Below, piece by piece: positions 1 to 64,000 of a stretch of DNA of 64,000 bases (position 1 is its first letter; the number at the start of each line of letters is the position of its first letter). The position numbers and the translations under genes are program-made. Below the pieces are notes generated by a model. The model was not told the origin of the DNA, searched no databases, and was given only the letters and a program-made list of their open reading frames with translations. This DNA comes from Trichomonas tenax (lineage: Eukaryota > Parabasalia > Trichomonadida > Trichomonadidae): positions 81,407-145,406 of the forward strand of contig JALKBU010000011.1 of assembly GCA_023091735.1 (NCBI GenBank), read 5' to 3'.

Positions 1-2
1 GC

Positions 3-3000
3 TTGGAGTTCTCTGGACAGGAAAATGACAATATTTTTAGTGTGTCATTCGATGATGCTCCTCTTTCTTTGGAATTTACCAGCGATTTGTTTAATTCTGA
101 GCAAGCTAAACAAAAACAACGGATAAACCTGCCCGAAGACTCCATCATAGGATGCATTATGTCGGATCCTTCATTTTACACTTCACTAAATTCTCTTGAA
201 GATGTCTGGATGAATATTTTGATTCCATTATTCAAGGGTTCTGTAGAAACAGGGTCATACTATCAAATATTACTTACAGAGTACTTCAAGTTCTTGTATG
301 ATCGATCGAAAAACACATTCAAGGACGAAGAAGTGAGAAGAACCCTATTAAACGAAGTTATCAACGGAAAACGTAGAAATTTGAATCGCCTTTTCACATC
401 TCAGAGCTCTGATTGCATAAATATTGAAGAAAAAAACATACAACGGATAGATTCAATCAAACTAATTTCAAATCTTCTTCACGAGTACTTAAAAAACGAA
501 ACCAACATCAAAATTCAACAAAACCAAATACACAGATTGATATCAAAGAAGATTTGCGATATTTTAGAAAGCAAGCACGAAATTCCAGATCTAAATGATG
601 CCTTAGCATGGTCAATTTTCTCAGGTGACATTACACCAATGATTGTAACCTTACGTATATTAATGACAGACTACTTTGGAAATACAATATTAACAAATTT
701 CGATTTATCATTTCTGGAAGAACAGTTCAAAAATTTCGAATTACTTAATGCTGTTCCCAATATTTGCCAAGGCACAATTGAAGGCTCAAAAACTATTACT
801 AACCCGAAAATATCTTCAACATTAACTTCATCATCTGTTGCATGTGATGGTAACTATCTTTATATTCTCATAAAACCAACAATAATCGAACAAATATCGT
901 TATCGAAATCTATTTCGAATGAAGCGACTAGATATGCATCGAAAGAAATACAAATTCCTAAAAATGAAAGATTCGAAATGGGAATTGTACACTCTAACAA
1001 CAGAATTATAATGCTTGGACAATACGTACATGATTACAAAGTATTAAAAACGTCACCGCTTGATGAAGAAAAAAAGATTAAAAACATCAAAATTCCACAG
1101 CCTTATTGCAGCGACGGACACTACATCTACTCAATTATAGGCTCCAAAGTACATATTCACTACTTTGACGGAAATAATTTAGAATTACTTCGAAAAGTTA
1201 AATTGGATGATTATGGACATTGCCTTAATGAAGAAATGTCGAAAAAAGTTGTTCCACCACTAAATGGAACATTTTTATTATCAAATGGCATAACATTATC
1301 AATTATAAAATTTAATCCAAACAAACAGGTTTTAAATAAGTTTACGTATATAATCAGACACTTCAGCTTACTCGATGGATCTCACATCATGGATATCGAA
1401 ACAGTATTAAAAGCTCCTTTAATTTCGATGTGTGTTGATCCATGGAATTCCTGTATTTGGGGAATTACACCATCATCAAAGTTAAAAGTTAACGAAATAG
1501 TGAAAAAGACAGTTACACTCATTAAATTCGCATACAATGGTTCACATCCAACTTGGTTAACAGGATTAAAATCAGACCTTGTTGTCCAGTCAAAGCAAGC
1601 ATCCGAAATCTTCCATGTGAAGTCTCCTGTATCAATGTCGATATCGATCATCAATTTTATCAGTTATTTTGTTTCTCATTTTGTCGGTTCAAACATGAAC
1701 GTATTGATCCCAGCTACAGATGATCCGAGCTGTGCAGTAGCAAGAACGTTTGCCACAGGTGCTAAATTAACAATTAATGAGACTGTTAAAGTTATCAAAA
1801 TTTTACGCAATTTGTACAATGAGAAGAAGTTTGCCGGTCAGTGGACAAAGAAGCAATACCAAACTGCTATCTCAACGCTTCTTTATTTGTTAGATTTTAA
1901 TATTTCGAACTTACTCATCAATATTCCACCACCATTCAATGAAGAGGATGAAATAAGTACTGAAGTAACGTCAGTTTTGATCTCTTTATTATCAGATAAT
2001 TCATTTTCATTATCGCAACAAATAATTTACACAATTTCTCATTGTTTCGAGCAAATTATGCGTAGCAATATCAACAATATAGACGCTTCTATGATTCAAA
2101 TCTTCAAATCTCTGAATCCACTAATTTCAGTATATTTTCTATCGCGTTTTAGCGAAACATCAGTTCTTCCTTATTGCTTCTCTCAGTCAACATGCAGGAA
2201 GTTCTTCTCTCCAATTCTCAAAAGGATGACTTCATTAAACAGTGAATTTCACAGAAATGAATTCGAAATAACAAATTGCTTCATGAAGTCGCTGATGTAT
2301 GAACTGTATGAAGCATATGAAACTAACATGGGAGCAATTCCCCAAGGAAAAATAATTCTACAAGAGAACTTCCAAACATTTTCAGGAATCATTACAGAAG
2401 AAATGTTGATCCTTATAAATCAATTAGGATCACCCGCTCTTCCACAAGAAAGATTAAGATTTTTACCATTTAACAGAATCTTTTTGAAGTGGCTCTTGCT
2501 GCTTCATCCATTTGTGAAGTTCTCGAGAGTCTCATGCATCATTTTGTCACTTATGCAGCCATTGTATTCTTCATTCAACAAGAAATTGACTGCATTGAAT
2601 ATGGTCGATCCAATCAATCAAAGCAAGAATTCATTTACTTACGTTTATTCTGTCTTCTTCGACATTTATTCGCTTTACGTTGATTTGATTACATCTCTTG
2701 TTGACGGTGGCTCTGAGATTCAAGATATTCAGAAATACAAGTGGCTCATTAAATCCACCATCGCATCGGATCTAACTCCAGAGAAAGTTGATGCATTAAT
2801 GGCAAATTTTGGAAAGCCAGCCCAAGATGTCAGTCCTTTGTTGAAGAAAGGATTTTCTTTCAACTCGCTTCCTAAAGTTTCACAAACTGATGACAAATCC
2901 GATGATTTCATTGTTATGCTCATTAGTCAAAATGATGATCCGGTAATTACCAAATTGATGGATTACATTTACTCCAAGGTTTCAGATCCATCAAACAAAC

Positions 3001-6000
3001 GCTTGACACCCGAAAAGAAGCAATTTGAAAGACTTATATTCGCTTCCCTTATCAAACATCTTGGATTTGCATCAATCACAAAAGATCTTTCGTTACAACT
3101 CCAAAAAGGTGAAAAGCCAGTCATAAATCATGCCATTAGACAAGCAATCCTTCAAATATACAGAGTTAGAAGACAATTAGAAGTTACGAGACAACAGTGG
3201 CAACGCTTGGTTGATGAGGCGGAACAAAACAAGATTCCATTCAAACCAAAGTCAATCAATGAAGATTACCCAAAATTCACAAAAGAAATGATGAAGAAAT
3301 GCGTTTTCCTTCTTCATGTTCAGCCATGCGAAAGATTTATGACAGATGAAAATGACGAAGTCTTCACCCAGATGTGTAAGAATATTTCGGACTTTTTGAC
3401 AACAAGCGTTTCATTGTCCGAGTATTTCCAACTTATAAGAACAACTCAAACTGTTCAGAAGAATATCATTGCAGGTATTGGTCTCATTAATGCTGAGTTT
3501 GCGGAGAAAGATAATGATATTTGTGCCTGGTATATGATTCAGAGATTTTCCACATCTAATTCTATTGTCAATTTCTTGAAGACATTGTCAACAAAAAGTT
3601 CGCAATCTCAAGGATTTAAGACTGTCATTGAAATGATGGATCACATTAGGAACTTCACTATGACAAAATCAGAACATTTCCAGAAGAACATTTTGTTAGT
3701 TTTCCTTGCAAACTTGCTTTGTTCTATTGCATCCATTGATTCAGAACAAATCTTTGACCCATTGAATGTCCTGATTAATGAGATTATAGGACAGAAAGAC
3801 GAATTCTCCGAATCACAATTTTCATCATTGATTGCTTTCATTATTTCAACAGTTATAATTCTCATCGAAGCAAATCCAAATATTAAGAAGTCAGCTCAGT
3901 ATCCAAAACTTTGTGCAGTTTTATCCAAATATAAAGATATAGCTTACCAAAGAAAGCCCATTGGTATGCTGTTCGAACAAATCAATGCTTTCGAGAACCA
4001 AGATCCTGAAGATATCATTAAAGATTTTGCAAAAACCGATCCGAGAGAATATGTTTCGTCTTCGCAGTTCTTATTGAGATTAATCCAAAAGTCAAACAAG
4101 AAGATAACTTTACTCACTACAATCTTTAATGAAATTGCTTTAGTTGCTTCTGGCCAGAAGAGTGTTTTTGGTGCTGGTTTTGCTGATCCAAATACATTAT
4201 TACGAATGGACTCAACAAAAGATATACATATCAGGACCACAAAGATGCAACTTGGTGGTTGCCTAATATTTATATCATTGATTAGACAACTATTACTGAA
4301 AGGCGACAAAGAAGTTATTGAAATGATCAATGCAGTCTTGCTAACGAACCATGGTGTTCAATATGATAAGAAGTACATTGCAATGAATTCCCAATTGATG
4401 CTTTACGCAGCTTTCGCAATTTTGAGTAACGTCATCGATGTATTCCATTTCGGAAGTTTCATCCAAAATGAGCTTTCCAACTCAATGTACTTAGTGACAG
4501 ACTATGACAAAAAGACGATGCAACTTACTGTCTGGCAAACTCCAATCAATGGTGATACAAAGCAAGAGTCATTAACTCCATCGAACTCCACAAAAGTTTA
4601 TCAATTATTCCAATTCCAAACATCAATGTTCCCTGATTATAAGAATTTGATTCCATATTTCAAGCAATCACTCAAACCAAACGGAAGAAGTTTTGCTGAA
4701 GGCCTCAATTATTATATCATCGCTTGCTTCAAAGAATATGCACAGATTCCTGATTTTATCTCTCAAAATATTCCAGATGCTTTTAACAACTTATCTGCTA
4801 AGAGCTTCAATGTTCAATCCACAAGAGACTCATTTTTGAACATACTCAAGATTCATTTGGTGAATAGCGAGGGAGGATTTGCTTGCACAAAACCTTCTGT
4901 AATGAAATTCTATCCTGTTTCACCTTTCTTCTGCAATTCACACATGGTTGAAGAATCGGATTCACACAAATTAACATGTAATTGTGACTTTGCATCTTAC
5001 GTTACGCCACCTCTAACAAATGGAATAGTCATATTAAAGGTCAAAAGCATTGATGTTAAAAACGGAGAAATCGGACTTCTTGTTCCAGGATACAAAATTG
5101 GTGTAATAAAGAGCATTCACTTCTCAATCAACAAAGGATTCATAACAGTTAACGATGGTAAGAACACATATGAAGTTCTCAACGATCAAATATTAATAGC
5201 ATTTAACTCACACAAACGAAGCGTGACAATTCAATATGATGGCTCATCAACAATTGTTGACATGTCAAATGATTCAATCCCAATTTTCTATTGCAGCATT
5301 TATGAAGCTGGAAGCATTCACTACACACTTGATAATAGCACTAGCTTCAATAAAACCGATGACCAAGATATGTTTAATTATTCGACACTTTCTTACGAAC
5401 CTGTTTCCTTGTGTAATAAGGATGCAATTCTCCCATTGAGTAACAAGTGTGTATTTTCGAGGAAGAAGCCAAAATTGGTAAACAATAATTTCAAGGGTTT
5501 AGAGAATATTCCAAACACAATTCGAATCGATAGCGATTATAGACCTGATCTCACACATTATTACATTCAATCCGCAAGAATGCAATCATCACTCGTTCCA
5601 ACCGTTGACACTCAGAAGAAGGAAATGATTGTATATGATGCCAAAATGTTACAGCTTGCTTCTACTTCATCGCTTTGCTCGACTTCATCATTATTTGTCG
5701 GAGCAGTTAAACTGCCCAGAGTTGAATTTTCGCAGAATACAAGCATCAGTAGTTTTGCAGTTCAGTTCGGTAATATCAAGCACTTATTATTCAATAAGTA
5801 TTTCCAGATAAACCCAAGAACCAAAGAGCAAAGGATAGTTAACGAAATAACTGGAGAAGTCATTGAAATTTCCTCTGATATCTATAGTCCATCTAATTCT
5901 CTTCCTTTAATTAATCCCAACAATTATGTAATAATGCCTTCAGTTCTTGCTAATTATTTCGAAACGGCTTTGATTGATGATTTTAGATCCAATATTTACA

Positions 6001-8867
6001 CCGAATGTTACATTGCACAGTTGCTGAACTGCGGAAATAAATTCGTTGAAGTTAACAAATCCTTCCATATTGAAAAAGAAGAAGAATATATTACGATGAT
6101 GATTCACTTCTTGACTATTTCTGAGCCATTGACTTCAGATATTGTTGATTTCAATTTGAATCTTTTATCAAAGCAAACAGTCGTTTCATCAGCTACTGAT
6201 CAATATACATATGCAGCAAGATCTGTATATAACTATTATACCAGTACAAATCAGTTAGAAAAATTGATTGATCAAATGCTGAAACTATTCGAAGAAATGG
6301 TACACTCACAAAATTGGCATTATGTATTGGATGGTCATCCAGATGTTTTATTCTTGAAAGGTGAGCATGGTCCAGTTACAATTCCACCAAATTTCAACAA
6401 TATCAATAATTGGATCGGAATTGTAACCACAGGTGAAGCTAGAATCAATAGAGATACTATCAGAGATGGAGACTATACTATGATATCAGATGAAACGATC
6501 GCAGTTTCTTGGATTTCGAATGTTTCGACACTTTTGCTTATCCCATTCAATGACACAAAAACATTTTTGGGAACTTTCATCGAATTAGCTGTTTTGTTCA
6601 AGTATTTAGTATTGCTGCTCTCAGAGAATGTCAAAATTGCACAAAATATAAGAAAATCAGTTTATGCACTTGTTTTGGATTGTTTCATGTTCAAATCACC
6701 ATTCTTCTGCAGGAATGCATCCAGGGTTTTGAACTTCCTTCAGTTTCGCATCAGATCTATATGCTCTGATATCTGCGATGACTTCCTTGCAAAGCTCAAT
6801 ATTTTCGCATCATACTACAATTACTCGGCTAAATCACTTCCCGATTGCATGGGAAAGTTCATCGACGATCATCAATCATTATGGGATGAAAGAGTTCTTA
6901 TTCCATTACGTGCCGCGTTTCCAGAGTTCTTAACAGAGTCAGATAAACTCTCAATGGCCAAGGAGCATATCATTCCAAGCTTCAAGCTTCCTTCTAATAT
7001 GCTCATCGGCAAACCAAACAAACTCGCCAGCCATGTTCGACGTCTTCTTCAACCACGCACTGATATGATTGCATATCCATTCCATATATTGATCACCAGC
7101 TGGGTTGAAGTCAACCGAATGTATCCACGTTACACCATTAAAACACTGAGCGATTCAACAATTCTATTGACTTTCATACATTTTGTACCAAAATCATTCA
7201 AGATCTTATTCCACAGTGAAAATAAGAACATCAAGGAGGTTATGATACTAAATGATAATGATCGGAATGTCGAGAGATACCCAGTTACAGAAGTTTTAAC
7301 ACATGGTAACAAATCCCTCATCTTAAAGGCAATAAACTGGGCATGGCATATGATTGATTTCACACTCGAAACAACGAAATATTCAGATACGGCCGATTCA
7401 TTTATTGAGAAGAATCGTGACCATTTTGTCACCGATATGATCAAATTTGCTCTTCATTTCGACAAGTACGTTGATAATCAAATTTTGAGTGTTCTCCCAG
7501 CAGTAATATACCAGAAGTCCAGTATCAATTTGAATGATATTGTTCCATCGCTTTTCATGAAGACACGAATTTCTGAGGAAATAGCACTAATTATATTACG
7601 TGCACGTGTTTTGAACATTGTTAATTGGCTTGTTTTCAACCAAAAAATCGATTTAGCTCAGCAAGATTCCTCTGATTACTTAATCGATTTCGTATCCATT
7701 CCTCTTAAGATGATCAAATTCCGTAGATTGATTGATTCCAAGTCAAATGGAAAATATGCTAGTTTTTCTGTTGACAGGAAGCATTCATTTGAGCTCAGAG
7801 AGAATCTATCACAAAATTTCGAAACATCAATTATTGCTCAACTCACAAAGATTGGCATAACAGAGCTCAGATGCAAAGATCGTCCATGGCGTGTCAAATT
7901 CGTCGGCGAAGATGCAATTGATGCTGGTGGTCCAACAAATGAGTTATTTGGCGAAGCTGCAACTGATTTCTGTTGCCCACAATGTGGACTTGTTATACAG
8001 ACACCAAATGGAAGAAACGGAATCGGCCAGTATCGTGAAGCTGTCATTCCATTCCCGAATCCAAAGGTCAAGAACGCAAATAATAAGTATTTTACTGCAG
8101 GTGCTTTAATTGCTATGTGTGTAAGAACATCTCTGGTTCAAGACTTTAACTTACCACCACTCGTGTGGGAATACTTGACTCGAAAGAAATTTGATATCAA
8201 GCTTCTTTATGACATTGATCAGAACTTCAAGGTTCTTATGGATTCTCTCAGCGAAGCTGCGAAACAAACACTTGATCAATTCACATTCTCACGTCAATTC
8301 AATCTCAAATTTGTAATCAATAACATCGCTGGCCAGGAGTGTCCACTTGTTCCAAATGGTCGTAACATTCCTGTTACTGCAGATAATGTCCTTAAGTTTA
8401 TCGTTCATGCCAAAGAATTCCGTATCAATGAACTCACTGCCATTTTGGAGCATATGCGCAAAGGTCTTTGGAGCAACTTTAATTTCAATGCTCCATCATT
8501 TTTGGATTCATTTACACTTCAATACGCTTCTTGTGGTGAGAGTGAAATTTCCGCCCAAAAGTTCAAGACCATTATTAGTTTCTCCGGAGTCAGTGATACT
8601 TATCGCCGATGGCTGCTTAACTCGATTTCACGTTACAATTTAGAAGAAAGAATGGCATTGTTTAAGTTTATTACAGGAAGAAGCAGACTTCCTATTGATC
8701 ATAGTTCTTTCTCTATTACTGTTGACTCATATATGGGCAGAGATCTTATGCCATCTGCATCGACTTGTTTCAATCAGCTTCACCTTCCACAGTATTCATC
8801 AGAAGAAAAGCTTTATAGTATGGTTAAGGTTGCAGCTTTGTATGCAGGCACAATGGAAAACAACTAA
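3..8867 (+). CDS. Giant HECT-type E3 ubiquitin ligase, 5' end outside window
   Basis: The frame is open from the window edge and the first codon here (TTG) is not a start, so the N-terminus is missing; 2954 residues are visible. The last ~350 residues form a HECT domain, which takes ubiquitin from an E2 onto a cysteine and passes it to a substrate. Seen directly: the GEDAIDAGGPTNELF signature near the start of the domain and the C-lobe motif STCFNQLHLP with catalytic Cys at about visible residue 2922, 33 residues before the end, as usual for the family. A CPQCG pair lies inside the domain. The long N-terminal part is mostly alpha-helical; the stretch around residues 280-500 has repeated short strands (CDGNYLYIL, CSDGHYIYSI) like a beta-propeller or kelch-like module. 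The substrate cannot be told. The HECT call is secure; the subfamily is not. Confidence 0.95.
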   Translation: MEFSGQENDNIFSVSFDDAPLSLEFTSDLFNSEQAKQKQRINLPEDSIIGCIMSDPSFYTSLNSLEDVWMNILIPLFKGSVETGSYYQILLTEYFKFLYDRSKNTFKDEEVRRTLLNEVINGKRRNLNRLFTSQSSDCINIEEKNIQRIDSIKLISNLLHEYLKNETNIKIQQNQIHRLISKKICDILESKHEIPDLNDALAWSIFSGDITPMIVTLRILMTDYFGNTILTNFDLSFLEEQFKNFELLNAVPNICQGTIEGSKTITNPKISSTLTSSSVACDGNYLYILIKPTIIEQISLSKSISNEATRYASKEIQIPKNERFEMGIVHSNNRIIMLGQYVHDYKVLKTSPLDEEKKIKNIKIPQPYCSDGHYIYSIIGSKVHIHYFDGNNLELLRKVKLDDYGHCLNEEMSKKVVPPLNGTFLLSNGITLSIIKFNPNKQVLNKFTYIIRHFSLLDGSHIMDIETVLKAPLISMCVDPWNSCIWGITPSSKLKVNEIVKKTVTLIKFAYNGSHPTWLTGLKSDLVVQSKQASEIFHVKSPVSMSISIINFISYFVSHFVGSNMNVLIPATDDPSCAVARTFATGAKLTINETVKVIKILRNLYNEKKFAGQWTKKQYQTAISTLLYLLDFNISNLLINIPPPFNEEDEISTEVTSVLISLLSDNSFSLSQQIIYTISHCFEQIMRSNINNIDASMIQIFKSLNPLISVYFLSRFSETSVLPYCFSQSTCRKFFSPILKRMTSLNSEFHRNEFEITNCFMKSLMYELYEAYETNMGAIPQGKIILQENFQTFSGIITEEMLILINQLGSPALPQERLRFLPFNRIFLKWLLLLHPFVKFSRVSCIILSLMQPLYSSFNKKLTALNMVDPINQSKNSFTYVYSVFFDIYSLYVDLITSLVDGGSEIQDIQKYKWLIKSTIASDLTPEKVDALMANFGKPAQDVSPLLKKGFSFNSLPKVSQTDDKSDDFIVMLISQNDDPVITKLMDYIYSKVSDPSNKRLTPEKKQFERLIFASLIKHLGFASITKDLSLQLQKGEKPVINHAIRQAILQIYRVRRQLEVTRQQWQRLVDEAEQNKIPFKPKSINEDYPKFTKEMMKKCVFLLHVQPCERFMTDENDEVFTQMCKNISDFLTTSVSLSEYFQLIRTTQTVQKNIIAGIGLINAEFAEKDNDICAWYMIQRFSTSNSIVNFLKTLSTKSSQSQGFKTVIEMMDHIRNFTMTKSEHFQKNILLVFLANLLCSIASIDSEQIFDPLNVLINEIIGQKDEFSESQFSSLIAFIISTVIILIEANPNIKKSAQYPKLCAVLSKYKDIAYQRKPIGMLFEQINAFENQDPEDIIKDFAKTDPREYVSSSQFLLRLIQKSNKKITLLTTIFNEIALVASGQKSVFGAGFADPNTLLRMDSTKDIHIRTTKMQLGGCLIFISLIRQLLLKGDKEVIEMINAVLLTNHGVQYDKKYIAMNSQLMLYAAFAILSNVIDVFHFGSFIQNELSNSMYLVTDYDKKTMQLTVWQTPINGDTKQESLTPSNSTKVYQLFQFQTSMFPDYKNLIPYFKQSLKPNGRSFAEGLNYYIIACFKEYAQIPDFISQNIPDAFNNLSAKSFNVQSTRDSFLNILKIHLVNSEGGFACTKPSVMKFYPVSPFFCNSHMVEESDSHKLTCNCDFASYVTPPLTNGIVILKVKSIDVKNGEIGLLVPGYKIGVIKSIHFSINKGFITVNDGKNTYEVLNDQILIAFNSHKRSVTIQYDGSSTIVDMSNDSIPIFYCSIYEAGSIHYTLDNSTSFNKTDDQDMFNYSTLSYEPVSLCNKDAILPLSNKCVFSRKKPKLVNNNFKGLENIPNTIRIDSDYRPDLTHYYIQSARMQSSLVPTVDTQKKEMIVYDAKMLQLASTSSLCSTSSLFVGAVKLPRVEFSQNTSISSFAVQFGNIKHLLFNKYFQINPRTKEQRIVNEITGEVIEISSDIYSPSNSLPLINPNNYVIMPSVLANYFETALIDDFRSNIYTECYIAQLLNCGNKFVEVNKSFHIEKEEEYITMMIHFLTISEPLTSDIVDFNLNLLSKQTVVSSATDQYTYAARSVYNYYTSTNQLEKLIDQMLKLFEEMVHSQNWHYVLDGHPDVLFLKGEHGPVTIPPNFNNINNWIGIVTTGEARINRDTIRDGDYTMISDETIAVSWISNVSTLLLIPFNDTKTFLGTFIELAVLFKYLVLLLSENVKIAQNIRKSVYALVLDCFMFKSPFFCRNASRVLNFLQFRIRSICSDICDDFLAKLNIFASYYNYSAKSLPDCMGKFIDDHQSLWDERVLIPLRAAFPEFLTESDKLSMAKEHIIPSFKLPSNMLIGKPNKLASHVRRLLQPRTDMIAYPFHILITSWVEVNRMYPRYTIKTLSDSTILLTFIHFVPKSFKILFHSENKNIKEVMILNDNDRNVERYPVTEVLTHGNKSLILKAINWAWHMIDFTLETTKYSDTADSFIEKNRDHFVTDMIKFALHFDKYVDNQILSVLPAVIYQKSSINLNDIVPSLFMKTRISEEIALIILRARVLNIVNWLVFNQKIDLAQQDSSDYLIDFVSIPLKMIKFRRLIDSKSNGKYASFSVDRKHSFELRENLSQNFETSIIAQLTKIGITELRCKDRPWRVKFVGEDAIDAGGPTNELFGEAATDFCCPQCGLVIQTPNGRNGIGQYREAVIPFPNPKVKNANNKYFTAGALIAMCVRTSLVQDFNLPPLVWEYLTRKKFDIKLLYDIDQNFKVLMDSLSEAAKQTLDQFTFSRQFNLKFVINNIAGQECPLVPNGRNIPVTADNVLKFIVHAKEFRINELTAILEHMRKGLWSNFNFNAPSFLDSFTLQYASCGESEISAQKFKTIISFSGVSDTYRRWLLNSISRYNLEERMALFKFITGRSRLPIDHSSFSITVDSYMGRDLMPSASTCFNQLHLPQYSSEEKLYSMVKVAALYAGTMENN

Positions 8868-9106
8868 TATTACTTTTTATTTTATATATTTATAAACGCG
8901 TGTTTTTATTTTTCTTTACATTAGTTGTATTTCAAATTCATTTTCTACATTATTTATGTACTTTTCTGTATGTTTTTGCATTAATTTTTAGTAGTTCAAT
9001 GTAGTTTAACTTTCCATATATCATCGGTAAATTCTAAAGTTTTGTCACAAATGTTATTTTTATAATTAATGTTTACGAAAAAAATGAAATCTAAAGTTAT
9101 TGCTTA
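8868..9106. other. Spacer between converging HECT gene and BspA-like pseudogene
   Basis: AT-rich sequence of 239 bases holding the 3' ends of two converging genes. I see no further gene or clear repeat in it. Confidence 0.5.
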
Positions 9107-11867
9107 TTAGAGGGTGATCTCTTTCTTTTCGTCATCTTCAACTTTTTTATCATCCGAATATTGATCAATTTCGATATCACTGGATTCTTGGACGATGTCA
9201 CTTTCTAAATTATCTAAAATATCAGTTGTTTGTCTTTGCTTGAGTTCGACATGGCTTTCGCTTTCTGGATCTTCTTGTTCATCATCCGAATCAATCGGTC
9301 GACTTGTAGAATTTCCACCTGTTGTAGTCCTCATGTCATTAATGTAGCTATCAGGAATAGCATGTGAAAGTTTCATGATGAATATGACAGCAATAACACC
9401 GATTGTGTGGAATTCTGATATTGATCCGATAGCCTCAAGTTGTAAATGGTCAATGAATGATGATTCTCCAATTTCTTCGAGATGAGACATATCTCCGATC
9501 TTCTCTAAATTAACCGCATCAGGGAATGTATCCTTTGTTATTGCCACCAATCCAAGAGATCCGATAATTTTGATGTTCTCGCATCCAACGAATGCACTTT
9601 CTCCGATTGTGGATAGATTTGGTAAATCTGTAATATTCTCCAAATTGCGGCAATTTTCGAATGCATTGTTTCCGATAGATTCAGCATTATGTAAGTTAGA
9701 TATTGATAGAAGTCCTGTACATTCGGAGAATGAAAAATCACCAATAGTTTTCAGTTGTTTCAATAAACTGATTGTTATGCTTTGGCAGTTATAAAATGAA
9801 TAGTCACTAATATTGACAACACTAGAAATCTCAGGAAGAGCTGAGAGTTTGGTGCAGTTAGAGAATGCTGAAACCAAAATATTATTAAGTTTCGGCATTC
9901 CACCAACATGTGTTAAGTTCACGCAGTTCATGAATGATCGTTCGTCTATGGTGATCACATTTGGAAGTTCACCAACACTCTCAAGACCGCCATAGTTATA
10001 GAATAGTTCATCTGGAATCGATTCAATATATGGCATGTCTCCGATTGATACTAATTGAGAAGCATTTGAAAATGTATTTTGTGAAATTGATGTCAGACCT
10101 AAAGATCCTATTGTTATGATATTTGTACAATTTAAGAATGTACTATCATTCAATAATAACATGTTTCCTAATACTGATAGGCTTGTGTAATCAACAAATG
10201 CTTCATTTCCCATCGATGTTACATCACTGATATAAACTTCTTCAAGTGAACTGCATCCTCTGAATGCACTTTCACCTATCACTTGAACTTTAGGAATGTT
10301 TAGAGATTTTCAGCTCGTGCATCCTTCAAAAGAGTTTCTATAAATATATGTTTTAACAATTGTACTCATATTCAATGTTAATAATCCAGTGCATGAATGG
10401 AATGCGAATGAACTAATTATGATATTGTTGTTCGATTCAATTTCATTTTCATTCTCAAAACATAAATAACTTAAACTAGTGCATGATTCAAATGCATGCT
10501 CACCAATGAAACATGGTTGACATGTGATCGAATTAGTTTGTGCACAATTTCCAATTGCATAATCTCCAATAAATTGGAATGATTTAAATATTGCTTTGAA
10601 TTCCAAATTTGTATTATTAAAGAATGAATATTCTCCAATTTTTATGAGAATATTAAATGTAATTAACTCTATTTCAGGCCTATGAATTTTAAGAGAAATC
10701 ATTTCTGGCATGGAATAGAGTTTTTGAAGGCCTTTACAATTCTGGAATGCATAGGGTCCAATTTCTTGAATACTGGGATCTCAACTTGCTGTAAAGCTAC
10801 GCAATCTTCAAATGCATGTGATTCAATTGTTTTAACATAGGCGAATAGAAAAGAAGTGAGAGATTTACATCCCGAAAAAGCATATCCTCCAATAACATAA
10901 TGGACCGAATCTGTCGATTTCTTAAAAGTTAAAACTAATCCCATCAATGCTGAACAGTTGAAAAATGAATATGGTTTAATTTCTGTAACAGGAAATCCAG
11001 ATTGGAAAGAATTCATTGATTGATTGGCAATTGGCAAATGCCGAAATTCCAATTGAAAGAATAATGGATTGTAATGGAATAATAGTTGGATCTGCAAATT
11101 CTTGATTAGAAGTACCAATGTAAACAGAATCCAGACTCAAGCATCCATCAAAGGCATTATTACCAATTGTGTTAGTTTAGCTTTGGAATTTTGTAATTGA
11201 TGAGCAATATGCGAAAGAATAATCACCAAGATATGTTAAGTTATTAAATTTCATTTTCATGTCAAGATTTGAGCAATTATAAAATGCATAATCACCGATA
11301 CTTGACATATTGTTGAATGCTAAAGTTTCGGTTTTTGGAACAAAATCTCCAACATCACTATCAAAAGTGATATCTTCATTGTTGGCATAGAAAAATATCA
11401 AATTATTGCAGTTTTGAAATGCATGCGCTCCAATTTCTAGTAAATTTGTGACCTGAATTTTACTATTTTTCACATCCTTCAAAAGCATGAGCCTCAATTA
11501 TCCAACAAAATTCATCAAATGGAATTCTTTGTAGATTTAAACCTCCATAAAACGCATATTCTCCTATTGACAATAATTCGGTACTTTCGCGAAAATTTAA
11601 CTTTGACAAACTTGTGCAGTTACAAAATGCAAATGAATTGATCGATGTCAAAGAACCATACAAAGAAATGGCAGCTAATTTAGAACAGTTCGAAAAAGAA
11701 TAATTTCCAATAGTTTTGACGTTAGGACAATAAGTCAAATCAAGAGATTTGATAAGACTGTTTTGAATGGCATTATCTCCAATACCAATCAAGCTGCTAT
11801 CCTGTGGTGCATATCTGCATTCGGTTTCTGTATTGATTCTTGTAATGTATCCATTTTCTATTGTCAC
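9107..11867 (-). pseudogene. BspA-like leucine-rich repeat surface protein, decayed
   Basis: On the minus strand the sequence reads as tandem TpLRR/LRR_5 units of about 23 residues (IGxxAFxxCxxLxxI), for example IGESAFRGCSSLEEV and IGNNAFENCRNLENI. Families of this type are trichomonad surface proteins thought to act in adhesion. The unit phase is intact but the gene is not. It is split over five frame segments by frameshifts near 11,475, 11,000 and 10,770 and by in-frame stops at 11,177-11,179 (TAA) and 10,310-10,312 (TGA); repeat units continue on both sides of every break. After the last repeat comes a short hydrophobic stretch (IGVIAVIFIMKL) and an acidic tail of ~80 residues, the usual place for a membrane anchor and cytoplasmic tail, though the helix looks shortened. 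No signal peptide is seen at the 11,867 end. The longest remaining ORF is 391 residues (9107-10282). Confidence 0.88.
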
Positions 11868-12149
11868 ATCACAGATGACGAGGCTTACACCACCTTTATC
11901 ATCTTGGGTGTGAAGGAAAAGATTAAAATCTGATGTTAATAAATTATCAATAATAAATATTAATATTTAGAGAAAACATTTTAAAAATTGAGATATAAAT
12001 TAGTGTCTGACACCAAATTTTTTAATTCAAAAATTGAACAACTATGTTTGGAATTTTGATATATTTCCAAATCAGTGTAAATCTATAAAAAATTTGAAAA
12101 ATTTGTTCAAATTAGTATACAAACAAAGTAAAATACATTTTATGGATTA
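11868..12149. other. AT-rich spacer
   Basis: A stretch of 282 bases between two minus-strand genes. It must hold the 5' side of the BspA-like pseudogene and the 3' end of the WD40-type gene. No ORF, repeat or clear Inr box was recognised. Confidence 0.4.
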
Positions 12150-15100
12150 TCATTTTCTAGGCTTTGGATAGTTTGGATCACCTGGTGTGACTTCACGCAA
12201 GACAAGTTTTTGATTATCTTTCTTCTTGTTATCAGTAACGGCGACAATTCTGTTGTCTTGGATGTTACGAAGTGTTGGTCTGAAGTCTGGTCCACTCAAA
12301 TCAGAGCTCTCATCCTTCTTATCCTTGAATGTCTCCTGTGGTTTCTTGACTCGGATGATGTCATCCATTGGAGGCTGATTCGTTAATTGAACAGGTTTTC
12401 TCTGGTATTGAGGACGGCCACCAAGATTTCCTGGTTCTGGAAGATTGTCGTAATCACCTAAAGCACGCGCGACCTTCTTATTGAGCTCTTCATCGAGCGG
12501 GAACTGATCTGCGTAAGGCATTGGTTTGTGAGTTGTTACTGTGAACTCGAAGTCTGAGAGACTTGATGTTGACTTCTCGCTCTCGATCAGGAATTGATCT
12601 GATTTTCGACTCTGAACGAACACATACTTTGGTTCCTGTGGCTGTGGAGGTGGTGCTGGAGCAAGCTGTGGCTGTGGTTTTCTGTTCTGCCAAGCACTCG
12701 GATCTATATCCCAGACATTGCCGAAACGCATTGGACGCGGTTGATACTGTGGCTGAGGAGCAACATATTGATGTTTCTGTCCAGCGTTTGGATCGAGGCT
12801 TAAGAGCCTGACACGCGGTGGCTCTGGAGCAGATTTCTTCTGCTTCGGCTTGAACTTTGGTTTTGGTTTCTCCTTCTTCCTGCGATGCTTCTTTGGTGGA
12901 GGAGCTTCAGAGATTGTTGATGTGCTTGTGCTGCTCTTCTCCATCTTGAACTCACCGGAATCTGATTCAGACTTGACAGGTGTTTCAGGTAATGGTTGAT
13001 TATCCATGACAGGAATGTCGCTGTCTTCTGATTCTTCCTCCTGAGCTCCTTCGTCAACGAGTGGTTTAGTTTCAATCGCCATCTTTCTCGGGGCCATTGG
13101 TGGGATCGAAAAGTCTTCGAATTCGAGCAATTCATTAGGAATGTTTTCTCCACATTTGAATTTCGACAAAGCTCTTGGAATACCACATCTCAGCCATGGA
13201 ACCACGTCACTGACGAGAACAGCCAACAAAAGATTAGACTTTGGAAGATCATTCTGCTGTTTGTCGCCGAGTTTGATTGTTCTGTCCATTGCTTCTTTGA
13301 GTTGGCCTTCGCGAAGTCTGTTGGAGCATTCTGCCATGTAACTCGAGAACATTGGATCATCCTCGAAGTCTCTTGTGCCATATGTGTAAAGAGCATAAAC
13401 ATCTGGGCTGAAAACTTCCTCTCTCGCAGCTTTGATTTGCGACATAGCAACTTTTGTGTTGACGAATTCAGGGAACGCAAGTAATCTCAATGTTGCATCG
13501 TTTGCGTGTTTCAGCTTCGATGTGTGCTTGATTGCTTCTTGACGCCATCTGATGAACCAAATAAGACCGAAGAGTTCTTTCAGTGGCTTTCTGATGGCTT
13601 CAGGAATCAATTTAGATCTTCCGTTAGTGAACAATGAAATATTCTTGTAATCAGCAGCGCAAAACGCGAGTGTTGCAATGACAGCGAAGTCCTTGAGATC
13701 TTCTTTTGATATTGGAGGAATGACTTCAAGAGATTCTTCGATCATACACAACTTAGAAAGAGGAGCAACTCTTGGACGAGCGCTTGTTGGCATTGAACCT
13801 GCAACAGCAGCTTTAAGAATGTTAAGCAAAGCTATGATGCAGTTTCCACGCATAACATCATCATCTGGTGATGCCAATTGCAGACAATAGACTAAAGCAC
13901 GGAAAATGAGTTCCGGGCAATCTGGGAATAACGAAATAATCTTGTTGAACAAGTTTAATGGATCTGAAGCAATAGATCTATGTCTGGCAACAACAATTGC
14001 TCTATCAATGCGTCCAAGCATGATCATAAGCTCTAAAATAATTCTCATATCGACATCAATTTCATTCAAGTCGTTATATTGGCCTTCGAAAATTAATTTC
14101 TTGATCTTCTTCGTGATAAGAACTAAATCCGCATTTCTTCTTGCTTCTGGTTTTGACATAACAAGCTTTTCTTCATCATCGTCCTTCATTCCATAATATA
14201 ATATATTTGATGGCGTGTGATCAATTGAAACGACCCAATCCTTCTTATCCCCTTCGCTTCTCATGATCCATCCTAAAATTTTATCGCGTTGCTTTTCACT
14301 GAATTCGAGTCTTTCGACGACAATGTCATAAATTGGAACTTTGTGATCAGCAAGACGGAAAATGCAACGAGCGAACAAGAAAGCATATAAATCTTCACCA
14401 TCTTCGAGTAATTTAGTTGTAACTTCATTGAAAATCATGATTAAATGATATCTTAATGGAGAAAACAGTGGGAAAATCCTAAAAAGATCTGTTAAATAAA
14501 TCAATCTCACGAAGTTTTCTATCCTTGAATATCCACATTCTCTGATTGATGCAACAGCAGGTTCATAAAGTTCTGCGACATCTCCGAATGGAAAATGAAG
14601 ACTCATTAAGTTTTCGATTGTTTGTGGAATCAAATCCGTATTTATCTTTAAAACTCTGAATTTTTCGCGCGTGTAGATAACGAAAAGATTTGGATCTCTG
14701 GAATCTCCTGTGAGCATCAAAGGAACATCTTTTCCTGTCTGGAAAGGAGCCAAATCACACATCTGGTGATGCATGTTTTTACCACTTCTTGTGATAGCGC
14801 AAACTTCACCTAATGTTGATGTTATAACGAAGAATTGGCCTGTGCACGACCACGCGACGTTTGCAACCATTGAATTCTTTTGTGCGAAGATTTCATCGAT
14901 TGGAATAATTTTAATTACGCGTAATTCTCTTGTTAGAATGATGACTGATCTTGAGACAGCAACAACTGCGATTCTGCAGCACAGGCTCCAGAAGATGCAC
15001 GGACCTCCTGGGCCCTCCATAATCGGGAGATGAATTTCTGCGCGTTCGAAAGTTGGAGTGTATGAATATTTGTATTTGCAGATTGAAACGAATAAATATA

Positions 15101-15902
15101 GTGTGTCGAAGGGCCTCGAAGGAGGAAGAACAGCTGTTAGACAAACTACGCCTCTTCCTTCATCAGGATTGTCGAATAATGCTAAATCTTGATAGGAAAC
15201 TGCAGAATTTGATGGTAATGTTGGTGCAATTGCTGGATGTAGAGTGAAAGACTGTCGTGGTTTCATGAATCCGTGATAAGCGCGGCCTTGTTGTGTTAAA
15301 TAATGATTTGCGTTGATATTTATACCAAATCGTTGGTCGGCCGTCAGATCCATCCACCAGCCAATACTATTTGGTTGTTCAGGAAGCTGCTGCCAAATCC
15401 AAACAGACTGATCTACAGAAACAGCCATAATTTTACCGTTTTCGCTGCACGCCAAACCGAATACGTGCGCAGGAAAGTCAGTAACTGGCTTACTCTGAAG
15501 ATTGAAGATGTAAGGCAAATCATCGACGCGATTATGCGGTCTTGAAATTAATAATTTAGTTCCATCGGGATCAAAACCGAAATCTGTAGTCTTTTCTTGA
15601 AGCATTTGAATGTTTCCGGTCGGAAGTGGAAATGTCGTGACATTTGAATTTGGTTTATTTTCATGAAGCGCAAAAAGCGGTGAAATTTTCGGTAAATGAA
15701 GAGATGTAGTTCCATTTGGCGAAATAACGACTCTATCGATTTTTCTGTGAAGCATATTCAGCGATTTTTCGATAATCCACGTATTTTCTTGGAAAACGTA
15801 TCCTTTTCCCGGCTTTATGCAGAAGAGGACGCCGTTTTTCGAAACAATGTACATTGGCTTCCTCGTCCTCGGGACAGGCAACGCTTGCGACGAGAGCCAC
15901 AT
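12150..15902 (-). CDS. WD40-type beta-propeller protein with helical middle and Pro/Gln-rich tail
   Basis: Intact 1250-residue gene starting ATGTGG, with TCAAAA directly before the ATG. Residues 1-430 look like propeller blades: short strands with blade-like phrases such as FGLACSENGKIMAVSVDQSV, WSCTGQFFVITSTLGEV and VRVIIPIDEI-type ends. Residues 430-930 are helical, like the alpha-solenoid after the propeller in intraflagellar-transport, COPI-like or ciliogenesis proteins. Residues 930-1250 are low-complexity: acidic, then Lys/Pro-rich (PPKKHRRKKEKPKPKFK), then Pro/Gln-rich. The layout of propeller, solenoid and disordered tail fits membrane-traffic or flagellar-base scaffolds, but I cannot name an orthologue. 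Codon use is richer in G/C at third positions than in the surrounding spacers, as expected for a real expressed gene. Confidence 0.85.
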   Translation of the reverse strand: MWLSSQALPVPRTRKPMYIVSKNGVLFCIKPGKGYVFQENTWIIEKSLNMLHRKIDRVVISPNGTTSLHLPKISPLFALHENKPNSNVTTFPLPTGNIQMLQEKTTDFGFDPDGTKLLISRPHNRVDDLPYIFNLQSKPVTDFPAHVFGLACSENGKIMAVSVDQSVWIWQQLPEQPNSIGWWMDLTADQRFGININANHYLTQQGRAYHGFMKPRQSFTLHPAIAPTLPSNSAVSYQDLALFDNPDEGRGVVCLTAVLPPSRPFDTLYLFVSICKYKYSYTPTFERAEIHLPIMEGPGGPCIFWSLCCRIAVVAVSRSVIILTRELRVIKIIPIDEIFAQKNSMVANVAWSCTGQFFVITSTLGEVCAITRSGKNMHHQMCDLAPFQTGKDVPLMLTGDSRDPNLFVIYTREKFRVLKINTDLIPQTIENLMSLHFPFGDVAELYEPAVASIRECGYSRIENFVRLIYLTDLFRIFPLFSPLRYHLIMIFNEVTTKLLEDGEDLYAFLFARCIFRLADHKVPIYDIVVERLEFSEKQRDKILGWIMRSEGDKKDWVVSIDHTPSNILYYGMKDDDEEKLVMSKPEARRNADLVLITKKIKKLIFEGQYNDLNEIDVDMRIILELMIMLGRIDRAIVVARHRSIASDPLNLFNKIISLFPDCPELIFRALVYCLQLASPDDDVMRGNCIIALLNILKAAVAGSMPTSARPRVAPLSKLCMIEESLEVIPPISKEDLKDFAVIATLAFCAADYKNISLFTNGRSKLIPEAIRKPLKELFGLIWFIRWRQEAIKHTSKLKHANDATLRLLAFPEFVNTKVAMSQIKAAREEVFSPDVYALYTYGTRDFEDDPMFSSYMAECSNRLREGQLKEAMDRTIKLGDKQQNDLPKSNLLLAVLVSDVVPWLRCGIPRALSKFKCGENIPNELLEFEDFSIPPMAPRKMAIETKPLVDEGAQEEESEDSDIPVMDNQPLPETPVKSESDSGEFKMEKSSTSTSTISEAPPPKKHRRKKEKPKPKFKPKQKKSAPEPPRVRLLSLDPNAGQKHQYVAPQPQYQPRPMRFGNVWDIDPSAWQNRKPQPQLAPAPPPQPQEPKYVFVQSRKSDQFLIESEKSTSSLSDFEFTVTTHKPMPYADQFPLDEELNKKVARALGDYDNLPEPGNLGGRPQYQRKPVQLTNQPPMDDIIRVKKPQETFKDKKDESSDLSGPDFRPTLRNIQDNRIVAVTDNKKKDNQKLVLREVTPGDPNYPKPRK

Positions 15903-15955
15903 TTTTGATAAACGGATTTTTTTATTTTCATTTTTGTAGACTTAAATATCCATCC

Positions 15956-16380
15956 TTTTGACTTCAAACTTTGGCATTAGGCTCTATAGAAGTAGAACTA
16001 ATATATTTTCACTTGATATTTATTTCAATTATTTTTAATAAATGTGAATTTTGTGCTTTATTGGTTTATTATTTTGACTTCAAACTTTGTTATTTTGTTC
16101 TATAGAAGTTGTATTAATATATCCCCACTTTATTTTTGTTTGGAATTTTTTGAATATTTTTTATAAATATTGATTTTGAGTATTATTAGTTAATTTTTTG
16201 ACTCCAAACTTTGGAATTAGATTCTGCAGAAACCAAGTCAATATATCTACACATTATTTTTGTGAGAAATTTTTGACGTTTGATTTTGGTAAAGTTTGGA
16301 TTTTAGCACTATTTCTTTAATTTCTTGTTCTCAAACTTTAGTAATTGACTCTCCAGAAGTATGGCTACTAAATTTTCGAA
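15956..16380. repeat. Degenerate tandem repeat, ~116-127 bp unit, about four copies
   Basis: A block beginning TTTTGACTTCAAACTTTG is found at 15,956, 16,072, 16,196 (TTTTGACTCCAAACTTTG) and, more diverged, about 16,323 (CTCAAACTTTAGTAATT). After each block come, at similar distances, a CTATAGAAGT or CTGCAGAAAC-type segment and then TAATATAT(C/T)..CAC. Spacing is 116, 124 and about 127 bases. The array lies directly 5' of the minus-strand WD40-type gene, so it may overlap its upstream region. It has no coding capacity. Confidence 0.75.
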
Positions 16381-16661
16381 TTTTGTTCATGTAATTTTTT
16401 TTGCCTTTTGACTGACTCTACCTGAAAGGTTGTCTTTTTAATTTCCCAAAGTTTTGACTTTTTCCATGAAAATACCATTCTCTTAATGCTCTACGCTCTT
16501 TTTATTGTTGAAAGGATTGTTTTCTAAAATTTATTCCATGAAAAATAAGAAAGCAATACCAGATTGAATTAATATGTTGTTACAAAAAATTGAAATCGAT
16601 TTTTTCAAAAATGAATACACTTATATAATTACCACATCAGATTACTTGTATCTATTATATA

Positions 16662-17472
16662 ATGATAAAATGTTCCTTAAATCAGAAATCCAATCAATTT
16701 GTCTATTTCTCCAGGAAGGAACTTGATCGAGGCCTGGGGAGCCGAAGGAGGAAACTCTACCTATATCTCAAACTTTGCAGAAGGAGGCTATGGTGGATAT
16801 GCATCAGGAATCCTCGAAAACAAAAAGAATTCTGTGCTATATATTTCACCAGGCGAGCAAGGATATCAAGCCTTAGGAACTAGTTGCACACGTAGCATTT
16901 ATGGGAATGGTGGAATAGGATGCTCAGACAGTTCAATTTATAGTGCTTCAAGAGGCGATTTAAGCTATGTTTCACTTGATTCATCAGCAATCGAGAGTGG
17001 CATTGTTTATGCTGGAGGAGGTGGTTCGGGTGTAAGATCTAACACTAATCTAAAAGGTGGTTATGGCGGTGGAACTACAGGAGGATTAGGAATCAAGGCT
17101 ACTTGTAGTTCAACTCATGTGGGTGGAAAAGTTTGGACACAATCCTCAGGTGGAGTAAATTCCAAATTTTCGGCAGCAAATGGCAAGAATTTTTTTGGAG
17201 GATACTTATCAGGATATCACGCATGTGGAGGCGGAGGATGGTATTATGGAGGGGCAGCAGGTGATGAACATGCATCATTTGGAGGTGGAGGAAGTTCATA
17301 TGTTTCAACTTCTCTGAAAAATATAACCGTTATTGCAGGCAATCAAGAAATGCCTTCAAAAACATCTCTCGCATCAAAAACTACAGGAAACATAGGCCAC
17401 GGGGCTGTAAGGATCACATTCTTAAAACAAAAAATTCTAAGTTTCAAGCGATATATCAAATGCAACAAATGA
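16662..17472 (+). pseudogene. Glycine-rich (ALK/LTK-type Gly-rich) protein with 5' frameshift
   Basis: The product has many GGGG and GGYGG runs spaced by polar and aromatic residues (AGGGGSGV, CGGGGWYYGG, FGGGGSSYVS), as in the glycine-rich family common in trichomonads. The long frame (from about 16,681 to 17,472) has no in-frame ATG before the body: it opens just after a TAA at 16,678-16,680. The normal N-terminus is in another frame, starting at the ATG at 16,662 and reading MIKCSLNQKSNQFVYFS. The two frames meet near 16,705-16,712, where YFS would continue as PGRNLIEAWGAEGG. So a one-base-type frameshift, or a sequencing error, separates start and body. Function is unknown; no signal peptide or membrane helix is visible. 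Confidence 0.7.
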
Positions 17473-18175
17473 AAAATGCAATCCCTGTGTATGTTCCATT
17501 ATTTGATTGGTTCTGTGAATAGTTCTCATTGGATTCATCAAAAAAATATTTGACATTAATATAACAGATAGAGCTAATGATTTATAAAACAAATATTGAA
17601 TAAAAGTCAATTTTATATATTATTGAATTTTAATTCTGAAATTATTTTTGCATTTCTAATGATAAATATTAATATATAAATAAAGTATATTTAATCCCAT
17701 TATTTATTTTTAGCAAGAAAATGTTATTTGACTAGAAAAGGTGATTTTTAAGAAAATTAAAAAGAACAAAAATTATTTTTACAACTAAAAAAGATATTTT
17801 TCTCCCCTTCAAAATTCTAATATTTTCAAATTTCGCGTACGCATGCATAATTTCACACATAATTGCTTATTTTAAATCCATTTTTCATTCCTTTGAAAAT
17901 ATTTTCATAAAGCATTTTTTCGACTTGGCTTCATTTATCAGAATGTATTTTAATAACTTTGAAGTATATACGCTATTCAACATGCAGTTCTTAATCATAT
18001 GGATAAAATGCTGCTCAATTATAATATGAATATCATTGGTTTTAAAAACTGCGAACATGTCCTTGTTTTTCAAATTTCAACATCAAAAATTCAGTCAATT
18101 AAGTATCAATAAGTGATTTAATTCGAAAAGAAATACTGCCATTTAGGATAGATATAAATAATATATTTAGTTATT
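17473..18175. other. AT-rich gene-free stretch
   Basis: About 700 bases of very AT-rich sequence between a plus-strand and a minus-strand gene. A 62-codon open frame on the minus strand (17,885-18,073) has no ATG at its beginning and no recognisable motif. Nothing else was supported here. Confidence 0.5.
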
Positions 18176-18568
18176 TCAAACAATTAAGAATAGAAAGCTG
18201 TTAATAAGGATAAAAGAAACACAAGAAATTGCCAAAACTCTACTTGAAAAATGAGGTCTCTTTTTGATGTAATAAATGCTTATTAAAACACCAATTGGTG
18301 GAAGAAATGTAGCAACTGTGTAATGGAAATGATAGATTGTGTCTCTATCATTGTAATCATCACAGAGGAACTGCAGAGCCGAATTATTCATATGTGTATC
18401 GATAATGGAAGTTTCAGAGGTGATATCGATTTGAGGTATATCGTGATACATTGATAGGTTGATGATCTTGAATTTGTTATGAAAATGGACTTGGTTTGCT
18501 TTTTCTGGAGGCGGAATTAAAATTTCTTGCACATAATTTGCGTTGATTGGAGGTTTAATATTATAAAG
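18176..18568 (-). CDS. Small two-helix membrane protein or 3' fragment of a membrane protein gene
   Basis: The minus-strand frame is open from 18,568 down to the stop at 18,176. It lacks an ATG at its beginning; the first in-frame ATG is at 18,451, giving 91 residues. The product ends in two hydrophobic helices (TVATFLPPIGVLISIYY and VLAISCVSFILINSFLFL) joined by a short basic loop (KKRPHFSSR), preceded by a polar segment that could face outside. The coding-like sequence continues upstream of the ATG (PPPEKANQVHFHNK) until a TAA at 18,569-18,571, which suggests the remaining 3' part of a larger broken gene. It lies 25 bases beyond the stop of the disordered-protein gene and in the same frame, which may be chance. 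No family was recognised. Confidence 0.4.
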   Translation of the reverse strand, partial: LYNIKPPINANYVQEILIPPPEKANQVHFHNKFKIINLSMYHDIPQIDITSETSIIDTHMNNSALQFLCDDYNDRDTIYHFHYTVATFLPPIGVLISIYYIKKRPHFSSRVLAISCVSFILINSFLFLIV

Positions 18569-18592
18569 TTAAAAAATCGATTAAAAGAAGGT

Positions 18593-19456
18593 TTATCCTG
18601 TAGGTCGTGTCGGCCTTCGTCTTCCTGCAGGTGCAGCAGCTCTTCGAACTTCTTGTTCTTCAGGAATAATAACTTCTGATGTCTTTAATTCGTTAGAAAT
18701 GCTCGCGCGACTCTTTCTCAAGTGTGGAGATATCTGACGAGCGGGGGCGAGGTCATGTTTGAGATTTATCTTAGAGAACTTACGTTGAGGAGCAACACCG
18801 AATGCAGCGGGTCCTGAAGGTCTTTCGAGCAATATTTTTTCTTTCTTTGGCTTTGCTGCCGTGTTTTCTGCTTCTGCTGGTTCCGCATTCATCAAGAGCG
18901 AGTCGTTGCTGTTGCTCTGCATGAGGAGAGGCGATGCATATTGATCGGATGTGTCCATCGCCTTCTCTGGAATGCGAATTGAATTCGCTCTTGCGTTTGT
19001 CGCTTTCGTTGGTTCTGGAGGTGGTGAAGCATTAAGCATCTGGAGGTTACCGATTTGGAGCCTGATTGAGCTCGATCTGATCTTTGTTCTTCCTCTTGGT
19101 GTTTTTCTATTCTGGACACTTAAGTTATTTTCTGTATTCTCCGTATTGAGGGATCTCCACTCAGCGCGGATCTTTCGTTCGTTTTCGCGTATCTCGTGTT
19201 GCATAAGATCAAGATGAATTGATTCGTCATCAATCTTCTTAGCGTTTTGTGCACGGCCAGCGACAGTCCTCTGCATCGACATCATGAACATTTCGTTAAT
19301 TTTTGGACTGCAAAACGGATTTATCGCGTTTGAGTAATAAAAATTGACATCTCGCTCTGGTTCTAAAGAGATTTCGTTGTTTAGTGGACTCGTGTTGCCG
19401 TATATCGTGTCTATCTCCGATATCAAGTCTTCTAAATTATAATCGACATACGACAT
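18593..19456 (-). CDS. Disordered basic protein, unknown function
   Basis: Intact 287-residue gene starting MSYVDYNLEDLISEIDTIYG. The first ~110 residues are partly helical and acidic (HEIRENERKIRAEWRS). The rest is Ser/Pro/Ala/Arg-rich with no obvious globular domain and ends RRAAAPAGRRRPTRPTG. The many S/T-P and R-x-S sites are the sort found in phosphorylated scaffold or cytoskeletal proteins, but that is inference. GC-rich codons contrast sharply with the AT-rich spacers, supporting a real gene. Its upstream region (19,457-19,640) holds a cluster of a repeated motif described separately. No homologue was recognised. Confidence 0.75.
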   Translation of the reverse strand: MSYVDYNLEDLISEIDTIYGNTSPLNNEISLEPERDVNFYYSNAINPFCSPKINEMFMMSMQRTVAGRAQNAKKIDDESIHLDLMQHEIRENERKIRAEWRSLNTENTENNLSVQNRKTPRGRTKIRSSSIRLQIGNLQMLNASPPPEPTKATNARANSIRIPEKAMDTSDQYASPLLMQSNSNDSLLMNAEPAEAENTAAKPKKEKILLERPSGPAAFGVAPQRKFSKINLKHDLAPARQISPHLRKSRASISNELKTSEVIIPEEQEVRRAAAPAGRRRPTRPTG

Positions 19457-19479
19457 TTATTTTATAAAAATGTGACGGG

Positions 19480-19640
19480 TTTTGTCATGTAATCTCTAAA
19501 TTTGAAATAATTTTTAGAGATTTTGCCATGTAAAAAATTATTAATTTTTGTCACGTAATGTCGAAATACGATATGTAAACAATATTGTCTTAATATTTTG
19601 ACATGTAAATTTGATAGTGTTCGGATTTTTGACGTATAAA
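19480..19640. promoter_or_regulatory. Cluster of TTTTGNCATGTAA-like motifs upstream of disordered-protein gene
   Basis: Within 161 bases, starting 24 bases upstream of the minus-strand start codon, are five related words on the plus strand: TTTTGTCATGTAAT (19,480), TTTTGCCATGTAAAA (19,521), TTTTGTCACGTAATG (19,546), TTTTGACATGTAAAT (19,596) and TTTTTGACGTATAAA (19,626). The core is close to a palindrome around CATG. The same word appears upstream of other genes in the window. It is not an Inr and does not match the trichomonad MRE or M5 boxes as I know them. A regulatory role is inferred from density and position. Confidence 0.5.
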
Positions 19641-20082
19641 TTGTGGCATGTGTTATCGGAAATTTATCCATCAATTTCATTTTAAATTTTCTCCTCTGTT
19701 TTGAAAATTTATCTGTTACTTCTCATATATTCTCCATATTCATATGCTACTTTATATAATTATAAAACAAAATCAAATACTTACATAGACAGAACAATGA
19801 AAATCAAATCATCGGAAAAGTTTATGAAAATTTCTGCCATGTAAGATTTTTTTTGTCAAACTTATACAACTTAATATACATCTGGTACATTATGTATGTA
19901 TAATAAAATTTGCAAAAAATTTCTGACTTTATTAAATTATTAATAACCTTTGTTCGAAAATCAAGAGCTAGGGCTACGGAATATGAAGCTATATAGTATA
20001 TGACTATTAGGTGTGATATAGGGGATTTGTAGAAGTTAATCAAATTAAAACGCAATTTAAAAACAAAAGTAAAATGTAGGAA
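19641..20082. other. AT-rich spacer
   Basis: Gene-free sequence between two minus-strand genes. One further motif-like word, CTGCCATGTAAG, occurs near 19,834. Open frames here are short and start without ATG. Confidence 0.4.
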
Positions 20083-21438
20083 TTATGCCATCTCGATTGC
20101 GAGTGGAAGTGCAGTCGGGGATGGAAGGACATAATTCATATCATCATAGTGTTCTGAACTGGCAACAAAAGAAAAGCCATCAAAAGCATTTGCTCCACAC
20201 ACTGGAGTACCTGCTGAGTCCATTGTTGGCTCTTCCAAGAATTCCTTTTCGAAATTTGTTGCGGTGCTGTAATCAAGAACAATTGGTTTGAAATCGTGTG
20301 CAATCTTACGTTCAAGGACATCGTTGAAGTTGATTCCCTTGAAGAAAGGATGGTGGATTAGATACTTGATATCTTTCCTTTCGGCTGGATCTTTGTTGAG
20401 CAAGTTGGAAATAAGATCGATTTCAACCTGTTGTGCATCTCCTGGGAACGATATTGGATCGTTGATGATCATATCAAACAACTTATCCATATTATCATCG
20501 CTCCACGGTGGCTTACCATACAAAAAGTTGTACGCAAGGACTCCAAGTGACCACCAATCGATCTTTTGGCCGTATTTCCCACCCAAAATGACTTCTGGAG
20601 CAATATATTCTGGAGTGCCGCAAAAAGACGTCGTACCTTTAGAATATGCTATATTCTTGACGAGGCCGAAGTCCGTGAGCTTGATGCATCCTTCAGAATC
20701 CAATAAAATATTTTCAGGTTTAAGATCTCGATAAATTATCTTCTTCTGGTGAATGTAATCAATGGCGAGAGCGAGTTCCGCAATATAAAGGCGGACGTCG
20801 TGAACTTTGAATTTCTTTTGATTATTGAGATGAAACGCCATGTCTCCTCCTGGGACATATTCGAAGCCCATGTACACCTTCGAAGCATTTTGGAAAGCAA
20901 AGTAGATGTGAACAATGAAAGGATGATCGATTTTCATCAAAACGTTTCTTTCTGCAACGACAGTAGCACATTTGTGTGCCTGGACTAAGCAATTCTTGTG
21001 GACGGACTTTATAGCGAAAGTCTGTCCGGTGTTGATTTTCTCACAGAGAGAAACTTTTCCGTAAAATCCTCTTCCTATAACCGCTAACACATTAAAATCA
21101 TCCATCGTAAGATGTGGGGTCTGCATTGTCATTGCTCTTATGGTAGTCACCCAGTTGTTAATCAAGCTTTTGTCATCATTCGATAATCGAAAAGGTTTAA
21201 AATTCGGTCCTGAGACCGTAAAACTTTGAGGCTTCCTATTTTCTTGGATAGTGCATTCAGTTTCACTGGTAATCGTCACTCCTTTGTCGAGTTTTTTCCT
21301 TGTGATATCATGATAAATGAGCAATTTCATGTCCTGTATCCTCAGTACACAGAACCTCTTATGCCAGAATCCAATTTTTGATCCTTTGATGTTAAACAAA
21401 TGACTGATTTCTTCAATATCATATTTATCAGCAATCAT
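20083..21438 (-). CDS. PH-domain AGC protein kinase, PKB/Akt-like
   Basis: A 451-residue serine/threonine kinase. I place the start at the ATG at 21,438 (MIADKYDIEEI): the in-frame extension to 21,525 is an AT-rich hydrophobic run typical of translated spacer, and TCAATTTTTTTA lies just before this ATG. Residues ~6-106 are a PH domain (GFWHKRFCVLR, ending with the helix NNWVTTIRAM), expected to bind phosphoinositides or membranes. The kinase domain has every catalytic element: glycine loop GRGFYGKVSL (122-131), AIK lysine (~144), YRDLKPEN (236-243), DFG (256-258) and the activation loop TTSFCGTPEYIAPE (269-282). A C-terminal hydrophobic motif FDGFSF (~419-424) matches the AGC consensus, so PDK1/TORC2-type regulation is plausible. 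Confidence 0.93.
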   Translation of the reverse strand: MIADKYDIEEISHLFNIKGSKIGFWHKRFCVLRIQDMKLLIYHDITRKKLDKGVTITSETECTIQENRKPQSFTVSGPNFKPFRLSNDDKSLINNWVTTIRAMTMQTPHLTMDDFNVLAVIGRGFYGKVSLCEKINTGQTFAIKSVHKNCLVQAHKCATVVAERNVLMKIDHPFIVHIYFAFQNASKVYMGFEYVPGGDMAFHLNNQKKFKVHDVRLYIAELALAIDYIHQKKIIYRDLKPENILLDSEGCIKLTDFGLVKNIAYSKGTTSFCGTPEYIAPEVILGGKYGQKIDWWSLGVLAYNFLYGKPPWSDDNMDKLFDMIINDPISFPGDAQQVEIDLISNLLNKDPAERKDIKYLIHHPFFKGINFNDVLERKIAHDFKPIVLDYSTATNFEKEFLEEPTMDSAGTPVCGANAFDGFSFVASSEHYDDMNYVLPSPTALPLAIEMA

Positions 21439-21525
21439 TAAAAAAATTGAAACAAAAAAATTTGAATAAAAAATTATAGTATAGAACATGATATAGAACA
21501 ATAAAAAGTAATGTAAAAAGATCAT

Positions 21526-23200
21526 TGAAAAAATTGAATGTAGAATATTTCTGATATCACAATTGAAAAATAAGATAATATTTACGATTTTTATACATCG
21601 TTGGTGTTGTTTTTGTAATAAAAGTGAGAATTTAAATTTGACAAATAAGGATATTTGATGTTCCTATGCATAATAAAAAACGAATATTGTTGAAAGCAAA
21701 ACTGTAAAAGATTTTGTTAACTTTCTCAAAACTCTTTATAAATTCAATTGAATTTTTACTCAAAATTATTGCTATTAATTATTAATGGAACATAAATTTG
21801 CTATTTTGAGGACATTTTTGAGAGAATTGAGCCAAATTCAATTCTCCAAAAAGTCATCCCCAAAATCGCCAATCTTGATTCCTTGAATTGTTCAAACGGC
21901 TTTCCATAAAGATGAAATTCAATGTCATCACAATTTATTTCTAGCAACTCATTGAATTTGAATGTATTCTTTATGAATATTATGATACAGCATTTTTAAA
22001 TAAAATTATTGTTTGTAAACAGCGCTTTGTAAACAAATGGCTGTACTCATGAAGGCGTTCTTTTCACTATAAAAACTCCAACCTTTTCAATCGCTCACTA
22101 TCTTGATCTATAGAGCAATTAATTCTACACCTTCTAATCCTATTTGAAAAATTCAATTGATCAAAATTTTCAAATTGAATAAAAAGTAAAAATATCACAT
22201 TTTAAGTTACGCTACAATAATACATTATAAATTATCACTGAACATGTTAAAAAATTGAAAGGTTTTACGATTATTTTCCTCTCAAAACCCAAAAATTTCA
22301 AATACATTCTGAAAGAAAAGTTTCAATACGATAATCATCAAATATCGATGATTCACTTTGGCTATATATCTAGATATAATATTTTTAATTATTTTATTTA
22401 TTAACGATTTGAATATAAATATCTGTTGGTTATTATGTCTGTTTATTCAATTTCATTTCGTTATCGATTTTTGAAAAAATTTTCATTTATCAAACGGTTT
22501 CAAATTTTTGTTTCTCTATATATAGACATATCCTATTTAATCATAAACACGACAACCTTACGATTTTACTTCAAAAAAGAAAATATGATTTTCTATGTAG
22601 TTCTCTATCTATATCTTCACTTTCAAAATTTTTGATTGAAAATTTTTACATCAATTTCATTATGCTAAAAAATCAGTTTCATCTAATCACATTAATACTA
22701 TAGAAAGCTGTAGTTGTATAGATGCCAAATATATAATAAAAATTTATTTTTACACTTTTTACTGCGAAATTCGAAAAAAAAAAACACATTTCTTATCCTA
22801 TGGATAACCTTCGGAATTCGCTTTTTTGAAGGAAATTCCGAATGTTCCTTCGTATAATACTGTGATAATTCTGACAAAATTTTTGATTTCCAATTTCAGT
22901 TCTTTGGATAATACCTTTGGGAATCTAAATTTAGATATATTATTGGTTCTGCATTTATGTCTAAAGTTTGTTTTGATTTAAACTGTTAGGAAATTTTTTG
23001 AGAATAGAATATAAAAAACTCTGATGTATTTTAATGGAATTTCTAAAATTTAAATATTCAGGTTTTGCATTCGCGAAATCTTTCAGATTTTTTCAATAAT
23101 CTTCTGCGCAATCTGTGTAACACAATATAGGTATTACCAAAATATATGATTTAAGTAAAGTTCTTAAAAGTTACGGCAATGTTAAGGTTTTGTTGCAAAG
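21526..23200. other. Long AT-rich gene-free region
   Basis: About 1.7 kb without a convincing gene. It holds the upstream side of the kinase gene. A 69-codon plus-strand frame at 22,426-22,635 has the composition of random AT-rich DNA. The only clear structure is a small hairpin at 22,810-22,842. Confidence 0.5.
22810..22842. repeat. Short perfect inverted repeat (hairpin)
   Basis: TTCGGAATT (22,810-22,818) is followed after 15 bases by its exact reverse complement AATTCCGAA (22,834-22,842). The stem is 9 bp in an otherwise very AT-rich, gene-free region. Its function is unknown. Confidence 0.6.
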
Positions 23201-23249
23201 AAAAACATCCCGAGGAAATAAGGTTAAAATACTATATAATATATAGGAT

Positions 23250-23435
23250 CTATTTAGAACCATCTTTAGGCAGTATATCCACTCCAACCAGCTTGTTGAC
23301 GTATTTATATCTATAATCGAGATTTAATGCATTAATATATGTGATTCCTTTCTTTTGCTTGATGCCAAACGCTTCATGAATGTGCCAAAAGACAGCAAGG
23401 GCTAGTTTTGTCTCTTCAATTCGCTTCGATAACAT
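23250..23435 (-). pseudogene. Fragment of unknown protein in odd island, minus strand
   Basis: A 61-residue frame beginning at an ATG (MLSKRIEETKLALAVFWHIH) and ending GVDILPKDGSK. Its balanced amino-acid composition and less extreme AT content look coding rather than random. It overlaps the start of a plus-strand coding-like frame, so the two pieces were probably brought together by rearrangement. No family was recognised. Debris of a large mobile element (for example a Maverick/Polinton, abundant in T. vaginalis) is possible but unproven. Confidence 0.35.
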
Positions 23436-23439
23436 ATTT

Positions 23440-24172
23440 GATCTTCCCTTCAGATGGGTTAGGGGTCCTTCCCCTGTAAAAGCAGTTGGATTTAGGAGAT
23501 TTAAGATCGAACCGAAAAATCATGCTGTGGAATTTAAATACCGATTTGATTATTTAAAGGATGGTAAAATATTATCCAATACACATACAGTTTATTTGGA
23601 TTATGATGTTACAAAAGGGTATACTCCAGATGTTATTTCCGAGGAATTATGTGCGGATATTAACGAACAATTCGGATATTTAAAGGCCAACAGGGGCGTC
23701 GAAAATTAACCATTATGCTGTTTCTTTTACATATGACCATATAAATAATATTATTACATATAGCAGCAATTTTGCTCAAAAGCCACCAACCACCGAAAAT
23801 GTTGTCCAATTAAAAGTCACACAAGCTTCATGGAAATTCATCCGTATGATTTGTAACATTCCGGATATTAAAGTTAAACCAGAAGATTATGACGAAACAA
23901 TAAATTTCCTTGAAGAAACATTTTATAATATATTTAACCCGAACAACCTTATTGTACATGCCAATTTTAGTGCTGCCAAATTTTTTTATTTATGCCAAGT
24001 GAACGATTTTTATGACAAGCCTACAAAATTATACGATCCGCCAACTTTACAGTCAGATTTTACTATTTGGTTTACCACCGATGGTTCGACTAGGGTTGTC
24101 CCTTATTATTATAACTTTTACCTGGAGCTATCGTTCGTTTACAATCACACCTATAGTATCGACCGTTGTTAA
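23440..24172 (+). pseudogene. Frameshifted fragment of unknown, possibly mobile-element protein
   Basis: Two plus-strand frames join into one coding-like product. The first runs to about 23,700 (for example HAVEFKYRFDYLKDGKI). After a frameshift near 23,700 the reading continues in the next frame (INHYAVSFTYDHINN, then ASWKFIRMICNIPDIK) to a stop at 24,170-24,172. The joined product would be about 240 residues with many aromatic and beta-type segments. It is less AT-rich than the flanks. I do not recognise the family. Confidence 0.45.
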
Positions 24173-24179
24173 TTCAGAA

Positions 24180-24560
24180 GTGTACTCGAAATCAGAGAGG
24201 GATCCCATTTCCATTTTTCCCTTCCCCCTTTTCCCTTTTTCGCCACCAGGTAGCCCCGGAAACTGAGGCTGAGCCAACCTGTACTACCTTGTGATGTGAA
24301 ACGGGTAACATTCCGGTTTAAAACCTTTATATTATTTTAAAAGTTTTTGTGTCATTATGTTACGAGGTTACAGACTATAGCAACCTTATATTATCCCTGG
24401 TGATTATACTAGTATTATTATTGTAACATTGTAACAGGTTACATTATAAAGTATTTAGGATTATAATATGGTTTTATTTTCGGCTGAAACAGCCTGGAGT
24501 TAGCCCCTGGAATTTCTTAGGCGAAGTCAGAGGCCGAAGGCCAGAGACTAACAATTTTTT
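24180..24560. other. Pyrimidine-rich and GC-richer tail of the 23.2-24.6 kb island
   Basis: Contains a C/T-only run around 24,206-24,240, a GC-rich patch (GGTAGCCCCGGAAACTGAGG), several GTAACA/TGTTAC words including the mini-hairpin TGTAACAGGTTACA, and at the end GGCCGAAGGCCAGAGACTAA. This composition is unlike every other spacer in the window and looks like imported or element-derived DNA. Confidence 0.45.
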
Positions 24561-24921
24561 TACTTCAAAAAGATCTTTGAATTTTTAATTGTTCCGGATA
24601 AACATTTATCAAACTAAAGCATATATTACAATCTATAGACTTAATAGTATCTGGTTCGCCATATCACTTTCAGATACAATCATCTATTGCTTCATCTATG
24701 TATTCACTTTATCATTGATTTTGCCTTCACATTGTGTTTAGAATGAAATAGTATATTTATCGAAAATTTGATTTGAAAATTTCACATTGAGATGTGGATG
24801 AAATTGTGAATTTCCTCTCATGTTACTAAATCAAGCATTTTTAAAAGAAGATCTAGTGAATAGAGAAGAGGGAAAGTGGAATTGAATGATGTTTGAGAAA
24901 ATATAAAAAACAGTTTTTATT
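24561..24921. other. AT-rich spacer
   Basis: About 360 bases of ordinary AT-rich sequence with the 3' end of the ankyrin gene on the minus strand. I see no gene or repeat. Confidence 0.4.
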
Positions 24922-27249
24922 TCAGATTCCATCATCATCAGCGTTAGAGTTATCACCGCTATCAGGTATGTCACAGAGATCAGCAGCAATTCTCAGAAGT
25001 TCAGCACAGTATTTTCTTCCGTTTTTAACTGCATGCTGCAATGCTGTCATTCCTGTGCTATCAGTGATGTCTAAGTTGATTTTGAGATTTCTCGCCAAAG
25101 TTCTGATCGAACCGATTCTTCCTTTGATGGCGGCAACAATCAAAGCAGTACGTCCATATTTGTCCTGAATATTAAGATCTGTCTCCTCTCGAAGAGTCAG
25201 CATATGACAAATTTCAGAATTATCAGCTAAAACGGCTTTGTGAAGAGGAGTTTGCCCAAAGGCGTCTTGAGCGTTGATATCAGCGTTTCCTGGCTGAATC
25301 AAGAAACAAGCCATCTCGAATCTTCCACTCTCACATGCAACATGAAGAGGAGTGCGCAGATTGTGATCTCTCAAGTTTACATTGAGATCTTTGGATCTGT
25401 ATTGATACAAAATGCTGCCTAAAAGATAATGACCATATCTTGCAACATAGTGCATTGGTGACCATCCGATAGCGCTCTGCATGTTAACAAGTGTCTTTGG
25501 ATGCGTTGTTAGGAATTTAAGAATGTCAATATGAACAATTCTGTTCTGTTCTCTAATATAAACTTCTAACTTAACGTCACTTCCTTGATCACTTTTAACC
25601 ATATTCCTAACAAAGTGTGTTCCACATGAATCTGGATTTCTTGTAGCAATATGGATTGGAGCATCACCTTCATTGTTGAGAACATTTGGATCGATTGTTT
25701 CCGACGCACAAAGTGCTTTAACAACATCAAGGCAATTGTCAAGTGAACCGATATGAAGTGCGGTGTTTCCTTCAGAATCTTGAGCATTCAAGTCAAGTTT
25801 GTCTGATATCATTAATGTAACAATACTTGTTGCATCACTGTTATTTGCTGCAATGAGGAGAGCTGTATTTCCTTCTTTATCTCGTTTGTTTATATCAAGT
25901 TCTGGAACATTTAGAAGCTCATGAATTATTGTGAAATGGCCACTTTTTGCAGCAATAATTAAAGGTGTTCTTCCTTCGCTATCTGCAGAATTAACATCTA
26001 ATTGCTTCTTGGAAATGAAGCACTTCAAGACTTCTCTGCTGCCAACAATTGCAGCATATCTGAGAATATCTTCATTGATTTCAACTGAGTTGTTTTCAAT
26101 GCAAAACTTTAATAATCTGATGTTATTGCTTGAAACTATATTTTGCAAAATTGTTCCATATAAAGGAGAAATACCATTGAGATCATGAACATGCGATCTA
26201 AATATGTGTTGGAATAAGCTATAATGATGGAATAAAGCAGCAATTTGTAATGTGTTCGAAAAATCGCATTTTTGATTTTTCATGATATTAAAACAATCAA
26301 TTGAATTTCCTGCAACACAGAAATCAACTAAACCATTTCCTTTGTCATCTTTGAGACTGACATCGGCTCCTTTTTCTAATAATATATTAAAGCAGTCAAC
26401 AGCGTTGAAATATGCAGAATATTGAATTAATGTTGGATGATTTTGAATAAACCAACAAGGTTCGAAGCAATGCGGTGAAATTCTTTGGTTAATATCAAAT
26501 TTCGGCTTAGAAATGATATATTTTAATTTTATAGCGTTATTTGTTCGAATAATTTTTTCCATGCTGTTTTCATTGATAATCGTCTTCATCTGAGCATTCC
26601 ATAGCTCCCAATTGTTGTCTTTCAATGCTTCAAAGTTTGTCAAAAGCTCATTAAAGTGAGAAGGTAAATGTCGAGAAATATTTTCATAATCAACGATAGA
26701 ATGTAAGTGCCAAAAGAATGTTGGGTCTCCAATGAGTATTTGTGGCGCGAACCATTCGAACATTCTACATAAATGATATCTTCTCGATGAACAAGTTTTC
26801 CAAAAGTTGTTAATAATGACGACAAGCATCTTAATATCGAGTAAACCGATGTCTAAGCAATGTTTTAAGAGGCATAATCGACAAGAATGTAAAACAGAAT
26901 TTGCATTTGCTAAGTGAGAGTAAATTCCCCATTTGATCACTGCTCTACACATCCTTTTCTTCTCTTCTTCGTGGTTATTTATCAATTCTGCTGTTAATTT
27001 CGCAAGTTGTGGAATCGAAAGTGGCTGATATTCAGCTGCAAAGTAGACATTCGAAATGAATTGGTTGAAGTAATGTATGTCTTTGTAGTAAATCGTTTCT
27101 TTCAATAAAGGAATCGAATTTTCGATTTGTGTTGACTTCAAATTCATCAGTAAATTCTGCAATTGCGTTATATTTTCGATCTCTGCCGATTCCTGTTCAG
27201 TTGTCAATGAACTCCTTCTCAGAGGTTCGAAAAATTCGCGCATATTCAT
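24922..27249 (-). CDS. Large ankyrin-repeat protein
   Basis: Intact 775-residue gene. Two in-frame ATGs lie six bases apart at the start (MNMREFF). TCAAAAAAACAAA immediately upstream could be a degenerate initiator. Residues 1-280 form a helical, Cys/Trp-containing region without clear repeats, the arrangement usual for trichomonad ankyrin families. From about residue 280 to 760 run roughly 13-14 ankyrin units, the best with the full signature (EGRTPLIIAAKSGHFTIIHE, FGQTPLHKAVLADNSEICHM, YGRTALIVAAIKGRIGSIRT). The tail is short and acidic (DSGDNSNADDDGI). Ankyrin arrays bind other proteins; the partner is unknown and no enzymatic domain is visible. Confidence 0.92.
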   Translation of the reverse strand: MNMREFFEPLRRSSLTTEQESAEIENITQLQNLLMNLKSTQIENSIPLLKETIYYKDIHYFNQFISNVYFAAEYQPLSIPQLAKLTAELINNHEEEKKRMCRAVIKWGIYSHLANANSVLHSCRLCLLKHCLDIGLLDIKMLVVIINNFWKTCSSRRYHLCRMFEWFAPQILIGDPTFFWHLHSIVDYENISRHLPSHFNELLTNFEALKDNNWELWNAQMKTIINENSMEKIIRTNNAIKLKYIISKPKFDINQRISPHCFEPCWFIQNHPTLIQYSAYFNAVDCFNILLEKGADVSLKDDKGNGLVDFCVAGNSIDCFNIMKNQKCDFSNTLQIAALFHHYSLFQHIFRSHVHDLNGISPLYGTILQNIVSSNNIRLLKFCIENNSVEINEDILRYAAIVGSREVLKCFISKKQLDVNSADSEGRTPLIIAAKSGHFTIIHELLNVPELDINKRDKEGNTALLIAANNSDATSIVTLMISDKLDLNAQDSEGNTALHIGSLDNCLDVVKALCASETIDPNVLNNEGDAPIHIATRNPDSCGTHFVRNMVKSDQGSDVKLEVYIREQNRIVHIDILKFLTTHPKTLVNMQSAIGWSPMHYVARYGHYLLGSILYQYRSKDLNVNLRDHNLRTPLHVACESGRFEMACFLIQPGNADINAQDAFGQTPLHKAVLADNSEICHMLTLREETDLNIQDKYGRTALIVAAIKGRIGSIRTLARNLKINLDITDSTGMTALQHAVKNGRKYCAELLRIAADLCDIPDSGDNSNADDDGI

Positions 27250-27872
27250 TTTGTTTTTTTGATTTTTTTTATGATAAATTTCGAGTTTAATTTTATATGA
27301 AATATAAGATCTCTACATCATCAAACCTCATTTCGCTTTAATTTATTCGCTCAATTTTATAATTATTATTATTTCAATTTCGAAAATCCAAATTTAACCT
27401 ATATAAAATAAAGATTTCTAATATACATCTTGAATGAAATATATTTATAGAGTTATTAATCCAATTTATGAAAACTGATTTATTAAAAATATCAATATCA
27501 AAATTGTTGTGTGTGAATTAGAATTCATATAATGAGTTTAATCTTTGAATGCAAATTGTTAATTCAAATAGAGTAAATTTAATCAAATTTGATAAGTGCA
27601 ATTCTAGAATAAAGCAGTTAAATATGGGTGTAATCATATCGATATAGATTTGGAAGTTGTAAATGAAAATGTGAGATTCACAATTAATAAACGGTGAAGT
27701 TACCTTAGAATGTAAGAATCGAATATAGGTAGGGAATAGTCTATATTTTTATGAGTATTTTTATAACCAACAAATCAAAAATAAAATATGTAATATTTGT
27801 GCAACTAACAATAAAAAAGAATAATGAACATTATCTTTCTGTAGCGCAAAATGAATGAATTATTAAAAGACT
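27250..27872. other. AT-rich spacer between minus-strand genes
   Basis: About 620 bases of AT-rich sequence holding the upstream region of the ankyrin gene. No ORF, hairpin or repeat of note was found. Confidence 0.45.
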
Positions 27873-28151
27873 TCAGTCCGAAATTTGGCTTTCGATTGCT
27901 TTGAGAATTGCCTCGTATTCTTTCGCCTCCTCTGGATCAATCGGATCATCATCGTCCGAACTCAATTTATCCATGATTTCTTTGACGGATTTATCCAAAA
28001 ATTGAGATTCTGCGGCATTATTTTTTTCTTTTAAGTTCTGTGAGTCCTTTCTGTCGAAAATCAGTTTATGTTCTGACTTTGGACCAGGTTTTAGCGGCAC
28101 AAGTTCCTCTTGGTTCTTGTCATTTCCGCAAAGTGAGCAAACAGCGCCCAT
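27873..28151 (-). CDS. Small acylated membrane-anchor protein, unknown function
   Basis: A 92-residue protein beginning MGAVCSLCGN. Gly2 with Ser6 fits the N-myristoylation consensus, and Cys5 and Cys8 are well placed for palmitoylation, so attachment to the cytoplasmic face of a membrane is predicted. The rest is charged and partly helical, with an acidic patch SSDDDDPIDPEEAKEYE and a C-terminal helix EAILKAIESQI. The layout resembles small acylated adaptors such as LAMTOR1, but no orthology can be claimed. TTGACAAAA lies just upstream of the start, and a TTTACATGGCAAT word (28,175-28,187) lies 24 bases further up, related to the motif cluster at 19.5 kb. Confidence 0.65.
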   Translation of the reverse strand: MGAVCSLCGNDKNQEELVPLKPGPKSEHKLIFDRKDSQNLKEKNNAAESQFLDKSVKEIMDKLSSDDDDPIDPEEAKEYEAILKAIESQISD

Positions 28152-28174
28152 TTTTTAATTTTGACAAAATTTGT

Positions 28175-28187
28175 TTACATGGCAATT
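28175..28187 (-). promoter_or_regulatory. CATG-centred motif upstream of small acylated protein gene
   Basis: On the minus strand this reads ATTGCCATGTAAA, one change from words in the 19.5 kb cluster. It is 24 bases upstream of the start codon. Confidence 0.4.
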
Positions 28188-28383
28188 AATTTTAATCTCA
28201 GTGTTTTTTCATTTCACACCCTATTGATATATGAAATTGAATAATTATGAAAATATAACTTCAGCCCTATTGAAACATGAAGTTTTGAACTGATATTATA
28301 ACATATTTATATTCAAACTAATAATTTGCGTTTTAAATGATAATTTGGTTTCATAACATTACAAATAATAAGATATAACAAAT

Positions 28384-29253
28384 CTATAAGTTGGAATATT
28401 CTTCTTGTTGTTGATTAAATTGTTGATATTCTTTAATTGCAGCCTTTAGCTGCTGATTAGCAGCAATAAGATCTTTTCTTTCTTTGTCAGCCTTAATGAA
28501 CTCTTGTTTCATCACTGTTAACGCTTGTCTCAAAGTATTAATTGAATTATTGAGATCTTCGCGTTCTATAATATAGTTAGCATTGCACTCATCTATGGCA
28601 TCTGCACGCTGCTGTAAAACAGCAATTCTCGCTTGTAAATCTTTAATTGTTTGATCCTTCGCTTCAAATTCTTGTTTGTGGACAATTTTCTGCTCTGATT
28701 TACTGCTGAACTCCTTTTGCATAGAAATTATCGTTGTTTGCATTAACTGAAGTTGTTGTGATAAAGAAAGTTCATCAATGTTATTAAAGAATCCTTTCAA
28801 AGACTCAGAGAGGTCCGTTCCGTACTCTTTTTCTTTCATGGAATTCTCTAAAACAAGAAGAGATTGAAGGATTTCGTTGCACATTTGCTTATTTTGAACG
28901 GCCGATGACTGATTTTCTTGCGATATTTTCTCCATTTCCTCTTTTTCTCGATTGAATTTGTCTCTTTCGTTCTGAAATGTTTGGAGTTTCTTTTCCGAAT
29001 TTATTAATTGTGTTTTTAACAATTCAATTTCGCGTGTTTGCTTAAAAATCTTTTGTGAAATCTCCTTTGATGACGAAACTGTGTTAGTTGTAAGCGATTG
29101 GATGTATTTTTGGCAATCTTCTCGGAATTTCGAATGCGTTGCCTTCAAAGCGGTTAATTCAGCTGTCAGATCCCGAATAGTCTGATATAAATACGCATTT
29201 TCAGCTTCGAGTGTTGCGTTTCTGTCAACTATTTGTTGTATTTCATCATTCAT
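28384..29253 (-). CDS. Coiled-coil protein, unknown function
   Basis: A 289-residue protein that is almost entirely long helix with heptad spacing and many Gln/Glu/Lys (IQQIVDRNATLEAENAYLY, QTREIELLKTQLINSEKKL, LQARIAVLQQRADAID). There is no signal peptide, membrane segment or globular domain. Proteins of this type act as structural rods, in trichomonads often in the cytoskeleton, but nothing here shows the location. The start ATG at 29,253 is preceded by an exact 15-base motif at 29,299-29,313. Length and continuous heptads argue for an intact gene. Confidence 0.78.
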   Translation of the reverse strand: MNDEIQQIVDRNATLEAENAYLYQTIRDLTAELTALKATHSKFREDCQKYIQSLTTNTVSSSKEISQKIFKQTREIELLKTQLINSEKKLQTFQNERDKFNREKEEMEKISQENQSSAVQNKQMCNEILQSLLVLENSMKEKEYGTDLSESLKGFFNNIDELSLSQQLQLMQTTIISMQKEFSSKSEQKIVHKQEFEAKDQTIKDLQARIAVLQQRADAIDECNANYIIEREDLNNSINTLRQALTVMKQEFIKADKERKDLIAANQQLKAAIKEYQQFNQQQEEYSNL

Positions 29254-29289
29254 CTGTTTATATCGTTTAGATTTTCCACTTTACGCTCA

Positions 29290-29314
29290 TTTTTGACATT
29301 TTACATGACAAAAA
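29290..29314 (-). promoter_or_regulatory. TTTTGTCATGTAAAA motif upstream of coiled-coil gene
   Basis: On the minus strand 29,299-29,313 reads TTTTGTCATGTAAAA, followed by AATGTCAAAAA (29,290-29,300). It sits about 46 bases upstream of the start codon. The same 15-mer occurs at 40,803-40,817. Confidence 0.5.
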
Positions 29315-31124
29315 TAATCGAAAATCTCTTCAAATTTGATTTTCTCATAGCTCATGATATAGTCAATGTTGGCCTTGTGTAGACTATAGATAAATTGAAT
29401 TTTAGGGATGTCCGAAAAGTTAAAGTATTTTTTGGGCTCTGCCTGAACTTAAAATATCAGGGTTAGCCGATTTATAATGGGGATAATTTTCCCCTTTTTA
29501 ACAAATAAACCCCCTTTCTTGATCATTCTATAACCCCTTTTTAGTTGGCTCAACCCCTTTAAATACGTGTTTCTACAGCAAAAAGATTTGATCCCCTAAC
29601 TTTTTTTCGATTTTCGGGGCAGTTTTCGAAAAAATACGTTTTTTCAGTGTTCTCAATTTTTGAATGGTTTTGAGAGGCCCGAAAAACTTTAAAACCTCAG
29701 AGAAAACGTTTAAAATTAATTTTAGTGGGAATTGTCTTTCCTCGTTTAAGCACAAATATGATGGATCTCAAATACCTTCTTATAGGATAGCCAATTTATA
29801 TAACAAAAGATGTTTAATCCAAAAAACTATCACAATTTTGTAATTAGATCCTTATTTTACTTGTGTTTATCTGCGATCGTAAGGCAGATCAGATAGAAAG
29901 TACTTCAAGACAAAACAAGAGCTTTTTGAGGAAAGGAAAAATTTAATTTTCACATATTCCAATGCACTTCCCTTCTCTTCAATTCCATTCACTTTGCAGA
30001 ACAAATTTAAATCATAATACCATGGATCCAAATAGACTCGTCACTTTTTGTTTTCGAACCTTAAAGAGTTTTTCGTCCTCCCCAAAAGTTTACATCAATA
30101 ACGTATATTTTCGAACATCCTTAAAAGGAATTATATGCAAAATGAAAATAATTAGATGCACGGAACATTTTATTACAATCCGGTAATGCCGAATAAAGTC
30201 CATCAAATATGTTAATAAAGTTAAAAACAGCATCAATAAAAGGAGGGTAACTCCCCTTCTTTCGGGAAACAGGCCTCCATATTTGGGCTGTAGCTCTATG
30301 TGTCCCACCTAACAAATTTATGAACGGGGCTCGAGGGAAAAGAAATTACCAATCTTGCTCTCTATAGAATCGAAGTTTTAAATGCGGCCAAAACACGGAA
30401 ATACACCCCACCTTGATATATCTTTCATGCATGTATGCTACCATTCATAAAAAATCCTTTAATAGATAATATTTATGTGTAATATCAATTTGATCTACTA
30501 CAAAAATAATGAAAATTGCACAAAATATTCACGAATTCATATAAAATACCGACTTTAATGCGAATTCACATCTACTAAGACTTTAAATCCTAAGCTTAAT
30601 CATTTTGATTTTATTTGATTCTTTTAAGATGACTCACATGTGGCATTTGGATGCATCTCAACTTATTGATAAGATGTAATTGATTTTTGTGAGATGTCAG
30701 ATTTGTGTGAATTTGCCTCTTTCTATTTGACTACAATAGGTGCTTCAACGACTATACAGGCTGTTATAAATCATCAATTCATTGGAGATTTAAATCATTT
30801 TTTAGATTATTTATCATGATAATTAATTCGACTTCTTTAATTTTGAGAAAATGCGGTATAATTTCATTTCTTATTGCAAATGCAGGCAAAATGGAGATAA
30901 TATTTAGGTTTGGAAAGAAATGTATCAATTATGAAAAATAATATTTGTGAAAATTCAGAATATGGATAAAGTGTATAAAATATATCATTATGCTAACAAC
31001 TTGTGAGATTGATTTTATGTGAAAAGTTGTGCAAATATTTCGAAGAATAAAAGATTGTGTGTAGTTTTATTATTTTATAACAGCACAATGAGCCCTCCGT
31101 TTCTTTGACATAATATTGTATGAT
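29315..31124. other. Long gene-free region with CCCCTTT words and possible decayed ORF
   Basis: About 1.8 kb. Between 29,480 and 29,562 the word ACCCC(C)TTT or CCCCTTTTT occurs four times with starts 20-23 bases apart. Around 30,121-30,330 the composition is less AT-rich, and a minus-strand frame (HRATAQIWRPVSRKKG, then FIDAVFNFINIFDGLYSALP) looks coding-like but has no proper start and is interrupted near 30,120. It may be a relic of a mobile element. The rest is featureless AT-rich DNA. Confidence 0.4.
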
Positions 31125-31529
31125 TTATGCGAATGACTCTTTGATTGACTCCAAATAGGTATTGGCAGCAGGAACGAGTCTTGCTGTTGTCGCTGGGAGT
31201 TCAAAAGAGAAGAGCAACACAATTAGCTTCTTTCCTTCGGTGCGTTGGCTCTTAATCATGCAGAATCCATCTGTTTTCTTCGTATTGAGGTCTGCGCGGC
31301 CGTACATAAGTCCTTCGTAGAATCTGTGGACATGAAAGTGAAGCCCATTGTATGTTATGCCAGATTTAACTGTTTCATCGAAATCTTTGAACAAATCCAG
31401 CCAAGTTGTGATTTCTTCTGGTTTAACATCTGTTGTGAAAATAAGGTTCGTTCCGTCTTCAGTGAATAAGACAAAGTTTGTCCATTCTGGATTTGATTGT
31501 TTGATTTGTTCAATTGTTGGAGCAGTCAT
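31125..31529 (-). CDS. Profilin-like actin-monomer-binding protein
   Basis: A 134-residue protein; the true start is the ATG at 31,529 (MTAPTIEQIKQ), since the codon before it is TTG. Length and strand pattern fit profilin: an N-terminal amphipathic helix, a central sheet with GITYNGLHFHVHRF followed by a YGRADL turn, a KTDGFCMIKS strand, an IVLLFSFELP strand and a C-terminal helix (VPAANTYLESIKESFA). Profilin binds G-actin and poly-proline and promotes filament growth; trichomonads depend on actin for amoeboid spreading. Conservation is low, as usual for divergent protist profilins, so a related roadblock-like or profilin-fold protein is the main alternative. TCAAATTTTTTG lies directly before the ATG. 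Confidence 0.6.
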   Translation of the reverse strand: MTAPTIEQIKQSNPEWTNFVLFTEDGTNLIFTTDVKPEEITTWLDLFKDFDETVKSGITYNGLHFHVHRFYEGLMYGRADLNTKKTDGFCMIKSQRTEGKKLIVLLFSFELPATTARLVPAANTYLESIKESFA

Positions 31530-31625
31530 CAAAAAATTTGATTTTATATATTAAAATCGGTGTTAATCCCTGTTTAATTTTATTGATTTTTCTTGTAAAA
31601 TGTATTATTGTCAATGTTTTTCATT

Positions 31626-31830
31626 TAATGAGGGCTTTGTAGATTATTCAAAATTTTGGTGTAATGACCCGTTTATTTTTTTATTGAAGGAGTTGTAGAG
31701 CATTGAAAAAATAGTGTTAGAACCTTTTTATTATCTTGACTTATTTTTCATATTACGCATATTATTTCCACAATTTTTGATTTAAAGAGGGATTTGTAGA
31801 CCATTCAAAATTATCCTTAATTTTTAATGA
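31626..31830. repeat. Degenerate repeated words upstream of profilin-like gene
   Basis: GAGGGCTTTGTAGATTATTC (about 31,630) and GAGGGATTTGTAGACCATTC (about 31,787) are near identical, and both continue AAAATT. A weaker copy, GAAGGAGTTGTAGAGCATTG, lies at about 31,686. The sequence between them is not clearly repeated. It lies 5' of a minus-strand gene, like the array at 16 kb, but the unit is unrelated. Confidence 0.5.
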
Positions 31831-32210
31831 TTGACTTTCTAAATATATAATGCAATAAATATGCCAACTTTATTTTTAATGAAATTTTCGTTGGATCACT
31901 GTTATTTATCAACTAATTCACAATTTTATCATCCAACTTTCTCATTCTAACTACAGCATTTATATGCGATTTTAAATCTTTTCCCAAAAGATCGCCAAAA
32001 TTTTTTAAATATATATCAAATGATCTCGAGTTACATTGTGTTCGGATCGATTGAATGTTAAAATTATTATGTTATCGCTATGTATTTATTATCGCCTATG
32101 TTAAAAGTCTTAATGATAAATTTTATAAAAAATATATAATTTGTTGAAAAACATAAAATTTATCATAGTGAACAAAAGCAACTGATGCAATAGAATTGAG
32201 ATTATAACAA
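31831..32210. other. AT-rich spacer
   Basis: About 380 bases of AT-rich sequence ending in the 3' side of the SUN-domain gene. At 32,201-32,237 a 13-base unit (TATAACAATCAGT) is repeated nearly three times and overlaps that gene's stop codon. Confidence 0.45.
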
Positions 32211-32966
32211 TCAGTTATAACAATCAGTTATAACATAAGGCTCTCCATAAAGTTTGATTTCAGGAATGCATGTATGTGTTTTATTTCCCCAGTTGGATTT
32301 AACATTAATTTCGAAATCACGAAACCAAATTGAACCAAATGAAATATTAAATCCATTAATTGATTCGATTGGAAGTGAATGATTTGATGTTTTAGAATCT
32401 CCTTTGCGTGTCCATGTGATTGCTATATCTTTTGGATTGCAGTTTTCTTTAGTTATGCCTGGAAAACTTAATGTTGATATTCTCGTTCTTGTGTCCGCTC
32501 TAAATATGGCTGTTGCTGTAGAATCTTTAATCCTCCACTTTCTTGTGGTGTCTAATGGAATTGTAGCAATAGAAGCTGTTGGTTTGATAATTTTGACTAC
32601 ATCTGCAAAGATTGATGATGAAATTGTTTGCGAAGGCGATTTCAATTTAATCAGCGAGAATGTGTTGTATTCTTCATGAAGAAAATAGTTGTTAACATAA
32701 TTTTGAATAATTTGTGTTAAGTTTGCATCATATTTCTTTGGCTTATGGTTTTGCTTTAATTCTGTTACGTTCTTTTTAACATTTTGGACTGATTTGTTAA
32801 GCTCTTTTATAGAATTGATCAAATTTTGGGAATCGTTAAGCATTTTATTGAGATCACTCGAAGCATATAATTGATTCACCTCCGAAATCTGCCTTTCTGT
32901 CTCCGCGCTAACTTCCTCGAAGGAAAGCTCGCAATGGGAAAGTCTGGAAAGGAAAACAAAAAACAT
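32211..32966 (-). CDS. Short SUN-domain protein
   Basis: A 251-residue gene starting with a true ATG at 32,966. The first ~12 residues (MFFVFLSRLSHC) are a short hydrophobic leader, signal-like but with no long membrane helix. Residues ~22-75 are a coiled coil (LINSIKELNKSVQNVKKNVT). Residues ~110-247 resemble a SUN domain: a W..KD start, CNPKDIAITWTRKG in the middle and the C-terminal signature FEINVKSNWGNKTHTCIPEI, matching the SNxGxxxxTC..F.xhG pattern of the family. SUN proteins span the nuclear envelope (LINC complex) or, in the SLP/SUCO branch, act in the ER. The missing clear membrane helix and the small size are unusual. The 3' end carries a 13-base repeat across the stop codon. Confidence 0.72.
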   Translation of the reverse strand: MFFVFLSRLSHCELSFEEVSAETERQISEVNQLYASSDLNKMLNDSQNLINSIKELNKSVQNVKKNVTELKQNHKPKKYDANLTQIIQNYVNNYFLHEEYNTFSLIKLKSPSQTISSSIFADVVKIIKPTASIATIPLDTTRKWRIKDSTATAIFRADTRTRISTLSFPGITKENCNPKDIAITWTRKGDSKTSNHSLPIESINGFNISFGSIWFRDFEINVKSNWGNKTHTCIPEIKLYGEPYVITDCYN

Positions 32967-32996
32967 TATATTTTATTTGACAAATAAAATATTTAT

Positions 32997-33240
32997 ATGC
33001 CAGATTATATTTTACAAGTCAAATTGATCATCAATGACGACAACACATTAAGAGATGTTTACAAAATTCATCACAATAGCGTAGGCGATTACAGGATGAA
33101 GCTCATCAAAAGGAAATGCATTGTCATTGACTCACGTGTATTCCTTGTATTTTCAAAACTATTGAGGACAAGGAGTATCACTGCGATGGCTTTGAACACC
33201 CTTATCTTTGGCAGTTAGAAAAACATGCTGATCATAAAAT
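32997..33240 (+). other. Ambiguous coding-like stretch
   Basis: A 73-codon frame begins with ATG at 32,997 (MPDYILQVKLIINDDNTLRD), while a different frame further on (about 33,145-33,240) reads as a plausible protein (EDKEYHCDGFEHPYLWQLEK). This pattern fits the remains of a frameshifted gene, but no family is recognised. It lies head to head with the SUN-domain gene, with only 30 bases between starts. Confidence 0.25.
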
Positions 33241-33537
33241 AAACAACAAGAGGTAGGTTGCCAAATGAAAAATAGACAGAATTGCTCCGGATTTATACAA
33301 TACATACTATGCATCAATGTGATCGTTTTGATATGTTTTTTTTTTCACCACCCATTCCAGAAAAATTGTTTGAAAACCAACCTCTAAATAATTGGTTCTA
33401 TCTCTTTGTAAATATTCTCATTAGGTGTTATTCCTTCATAGAAGTCTTCCCATGAATATGTTGTCAAATATTGAAGACATAAAAATCGTGATATAATCAA
33501 CGAGTGCCTTCAGTTTTGTCAACTGGATGATAATGCT

Positions 33538-35054
33538 ATGAAGTTCATTTTTAAAATTGATAATCATGATATAATGATTGAGTTTCATGACAAATTCGGT
33601 TTAAATATTCTAACAAGTTTCGATCAATCATTAATTGACCTTAAGACTTTAATTTATTTATTATTAATAACAAATAATGTTAACAAATTCTTCAAATATA
33701 TTATTCCATTGGGAATACCGTCTCTTATAGATGATTCAATTAACTTTGGTGCAGATCCGAAATCAGATTTTTCCCCAATTGGAAATTGATTATATCAAAA
33801 AACTTGTTTCGGTTGGTGCTGACATCAATCAAATAGATAATATATTTGATGCATTATCATTGTCATTATCATAAAATATATATCATGATATCGAATTCAC
33901 AAAACAATTAATAGAATTAGATGCTGATGTTAACCTAAAAGATTCAAATTCATTAACCAGCTTAAATTAATGTGTTTGTCGTGGTAATGTTGAATTTGTT
34001 GGATTATATATTGAAAATGAAGCGGATATCGAAAATGCTGATCAAGGCAAAACTCCACTAATACAAGCATGTTTATATGATCATTACTTGGTTGCCAAAA
34101 AGTTAATTGAATCTGGTGCTAATATTGAGAAAACTGATCTGAAGGGAAGAACAGCAATGCATTATGCCGTCCAAACAGACCAAACGTGCATCGAACAGTC
34201 ATGCTTGAAGCTTCTAATTGAAAATGGAGCCAATATGGAAGCAAGGAATAAAGATGGACAAACACTAATAATTTACGCTGTTACATATGATTCAACAAGA
34301 TCCATTCCTTTTCTTGCCAATTCTGGTGCAAATATTGAAGCTGCTGATAATACAAACAAAACAGCACTTCATAATGCATGCATTCTTAGTAGGATTAATT
34401 CCATTAAGACTTTAATTGAACTTGGAGCAAAATGAGTATGGATTCTCACCTATCGTTTATGTTTCCACTAAAGGAAAAATTGATTTATGGGAGATATTGA
34501 TTAGTTATGGCATTGACATAAATGAGAGAGATAAAGAAGGCAAAACACCTCTAATGCATGCCGTTATAAATAATAGGTCAAATCTTGTCAAATATTTAAT
34601 CGAAAAAGGTGCAGCAATCGAAGCTTTAGATAATAACAATTCCAACCCTTTAGTTCACGCTACAATTAATCATAATTTCAACATGACCATGATGTTAATT
34701 AGGTTAGGAGCTAATAAGGAAATATTATTTGATAATCATTTGACTCCATTATTATACTTTTGTTCAAAAAACGATTATCAGTTTGCTTTTAGTCTGATTG
34801 ATGTAGGAGCAAATGTTAATGCGAAAAATTCTGAAGGCATTACATCGCTAATGTATGCAATTATTAATGGCAACACCAAGCTTTTTAATAAATTAATAGA
34901 ATCAGGCGCTAGTATCAATGATGTTGATAATGAGCAAAGAAATGCTTTATATTATACAAAAATGTATAATAGGAATGAAATGATTTCGGAATTGAGCAAA
35001 AATCATAACGCTGAAGCAAGCCAGGATGTAGCTATTGATGATTATTCATTTTAA
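33538..35054 (+). pseudogene. Ankyrin-repeat protein, decayed
   Basis: The plus strand reads as a chain of ankyrin units (NKDGQTLIIYAVTYDSTRSI, KEGKTPLMHAVINNRSNLVK, SEGITSLMYAIINGNTKLFN) of the trichomonad type with the spacer phrase LIESGANIE. The frame is broken by a frameshift near 33,775, in-frame TAA codons at 33,872-33,874 and 33,968-33,970, and a second frameshift near 34,430. Repeats run on without gap across each break. The N-terminal non-ankyrin part (33,538-33,770, and more weakly from about 33,360) is also damaged. The longest surviving piece is 212 residues ending SQDVAIDDYSF. It is clearly related in type to the intact ankyrin genes at 25 and 58 kb. Confidence 0.88.
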
Positions 35055-35397
35055 TTTTAATCAAGTATTTTGATTGATGATTTTTTTTTTCACTTAAAGA
35101 TTCAGTATTCTAAATTTTATATCTATAATTACTGCGTCAAATCATAATGATAACTATTAATTTTATCTAGAGTTTGTACAATATATTAGCGAAAAAAAGT
35201 TACAAAAAGCCTGGGAATTAATTAATGCATCATTGGCAATTGGCATCGTGTAATTTGTTAGTCTAAGTTTACGTATAACAAGTGATGTGGATCACTTTAA
35301 TTTCTCGAATATACATTCATAGTAATGCAAGAATCATTAATATTTTGTCAGAAATGACGTTAAGTGTCAGAAATATGTCATAATTTATCTGTCGTTA
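35055..35397. other. Spacer and upstream region of M18 homologue
   Basis: About 340 bases of AT-rich DNA. TGTCAGAAAT occurs twice (35,347 and 35,366), with GTCATAATTTATCTGTCG close to the start. The sequence TTATTTTACATGTCAG places a CATG-centred motif directly over the start codon of the next gene. Confidence 0.4.
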
Positions 35398-35403
35398 TTT
35401 TAC

Positions 35404-36696
35404 ATGTCAGATTTATTATTTTTAATGGAATCGTTTGCAGAGGCCTTAGATCAATGCCTGACGCCAAGCCACTACGTTGAATACGCCAAGAAGCTGCTCC
35501 TTTCGAATGGATTTACAGAAATGAACGAGAAAGAGAATTGGAGTGATGTTCCAAATAAATTCTTTGTTATTAGAGACAACAGGGAAATATTCGCAATTAA
35601 AAAGGCTGATTTCTCATCTGGAATCATTGTCGGAACAGGATGTGATGCTCAATGCTTCAAAGCAAAGCCCCGCAGTGTTTTCTCTGCATCTGGAGTAGAT
35701 CTTGTCAGAATTGCACCGTACGGAACAACAGCTGATTGGGAACTTTGGCGTGATCGTGATCTTAGAATCGCAGGAAGAGTTATTTACAAAGATGGAGATA
35801 AAGTCAAAAATCAGCTCTATCAGACAGAAAAATCCATCGCATACATCGTCTCTCTTGCAATCCACATGAACCGTGGACCAAACACGACAAAAGAATATAA
35901 TTTAGAAACAGATTTTAATCCAATTCTCGAAATCACATCAACAGACGAGCAGATCTCAAAGGACCACAGTAGCGGCCTTGTGAAAGCCATTGCCGATTCT
36001 GTTGGAACGAAACCAGAAAATATCATCGACTTTGATTGCCATTTCATCGATGCATCGAAAACTTCTATTTTTGGTGTCGACAATACATTGATGATGGGAT
36101 CGAGACTCGAGTCACTTCTAACCGCGATAGTCGCACTTCAGCAATTCGCAGCATCAAAAGATCCTACGGAGGGATTGATCGGATTCATTGCTTTCGATTC
36201 AACACAGATATACGGAAACACGAGATGCGGTCCGAGGTCAACACTTTTGAGCCACACACTAGATAGAATCGGAGCTCCACCTGAGTTCAAGACGAAGACA
36301 CTATTCGTTGCATCTACAGAGATTTCAGTCGCTGACACAGCACCAGGGACAGGAGTCTGTTTGAAACTTGAACCAGACACTACAAACATGATTATGGTTC
36401 GAAGAGTTGCCATGAATCTTCATCCTAACGCAGGATCATCAAAGAAAGGAGGTGCTCAAGCGTTATTCACGAAAATTGTTTCTATGAACGAATTCCCAAT
36501 CACGAGGGTGACACTCAAGAAGGACCCTGCATACGCTATCGGTGAAGTCATTTTACAGCTTCATGGAATGCACGTTGTCAAAGTTGGTGTTCCGATCTAC
36601 AGCGGAAACGCTCCAAGACAGACAATCAATTCTTCAGATTTCGCGAAACTTGTTGATTTTTACAACATGTTATGGAATTCTTCTATTAAAGCTTAA
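35404..36696 (+). CDS. M18 aspartyl-aminopeptidase homologue lacking metal ligands (pseudoenzyme)
   Basis: An intact 430-residue gene of normal M18 length, with fold-defining motifs in order: GTGCDAQCFKAKP (77-89, family form GAHTDSPC), LWRDRDLRIAGRV (114-126, family WFDRDLTLAGRV), RLESL (234-238, family RLDNL), FDSTQIYG (264-271, family DxEEVGS) and YSGNAPRQ (399-406, family MHSxRE). M18 enzymes need two metals held by His, Asp, Glu, Asp and His plus a catalytic Glu. Here these positions read Gly79, Glu236, Thr267/Gln268, Glu306 and Asn402, so aminopeptidase activity is not expected. The ORF is long, unbroken and GC-biased at third positions, so it is maintained. Start: the upstream ATG at 35,404; an alternative in-frame ATG is eight codons on. 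A regulatory or structural role is inferred; active paralogues probably exist elsewhere. Confidence 0.85.
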   Translation: MSDLLFLMESFAEALDQCLTPSHYVEYAKKLLLSNGFTEMNEKENWSDVPNKFFVIRDNREIFAIKKADFSSGIIVGTGCDAQCFKAKPRSVFSASGVDLVRIAPYGTTADWELWRDRDLRIAGRVIYKDGDKVKNQLYQTEKSIAYIVSLAIHMNRGPNTTKEYNLETDFNPILEITSTDEQISKDHSSGLVKAIADSVGTKPENIIDFDCHFIDASKTSIFGVDNTLMMGSRLESLLTAIVALQQFAASKDPTEGLIGFIAFDSTQIYGNTRCGPRSTLLSHTLDRIGAPPEFKTKTLFVASTEISVADTAPGTGVCLKLEPDTTNMIMVRRVAMNLHPNAGSSKKGGAQALFTKIVSMNEFPITRVTLKKDPAYAIGEVILQLHGMHVVKVGVPIYSGNAPRQTINSSDFAKLVDFYNMLWNSSIKA

Positions 36697-36814
36697 AGTA
36701 TATCTTTGAAAAAAAGTGGAAGAATGTTTAATATATACTATAAAAGGTTAAATAGTATTGGATTGAGTATTTGGAGTTATTTGAGAATTGATAGATATCA
36801 ATGACTTTTTGTTA

Positions 36815-38781
36815 TTACAAATGGCATAATTGCCGAGGAAAAGATACACTATTGTGGTGCATTATTAATTCAAAATGATTTATATGATTAATTTTGGCTT
36901 TTTTTGTTCTCATAGTTAGAAACCATGGATGAATTATTTCTCGACTAATGTGATGGCTTATTAGGAAATCAATAACTGATGATTTGTTGTTAAGAACATA
37001 GATTGATTCCAAATCATTACAACCGATAAAAAGCTCATCGTTAATATAATCAACCGATTCCAATTTATCCGAAATATAAACAGTTTTCAAATTATAACAA
37101 AATATATTTTTTTTTCACAGTCAACAACAATATATGTAACTGGACTTTTTAGGGAATGAATAATAACTGAATTATCCTGAGTAGATATTATAGTATCACT
37201 GTATGCTTTATAATTATTACAAACAAAGTCTGAAATTGTTTTCAAATTGTTTTCAAATTATCACTTGAAAATAATACACTTTTTCCTATTGTGTTGACAC
37301 TTTTGATATTAAATGAAACAAGATTTGAGCAACGTGAAAACGCATATCCACATATTGTATTAACATTTGAAATATTGATTGAAATAAGATTTGAATATTG
37401 TTCAAATGCAGATTGTTTTATTCGATCTAAGTTTCGACGAAATTCAATAGTTGTTAATGTTTGATCTTGATAAAAGCAATAGTCTTGAATATATCGGACA
37501 TTTTCGTGCAGAATAACATTTGTTTTGTTTTCTCGTGAGATGAGAACTGTTTCATTATTAATGCTGTATAACAAGCCATCATTTTCATATAAATTATGTT
37601 CTCCTTCTTCAAGACTCCATTTATTATCTTCGATAAATCTTGTGACATTGATAACACTTTTTGGAATGACAAAATTGGAAATATTTGTTAAATAAAATAC
37701 TTTGTATCCAATCGAACAAGGATATTCCAATTGTAAAAAGCTGACACGCACAAGTTTTGAACATTCAAAAAATGCATTATCTTCAATAGAATTAACTGAA
37801 TTGATATTTATTGTTTGAAGATTTTTACATCTATAAAATGCTTCTGATCCAATAGAATGCATATTATTAAGACTAACTGATGTAAGTCTATCGCAATCAA
37901 AAAATGCCCTTATTCTGATTCGTTCCAGACTTAGTGGAAATACAACAGAATTAATATTAAAATTATCATAAAAGCAATAATCATTGATGATTTTAACATT
38001 TTCATCAATTGTAACACTTTGACTGCTCCCTTTGTAAAGAAATGCAATTTTGTTATTCCTGTTAAGAATGAAACCATCTTTTTCATATAAATATGGGTTT
38101 TCTGGATCAATTGAGAAATATGTTATTCCTAAATATATTATATTTGATAAACTTTTTGGCAAAATCAGATTATTTAGATTTGTGAATTCAAATGCATTAT
38201 ATCCAATTGATTGAAGTTGTGAATTTCGATTGACAATAAACTCTGTTAACTCATTGCATGAATAAAATGCATAATCATAAATATACAAAACTGATGAAGG
38301 CAATTCAACACGATATAATTTAGTATTAGATAAAAATGCTTCTGAACCAATTGTTTCCAATCCTTCAAGGGGAATTAATTTCAATGCACTGCTACAGGAT
38401 GAAAATGCTCTATCTGGAATTTTTCTAAGATTTGTTAAAATAGAAAGATTTATCTCTTGAAAACAGTATTCATAAAATGCATCATCTCCTATTGTCTGCA
38501 AACTTTGAGGGAGAGTTATTGACGTTAATCCAAAACAAAAAGAAAATGCAGAACATCCAATTTTTGTTAGTTTTATACACTTTGAAAAATGCTCTGTCTC
38601 TGATTTCTTTCAAATGAGAATTTTCTTCAACTGAAAAGGATAAAAGAGTATCTCGGCACTTTACAAAGCAATAAACATCAATGACAGTGACATCACATGG
38701 AATAACAACATTTGCTTCACATGTTTCCATATCAGATGATGAAAATATTCGTTCGGAAATTATCAAAACCAAAACAAGCAT
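36815..38781 (-). pseudogene. Second BspA-like leucine-rich repeat gene, broken by three frameshifts
   Basis: Minus strand. It begins at an ATG at 38,781 with a signal-peptide-like N-terminus (MLVLVLIISERIFSSSD) and continues as LRR_5/TpLRR units (IGDDAFYEYCFQEINLSI, IGSEAFYRCKNLQTININ). Three frame changes are seen: near 38,575 at a short T run; at 37,233-37,254, where AAATTGTTTTC is duplicated in tandem (an 11-base insertion that ends the frame after NLKTI); and at a T9 run at 37,107-37,115. Removing each would restore continuous repeats. The C-terminal end has no membrane helix or acidic tail. The longest frame is 419 residues (37,242-38,501). Two breaks are at homopolymers, so sequencing error cannot be excluded for those; the 11-base duplication is a real-looking mutation. 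Confidence 0.85.
37233..37254. repeat. 11-bp tandem duplication inside BspA-like pseudogene
   Basis: AAATTGTTTTC occurs twice back to back. Because 11 is not a multiple of three, the duplication shifts the frame of the minus-strand gene. Confidence 0.85.
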
Positions 38782-39323
38782 AGTTAAATTGGAGACATTT
38801 TAAGCAAAGAAAAAATTGAATTTACGTCGTGGATCAGAATTAGCAGAAATCATATCGATGTATGAGATGAATCAGTTGAGCCTGTGCAAAGTTTAAATAA
38901 TCAGAATCATTTCTCAAAGCATAGAAGAGATTGAATTGATTTTGCAAAATGTCATGTTTATAACTTTAAACTCGATTCAAATATTTTCATGATTATAAAC
39001 ATCAAGCTACATTTAAATTTTGGATTTTATACATAATTTAATTCAAATGAAAAGCTTCAGCTATGTCAATGCATAACTCGAAATATATGGAAATTTGGGA
39101 CATATTATGAAGACATGTAAGATTACTGAGCTAAATTAAATAAGTTTATGTAGATCGGGCTGATGATGTAGAGGAATCAAAATTTATGCCCAAAGAGGGA
39201 TCTCATAGCTTTTGAATAATAAAGACGCTCTTCTTGATGTGGAGTATCTGATATTAGAGTTTGGAACACATTCACAGTGAAATATTATTAAAAGAAATTC
39301 TGACAAGTAAAGTGGATTGATTA
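38782..39323. other. AT-rich spacer between divergent genes
   Basis: About 540 bases between the minus-strand BspA-like pseudogene and the plus-strand RRM gene. AATGTCATGTTTA at about 38,948 resembles the CATG motif. I see no gene. Confidence 0.4.
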
Positions 39324-39330
39324 TCACTTT
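39324..39330 (+). promoter_or_regulatory. Inr-type initiator of the RRM gene
   Basis: TCACTTT matches the trichomonad Inr (TCA+1YWW). The presumed +1 A at 39,326 is 25 bases before the ATG, followed by a long A run. Short leaders are normal for these organisms. Confidence 0.55.
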
Positions 39331-39350
39331 TTCAAAAAAAAAAAAAATAA

Positions 39351-40112
39351 ATGGAAGAGGGATATTCAGTCTATTTCACACCACTTTTCGATCAGGATCC
39401 AAACGCAATGAGGGACCACTTCCACCACAACGGATTCACGAACTTCCAAAAGATAACGTATTATCCGAACTATTGCTTCGTTGATTTCACATCTTACGAA
39501 GAAGCAAAAAAATTCATTGCATTTTACGACGGAAACACCATCCAGGGTTACAAATGCAGCTGCTCGTTCAGCAAATCGCGAAAACCAATGGACAAACCTT
39601 CAAGACCGCCAAGAGACGATTATCCATCGTCAAGACGTGACTACGGTGACAGATCTCGCGACAGCAACTATGATTATCGCCGAGATGATAACGATTCGTC
39701 GAGATATTCAGAAAATAGAGACTGGGACTCGAATTACGACAGAAGATCGCCGGATTATGGTAGAGATAGTTATGAAAGGAGGTCTGGTGATCACCGCGAC
39801 AAATATCATTCTTCAAGTCGCGAAACAAAGACTGTCATCGTTCGTGGACTCGATAAACCTCTTACACTATCTGAACGTGATTTATTCAACGAGTTTGCAA
39901 AAGTCGATTGTTTTATTCGCCAAGTTGAAATTCGAGGTTCTGTTGCTTATATCTCGTTTGATACATACGGAGACTCTAGAATTGCAGTAAATAAGATGGA
40001 TAACGCCACAATCAAAGGTTGTCATATTCGTGTTGATTATACGGAAGATATTCCGCTTAATCTTCCAAAGATTGGCATTCCTCTTGTTACAGTCGAAGAT
40101 AAGAGAATATAA
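39351..40112 (+). CDS. SR-like RNA-binding protein with two RRMs
   Basis: An intact 253-residue protein. RRM1 is at residues ~6-75 (RNP2-like VYFTPLF, RNP1-like YCFVDFTSYEEA). The linker, residues ~76-155, is rich in Arg, Asp, Ser and Tyr (YDYRRDDNDSSRYSE, DRRSPDYGRDSYERR). RRM2 is at ~157-235 (KTVIVRGLDKP, then GSVAYISFDTYGDSRIAV). Two RRMs separated by an RS/RD region fit SR-type splicing or mRNA-export factors, acting in the nucleus on pre-mRNA. Trichomonads have few introns, so a role in general mRNA handling is as likely as splicing. Promoter: an Inr box 25 bases upstream and a poly-A run before the ATG. Codon use is typical of an expressed gene. Confidence 0.85.
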   Translation: MEEGYSVYFTPLFDQDPNAMRDHFHHNGFTNFQKITYYPNYCFVDFTSYEEAKKFIAFYDGNTIQGYKCSCSFSKSRKPMDKPSRPPRDDYPSSRRDYGDRSRDSNYDYRRDDNDSSRYSENRDWDSNYDRRSPDYGRDSYERRSGDHRDKYHSSSRETKTVIVRGLDKPLTLSERDLFNEFAKVDCFIRQVEIRGSVAYISFDTYGDSRIAVNKMDNATIKGCHIRVDYTEDIPLNLPKIGIPLVTVEDKRI

Positions 40113-41106
40113 ATGTTGTAATACATACTATTGTTAAATAAAAAAATCATAAGTTATTTCATTTCAATTTATGTTGGAAATATTTCACTGTGTTTAAATT
40201 CAAAAAAAAAAATTGTGTATTGATATCACAAAATGGAAGGAATTAGGAAAAAAAATATATTTTTGCTAATACCCTAAATTTTCAACCTTTGCACCACACA
40301 ATTTTTCGAGTCTGGGTTAAAATATACCCTCACTTTTTCACTGATGGCCTTTTTGTTAAGCTTGAGATAGCTTTTCTCTGTGCCATTGATCGGTACTCAT
40401 CTATGGCATGATATTCACGGAGGGCTAGAAGATTGTTGTGTTGTATATAAAAATGGAATATGAGGTAATTCGGTATTTTTATATTATATATATGAAGACG
40501 CTTCAACATGTCCCTATGATGATATCATAAGAGTATTAGTGAATAATAGTAAACTTCGAAGGAAATCAAATATGCGATTTGTCAATAAAATGGATATTGA
40601 GTGTGTTAAAATATTTTATACAGCTTGTATTTATGTGTATATAGTGTAATTATGCATAAATGAGAGATTTGATACGATATGAGAAATGAGATATTTAATT
40701 ACATTGAAAATACTGCTTTTTCGTTATTTTTATATCTTATAATGGATATATATGAAGATGTTATGATAATATAGCCTAGAATCGTATCAAAATAATTTGA
40801 CATTTTGTCATGTAAAATTAATTGTATCATTATGACATATGTAAAGCATGTTATTACGATGTAAATTGTTTTTTTTTTTTTTTTTTTTTTTGAGATATAA
40901 TTTTCGAAAGGGTGTAATAAAATTTATGAGGGAAAAGTTAAAAAAAAATTGACATTTCCATATATATAACAAAAGTGGCGTTTGCTGCGTATTAGGGTGA
41001 AAAAAAATACGACACCTACCGCTGAATATGATATTATTTGTTCAGCAGAAGCCCTCTTTGTGCTTGATCGAACACATTGCGACCTCGAGCCCGAATCTGG
41101 GCTCAA
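40113..41106. other. Gene-free region with CATG motif and T23 tract
   Basis: Mostly AT-rich. At 40,803-40,817 lies an exact TTTTGTCATGTAAAA, followed by ATGACATATGTAAAG (about 40,832) and a run of 23 T (40,869-40,891). From about 40,975 the composition becomes less AT-rich, with a GAGCCCGAATCTGGGCTC stem just before the repeated element at 41,107. Short opposing frames here (40,924-41,106 and 40,982-41,170) show no family features. Confidence 0.45.
40803..40817 (+). promoter_or_regulatory. TTTTGTCATGTAAAA motif
   Basis: Exact copy of the 15-mer found in reverse upstream of the coiled-coil gene at 29.3 kb. It is not close to a start codon here (about 1 kb upstream of the LRR-IQ gene). Confidence 0.4.
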
Positions 41107-41294
41107 CTACTTACAGCTAGTCATCTGTGATGACTCTCCGTCGGTATTCTGCCTTTGTTTGTCCGAATAAACATTTTGAAATTTTGTTATTATTCAATAT
41201 TTTCAAAACTGCTCATTTGTGAGCGGTTTCCTCCGGACATGAAAGCTTCTGGAGGAAGCTACTCACAAATTGAGCAGTTTTGAAAATATTGAAT
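41107..41294 (+). repeat. Repeated element, copy A, ending in a long hairpin
   Basis: Begins with CTACTTACAGCTAGTCATCT, then a variable stretch, CGAATAAACAT (about 41,164), AAATTTTGTTATTATT, and a hairpin. The left arm 41,192-41,234 and right arm 41,251-41,294 are inverted repeats (for example TTTTCAAAACTGCTCA against TGAGCAGTTTTGAAAA) with a 16-base loop. The same ordered parts occur, reversed, at 51,848-52,160. Homology stops at the outer foot of the hairpin in both copies, so this is one end of the element. There is no coding capacity. Confidence 0.8.
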
Positions 41295-41331
41295 AATTTC
41301 AAATTGCAGTTACGTAATTTTGTAGGATAAG

Positions 41332-41382
41332 TTAGAACATGATATTCTGGCATCGAGTAGATGTCATTAGGCCATGTTCTAA
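41332..41382. repeat. Inverted repeat next to copy A
   Basis: TTAGAACATG (41,332-41,341) and CATGTTCTAA (41,373-41,382) are exact inverted repeats with a 31-base loop. It may be part of a second hairpin structure beside copy A. Confidence 0.6.
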
Positions 41383-41867
41383 GTACAAATCGAAATCATT
41401 TGAAATGTGATAGGAAATGCCTGTTTTCTGGCTCACAATATGCTTCTAGTCATGCAGGAGGATCCAAATTTGCATCCCTAAAAAAGTTAAAACTTCCAAT
41501 ATTAATAAAATGCAAAATTAAAATAAATTCATAGAAAATTTTAAGGATGCTAACGATACGCAAAATCCCAATGCGGGTAAAAAGGCTTGTACGCATGCGA
41601 CATTCTTTTAGTGGATTTCTTCTTTTCGAACACTTACACTTTTTAATTACAATTTAAAGTGCTTAGGAAGTGGGCACCTTATGTCAAAAAAGTTGCGGTG
41701 TTGTCTGATATCACGCATGCGACATGCCGAAAAAGCGGTTATGTGTGCAAGCGAAAAAGACCTGTGTCCACTGTGTTATCATTTGTGTTGCACATAGCAT
41801 ATAATGTCTAAATATAATAAAATTATTGATTTTTACTATAAATCACAAAAAACGTTTTTCAAATTCA
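41383..41867. other. Upstream region of LRR-IQ gene with 13-bp direct repeat
   Basis: ACGCATGCGACAT occurs at 41,591-41,603 and 41,713-41,725, 122 bases apart, each around a CGCATGCG palindrome. The last 100 bases are AT-rich. TCAAATTCA directly precedes the start codon at 41,868. Confidence 0.5.
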
Positions 41868-44800
41868 ATGGGTGAGGGAGACCTCACTCCAGTCCGCGTT
41901 TACGAGTGTAATGACATTCCTATCGACTCGATTCCGCTCGAAAACGTGAAATACTTGGGAGTGTCGGTGATGAACTTGACGAATATCTCTTTGGTAACAA
42001 AATTAAAATCTTTGCAACTCGTTACTTTCAGATTGTGCGCATTAACACAGTTTCCGGAGGAACTGTGGCAACTTCCGCAACTCAGATCTATCGATATCTC
42101 AGGTAACGCCATTTCGCAATTGCCTCAATCACCGAAATGGAAGGAAATGGTTGAATTGTCGAGTTTTAATATCTCTGAAAACAACATTAACGAACTTAGC
42201 GAGTTCAGGAATATCATAGAAATACCAAATCTTAAGCAATTAAATTTTACAGGAAATGTATGTCAAGGAGCTAACGATGCACAGAACAGAATGGTAAAAA
42301 TATTTCCGAAAATCATTGTTGTTAACGAAACTATCATATTAAGTCAGCATCGAGGTTATCTCGATGAAGTCGCAATATTTGATAATACATCTACACTACC
42401 ACTATCAAAGACAGACGATTTCTTCTTTAATTATGTCAAATACATGCACGCAACAGGAATGGAAAGATATTTGCGAAGACTTAATGCTGAAAATTTCTGT
42501 TTGAACAAAGTTTTACGTAAATACAGTTCCGCTGAAAAGATTCAGAGCAATTTTAGAGGCTTTGTTCAAAGAAAAATTTACAAAAAAATGCGAGAATGCG
42601 CAATTGTCATTCAATACCACATTCACAAGTGGTACAAGAAGCGTCTTCAATCGGCGAACGTTATTAAGCGTGCCTTCTTGCATTTCATGACGAAACAAAA
42701 AATCAAATTAATTCGCGCTGCAAGAGTCATTCAATCTCGCTGGCGTGCAAAACAAGTAGCTGAGCTCGCGCTGATTGAGCTTTTCTCTTCAAATGACAGA
42801 ATTGAGTTCTTCGTGACTCCAAATGATGCAAAATTCCTCGAAGATTACTGCAGACAAAAACAATTCGCGAATCCTTCTTTCATTCACACAAGCGAATACA
42901 AACTTCTCAGGCAATCAGAGCCAACGAAATTGATATTGCCTGGAAGTCCGATTGTATATTATTCGCTCGATAACAGTTTTGCTATCAGACATATGAATCC
43001 AAAACGAGCTCTTTCACCAGATAAAACAATTTGGTGCAATCACGATCACAATTACATGAAGATGAAAATGATGGTCAATCAGCGCGGTTTCAACTACACG
43101 AATTTATGTCCATTCGCAACATTGCCTCCATCGAAGTACAGAAAGCCAATAAAGAAAATTCAAATTAATGATAAAAGTCAATATCTCATTCTCTGTTACT
43201 TCGAGAGATTGTCAGATTTCATGCAGATCTTCCATTCACTTCAAATCGGTGATGTCAAAGGCGTTCGCTTGATTCCTATCAGAAACGTTCCAATGATTGC
43301 TTCGACAGTTTGCATTCAGTCAGCAATGAGATCTTTCATCACGAGATTGCACAATTTCCATCAAATAAGACAAGAAGTTCTCCACAAACGCGCTTTACAG
43401 ACAATTCGTTGTTTCGTTGGCTTAATGAGAATGAAGAAAATCATGGATGGTGTCAAGAGAACGCAATACTTCAGAGAGAAGATTACGAAACTCAGTTATT
43501 TCTATGTTCGCGATACATTCTTGAGAGAATTGTTTTACATGAAACCAATCATTCCTCTTCACTTCGGATATTCATCGGATCGTGAAATCATTCTCAAGGA
43601 AGGAAATTCTCCGATTTTGAACGCTTTCCTTCCACAAGACAACGGTGATGTCAAAGCAGAAGACTTAAGCACAGTTTTGAAGTTCGGCGCAAGTGTTTCT
43701 CAAGCCAGAACAACGTATTTCGCTGACCCACAAATGATCAATGACAAATTCCTTAGCAGATATGGATTCCACAGAGTTTCGTTTGCTACTGCTGAAGAAG
43801 CTGCTCACAGAGCGATTTTGCTCAGCTGGGTCGCCACAAAGAAAGACTGGTGTTACTTCGAAGAAGACATTGTTGACTTCTGTGCTGCAACGAAGATCAA
43901 GAATGCATGGATCGGTCACACAACGAGAAGAATGATATTCCATCTTGCTGCTCAACAAGGAAAGAAGATCAACATTCAGGCTTTCATTTACAGACCGGTT
44001 GATTATCGACTCAAAATGCAATTGATGCAGGATGATCAAAACAAGAGAAAGAAACCTGTTACACCAGACATCAATGTTGAAGAACAGATCGACATTCTCA
44101 GAGGTGTTTATCAGCCTTGGAAATATGTTTTCGATCAATACAAAAAAGATTATGGCACTGAATTAGTCGGACTTCCTGAAAAACCAAAGCGTCCAACAAA
44201 AGAACTCACGCATTCAATGAGACAGATGGGAACGATCAATGATCTTCTTCCTCCTGAACCAGAGCCAGAACCTGAAGTCGTTGAACAAACTCAAAAACCA
44301 ACAATATTGAACACAACACCAAGAACATCGAATTTCATTTCTCCTGAAGTTTCCAGATTTGTTATTACTCCTGTAAGGTCAGTGAACTCTCCATTATTCG
44401 AAACAAGGCCAAAGACAGGATCAATCAAGCCATCGACTCTCAAGAGAATTGTTGGATTCGACAGTTCTCAGTCTTTGACAGCAAACAGCTTTGGCGGAGC
44501 TCCTGTTGAGAAATTGATCGAAAAATCAACATCATCACTTGCCATCGAAAGAGCTCCTTCTCCACCACATCAAATTCGTCCTTCTTCATCGATTGTTTTT
44601 GAAACTAATTATCAAGAACGCGCACGGACATCAATGCAGAATGGAAGAAAATCTGCAATTTCAAATCAAACGTCTCAAATCATTGCAAAGCCAATCCTGA
44701 AAATTCCAATCACTCAAATGCAACAAACAAATACAACCACAGTGAGTAATCTTCCAAGCGCTTATAAGATCAAATCAATATCAACTCAATCAAGTTTGGC

Positions 44801-45662
44801 ACCTCTTCGTGATGTCAAATCAGCTCAAAGATCAGATTACACAGCAAGAGAACACACAGCAGAAGTTTTCGGTCGTTTATCACAACTTCTTAAAGTCACA
44901 GATGCTGTTCATCAAGCAGCAATTCATGATACAACACTTGAAGAAAAGAGAGCAAATACTACAGCTGCGAGAAACACAATCGTTCAAGCTTACGCAAACA
45001 CACATAAAATGCTTGAACAAAACGCAAGCGACAGTCATTCAAGAGCTAAAATTGAACGCGAAGAGAGACTTTTGGAAGCAGAGAAAGTCAAAACGAAAGC
45101 AATGGAACAAAAAGTTTCAGCTGCAAGACAGGTCAGAAGAGATCACGCGATGCATCGCGAGAATGTTATAGTTGGAACAATCTTTGCACAAAACTTCGTT
45201 TCAACAACACATCAATTGGCATCACGAGTTGAAGGACGTATTCTCAAAGCTAATAAACGCAAAGAACGTGAACTTGTTCAGACACAAATGGCAGCAGTAA
45301 GAGAACAAGAGAAACTTGATAAGAAGGAATACAAGGAATTCGTTAAAGAGATGAAAGAATCCAAACTCGAAATGGCCAAATTGGACAGAGATTTATATCT
45401 TGAGGAGAAGAAACTCCGCGAAAAAGGTCTCGAAGACAAGAAAGCTCGTCTTGCAACAGCGAAAAGCACAATGAAGCAATCGACAATGACAAGATCGCTC
45501 AATGCAACACAGAAACCATATATTCCACCAGACAAAATTGAAACAGCTGTTTTCGACGATGTCGAGTTAATGGCTGCAGAAGCTTCAAAACTTATAGGAG
45601 CAAATGTTGGAGCTCACGAATCACATCTATTATCAGAACTTATGAGTTCCGCTATGAATTAA
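41868..45662 (+). CDS. Leucine-rich repeat and IQ-motif protein (LRRIQ-like)
   Basis: 1264 residues from the ATG at 41,868 (MGEGDLTPVRVYE); the frame extends upstream only through non-ATG spacer. Residues ~20-160 hold LRRs (LQLVTFRLCALTQFPEELWQ, LRSIDISGNAISQLP). Residues ~210-305 and again ~480-540 hold IQ motifs, which bind calmodulin or EF-hand light chains (SAEKIQSNFRGFVQRKIYKK, RAARVIQSRWRAKQ, VCIQSAMRSFITRL). The middle is globular without a known signature; ~840-1000 is Ser/Pro-rich and disordered. Residues ~1040-1200 are a long charged coiled coil (LEAEKVKTKAMEQKVSAARQ). LRR+IQ proteins are commonly ciliary or centrosomal and trichomonads are multiflagellate, so a flagellar or cytoskeletal role is a reasonable inference. 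It converges with the SANT gene, 92 bases apart. Confidence 0.88.
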   Translation: MGEGDLTPVRVYECNDIPIDSIPLENVKYLGVSVMNLTNISLVTKLKSLQLVTFRLCALTQFPEELWQLPQLRSIDISGNAISQLPQSPKWKEMVELSSFNISENNINELSEFRNIIEIPNLKQLNFTGNVCQGANDAQNRMVKIFPKIIVVNETIILSQHRGYLDEVAIFDNTSTLPLSKTDDFFFNYVKYMHATGMERYLRRLNAENFCLNKVLRKYSSAEKIQSNFRGFVQRKIYKKMRECAIVIQYHIHKWYKKRLQSANVIKRAFLHFMTKQKIKLIRAARVIQSRWRAKQVAELALIELFSSNDRIEFFVTPNDAKFLEDYCRQKQFANPSFIHTSEYKLLRQSEPTKLILPGSPIVYYSLDNSFAIRHMNPKRALSPDKTIWCNHDHNYMKMKMMVNQRGFNYTNLCPFATLPPSKYRKPIKKIQINDKSQYLILCYFERLSDFMQIFHSLQIGDVKGVRLIPIRNVPMIASTVCIQSAMRSFITRLHNFHQIRQEVLHKRALQTIRCFVGLMRMKKIMDGVKRTQYFREKITKLSYFYVRDTFLRELFYMKPIIPLHFGYSSDREIILKEGNSPILNAFLPQDNGDVKAEDLSTVLKFGASVSQARTTYFADPQMINDKFLSRYGFHRVSFATAEEAAHRAILLSWVATKKDWCYFEEDIVDFCAATKIKNAWIGHTTRRMIFHLAAQQGKKINIQAFIYRPVDYRLKMQLMQDDQNKRKKPVTPDINVEEQIDILRGVYQPWKYVFDQYKKDYGTELVGLPEKPKRPTKELTHSMRQMGTINDLLPPEPEPEPEVVEQTQKPTILNTTPRTSNFISPEVSRFVITPVRSVNSPLFETRPKTGSIKPSTLKRIVGFDSSQSLTANSFGGAPVEKLIEKSTSSLAIERAPSPPHQIRPSSSIVFETNYQERARTSMQNGRKSAISNQTSQIIAKPILKIPITQMQQTNTTTVSNLPSAYKIKSISTQSSLAPLRDVKSAQRSDYTAREHTAEVFGRLSQLLKVTDAVHQAAIHDTTLEEKRANTTAARNTIVQAYANTHKMLEQNASDSHSRAKIEREERLLEAEKVKTKAMEQKVSAARQVRRDHAMHRENVIVGTIFAQNFVSTTHQLASRVEGRILKANKRKERELVQTQMAAVREQEKLDKKEYKEFVKEMKESKLEMAKLDRDLYLEEKKLREKGLEDKKARLATAKSTMKQSTMTRSLNATQKPYIPPDKIETAVFDDVELMAAEASKLIGANVGAHESHLLSELMSSAMN

Positions 45663-45754
45663 ATATTATGTTTGTATTTTTTATTAAAATATTATGTTAT
45701 TTAAAACAATGCATAATATCTATTTTAAAATAAACAAAAAACAAAAAAATATAA

Positions 45755-48454
45755 TTAATCCTTCTCAGTAAGTTGATTATATCGCTCTGTTATCTCAGCA
45801 ACAGACCTTCCTGGAAGGGAATCCGCAATGACTTGAAGAGGAATTTTATCATTCATCTTGGTCATAATAATCATATCTTCTTGATCCGTCCACTTGTTCT
45901 GATCTTCGCTTGGCTTCGATTGGAGGTTAAAGGCGAGTTTTAGAGTTTCAATTCTCCTATAAACATCAATCTTTGCCTTATCCGGGAACAATTTAACAAT
46001 TTTAGATCCAAGTGTCTTCTTTTTGAGTTCATCAACGATTAATTGATCTTCAGCTGATGTCCACTCATTCTTTGTATTATTTGGATCGTGCTGAATATCA
46101 TCCAACTCATTGTGCTCTTCAGCTTCGCTGTCGTGAACTGATCCTTCATCAAACTCACCACGAAGGAAGTGATCGTAATAAGTTTTGACGTGGACTGCTT
46201 TCTTTGGCGGGAAGAGGGCAGCGATACTATCCCACGAAAGTCCTTCTCTCTTCTTGCAGAGAATTAAGTTTTCTTCGCGTTTGGAAAAGGAAACATTCTT
46301 AAGTTTTGGTTTATCAGATTTGTCGGCCATGTATTTCAGTTTCACATTCCATCTCGACACTAAAGCATTCTGTGTTCTTCCACTGAGTGTCTGAAGAATG
46401 TCTTGCCAACTCTTTCCTACTGTTCTCATTTTGATAATTCTCTTATCTTCATCTGGCGTCCATGGACGTTGTGATGTTGACGGAAGATTCAAGTTCTTTA
46501 TCTTCTTCTTTAATGTGCATTGGCAATGAGTTCTAATTGATGTATCTTTTCTATCAGGAAACATTGCAAAGATTTCACGCCAACTCGCTTTTCTTTCCAA
46601 TGCCGCAATGAGTTTCCTGTCTTCTTCTTCTGTCCATGAATTGTAAGTTCTTTTATAGTCTTTATCATTTGCCGTTCCATCATTATATTCTTCATCGCTG
46701 CGCTTGTTATCATTAGAAAATGTTGCATTTCCGTTTCCATTGTTTCTTAAGAAGTACCAATGCATTCTGCAAGCAGCAGGAGTTCTGTTTGTAAAGTAAG
46801 TGTTGATTTTCTCCCAATTGGTGCGATGCTCTCGATAAAGCTGCATTAATAATTCATCTTCTTTCGCTGACCACTGTCTCTTGATCAAACCAGCAATGGA
46901 TTGATCTGTTAATGCATTTTCTTCCATTTCTTCTTCATAATCGTGCTCATTATCAGGTTTGTCATTTTCTGACACTGCCCACTGAGAAGTGGCAATTTTT
47001 TGAAGTTTTGTGTACCATCTTGTTGAAATTGTGCTTGGTGTTTTGTTTGGAAGCGCATCAGCTATTTCATCGAATGTTGCACCTTTCATTTTCATTTCAA
47101 TAACGGTATTTTCTTCCTCTGGAGTCCATAATGCAATTCGTGATTTTTCATTATCTGTATCATTAATTTGTTCTGTTTGCTGTTGAATCTCTTCAGCAGG
47201 TGCTGTTATAGCAGGTATAACAGGTGCTGGCGGTTGTGGAGGTATTTTAGCTTTCTTTCTTGAACTTCTGGGTGTTCTATATCCAAATGTATTTATATCG
47301 TTTAGATTTTCATTAGGAATCTTGTTTTCCATGATAAGTTGTGGATATAAACTATTTGTCCAATAGTTGTATAAAACGTTCACTGGATAATGAGGTAATG
47401 CACATGATATTGATTCCCAATCATCATGAAATACTTTCCATGCATCAAACAAAACTTCTTTATCTTTTGGATCAAATTGGACATCGAAAGATTCAGAATT
47501 TGAAAAACTGCTGCTTTGTGATTTAGAAATTGTCACAGGATTCTGCGGTAAAGGTGTCTTAAGTCCTGCCTTTGGTTTAATTGTCATTAAATGTTTAGAA
47601 TGAATCGTGTAATGTTGTTGAATTGCTGAAACTGTTCTTCCGGGAATAAACTCAGCAATAGCGTTCCAGTTCGGTCCCAATTCGGTGTATTTAGACATCA
47701 GCATCTCCTCTTCTTCAAATGACCATCTTTTAGCGCGAAGATTATTTTGTTTTGTTGGTTCATCATTTTGCTTATCATCTTGTATAATGATCTCATTTTT
47801 CTTGTCACAAATCGAATCTAAGAGCAAAAATACGTCCTTATTGTAGAATTTATTCTTCTCTCGTTTCATTTCGAAATTTATTTCTTGAATCTTGCGAATT
47901 AGTTCAGGATCATCGACAAGCGGTGGTGGTGGAGTCGTGTTTGGTGTGTTTTCTTGATATAAGACTGAAAATAATGATTTTGATGAGATATTTTCTCCTT
48001 TAAGCTGAGAAATAACTTTTTCTGTATTATAGTCGTTCATTCTAAGCATTTGTTTCGCAATAAAGTGTGAAAAACCCATATTTTCTATAAATTTAACATT
48101 ATTGACGAAATCTTCAGGATCATTCCTATATTTTCTGGTAGATTTTGTCGTACTTTGGCCAGATCTAGAAGTTGGTCTGCTTATTGGATGAAATTTTGAA
48201 AGTATTGATATATTATTAGTTTGATTTTTTTGTTCTTCAACTTTTTTCACAGTTACAAACTTGTTGGGAGGTATCTGTAGGTTATATATATTGGCGGTAT
48301 CACTCATTTCCGTTTCTTCGTAAAATAATTTGATTATATTTATCGAACATTTTAAATAATTCGATAAAAGCGCTTTGACACCATTCGCCGTCGCTAATTT
48401 ATCGATTTGGAGAAGAATACTATCGCTCTCTGTGATTAGAAAGCGAATCTCCAT
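45755..48454 (-). CDS. Ubiquitin-like + UBA + nine SANT/Myb-repeat protein
   Basis: Intact 899-residue protein. Residues 1-72 follow the ubiquitin fold pattern (MEIRFLITESD start, KALLSNYL helix, IKLFYEETEM turn, FVTVKKV end). Residues ~117-153 are UBA-like (VKFIENMGFSHFIAKQML). Then come nine SANT/Myb repeats: about 243-286, 327-368, 442-486, 527-570, 606-648, 663-707, 722-764, 797-840 and 854-896, most starting W(S/T)xxE(E/D) (RPWTPDEDKRIIKM, NKWTDQEDMIIMTK) and ending in a third helix such as TVSAIQQHY. Myb repeats bind DNA or histone tails; UBL-UBA pairs bind proteasome and ubiquitin. A nuclear protein linking chromatin to ubiquitin is inferred. The second repeat lacks the first tryptophan. 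An Inr (TCATTTTT) lies 15 bases upstream of the ATG. Confidence 0.87.
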   Translation of the reverse strand: MEIRFLITESDSILLQIDKLATANGVKALLSNYLKCSINIIKLFYEETEMSDTANIYNLQIPPNKFVTVKKVEEQKNQTNNISILSKFHPISRPTSRSGQSTTKSTRKYRNDPEDFVNNVKFIENMGFSHFIAKQMLRMNDYNTEKVISQLKGENISSKSLFSVLYQENTPNTTPPPPLVDDPELIRKIQEINFEMKREKNKFYNKDVFLLLDSICDKKNEIIIQDDKQNDEPTKQNNLRAKRWSFEEEEMLMSKYTELGPNWNAIAEFIPGRTVSAIQQHYTIHSKHLMTIKPKAGLKTPLPQNPVTISKSQSSSFSNSESFDVQFDPKDKEVLFDAWKVFHDDWESISCALPHYPVNVLYNYWTNSLYPQLIMENKIPNENLNDINTFGYRTPRSSRKKAKIPPQPPAPVIPAITAPAEEIQQQTEQINDTDNEKSRIALWTPEEENTVIEMKMKGATFDEIADALPNKTPSTISTRWYTKLQKIATSQWAVSENDKPDNEHDYEEEMEENALTDQSIAGLIKRQWSAKEDELLMQLYREHRTNWEKINTYFTNRTPAACRMHWYFLRNNGNGNATFSNDNKRSDEEYNDGTANDKDYKRTYNSWTEEEDRKLIAALERKASWREIFAMFPDRKDTSIRTHCQCTLKKKIKNLNLPSTSQRPWTPDEDKRIIKMRTVGKSWQDILQTLSGRTQNALVSRWNVKLKYMADKSDKPKLKNVSFSKREENLILCKKREGLSWDSIAALFPPKKAVHVKTYYDHFLRGEFDEGSVHDSEAEEHNELDDIQHDPNNTKNEWTSAEDQLIVDELKKKTLGSKIVKLFPDKAKIDVYRRIETLKLAFNLQSKPSEDQNKWTDQEDMIIMTKMNDKIPLQVIADSLPGRSVAEITERYNQLTEKD

Positions 48455-48463
48455 AAAAAATCT

Positions 48464-48471
48464 AAAAATGA
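48464..48471 (-). promoter_or_regulatory. Inr-type initiator of the nine-SANT gene
   Basis: On the minus strand this reads TCATTTTT, a full match to the trichomonad Inr. The +1 A at 48,469 lies 15 bases before the ATG at 48,454. Confidence 0.55.
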
Positions 48472-49660
48472 TTTTTATCGTTCTTTTGTTAAAAAATTAA
48501 TTTTCAAAAATTTGATATATTTTGATTCGGATCTTAAAGAGGATTGTTTTAAATCGACTGTCAAAAAATTTGATATTTTTCAATTTTCTGCTATTTTCGT
48601 TTTTTATCTTTCGCATTATCATATATGGGTGCTGGTTATCGCATTTTTCTCAACATTTGTTGTTTTTTAATTTTCATGAAAATTAAATTGATTTCAAATT
48701 TACAACTTTCGATCATAATTTCTATGAGCAGAACCATGTTTTAAAGAGAACCTTCAAAACATGTTCATTTTAAAATACTTATTTCATATTTTTGGAATTT
48801 GTTTTTTGAGCATTCCTGTATTCATTTAGCTAATTATTGAAATTCTACGATCAAACCTGATAACGATTAATGGGGAAAATATTTTTCATGAAAATGATTT
48901 GCTAATCATGGGAACTTCAAAATATTGAGTTATAATTCCATTTATTACATATTGTTAACTTTTAAGAAATATTGACTTGCAATTGTTTACTGTTGATTTT
49001 TTTTGACATACGATAAATCCAATTGAAAGTAAATAACCTTATTTTATAACTTATAGAGTTTAAAAATTTAATGTATTTCAATATACACAATGGATGCAGA
49101 TCTTTAATTCAAGTTTATTTTGTATCCAACTTTAAAAATTGTAAAAATAAAGGCTGTGACGCTCTTAACCTTATTTTAAAAAATTCTTCTCGGGCTAATA
49201 AAATGCTTCTTATCATTGAATACTATTATATTAATATTTTAACACAATGATATAGTCAATAACAACATAGAGCTAAATATTATTATACATTTAGTTAGGT
49301 GTGGATCTCATTTTTGTTGAAAATATATTCAAATGAGGAGAAGACAAACTATACCGAAAATTTTTGGTATTGTTTGTAGTTTTGGGGAAGGAAGAGGTTT
49401 AGAGGAATTTATAAACAGCCATTATGACCTTATGAAGCCCGCTCAAATACGCTTCTCATTATCCATAGATTTTCACGCCTGTTAGACACATGTGTCTAGA
49501 CACACATATATATCTTTATATATCATGATGTCAGAAATATTATGATTACGTGTCAAATTGATGACCTTCAAAATGAGATATAAAATGTGGATAAGCCAAT
49601 CACACAATATTCATATTTGCATGTAAAATAATGCACGCTCATTGATATTTTTATTGTTGA
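48472..49660. other. AT-rich gene-free region with nested palindromes
   Basis: About 1.2 kb with no convincing ORF. At 49,483-49,498 TAGACACATGTGTCTA is a perfect 16-base palindrome, overlapped by the 14-base palindrome TGTGTCTAGACACA (49,491-49,504) and followed by a TA-rich stretch. Nothing else stands out. Confidence 0.5.
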
Positions 49661-49739
49661 ATACCGCCTGGACCAAAAATTTCCAAAATTCCAAATAAAT
49701 TCTCGACCCATCAAAAACAGCCTGGCACGAACATCGCCA

Positions 49740-50099
49740 TTAAATTCGGGGTGTGGGCGGACGCCTTTCCCAATGATATTCCCACATCGAGAAAAACTTC
49801 AAATAGGTTATCTCACTTTTCGCTCTAGGTGGATTTGGATAAAATCGAATCGCATACAAAACATGATGCTTGTTGCTGTTATCGAGTTTGCTAAGCCCGA
49901 TATCTGTGAGAGGTGGATATTTTGTATTATTATTGTCTATCCAATCTGCAAATTGCCGAAAATAAACCTCTCCCATTTTTTTATCCCTTAAAAGGGCAAA
50001 AATGAATGTGTCTTTGTAAAGCAAGTTTTTGTGAGTGTCGGACACAATGAACAGACATATTGAATTTTTGAACTGTGTCGGAAGTTTACACAGACACAC
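49740..50099 (-). pseudogene. Coding-like fragment of unknown protein
   Basis: A minus-strand frame of 119 codons with no ATG at its start (GTG); the first internal ATG is in DKKMGEVYFRQFADW. The composition is more balanced than in random AT-rich frames (IGLSKLDNSNKHHVLYAIRF, WEYHWERRPPTPRI). The region (49,660-50,100) is also less AT-rich than its flanks. I cannot assign it to a family; it may be a relic of a mobile element or of a gene whose 5' part is lost. Confidence 0.3.
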
Positions 50100-51847
50100 A
50101 CAATTTTTTCGAATGTTGTTTTCTTCAATAATACGATTTTGTATCTATTATAAATCATTTATGCCGTATTAAAATCGAAATTCATTGATTTTTTTAGTGC
50201 AAAATTACAAAAGACACATAAAAAATTAAATTTTCAAAACGAGACATTGTTCAAGACAATGGGGATGACAGGTCAGACACTTAACGTATAGATTTTAAGA
50301 AGCGTACGCTCAAATGATGTTTGAGTAGAATAGGTCAAACTGAGGAAGTACTACCCTAAGTTTGATTGAATTCTTCATCAGTGGAGTTCAGGCCTTCTGA
50401 TTTTTTTTGATGTAAGCTTTAGCGAGGTGCCACGGAAAAACCACCTCCTATTACTTCTTGAGCCTTTAAGGACTGCAACTACACCATATATACTTCCATT
50501 CTATCCTAAAGCTGCGCCTCTAAACTTGACTTCGAAAATAGATTTTTTCGATAATTTGGTGAACTCATACGACAATGCAAAATCTTGCCGTTAAGAACCT
50601 ACACATGTAGGGGTAAGGATTCATCTGAGCTTATGTTGTCAAAAAAGTTTGTTTTTTTAATAAATTTCTCAATAATTGCATCTCAGATCTCGACAACATC
50701 GCGCATTTGTGCCGAAATTCGGTCATAATCATAGGGTTTAACCCATACAAACACTAACTAGCCTTAAATCTTCGCTTAATTCCGTCAAAATGTCAAAAAC
50801 TAACTAATTAAATCTCGATTATCTTTTTCAATTTCTAATCTTTCGGACCTTTTCTACTGCCGATGTTCATGGTATACCTAAGGGTTTCAACCATGAAAGA
50901 TTCAAAAAAAATCCATTTATTTTTCAAGATAATATCTTGATATTTTTTTTCATTTCTAAATATTTTTCTCAATAAACATTTGGAAACCTTCTTTTCTGAT
51001 GCATACTTCATTGTTCATCTGTTTAATTGCTATAAAACATACTTTTACTAAAAATGTTATTTTTTTGTTCGAATGAACTAATTAGGCTCATTTTTACCAA
51101 TTATCTCAAAAGTTCCATGCAAATGATTTACTGTACATTTAAACGAAGTTGAAGCAATTTTTCGCACTAAATATCATGTTTGAAATAAAAATTTATTTTT
51201 GATGGAAAAGCTTGGAGTATATTGCAGTACGTGTATATGTAATTATAATGCTACGGTTTTTCTATACAAATTCACATATTTTAACAGATAAAAAAAATTT
51301 CAAAACGAAAATTGCTTAAAAAAAGTTTTTATTTTTCTGAAAGATCAAAGAAGAGTGCCATCTCCGGCTTAAACATCATGAATGAAAGCAGAATGGCGAA
51401 AAATCAAATAACTCTCGCAATATAAAACTAAGATGCATGAAAAATTAAGCAAAAAAACAGCATAGAGGATATATAAAAAAAAACAAAAAATTGCTCAAAA
51501 AAGGGCAAAACTTGGAGATGATTTAGTGATAAAGTATTGGCACCTGAAAATGACCCAAGGAAGATATTTGTCAATCTGAAGCACGAATTGATGCTCCATA
51601 TCCTTTAAACAGGCGAATAATTGTTGACAAATATCCCAAATTTTGGAATTTGGGAAAAAGGAGCGAGTTTAAGGGTGGCACAAGGTCAAGGGTGTATTAA
51701 AGTCTAAAATCCTGCTTCAAAAATTCAAGTTCTGGAGACGGCAGTGGCGATTTGGCTGCAAGCAAAAAATTGTTCATGGAAAAGTGATGTCTATCGTCAT
51801 GACTCCCCCTTCTTTCCTATCGTTGGTGAAAGTATGGCAAATCTGGG
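50100..51847. other. Gene-poor region with short structured words
   Basis: About 1.7 kb without a supported gene. It contains a GAGGTG..CACCTC stem near 50,425-50,448, a CCGAAATTCGG palindrome near 50,717 and a CCCAAATTTTGGAATTTGGG stem near 51,637. The composition alternates between very AT-rich and moderately GC-rich patches, as expected for old transposon debris. No element family was recognised. Confidence 0.35.
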
Positions 51848-52160
51848 TATTATGTATTTCCAAGAATGCTCAATTTCTGGTTGGTTTCCTCAATACAAGC
51901 GATGCTCTGTAGAAAATCAACCAGAAATTGAGCAATTCTGGAAATATTTAATAATAGCAAAATTTTAATATGTTTATTCGTAAAATAAAAGTAGAAACAT
52001 TACGACTGGTCGTAGCAGCTGACCATCTGTAAGTAATAAGGATAAAAAACCAGTTCATATTGAAATGAGTTCGATCGAAGATAAAAATTGCTTCAGCTTG
52101 TATTCTGAATGCAGAAACGCAACAAATATTTATCGCAGATGACTAGCTGTAAGTAATAAA
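51848..52160 (-). repeat. Repeated element, copy B, ending in a long hairpin
   Basis: Read on the minus strand it has the same parts as copy A at 41.1 kb: TTACTTACAGCTAGTCATCT (52,160 inward), a second copy of that word (52,014-52,039, plus strand reading GACCATCTGTAAGTAATAAG), CGAATAAACAT (about 51,970-51,980), AAATTTTGCTATTATT, then a hairpin. The arms are 51,912-51,956 and 51,848-51,891 (CAGAAATTGAGCAATTCTGG against CCAAGAATGCTCAATTTCTG), with a loop of 20 bases. Compared with copy A the arms differ at many positions but stay paired. Confidence 0.8.
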
Positions 52161-53515
52161 GCCAATTGGCTTTGAAAACGTTTTAATATTATAAATCGGC
52201 ATCATTTAAGCGCTTCAAGATGCTAAAAATGGGATAGCATTCAATTCCGAGTGAGAAGGACGCTGAATGATGCATTACAATTGAAGGATCATGCTCTCAT
52301 GCAAAATGACACTTTCTGTTACAAGGGGTTTACCCCCAATTAAAGGGGGTCTAGACACCATTGTCGCCGAGAGTCCTATTTTGATGGAAAACGACATGCT
52401 TAATTTAAGGTTATTATAAGTTTTTCCAAGAAAGTTTAGTTTCCACAGCGCGCAAAACTTCAAATTTTCTAGCAAAGTTCGAGAGGCTCATTATAGGGGC
52501 CCTATAGATGAGATGTAACTACTAACAAAGCAAAAATAAATCATCCTACGTGAATATGCAAATTTCTCAATTAAAAACGTCGATTTGTTGCTTTTAATAG
52601 ATGAAAATACTTATTGCAGCTACTTTAATATTGTTTTATACAACTTTTACTACTTAACTAGCTTTATTTGACTAAATATTTAAACTTTCACATAAATACA
52701 AAATTTCTTAAACAATGCAAGTACTATATTAGAATTTGCATCTTAATAACAGAAATAAATAGAATTTTGGTAAATACATATTAAAATAGCGAAATCGAAA
52801 TCGTATTTTGATCAATTTTAGGAGTTTATGAGTAATTATAGGAATAAAATGTCTGCATATAGCCTGTATGCTTTGTGGGAGTTAACAAATTACGTCTTAT
52901 CACACTAATTGCGAAGATATTATTTTTATTTCGAAAAAGAAAGGACATATGTTATAATGAATGCAACAACCAACATCTAGGCCATGAATGCAGCAATACC
53001 TCTATTCTCGTTTACGGTAAGAGGCCTTAGTTAGAGTGGACCTGCTTCTAAATTTATACTGATAATTCCACCTCATATTTCTTCCGATTTCAGCCTATGT
53101 ATGCTAATCACAGTTATGTTTGAATATCCAACCACACATTGTTTGTAGTTTTGTTCAAATTTCTCTCATTATTTTTTTAAAAAAAAAACAATTCACGCCA
53201 CTACTGTTTTAAATGTAACATTTTTAATCATATACGGCCACTTAAAAATGCCATTGATCTTGCAATGATTGGTTTTCTCATTAACTCTGCTTCATTAATA
53301 TACTTGAATATTCAGATCTTTTCAAAATGTTATTTAGCACGTCATACATTGTTAATGATCTCAAAATTGTGCGTGAGAGTTTAGGCTTTCGTTATGACAT
53401 CTTGAATACCACCAAACTGAAACAGTTTTTCAACAAAAAGTGAAAACTATGCTATATATAATATAAATGTGAAAGATAAAATGAAAAATATTTTTTTACA
53501 AAAAAAAAAAATAAA
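52161..53515. other. Gene-free region upstream of DENN gene
   Basis: About 1.35 kb, mostly AT-rich. A GC patch at about 52,325-52,350 holds GGGGTTTACCCCC and GGGGGTCTAGAC. The last 50 bases before the DENN start are A-rich, with no strict Inr. Confidence 0.4.
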
Positions 53516-55174
53516 ATGAACAATGATAAGATCGAAGAAGTGATGAAAAGGCGTCGTTTGGTCTTCGATCAGGCACTGCAGGAGATCGAGCGTCCCAAGA
53601 AAGAAGATATTTTCGAGCATATCTTCTTAATTGGTGTTCCACCTGATGATTCGATCCAATTTCTTCGAATTTTGTTGCTTTATCCATACTACCCACTATG
53701 TATAGAGGAAAATGAAGCTGAATCTATCATCGATTTTGCATTTCCAGCTGGATTACAAAAATGCGAACCATTACAACCGAATCATCCTGCAATTATCGAT
53801 GAATTTACTTTCGCCTTCAAGAGAGATGGCTTCTCGCAGTATGGGTTATGTGTACAATTTAAAGTTCCTCTAGATGTCGATCCGTTTTTCGTCTCTGAAA
53901 CAAATAGATGCTATCCGTTTTGTTTATGCATGCTTACTCGCGATATATCGTTCACTGCACATTACAGATTTCTTACATGTCTCGTGAAAAACTTAATTTG
54001 TTGGGAAACTTTATATCCACAGCCAAAATTTCTTCAAGACATTCCTCAATACAAAGTAGTCATTCCTGAAGATGTAGAACCAACATTTCTTCCAAATATG
54101 ACGAAAGTTTCATCATTCGCAAGATACGGAAAAATGCATATTTCGAAAGACTTTGCGCGTGCTGTCGTCGCATACAGATCCATAACACGCGGCGATCAAT
54201 ACATTCAAGCACAATTTTCAGAAGAAACAGATATCATGATTCCTCCCAACGTAGAATACGTTTCAAGTGCTTATTTGCTTGGCTTGGCAACACTTGATTC
54301 ATTATTTAGTCATTTATCTATTTCAAATATTATCAAAGTTTTCACTGCTTGTTTATTAGAACACATCGTTATTGTAATCTCAAAAAAGCCGTCGTTAGTT
54401 TCTAACTGCATTCTTGGTCTCAGGTCTCTTATTTTTCCACTTAAAATACAGTCTGCTTTGTCTCCTATTTTGCCTTCAAAGCCAAAATATGAAGCAATTC
54501 TTGGCTGCCCATCACCAATTATTTGCGGTGTTTTGACAAATCCGAATTTAGATCTTTCTGAAACATGCGACCAAAAATGCATCGTCGATATTGATAAGGG
54601 AACTGTTGTTGATGATGAATTGGATGTCTTAGGACTGATATTGCCTCATGCAAACGAAATTAAGCAAGAAATAGAGAAAATTCTCGCTGCAAATCATAAT
54701 TTAATTGAAGTACCTCCGAGATCTGTTGTTATTAATGGAAAGCTCAAAAAGAATCCAAACTGGATAAAGTTTTATGAGGCAGACACAAGAGTATCCATGC
54801 CACTTCATTATCTCAGCAGCATCAATCCAAAATACATTTTCACTGCAACTGTTGTCGGAAAAATTCAAAAAGCTTTCGCTACTAAATTCATAAAAGAGTT
54901 GACTGAGAATATTGAAATGTGCTTTGTTACAGAAACAACAGATTCTTCCAAACCTGTTATTATTTTCAACAGCGAAATCTTCAAAGGACAACCATATGCT
55001 CGTGCATATCCAAACTTTATTAAAACTCTTATGCAAACTTCCATTTTCGAAGAATATGTTCAAAGAAAATTAGATACTATGACTTTAGTTAAGATTGCTT
55101 TCATGAACGAATCAAAGTGCGCCGAAATTAATGATATATTACATGTTTACGATGAAATCACATCAATGCTTTAA
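53516..55174 (+). CDS. DENN-domain protein, predicted Rab guanine-nucleotide exchange factor
   Basis: An intact 552-residue protein starting at the first ATG after a long A run. The tripartite DENN module is visible: the uDENN part (EHIFLIGVPPDDSIQF and later FAFKRDGFSQYGLCVQF, LCMLTRDISFTAHYRFL), the cDENN core (~240-345: SNIIKVFTACLLEHIVIVIS, LRSLIFPLKIQSALSPILPS, ILGCPSPIICGV, then CIVDIDKGTV) and a dDENN tail (~480-552: YARAYPNFIKTLMQTSIFEE, VQRKLDTM). In cDENN the segment HIVIVISKKPSLVSNCILGL corresponds to the family's conserved LLERRVIFxSxxLSxL element. DENN proteins activate Rab GTPases and so steer vesicle traffic. No PH, PPR or other extra domain is present, so the target Rab cannot be guessed. 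Confidence 0.9.
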   Translation: MNNDKIEEVMKRRRLVFDQALQEIERPKKEDIFEHIFLIGVPPDDSIQFLRILLLYPYYPLCIEENEAESIIDFAFPAGLQKCEPLQPNHPAIIDEFTFAFKRDGFSQYGLCVQFKVPLDVDPFFVSETNRCYPFCLCMLTRDISFTAHYRFLTCLVKNLICWETLYPQPKFLQDIPQYKVVIPEDVEPTFLPNMTKVSSFARYGKMHISKDFARAVVAYRSITRGDQYIQAQFSEETDIMIPPNVEYVSSAYLLGLATLDSLFSHLSISNIIKVFTACLLEHIVIVISKKPSLVSNCILGLRSLIFPLKIQSALSPILPSKPKYEAILGCPSPIICGVLTNPNLDLSETCDQKCIVDIDKGTVVDDELDVLGLILPHANEIKQEIEKILAANHNLIEVPPRSVVINGKLKKNPNWIKFYEADTRVSMPLHYLSSINPKYIFTATVVGKIQKAFATKFIKELTENIEMCFVTETTDSSKPVIIFNSEIFKGQPYARAYPNFIKTLMQTSIFEEYVQRKLDTMTLVKIAFMNESKCAEINDILHVYDEITSML

Positions 55175-55242
55175 TATTATTTTTATTTGTTTATTATTTT
55201 AGAATTTCGATATTATAAACTATATTGTTTTTATTTTAAACC

Positions 55243-55830
55243 ATGTCGCTTATTTATATCCACATTGAAACATCAATTCCAACCATCATTGTAAGCACAT
55301 GTGTTACATATTGGATTATAACTAGGTTCAAATATAACATCTCCAAAATATTCATATTGAACAATGTCATTTTGATAATAGCCACATTGACTTTTTTCGG
55401 TCACTTTATGTCTAAAACATTTGATAAAATCATTTGTTATATAATCAAATTTTTTAACCTCAGAAGAGGCCATGATAGCTAAAAACCTTGTATTATTAAC
55501 ATATCTTATGCTATCGACACTCACATCAACTTCGAAATTTCCTGGTCTACAAGTTCCACCTGAAGTTGTAATTTCAAAAGATTCTAATTTTATTGATATA
55601 TATTTAAAACACACTGCTAATACATCAACTTTCAGTGAAGAGGAAGTTGAAGTCCAATAGGTATCTTCTTTGAAATCAAAAGCATGAAATGGGATTTTAT
55701 CTATTTGATAAATCACTAAGCTTCAGATGCTCTTCATAAGTTATTGAATTTTTGTTAAATAAAGACCGAAGTATTCCATTTGTAATATTATAGGGATAAT
55801 GCAATCTCTGTCATTTGACAATTCAACACT
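55243..55830 (-). pseudogene. Discoidin/F5-8C-like domain fragment, copy 1
   Basis: The minus-strand frame 55,273-55,716 gives AFDFKEDTYWTSTSSSLKVD, LESFEITTSGGTCRPGNF and ending PICNTCAYNDGWN. The domain's beginning (LHYPYNITNGILRSLFNK) is in another frame at about 55,740-55,804, so a frameshift lies near 55,730. Galactose-binding-like (F5/8C) domains of this sort, with NGILRYL at the start and WT..SSW-type strands, close many trichomonad proteins. Two more copies follow upstream. No ATG is at the start, so it is a remnant or the 3' part of a lost gene. Confidence 0.6.
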
Positions 55831-56230
55831 TTTATAACCTTACTGATACTTTTATTCTTAAAGATGCGATTTAGCAGTATTTACATGACAATAATTCTTT
55901 GAATTGGACACTTGTAAATGTAGAAATAACGCTCATAAAACAATAATTGGCAGAAGTGTTCCCGAATATTGTTTGGCATGAAGATTTGATGGCAATAGTT
56001 TGTGATGTATCTGTGCATTGTTTTAGTAATCGATCATTGTTCTGATATTCTAAAGAAATACTTAAACTATTTTGTCAGTTTTAATATGCTTTTGTCATGA
56101 AAATATAAAATATTTTAAACTGTTGCAACAAAATATTTGTAACAATTAAATGTTATTTATCAAATAACGTTTAAGGTTATATACTTACACTAACAATAAT
56201 TATATGATAATATGTATAAAAACGCCCTTG
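55831..56230. other. Spacer between discoidin-like copies
   Basis: About 400 bases, AT-rich. TTACATGACAATAA (about 55,881) and TTTTGTCATGAAAAT (about 56,090) resemble the recurring CATG motif. No gene is visible. Confidence 0.4.
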
Positions 56231-56656
56231 TTAAAAGTTAGTGTTACATACGCAATCTGCAGATATTTGATATTTCATGTATCCGAAAAATTCATATTGA
56301 ACAATATCATGTTGTATTCTACCGCAAATACTCTTTTCATAAATTTTATGTTGATAGCACTTTATATATTGATCTGTTGTATAATTAAATTGAGCTACTT
56401 GGCCAACACTCATTGAAGCAACAAAGTGCTTATTGTTGATAAAATTAACTCCATCGACACTAACATTAACATCAAAATTTCCAGGTCTGCAACTTCCCGA
56501 TGCGGCTGTTATTTCAAACGATTCAAGCTTAACAAAAATGTAATTAAAACATACAGTCAATGAATCATTCCTTGAAGTTTTTTCAGTTCCTGTCCAAAGA
56601 GTCGAATGTTTGAAATCAAATTTATTTGTTTGACATAAATTTGCCAGACAATTCAT
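56231..56656 (-). pseudogene. Discoidin/F5-8C-like domain fragment, copy 2
   Basis: 141 codons: KFDFKHSTLWTGTEKTSRND, LESFEITAASGSCRPGNFDV, VSVDGVNFINNKHFVASMSV, HDIVQYEFFGYM. It aligns along its length with copies 1 and 3 and ends with a similar Cys-containing tail (DCVCNTNF). The N-terminal NGILRYLF part is missing; the ORF instead starts MNCLANLCQTNKFDF. If read from that ATG it could be a short expressed protein, but I favour a truncated copy. Confidence 0.6.
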
Positions 56657-56811
56657 GTATATTTAATTCGATACAAACTATTAATCACAATTCTCTTCTT
56701 TATTTTGCATAAATTGATATTTGAATAAATAATTCTTTAAGTGCACATGGCAACAAATATGTATTTACATATTTTATTACTAATTATCTCAAAAGATATT
56801 ACAATCGAATT

Positions 56812-57302
56812 TTCAGGATCTAAAATATCCCAAAAAGTTCCTACTGTGCGATATCATGATGATAATATGAACATGTGCCATAGTCAAGAATTTTATAATG
56901 AACGCACTTAGTTATTTCTTTTTTAGCTAAATCAAAACGTATTATTTGACCAGGAGTAATTTTAGCTGAAAATTGATTCCTAGTGAAAAAACGGAACTTA
57001 TCTAAACTAAAATCGATATAAAATTTTCCTGGAAGACACCATCCAGACGATGCTGTTATTTCAAAAGAATCAAACTTAATTGAAATATTATGAAAGCATA
57101 GCGTTAATGAACCAAAATTAGTAAATTGTTCTGCTGTCCAATATGTATCTTTATTAAAATCAAAGGCATATTCCTTTTTGAGATGTGAATATTGGGAACT
57201 TGCAGATATTTCTATTTGACTAGGGTATGAACTTCCAAATTTGTTGAACAAATATCTCAATATTCCATTTGTTTGTTTGTAGGGAAAATGCAATCCAAAC
57301 TA
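56812..57302 (-). pseudogene. Discoidin/F5-8C-like domain fragment, copy 3
   Basis: The fullest N-terminus of the three: HFPYKQTNGILRYLFNK, then YAFDFNKDTYWTAEQF, FDSFEITASSGWCLPGKF and YYHHDIAQ. It has no ATG: the frame opens after a TAG at about 57,300-57,302. At 56,841-56,843 a TAG replaces the Tyr codon of the other copies (DIVQYE in copies 1 and 2, DIAQ-stop-E here), and the frame continues (ELFGIF) for a few codons. It is a nonsense-mutated copy. Confidence 0.6.
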
Positions 57303-57848
57303 TGATATCCAAAATAACCACATTTGACGAAATAAGGTTATTAATACAAAAGTTTGTCAGGAATAATTTTATCAATCCTGAAAACTTAAACCCCATATCA
57401 AAAAATTGTGTTGAAATTGCATATCAATAAATTTCATTCGAATTGTTGAATTCATTATGATTCTTGCAAAATAGCAAATACGTCATATATTTTGAACAAA
57501 ATTTACGATAAATGGAGAAAACTAAATTTATTTGATATAGAATTAACACAAAAAAATTCATTTTTATGCAACACAAACATAAAGATTTCACTGAGATCTG
57601 AATAAATCTTTTTAATGAGGGAATTCATCGGCTTGCATTGTTGTTTTGATTTATCTTCGATATTGCAGAAATATTTCAAAATTCTCAAATTTATTGAAGA
57701 AATAATAAACTTTATTCTCACTGTTTCCCTTGAGACAAAATTTGCGATGAAATCTGCAATATGGGTCATTTTATATTTCAATATTTTTCTTTGTCAAAAA
57801 TCTACCGGTAGATCAATTGAAATTTGGACAATTTTCAGTTCTGACAAA
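57303..57848. other. Spacer between divergent genes
   Basis: About 550 bases of AT-rich DNA. The ankyrin reading frame on the plus strand is open back to 57,615, but this extension is hydrophobic and low in information (KYFKILKFIEEIINFILT), so I treat it as untranslated. Confidence 0.45.
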
Positions 57849-59519
57849 ATGGAGAACATTGATTCTCAACCATTTTCGATACTTGATGTTGAGATTCCTG
57901 ATTGCTTAGCCGATGATATCCAACTTCAGGACTTAATATCTACATTTATTGACGAAGATAATGACATCGAAAATAATATAAAAAATATAATCGAATCCCT
58001 ACAAGAAAAACCACACCTTATGGTTGACGCATTCAAAGTAATCATTGGGATACAGCTAAAAATACAAATTCCAAATTTCAAAATTCTAAATTTAATTAAA
58101 TCTTTATATTCAAAGTTTGAAAGTTATCGTAATGAATTTAATATTAAGAGTTCGTGGTATATTCAAAAGTTTTTACACGATGAAGGATTAATTCCTGAAA
58201 TTGAAATTAATCTTCCATCAATCGATGAAATTTTCCCAGAAGTTACAACAGATGATCAAAAAGAAGAAGTTTATAAATATTTATATCCAAAGAGTAATCC
58301 TTTATATCTGATTCAACATGATTTAGTCGATGATTTTTCTGATTATATTGCACAACATAATATTGATCTCAATCAACCGATACAAATTCTTTCAATGATA
58401 TCTTCATTTTCAATTTTCATGGATTTTATTTCTCAATCAATGATTTGTGGTTCAGTGAATATTTTCAAGTATTTGCTTGCAAATGGTGTAAATCCACGAA
58501 GTTTTGATGCTGCAATTGTTGGAATGAATCTTGAAATCATAAGGATATGTGCTAGAATAAACAATCTCACAAAGGACTATTGTGGATTAACAGCATCAAG
58601 CATGCACTCAATGAAAGTTTTAGATTGGATTTATACAAATAAAATATTTGAATTCATTGATTATAGGTATTTAACAGAAACTCGGAATTCACGTGCATTT
58701 CTTTACCAAATTCAAAACAATGTTCCAATTAATTCGATTGCTGGCTTACTTCCCACAAACTGCGCAAATGAAATTAAATATCTGATTGACAAAAAGATAA
58801 TTACAATTAATCAACAAAATTTAGAAAATGCAATTCATTACCGTAATAAGGCGGTCATTGATTTATTTATTAATAATGGACTCAAAATTTTCCCATCATA
58901 TTTTACTTATTGCAGTGAGATGAATGATTTTTTGTTTTCGCGATGTTCTGATTTTAAATTAAAGGAAGATAAATTCTCTTTTATTGCGGCAGCAGCAAAG
59001 ATGAATTCAATTTCACTGATTGACAGATTTATTGAACATGGCTGTGATGTAAATGAACCATGTGAAAATCCTCCATTAAATTGTGCCTGTGAAAATGGTA
59101 ATTTAGAAATTGTTAAATATTTGATTCTGCATGGAGCTAATCCAAATTTATCTGGAAATGGCTTCACACCTTTAATGATATCTGTGAAAGATTCATATGA
59201 AATTACAGACTTCTTGTTAGCTCATGGTGCAGATGCTAATGCACGTGATAATCTTAATTTCGATGCTTTGCATCATTGGGCAATTGGCAATCATGAAATT
59301 GAAATCCTGAATTTGTTATTATCTAAGAATATTGACATTAATTCAGTTGATAATTTTGGTGCCACTGCTCTTCACTTGATAGCTTACTCAAATCATGTTC
59401 AAACTGCAAAAGCAATGATCGAACATGGAGCAGATATTTCAATCAAAGACAAAAATGGTCTGACTCCTTTAAGCAATGCATTTTTGCAAGAAATGAAAGA
59501 TATTCTATCCACAAAATAA
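57849..59519 (+). CDS. Ankyrin-repeat protein
   Basis: 556 residues from the ATG at 57,849 (MENIDSQPFSILDVEIPD); TCAGTTCTGACAAA precedes it. ATGs further upstream at 57,615 and 57,747 are in frame, but the added residues look like translated AT-rich spacer. Residues 1-330 are the helical N-terminal region found in trichomonad ankyrin proteins (DVEIPDCLADDIQLQDLI, KPHLMVDAFKVIIGIQLKI). The C-terminal ~230 residues are ankyrin units, including ENPPLNCACENGNLEIVKYL, GNGFTPLMISVKDSYEITDF and NFGATALHLIAYSNHVQTAK, ending after a partial last unit (GLTPLSNAFLQEMKDILS). It is a protein-binding scaffold with no catalytic domain; the partner is unknown. Confidence 0.88.
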   Translation: MENIDSQPFSILDVEIPDCLADDIQLQDLISTFIDEDNDIENNIKNIIESLQEKPHLMVDAFKVIIGIQLKIQIPNFKILNLIKSLYSKFESYRNEFNIKSSWYIQKFLHDEGLIPEIEINLPSIDEIFPEVTTDDQKEEVYKYLYPKSNPLYLIQHDLVDDFSDYIAQHNIDLNQPIQILSMISSFSIFMDFISQSMICGSVNIFKYLLANGVNPRSFDAAIVGMNLEIIRICARINNLTKDYCGLTASSMHSMKVLDWIYTNKIFEFIDYRYLTETRNSRAFLYQIQNNVPINSIAGLLPTNCANEIKYLIDKKIITINQQNLENAIHYRNKAVIDLFINNGLKIFPSYFTYCSEMNDFLFSRCSDFKLKEDKFSFIAAAAKMNSISLIDRFIEHGCDVNEPCENPPLNCACENGNLEIVKYLILHGANPNLSGNGFTPLMISVKDSYEITDFLLAHGADANARDNLNFDALHHWAIGNHEIEILNLLLSKNIDINSVDNFGATALHLIAYSNHVQTAKAMIEHGADISIKDKNGLTPLSNAFLQEMKDILSTK

Positions 59520-60117
59520 ATTAATATCAACATGTTTATTCTTAAAATTGTAGATACTTCAAATGAAGATTAATGATATAAGAAATGCATATAAAAACAA
59601 AATAGTGATGGCTATATAAGAATCTAAACCAGCATCAACTTGTTTAGATTCTTGAACATAAGTATTAATTAATGATGTATGCAATTGCTTGAAAATAAGA
59701 TAATGAATTTATTTTAGTTTGTTTTTAAAATAGAAATTATAATCTCTGAATGTCACTTTTATATCCATAAATTTTCGAAAATTATTATAGATTTTATTAA
59801 GTGATATTAAGTAGTTATATATGGGTGCAACCGTGGAAAAAATAAAAATGGAAAAAATAAAAATGGAAATTTTGGTTCATTTTTGATAAATAGTCGACCC
59901 AAAATCAATGAAAACAGACCAATTTTGAAATAAGCGACCCTTCGAACATTAATCATTTTTGAACAATTTCATGGGAAAATCAATGAGAAATGCATGGAAA
60001 TCATTAATAAAAATCATACATATTTAGACTCCATCATATACTAGTAAAAATATAATTTATTTAGAAGCTAACTTTATTTCTTATAATGAATTTAAAATTA
60101 TCTTAATAATATTGTAA
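59520..60117. other. 3' spacer with 12-bp hairpin and 15-bp tandem repeat
   Basis: AAGAATCTAAAC (59,618-59,629) and GTTTAGATTCTT (59,642-59,653) form a perfect 12-bp stem with a 12-base loop about 100 bases after the ankyrin stop. GGAAAAAATAAAAAT is repeated twice in tandem at 59,835-59,864. The remainder is AT-rich. Confidence 0.6.
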
Positions 60118-60447
60118 ATGCAGAATAACATTTATGTCGATGAAATATTAACACAACGCGTTGGTTTTGTAAAAGAAATTAATGGATATTATAACAATGA
60201 AGAAAAACCATTAGATGCATCACCAGTATCATTTCCATCAGGCATTGAAACAAATAATATGAAAGTTGATAATGTCATTTTAAGACGTGTATTTGGAACA
60301 GAAGCTCCTGAAATAAATCCTGAAAAGAGCTTATGGAAAACATTAGAAGAAACAAATGGATATCTTAAAACTAAATTACCAAATGAATTATATGGTAAAT
60401 CAGATGTAGGCCATCATGGTAATTTTGGGTTGTCAAAAAAAGTGTGA
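60118..60447 (+). CDS. Small conserved-looking protein, unknown function
   Basis: 109 residues with a true ATG (MQNNIYVDEILTQRVGFVKE). The amino-acid composition is balanced, with Gly, Pro, Asp and Trp at plausible turns (LDASPVSFPSGIETNN, KSLWKTLEETNGYLKTKLPN, SDVGHHGNFGLSKKV), unlike random AT-rich frames. There is no signal peptide, membrane helix or coiled coil. The length and repeated short extended segments would suit a filament- or microtubule-associated peptide-like protein, but that is only an impression. No family was recognised. Confidence 0.55.
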   Translation: MQNNIYVDEILTQRVGFVKEINGYYNNEEKPLDASPVSFPSGIETNNMKVDNVILRRVFGTEAPEINPEKSLWKTLEETNGYLKTKLPNELYGKSDVGHHGNFGLSKKV

Positions 60448-60901
60448 AAAAACGATTATTTTCCACACAAGTTGCAAAATAAGGTTCGAAAATTTTGATG
60501 ATTATTTTTTTCCAAAGTGAACTATATTCTTAAATCATCTATATGCATTAAACAAGTGACTTCTGAAACCAAATATTTTTATAGTTAAATCAAGTTAAAT
60601 TTGATATTTGTCGAAATCTAATTTCGATATTCACCAAAAATTCATATTTGACCTACAATATTTTAGAGTATAAAAATTTAGTATCATTATAACAAAATAT
60701 CAACGATTCATCTATTGTTGTCGGTATTTGATATTTTAGCAATATTATTCAATATAAATAAGTGTACAGTAGTGCCAATAATTATTACATTAGTGGTCTA
60801 TGGTTATTTTGACAGAAATCAGATTACATAATATGATTATATGAAATTATTGCTAAACTATTAATTGTAAAATAACCTTACGCAATATTGTCATAATTTT
60901 G
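60448..60901. other. AT-rich spacer
   Basis: About 450 bases of AT-rich DNA upstream of the CSN3-like gene. No gene or clear repeat was found. Confidence 0.45.
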
Positions 60902-60908
60902 TCACTTT
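60902..60908 (+). promoter_or_regulatory. Inr-type initiator of the CSN3-like gene
   Basis: TCACTTT matches the trichomonad Inr. The +1 A at 60,904 lies 41 bases before the ATG at 60,945. TGTCATAATTTTG lies just upstream. Confidence 0.45.
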
Positions 60909-60944
60909 TATGAGAAAATATGACAACGATTATTTTTTTAAAAA

Positions 60945-61961
60945 ATGTTTCTTTCCGGTGAATACTCATTTATGACAGAGAAAGATTTCATGTTCCCACC
61001 GCTCCAGGACCACGTTTCCGGCAACTACAATGCGTATCAATCATACGTTAACTACAACAGGAAACTTATCAAGGATCACAACAAAACTAAATTCTTTACT
61101 AAGTGCAAGGAGAACATTTTGAATGCTTACATTGGCATGCTCACGATTCTTCCTGATTTTGATCCAAAAATTACGCTTGAATTGTATCCAATGGCAATGA
61201 CGCTTGCTCTCCCTGACCACGCTTATGCTGGACTCACGCTGAAATATGTTAATGCGCTTATTTTACAGAAAACAGTTACTGCAGACAATTTCGCCGAACT
61301 TGAAGCATATGCTAAAGACAAACCAGAAATTTTCGCTGTTCCATACCTCTGCTTTTGCGCTAAAACAGGAAGTCCAACAGCTACTAAATTCAATCCTCTC
61401 AACAGCTCAAGACTCTCTTGCCTTCTTTATTTCTACCAAGGACTCAATGAATTGTTACTCAACCAGTTCCAACAAGCAGAGGTTTCATTTTGCAAGGCTC
61501 TCTCAATTACAAACTACGCCAAAGATGTTATTACAAATTTGTTCAATTATTTGGCACTTGCCATATTCCTCAATGGCAAGAATTATGATTTCTACTTGAA
61601 ATTTCATTCCTACAAGTACTCAATTGATTGCAATATTAAGAATCTTTGGGATGTTGATATTAAATATTCTACTCCAATTATTTACCACCATTGGGAAAAA
61701 CAAATTATGGTTCAGCGCGCAAAGAACATCATTTTTGATTGTGCAGTTCTTTATCCATCCATTGGTCTTAGTGAACTTAAGTCAAAGTGCTCTATTGACT
61801 CAGAATTTGATGCAGTTTTCAAATCTGTTGCAGGAGATATTGATGCTAAAATTCAAGGAGATAAAGTCACATTCGGAATGCCGCACATCACTTCTAAGAT
61901 CGAAGAGAGCATTAAAATAATTCAGGCAAAGAAGGATGAATTCGAGTCAAAGCACCAGTAA
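60945..61961 (+). CDS. PCI-domain protein, probable COP9 signalosome subunit 3 (CSN3-like)
   Basis: Intact 338-residue protein. The N-terminal ~150 residues are helical; residues ~155-205 resemble the TPR-like turn of CSN3 and proteasome-lid subunits (RLSCLLYFYQGLNELLLNQF, QAEVSFCKALSITNYAKDVI, NLFNYLALAIFLNGK). The C-terminal half has the winged-helix order of a PCI domain (VLYPSIGLSELKSKCSID, then DIDAKIQGDKVTFGMP) and a final helix (EESIKIIQAKKDEFESKHQ). CSN removes NEDD8 from cullin ligases; CSN3 is a scaffold subunit. The closest alternatives are lid subunit Rpn3 or an eIF3 subunit. It is shorter than animal CSN3 (~420), which is common in protists. The ATG at 60,945 is chosen; a second in-frame ATG is nine codons later. 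Confidence 0.6.
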   Translation: MFLSGEYSFMTEKDFMFPPLQDHVSGNYNAYQSYVNYNRKLIKDHNKTKFFTKCKENILNAYIGMLTILPDFDPKITLELYPMAMTLALPDHAYAGLTLKYVNALILQKTVTADNFAELEAYAKDKPEIFAVPYLCFCAKTGSPTATKFNPLNSSRLSCLLYFYQGLNELLLNQFQQAEVSFCKALSITNYAKDVITNLFNYLALAIFLNGKNYDFYLKFHSYKYSIDCNIKNLWDVDIKYSTPIIYHHWEKQIMVQRAKNIIFDCAVLYPSIGLSELKSKCSIDSEFDAVFKSVAGDIDAKIQGDKVTFGMPHITSKIEESIKIIQAKKDEFESKHQ

Positions 61962-62309
61962 CTTTGAATTGTTTTAACCTGTTATTTTTTCGATTCGAAT
62001 TAAAATCGATTATCAATAAAACCACTTTATACTCACTTAAATTTCAAAATCTAACTTATTCCAAAGCCCAGCATAACCTCTAAAGGCTTGAATATGATAT
62101 TTGAAAAATATCAAATTATATTTCCTCAAATCTGGTATCATGTATATTACCAATAATTTTGGTTTCAAAATATATGATAATGATATGATAATTAGATGAT
62201 TGAACATAAAAATACAGAACAAAAAAATAAACTATCATATGATGTTAAAAATAATAAAAATTTAGAATATGCAGGTCATAGATAAGGATGTGATACCTAA
62301 TAAAAGTGT
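61962..62309. other. Spacer between converging genes
   Basis: About 350 bases of AT-rich DNA between the CSN3-like gene and the methyltransferase gene. I see nothing coding in it. Confidence 0.45.
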
Positions 62310-62876
62310 TTAAATTTGAGCTGTGAGTAAGAAAACTGGTAATTCAATATTCATGTGCATGAATGAACCGAAGTCTTCCCATTTAACGTCTTGGAATCCG
62401 ATCTCAGAGACACTATCAGCCAAACTCTTTGGTGTAAATCCATGATGTGGAACAGGAGCGTGTCCATCAACTTGGTGATGATAGATTTCAATAATTATGA
62501 GTTGTCTGTTAGGATTGAGTAAATCACACATCTTTTCAAGAACTCTTTTGTGATCATGAACGTGATGCAAAGAAATAGAAGCGAAGATGAGATCAAACTT
62601 CTCTCTGTTGTATTGCTTGATGACGTCGCTGAACAGTTCGTAGTTTTGGTAATGGAAGAAATCAAGACCTTTCTTAACTTGTTCAATAGCTTCCTTTGAC
62701 GGATCTAAGAAGCAAACCTTCTTTGCATCCTTAATGAGGTTGAGGCCAACATTGCCCTTCTCGCATCCAAAATCAAGAACAGTCATTGAATTATTGAGTT
62801 TGCTCTTCTCTTTAACATCAGCCAAAGCCATTAAACCTTTTGTGACGCTAACACTTTTAGCTTTAGGAATGGTCAT
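62310..62876 (-). CDS. Class I SAM-dependent methyltransferase
   Basis: An intact 188-residue protein starting MTIPKAKSVSVTKGLMALAD. Motif I VLDFGCEKGNVGL (residues ~33-45) is the glycine loop that binds S-adenosylmethionine. VCFLDPSKEAIEQVKKG is motif II with the acidic residue for the ribose. The DLIFASISLHHV segment and LLNPNRQLIIIEIY are motifs IV and V of the Methyltransf_11/25 type. It ends shortly after the last strand, so there is no extra domain. The substrate is unknown; small-molecule or protein methylation are both possible. CCTTTAATCT lies just upstream of the ATG on the minus strand, close to the M5-type box known from trichomonads, but this is weak. Confidence 0.88.
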   Translation of the reverse strand: MTIPKAKSVSVTKGLMALADVKEKSKLNNSMTVLDFGCEKGNVGLNLIKDAKKVCFLDPSKEAIEQVKKGLDFFHYQNYELFSDVIKQYNREKFDLIFASISLHHVHDHKRVLEKMCDLLNPNRQLIIIEIYHHQVDGHAPVPHHGFTPKSLADSVSEIGFQDVKWEDFGSFMHMNIELPVFLLTAQI

Positions 62877-63038
62877 GTTTTTATTAGATTAAAGGAATAT
62901 GAATATTTCTGAATATGTATACCACCTTATACAAAGCAAAGTATATACTGACAATCAATATAAGTTTATCGAACGTCTAATTATTTATACTAGAGAAGAA
63001 ACAGCAATTCGTCATCCATTCAAAATTGAAAATCAATT

Positions 63039-63722
63039 TCATTGCAATTTTTCTCCAAATTTCAATAGAAAAAAATATTGGTATAGAAAAATTATAGTTT
63101 CAATTACAGGTGCAATAATATTAGCAGCTTCTTGAGTTGTTTTTGACAAATATCTCATAAAACAAACACTCTTCCAACGACCCATCGTTTTCATTGATGC
63201 ATGATCAATTCCTTGAGAATTTGCATGTTAGAATGAGTGCTGTATGAATCTGGATCGATTCCAATTGCAGATAATGAGCTCTTGAGAAGTTTTTCATAAT
63301 AAGTGTAACTGTGAGGAAAAACAGGCAGTTCAGGTGAAACTTCTATATGATTCAAATATTCTTTATACCATATAGAAAGAGAATATGATGTTCCGGAATC
63401 TTTGATAGTGAAAGAAACTGATATCAAATCTGTTTTTGAATGTGAAATATTGATAAACAAACCATTTTCGCCAAAGAGTAGATCTTTGCATCTTAAGGAT
63501 CTTGTTTCATCTTGTCTAAGGAAAGCATAGTAAGAAATAGATTCGAAATCCATCAATTCAATTTTTTGGAAAATCTGGCATGTTTGCTAAATTTTCTAAA
63601 ATTTCTGGTGTAATGGGTAATTTCGCATTTGGACAATTATTATTTGAAAGATCTCTTCGAACACCTGTCATAAAATCAAGGAAATCTTGATCAAAAGTGA
63701 AATCGTGAAAACTTGGATCAGA
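63039..63722 (-). pseudogene. Tyrosine recombinase (phage-integrase type), 5'-truncated and frameshifted
   Basis: Three minus-strand frame pieces join in order. (1) 63,722 to ~63,560: DPSFHDFTFDQDFLDFMTGV and NCPNAKLPITPEILENL, the end of the core-binding domain. (2) ~63,556 to ~63,205 after a frameshift at a T6 run (63,562-63,567): AFLRQDETRSLRCKDLLF with catalytic Arg I (LRxxE..xL), INISHSKTD with the active-site Lys, and YSTHS. (3) ~63,220 to the stop at 63,039-63,041: IDHASMKTMGRWKSVCFMRY, with the GRW box and the nucleophilic Tyr. Between YSTHS and IDHAS the usual HxxR segment is missing or scrambled, so Arg II is lost. These enzymes integrate or excise mobile DNA, as in Cryptons. No ATG or N-terminal domain is present. 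Confidence 0.75.
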
Positions 63723-64000
63723 TTTTATTTATTTCTTTGATTTTATGTCGAAAACCAGCAAGGAAGCTTTGCATGATTTCGTTTAAGACTGCTATTATTG
63801 AATCATCAACAGTAGAATCTCTGAATTCAATTGTCTCATTATTTATAAAAGGAACTGATGCAATCGTTGTTTCTGGATCGAATGAATCATGCTGGTCAAA
63901 ATATATTCTTTTACTAGTTTTACCATCACTGATTATTAATGATTCACTGTCGAATGTTAATTTATACTTACCAAAATACAAACACTTGCTTCGTTCGCTT
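63718..64000 (-). CDS. C-terminal part of unknown protein, open at window edge
   Basis: The minus-strand frame is open from the window end to a stop at 63,718-63,720 (LYFGKYKLTFDSESLIISDG, IASVPFINNETIEFRDST, SFLAGFRHKIKEINKI). It has no ATG in view. It resembles a beta-rich domain followed by a helix, with no recognised family. It overlaps the broken 5' end of the recombinase by a few bases. Either it is a separate gene into which the recombinase fragment fell, or an unrelated 5' piece of the same mobile element. Confidence 0.4.
   Translation of the reverse strand, partial: SERSKCLYFGKYKLTFDSESLIISDGKTSKRIYFDQHDSFDPETTIASVPFINNETIEFRDSTVDDSIIAVLNEIMQSFLAGFRHKIKEINKI

What the first reader, a model, noticed from the sequence alone, without database searches (positions are those of the whole stretch)
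41107..41294. Two-copy element with a ~105-nt hairpin kept by compensatory changes (copy A here, copy B at 51,848-52,160)
Two sites 10 kb apart share ordered parts: a (C/T)TTACTTACAG word, CGAATAAACAT, AAATTTTGYTATTATT and a long hairpin, in opposite orientation. The hairpin arms differ between copies, but both arms change together: copy A pairs TTTGTGAG with CTCACAAA, while copy B at the same place pairs TTTCTGGTTG with CAACCAGAAA. Homology ends at the outer foot of the hairpin. This suggests selection for the fold (structural RNA, or a transposon end such as a foldback or Helitron-like hairpin terminus) or copy conversion between arms.
Basis: partly seen in the sequence, partly recalled or inferred. 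Interest (0 to 1): 0.78.

Follow-up and report, generated by a model that had tools for sequence, protein, structure and literature searches.

The report
Transposon family with flipping hairpins
The two sites are copies of a scattered, non-coding mobile DNA element that carries a row of long hairpins; the paired arm changes are real between its two old branches, but the evidence points to the two DNA arms copying (and sometimes flipping) each other rather than to a conserved RNA.

Summary
In detail: both sites carry the same words and a long hairpin, in opposite orientation, and the arms differ together. They belong to a repeat family with at least 56 places in a 53.4-Mb genome. Copy B is a non-coding DNA transposon with short inverted ends (TAAGCATGT...ACATGCTTA) and mostly 8-bp target duplications; a second, TA-flanked transposon cut it at the hairpin foot, so homology stops there. 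Copy A shares the hairpin core but has other ends. Between branches, paired changes exceed chance in hairpins hp1 and hp3, not hp4. Within branches, arm mutations are rarely matched (7 of 238 events), and G.U is no commoner than A.C (54 v 69). Six of 12 matched changes are transversions, and hp1 and hp3 are flipped in some copies. This favours DNA arm-to-arm copying in source lineages over selection for an RNA fold; selection on active source copies is not excluded. Superfamily is unproven; no transposase was seen inside a copy.

The parts
40309..41463 (+). Copy A element: outer part 40309-40818 followed by core 40806-41463, truncated on the right inside hp3
   Evidence: Long genome matches to 40113-41050 start at query 188-236 (window 40300-40348), most at 195-218; core matches end at 41463; order compared with L010, L014 and L015
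40309..40343 (+). End of the A-type element (GAGTCTGGGTTAAAATA...CTCACTTTTTCAC), an imperfect terminal inverted repeat
   Evidence: Same end on both sides of L010 (3880 and 6061) and on one side of L009 and L014, aligned by eye
41181..41306 (+). hp1 of copy A (long hairpin; fits L010 better when reversed)
   Evidence: DNA fold z -14.4; reversed alignment to L010 115/127 versus forward 109/131
41332..41382 (+). hp2 of copy A, a weak imperfect inverted repeat
   Evidence: Inverted repeat 41332-41354 / 41360-41382, 74% complementary
41402..41463 (+). Left arm and tip of hp3; right arm and hp4 are missing in copy A
   Evidence: Sequence read; alignment to other copies stops at 41463
51848..52402 (-). 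Copy B element, left part (B-type); right part absent from the window
   Evidence: 87% identical to L018 element positions 1-555 and no match to the rest at this place; common left edge in 15 of 16 loci printed (L032 departs)
52394..52402 (-). Left terminal inverted repeat TAAGCATGT of copy B
   Evidence: 47 left-end matches genome-wide with up to 3 mismatches, 0 for the reversed control
51848..51961 (-). hp1 of copy B
   Evidence: DNA fold z -9.7; alignment A1
50404..51847 (-). Nested TA-flanked transposon (end CCCAGATTTGCCATACTTTTACCAA...), its right end lost in this copy
   Evidence: 8 of 17 right ends examined resume the host element directly after ...GGGTA; 9 stand in other flanks

Best explanation
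A family of non-coding, non-autonomous DNA transposons in a trichomonad-like genome carries a core of about 740 bp with a row of inverted repeats (hp1, hp3 and hp4 about 100-130 nt each, plus a weak hp2). Copies are spread by a transposase supplied from elsewhere (inferred). The hairpin arms change together between old branches because the two DNA arms serve as templates for each other (replication template switching at the hairpin, or recombination/gene conversion between the inverted arms), which copies a mutation from one arm into the other and now and then flips the hairpin in place. Once dispersed, individual copies decay with unmatched mutations. Shown here: the family, ends, target duplications, nested insert, paired changes between branches in hp1 and hp3, their near-absence within branches, and hairpins lying in both orientations. 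Inferred: the copying mechanism itself and which step (replication or recombination) does it.
For: At least 56 places. Target duplications: 8-bp flank identity 72% v 28% in swapped controls, 5 of 15 exact. Deep pair changes, L010 v B-type majority: hp1 7 of 52 shared pairs changed on both sides, all Watson-Crick to Watson-Crick, overlap p = 2.3e-4; hp3 3 of 45, p = 0.009. On 41 distinct hp1 rows doubly changed cells (31 v 9.0) and covariation score exceed all 500 shuffles and all slid controls; pairs with a double change are less striking (9 v 6.2, reached by 33 of 500). Of the 12 matched double changes 6 are transversion-type, close to the mix of one-sided changes (123 transition-type: 105 other), unlike compensation through G.U. 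Within branches 228 of 238 distinct events hit one side only; G.U 54 v A.C 69, p = 0.21. Reversed hairpins: by best BLAST strand window A and C1087 among 42 hp1 and C810 and C294 among 25 hp3, none of 33 hp2 or 29 hp4; scored again. The ~1-kb core is also inverted in window A and C857 relative to C1140 and C1033, between 34-column inverted repeats (29 matching). Where an Rfam microRNA model hits hp1 on both strands its scores are similar (for example 65.6 and 61.7 bits), as for a DNA palindrome.
Against: hp4 shows no excess of paired changes (3 doubles, one of them unmatched, expected 2.5; p = 0.48). At pairs already mismatched in the branch reference, distinct changes restore pairing 25 of 55 times, so no strong ongoing arm correction is seen. 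In 11 of the 23 hp3 copies counted the left arm has drifted without correction, and the reference of that group has 5 G.U but no A.C mismatch, which taken alone leans to RNA. The flips may be only two events, each seen in two copies; a tip-only test flagged C1087 but not window A, and for hp3 the gain of the reversed alignment is small (92/101 v 92/103; 88/101 v 87/103). No event was caught between near-identical alleles.
Confidence: 0.58

Rival explanations
1. The hairpins are selected as RNA (or as a transposase/host-factor binding structure) in the few active source elements; dispersed copies are dead and free to decay, so matched changes appear only between source lineages.
For: Matched changes between branches and unmatched changes within them are also what selection on source copies gives. 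hp1, hp3 and hp4 are near-perfect in C1140. One hp3 group has 5 G.U and no A.C mismatch in its reference. T. vaginalis is reported to have small RNAs over repeats (PMC7845603, passages seen).
Against: No overall G.U preference, neither in one-sided events (54 v 69, p = 0.21) nor clearly in branch references (summing: G.U 26, A.C 20, not independent); 6 of 12 matched double changes are transversions; hp4 has none beyond chance; reversed hairpins point to arm exchange; no clear strand preference in Rfam scores.
Confidence: 0.24
2. Foldback or Helitron-like terminus: the hairpin is the end of the mobile element.
For: Homology between the two window copies stops at the hairpin foot.
Against: The stop is caused by a nested TA-flanked insertion in copy B; 8 of 17 right ends of that insert resume the host element; the host element has short inverted ends and target duplications about 0.44 kb and 1.0 kb away from hp1 in L018.
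Confidence: 0.03
3. The core with its hairpins is itself an older mobile module that entered two unrelated transposons (A-type ends GAGTCT..., B-type ends TAAGCATGT).
For: Core positions 305-1041 of the B-type align with A-type at 73%, outer parts do not; C1059 holds a B-type derivative with no core.
Against: Core edges were not tested for a target duplication of their own, so nothing shows that the core moved by itself; one type could have acquired new ends instead. This account does not by itself explain the paired arm changes.
Confidence: 0.15

Closest known systems
Non-autonomous hAT or P elements of Trichomonas vaginalis (hAT.3N1, P.1N1 in the table of PMC7845603, passage seen)
   Same: DNA transposons without their own transposase, tens to about 160 copies; 8-bp target duplication in both superfamilies (recalled)
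Template-switch hairpins (Monttinen and Loytynoja 2022, PMC8794818; abstract, opening and Discussion seen)
   Same: Matched multi-base changes in both arms explained by copying one arm from the other; complete inversions of the loop seen, described there as very rare
   Different: That study used RNA genes; here the hairpins lie in dispersed, apparently non-coding mobile DNA with stems of about 45-58 pairs
Mutator-like elements (A-type ends only)
   Same: Possible 10-bp target duplication in one copy (8 of 10 matching, read by eye), imperfect inverted ends of about 30-35 bp; MULE transposase domains exist in this genome (11 hits)
   Different: One copy only; no transposase tied to an A-type copy; ends not compared with known MULEs

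Membership tests
Cut-and-paste DNA transposon, non-autonomous (MITE-like) | Terminal inverted repeats | tested here: met
   TAAGCATGT / ACATGCTTA on both sides; 47 left and 42 right ends genome-wide
Cut-and-paste DNA transposon, non-autonomous (MITE-like) | Target-site duplication of fixed length | tested here: met
   Peak at 8 bp (72% v 28% control; 5 of 15 exact at 8, 1 at 7, 2 at 9; 9 of 15 with at least 6 of 8); L027 dropped for lack of a left end
hAT superfamily | 8-bp target duplication | tested here: met
   P elements also make 8 bp (recalled), so not decisive
hAT superfamily | hAT transposase in an autonomous relative with the same ends | tested here: inconclusive
   Three PF05699 hits; in the 3-9 kb held around each, none is bracketed by these ends
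hAT superfamily | TIR beginning YARNG (recalled) | tested here: not met
   TAAGC in the copies
P superfamily | P-type transposase with the same ends | not tested
   No search made
Helitron | No target duplication, hairpin at the 3' end with CTRR (recalled) | tested here: not met
   Target duplications present, hairpins internal
Structured non-coding RNA | Departures from Watson-Crick that favour G.U over A.C | tested here: not met
   54 v 69 events, p = 0.21; one hp3 group leans the other way in its reference (5 G.U, 0 A.C)
Structured non-coding RNA | Match to a curated RNA family at its threshold | tested here: not met
   Inside the elements of L018 and L010 only sub-threshold hits, nearly all microRNA models
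Structured non-coding RNA | Transcript or small RNA | not testable with these tools
   No expression data
Template-switch / arm-conversion hairpin | Matched multi-base arm changes and in-place inversion | tested here: met
   hp1 and hp3; not hp4
Template-switch / arm-conversion hairpin | Matched change located on a single branch as one event | not tested
   No ancestral reconstruction was made

The most novel reading that the evidence does not exclude
A mobile-element family whose row of long hairpins is kept complementary by DNA arm-to-arm copying without RNA selection, leaving inversions at several scales (single hairpins and a ~1-kb core): a natural multi-copy record of template switching that mimics RNA covariation.
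Probability: 0.4. Interest if true: 0.58.

Novelty: new variant of a known kind. Interest (0 to 1): 0.42.

Why it matters
Covarying base pairs are widely taken as strong evidence of a functional RNA fold. A dispersed, apparently non-coding family in which such covariation arises at the DNA level, with reversed hairpins as a second trace, would be a good test case for template switching as a source of misleading covariation and a warning for RNA-family searches in protist genomes.

Tried and rejected
Coding element: the neighbouring ORFs at 41826-45662 (IQ motif, weak LRR) and 45755-48454 (Myb repeats) are not transposon genes by Pfam. The first idea that the two window sites were the two ends of one 11-kb element was dropped: each is a copy with its own relatives elsewhere.

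Autonomous partner: PF05699 (3 hits) and PF10551 (11 hits) were searched; C1059 and C1450 looked linked but their domains lie outside the copies. C1450's stretch L110 holds only the first 45 bases of the element. P-type and other transposases were not searched.

RNA.fold-based pair maps favour G.U by construction, so the G.U/A.C test was redone on arm alignments. The first mismatch count is not used; its strand comparison is. hp2 was left out of pair counts because it is not a clear hairpin. Rows dropped: L105 from all hairpins and L012 from hp3; on realignment, L096, L105 and L012 from A2 and L106 from A3; in the branch comparison the B side was a majority of 13, 8 and 12 copies and the A side the single copy L010. 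L010 was also the A reference, so reversed copies add some spurious tip events there.

Literature: three searches on Trichomonas and transposons and two on hairpin or palindrome copying. Their listings (up to 15 titles each) show no paper that names this family; beyond listings I saw only PMC8794818 (abstract, opening, Discussion) and PMC7845603 (passages).

Full report
What the window is. The window lies on contig C333 of a 53.4-Mb, 1528-contig genome. Its genes (ankyrin, BspA-type leucine-rich repeats, Myb repeats, RRM, DENN, kinase) and an M18 aminopeptidase 63% identical to a T. vaginalis protein and 31% to one of Histomonas (the best of the 5 hits, 68%, has no name) point to a trichomonad that is probably not T. 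vaginalis; the species is not identified.

Check of the observation. Folded as single-stranded DNA both hairpins beat all 200 shuffles (z -14.4 and -9.7). The two sites are homologous and in opposite orientation.

A repeat family. BLAST of copy A matched 29 contigs and of copy B 40 scored places of 59 candidates; together these are at least 56 places, counting A and B of C333 apart and 13 shared contigs once (lower bounds; some matches are short). Copies of the B type start at one edge, TAAGCATG, in 15 of the 16 loci printed. A full copy (L018 4441-6010, 1570 bp) ends ACATGCTTA. The left end matches 47 times in the genome and the right end 42 times with up to 3 mismatches, the reversed control never. 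Matching those ends by hand gave 22 left-right pairs of 0.85-3.5 kb, 13 of them between 1.4 and 1.7 kb. Flank comparison of 15 copies (16 tried; L027 lacked a left end) shows a duplication peaking at 8 bp: 72% identity against 28% when flanks of different copies are swapped, 5 of 15 exact at 8, 1 exact at 7, 2 exact at 9, 9 of 15 with at least 6 of 8. This is what a cut-and-paste DNA transposon leaves. The length fits hAT or P elements (recalled); the end sequence does not fit the recalled hAT pattern, and no transposase was seen inside a copy. hAT dimerisation domains (3) and MULE domains (11) occur elsewhere in the genome.

Why homology stops at the hairpin foot. In copy B a second transposon starts exactly there: TA at 51849-51848, then CCCAGATTTGCCATAC. 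Its ~1.5-kb copies carry the same end inverted on the other side. Of 17 right ends examined, 8 run straight back into the host element (ATATCAAATTATATTTATGG...), 9 into other flanks. So the stop is a nested insertion, not an element end. In the window copy the insert's right end and the host element's right part are missing.

Copy A. Copy A belongs to a second type. In L010 (C1140) that element runs from 3880 to 6061 with imperfect inverted ends of about 30-35 bp beginning GAGTCT and a possible 10-bp duplication with 8 of 10 matching, both read by eye. Window A starts with the same end at 40309. Types A and B share the core (B positions 305-1041, 73% identical). In window A and C857 the core is inverted relative to the outer part, compared with C1140 and C1033; inverted repeats of 34 columns (29 matching) flank the core in L010. 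Window A breaks off inside hp3 at 41463.

The hairpins. The core holds hp1 (~127 nt), a weak hp2, hp3 (~103 nt) and hp4 (~130 nt); in L010 hp1, hp3 and hp4 have DNA-fold z of -18.5, -10.2 and -13.6.

Do the arms change together? Between branches (L010 against the majority of 13, 8 and 12 B-type copies) hp1 has 7 of 52 shared pairs changed on both sides, all Watson-Crick in both, with 7 single changes; hp3 3 of 45, all Watson-Crick, with 5 single; hp4 2 matched and 1 unmatched double of 47, with 16 single. The overlap of left and right changes has p = 2.3e-4, 0.009 and 0.48. On all 41 distinct hp1 rows, doubly changed cells are 31 against 9.0 in shuffles (0 of 500 as high) and the covariation score exceeds all shuffles and slid versions; the number of pairs with a double change is less striking (9 v 6.2, 33 of 500). 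Such tallies count inherited changes many times.

Within branches the picture is the opposite. Over nine hairpin-by-branch groups (93 hairpin copies; L105 and, in hp3, L012 left out) there are 238 distinct events at pairs that are Watson-Crick in the branch reference: 228 on one side, 7 matched doubles, 3 unmatched doubles. One-sided changes give G.U 54 times and A.C 69 times (p = 0.21), so overall there is no sign that the strand tolerates G.U as a selected RNA would. One group departs: in 11 of 23 hp3 copies the left arm has drifted and the group reference has 5 G.U and no A.C mismatches. At pairs already mismatched in the reference, 25 of 55 distinct changes restore pairing; I made no exact chance estimate, but this is no strong excess. 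So dispersed copies appear to decay freely.

Arm exchange. By best BLAST strand, window A and C1087 (of 42 hp1) and C810 and C294 (of 25 hp3) lie reversed; none of 33 hp2 or 29 hp4 do. hp1 of window A and of C1087 aligns better to C1140 when reversed (115/127 and 120/127, against 109/131 and 113/133 forward); hp3 of C810 and C294 fits C521 better reversed by score (157 v 143 and 137 v 118), with nearly equal matching bases. A test on the tips alone flagged C1087 (1 of 42 hp1), C810 and C294 (2 of 22 hp3) and none of 28 hp4; window A was not flagged by the tip alone. At least two inversion events are needed. Of the 12 matched double changes, 6 are transversion-type, close to the mix of one-sided changes (123: 105), which is expected if any mutation can be copied from arm to arm and not if compensation runs through G.U.

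Mechanism. The simplest account is that arms templated each other in the lineages of the source elements, by replication template switching or by recombination between inverted arms. Monttinen and Loytynoja (PMC8794818; abstract, opening and Discussion seen) describe this pair of traces, matched multi-base changes and very rare complete loop inversions, in RNA genes. Here the carrier is mobile, apparently non-coding DNA. Selection on the fold in active source copies gives a similar between/within contrast and is kept as the main rival; the transversions, the lack of an overall G.U preference, the absence of signal in hp4 and the reversed hairpins weigh against it.

Verdict. The family is a new variant of a known kind; its value is as a multi-copy example of covariation that DNA arm exchange can explain.

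Noticed in passing
window 49448-50306: Another repeat of about 860 bp with 9 other places in the genome at 92-97% identity, 6 of them nearly full length (a capped list); nature not determined.
   Followed up: no
window 40250-40309: Just outside the copy A end, a stretch of about 40 bp matches 25 other places at 84-100% identity, mostly ending at the same base; not identified.
   Followed up: no
window 41666-41711: A 46-bp stretch 80% identical, inverted, to the right end of the B-type element (E 1.3e-5), just upstream of the ORF at 41826.
   Followed up: partly
L055 6011-6488 (C1059): A B-type derivative with the left end on both sides, an inverted right part between and no hairpin core; a hAT-type domain lies about 2.3 kb away.
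   Followed up: partly
L010 4549-5577; window about 40795-40850: The ~1-kb core of the A-type element occurs in both orientations relative to its ends, flanked in L010 by 34-column inverted repeats.
   Followed up: partly
window 15956-16407: Four diverged tandem copies of an 85-nt unit, spacing 116-127 nt.
   Followed up: no
L018 3016-3087: tRNA match above the Rfam threshold (49 bits, threshold 29) about 1.3 kb from an element copy.
   Followed up: no
G000 C1305:87346 and C1528:73269: Two element copies share the same right flank (22 of 22 bases printed) but not the left, suggesting a duplication or recombination between copies.
   Followed up: no
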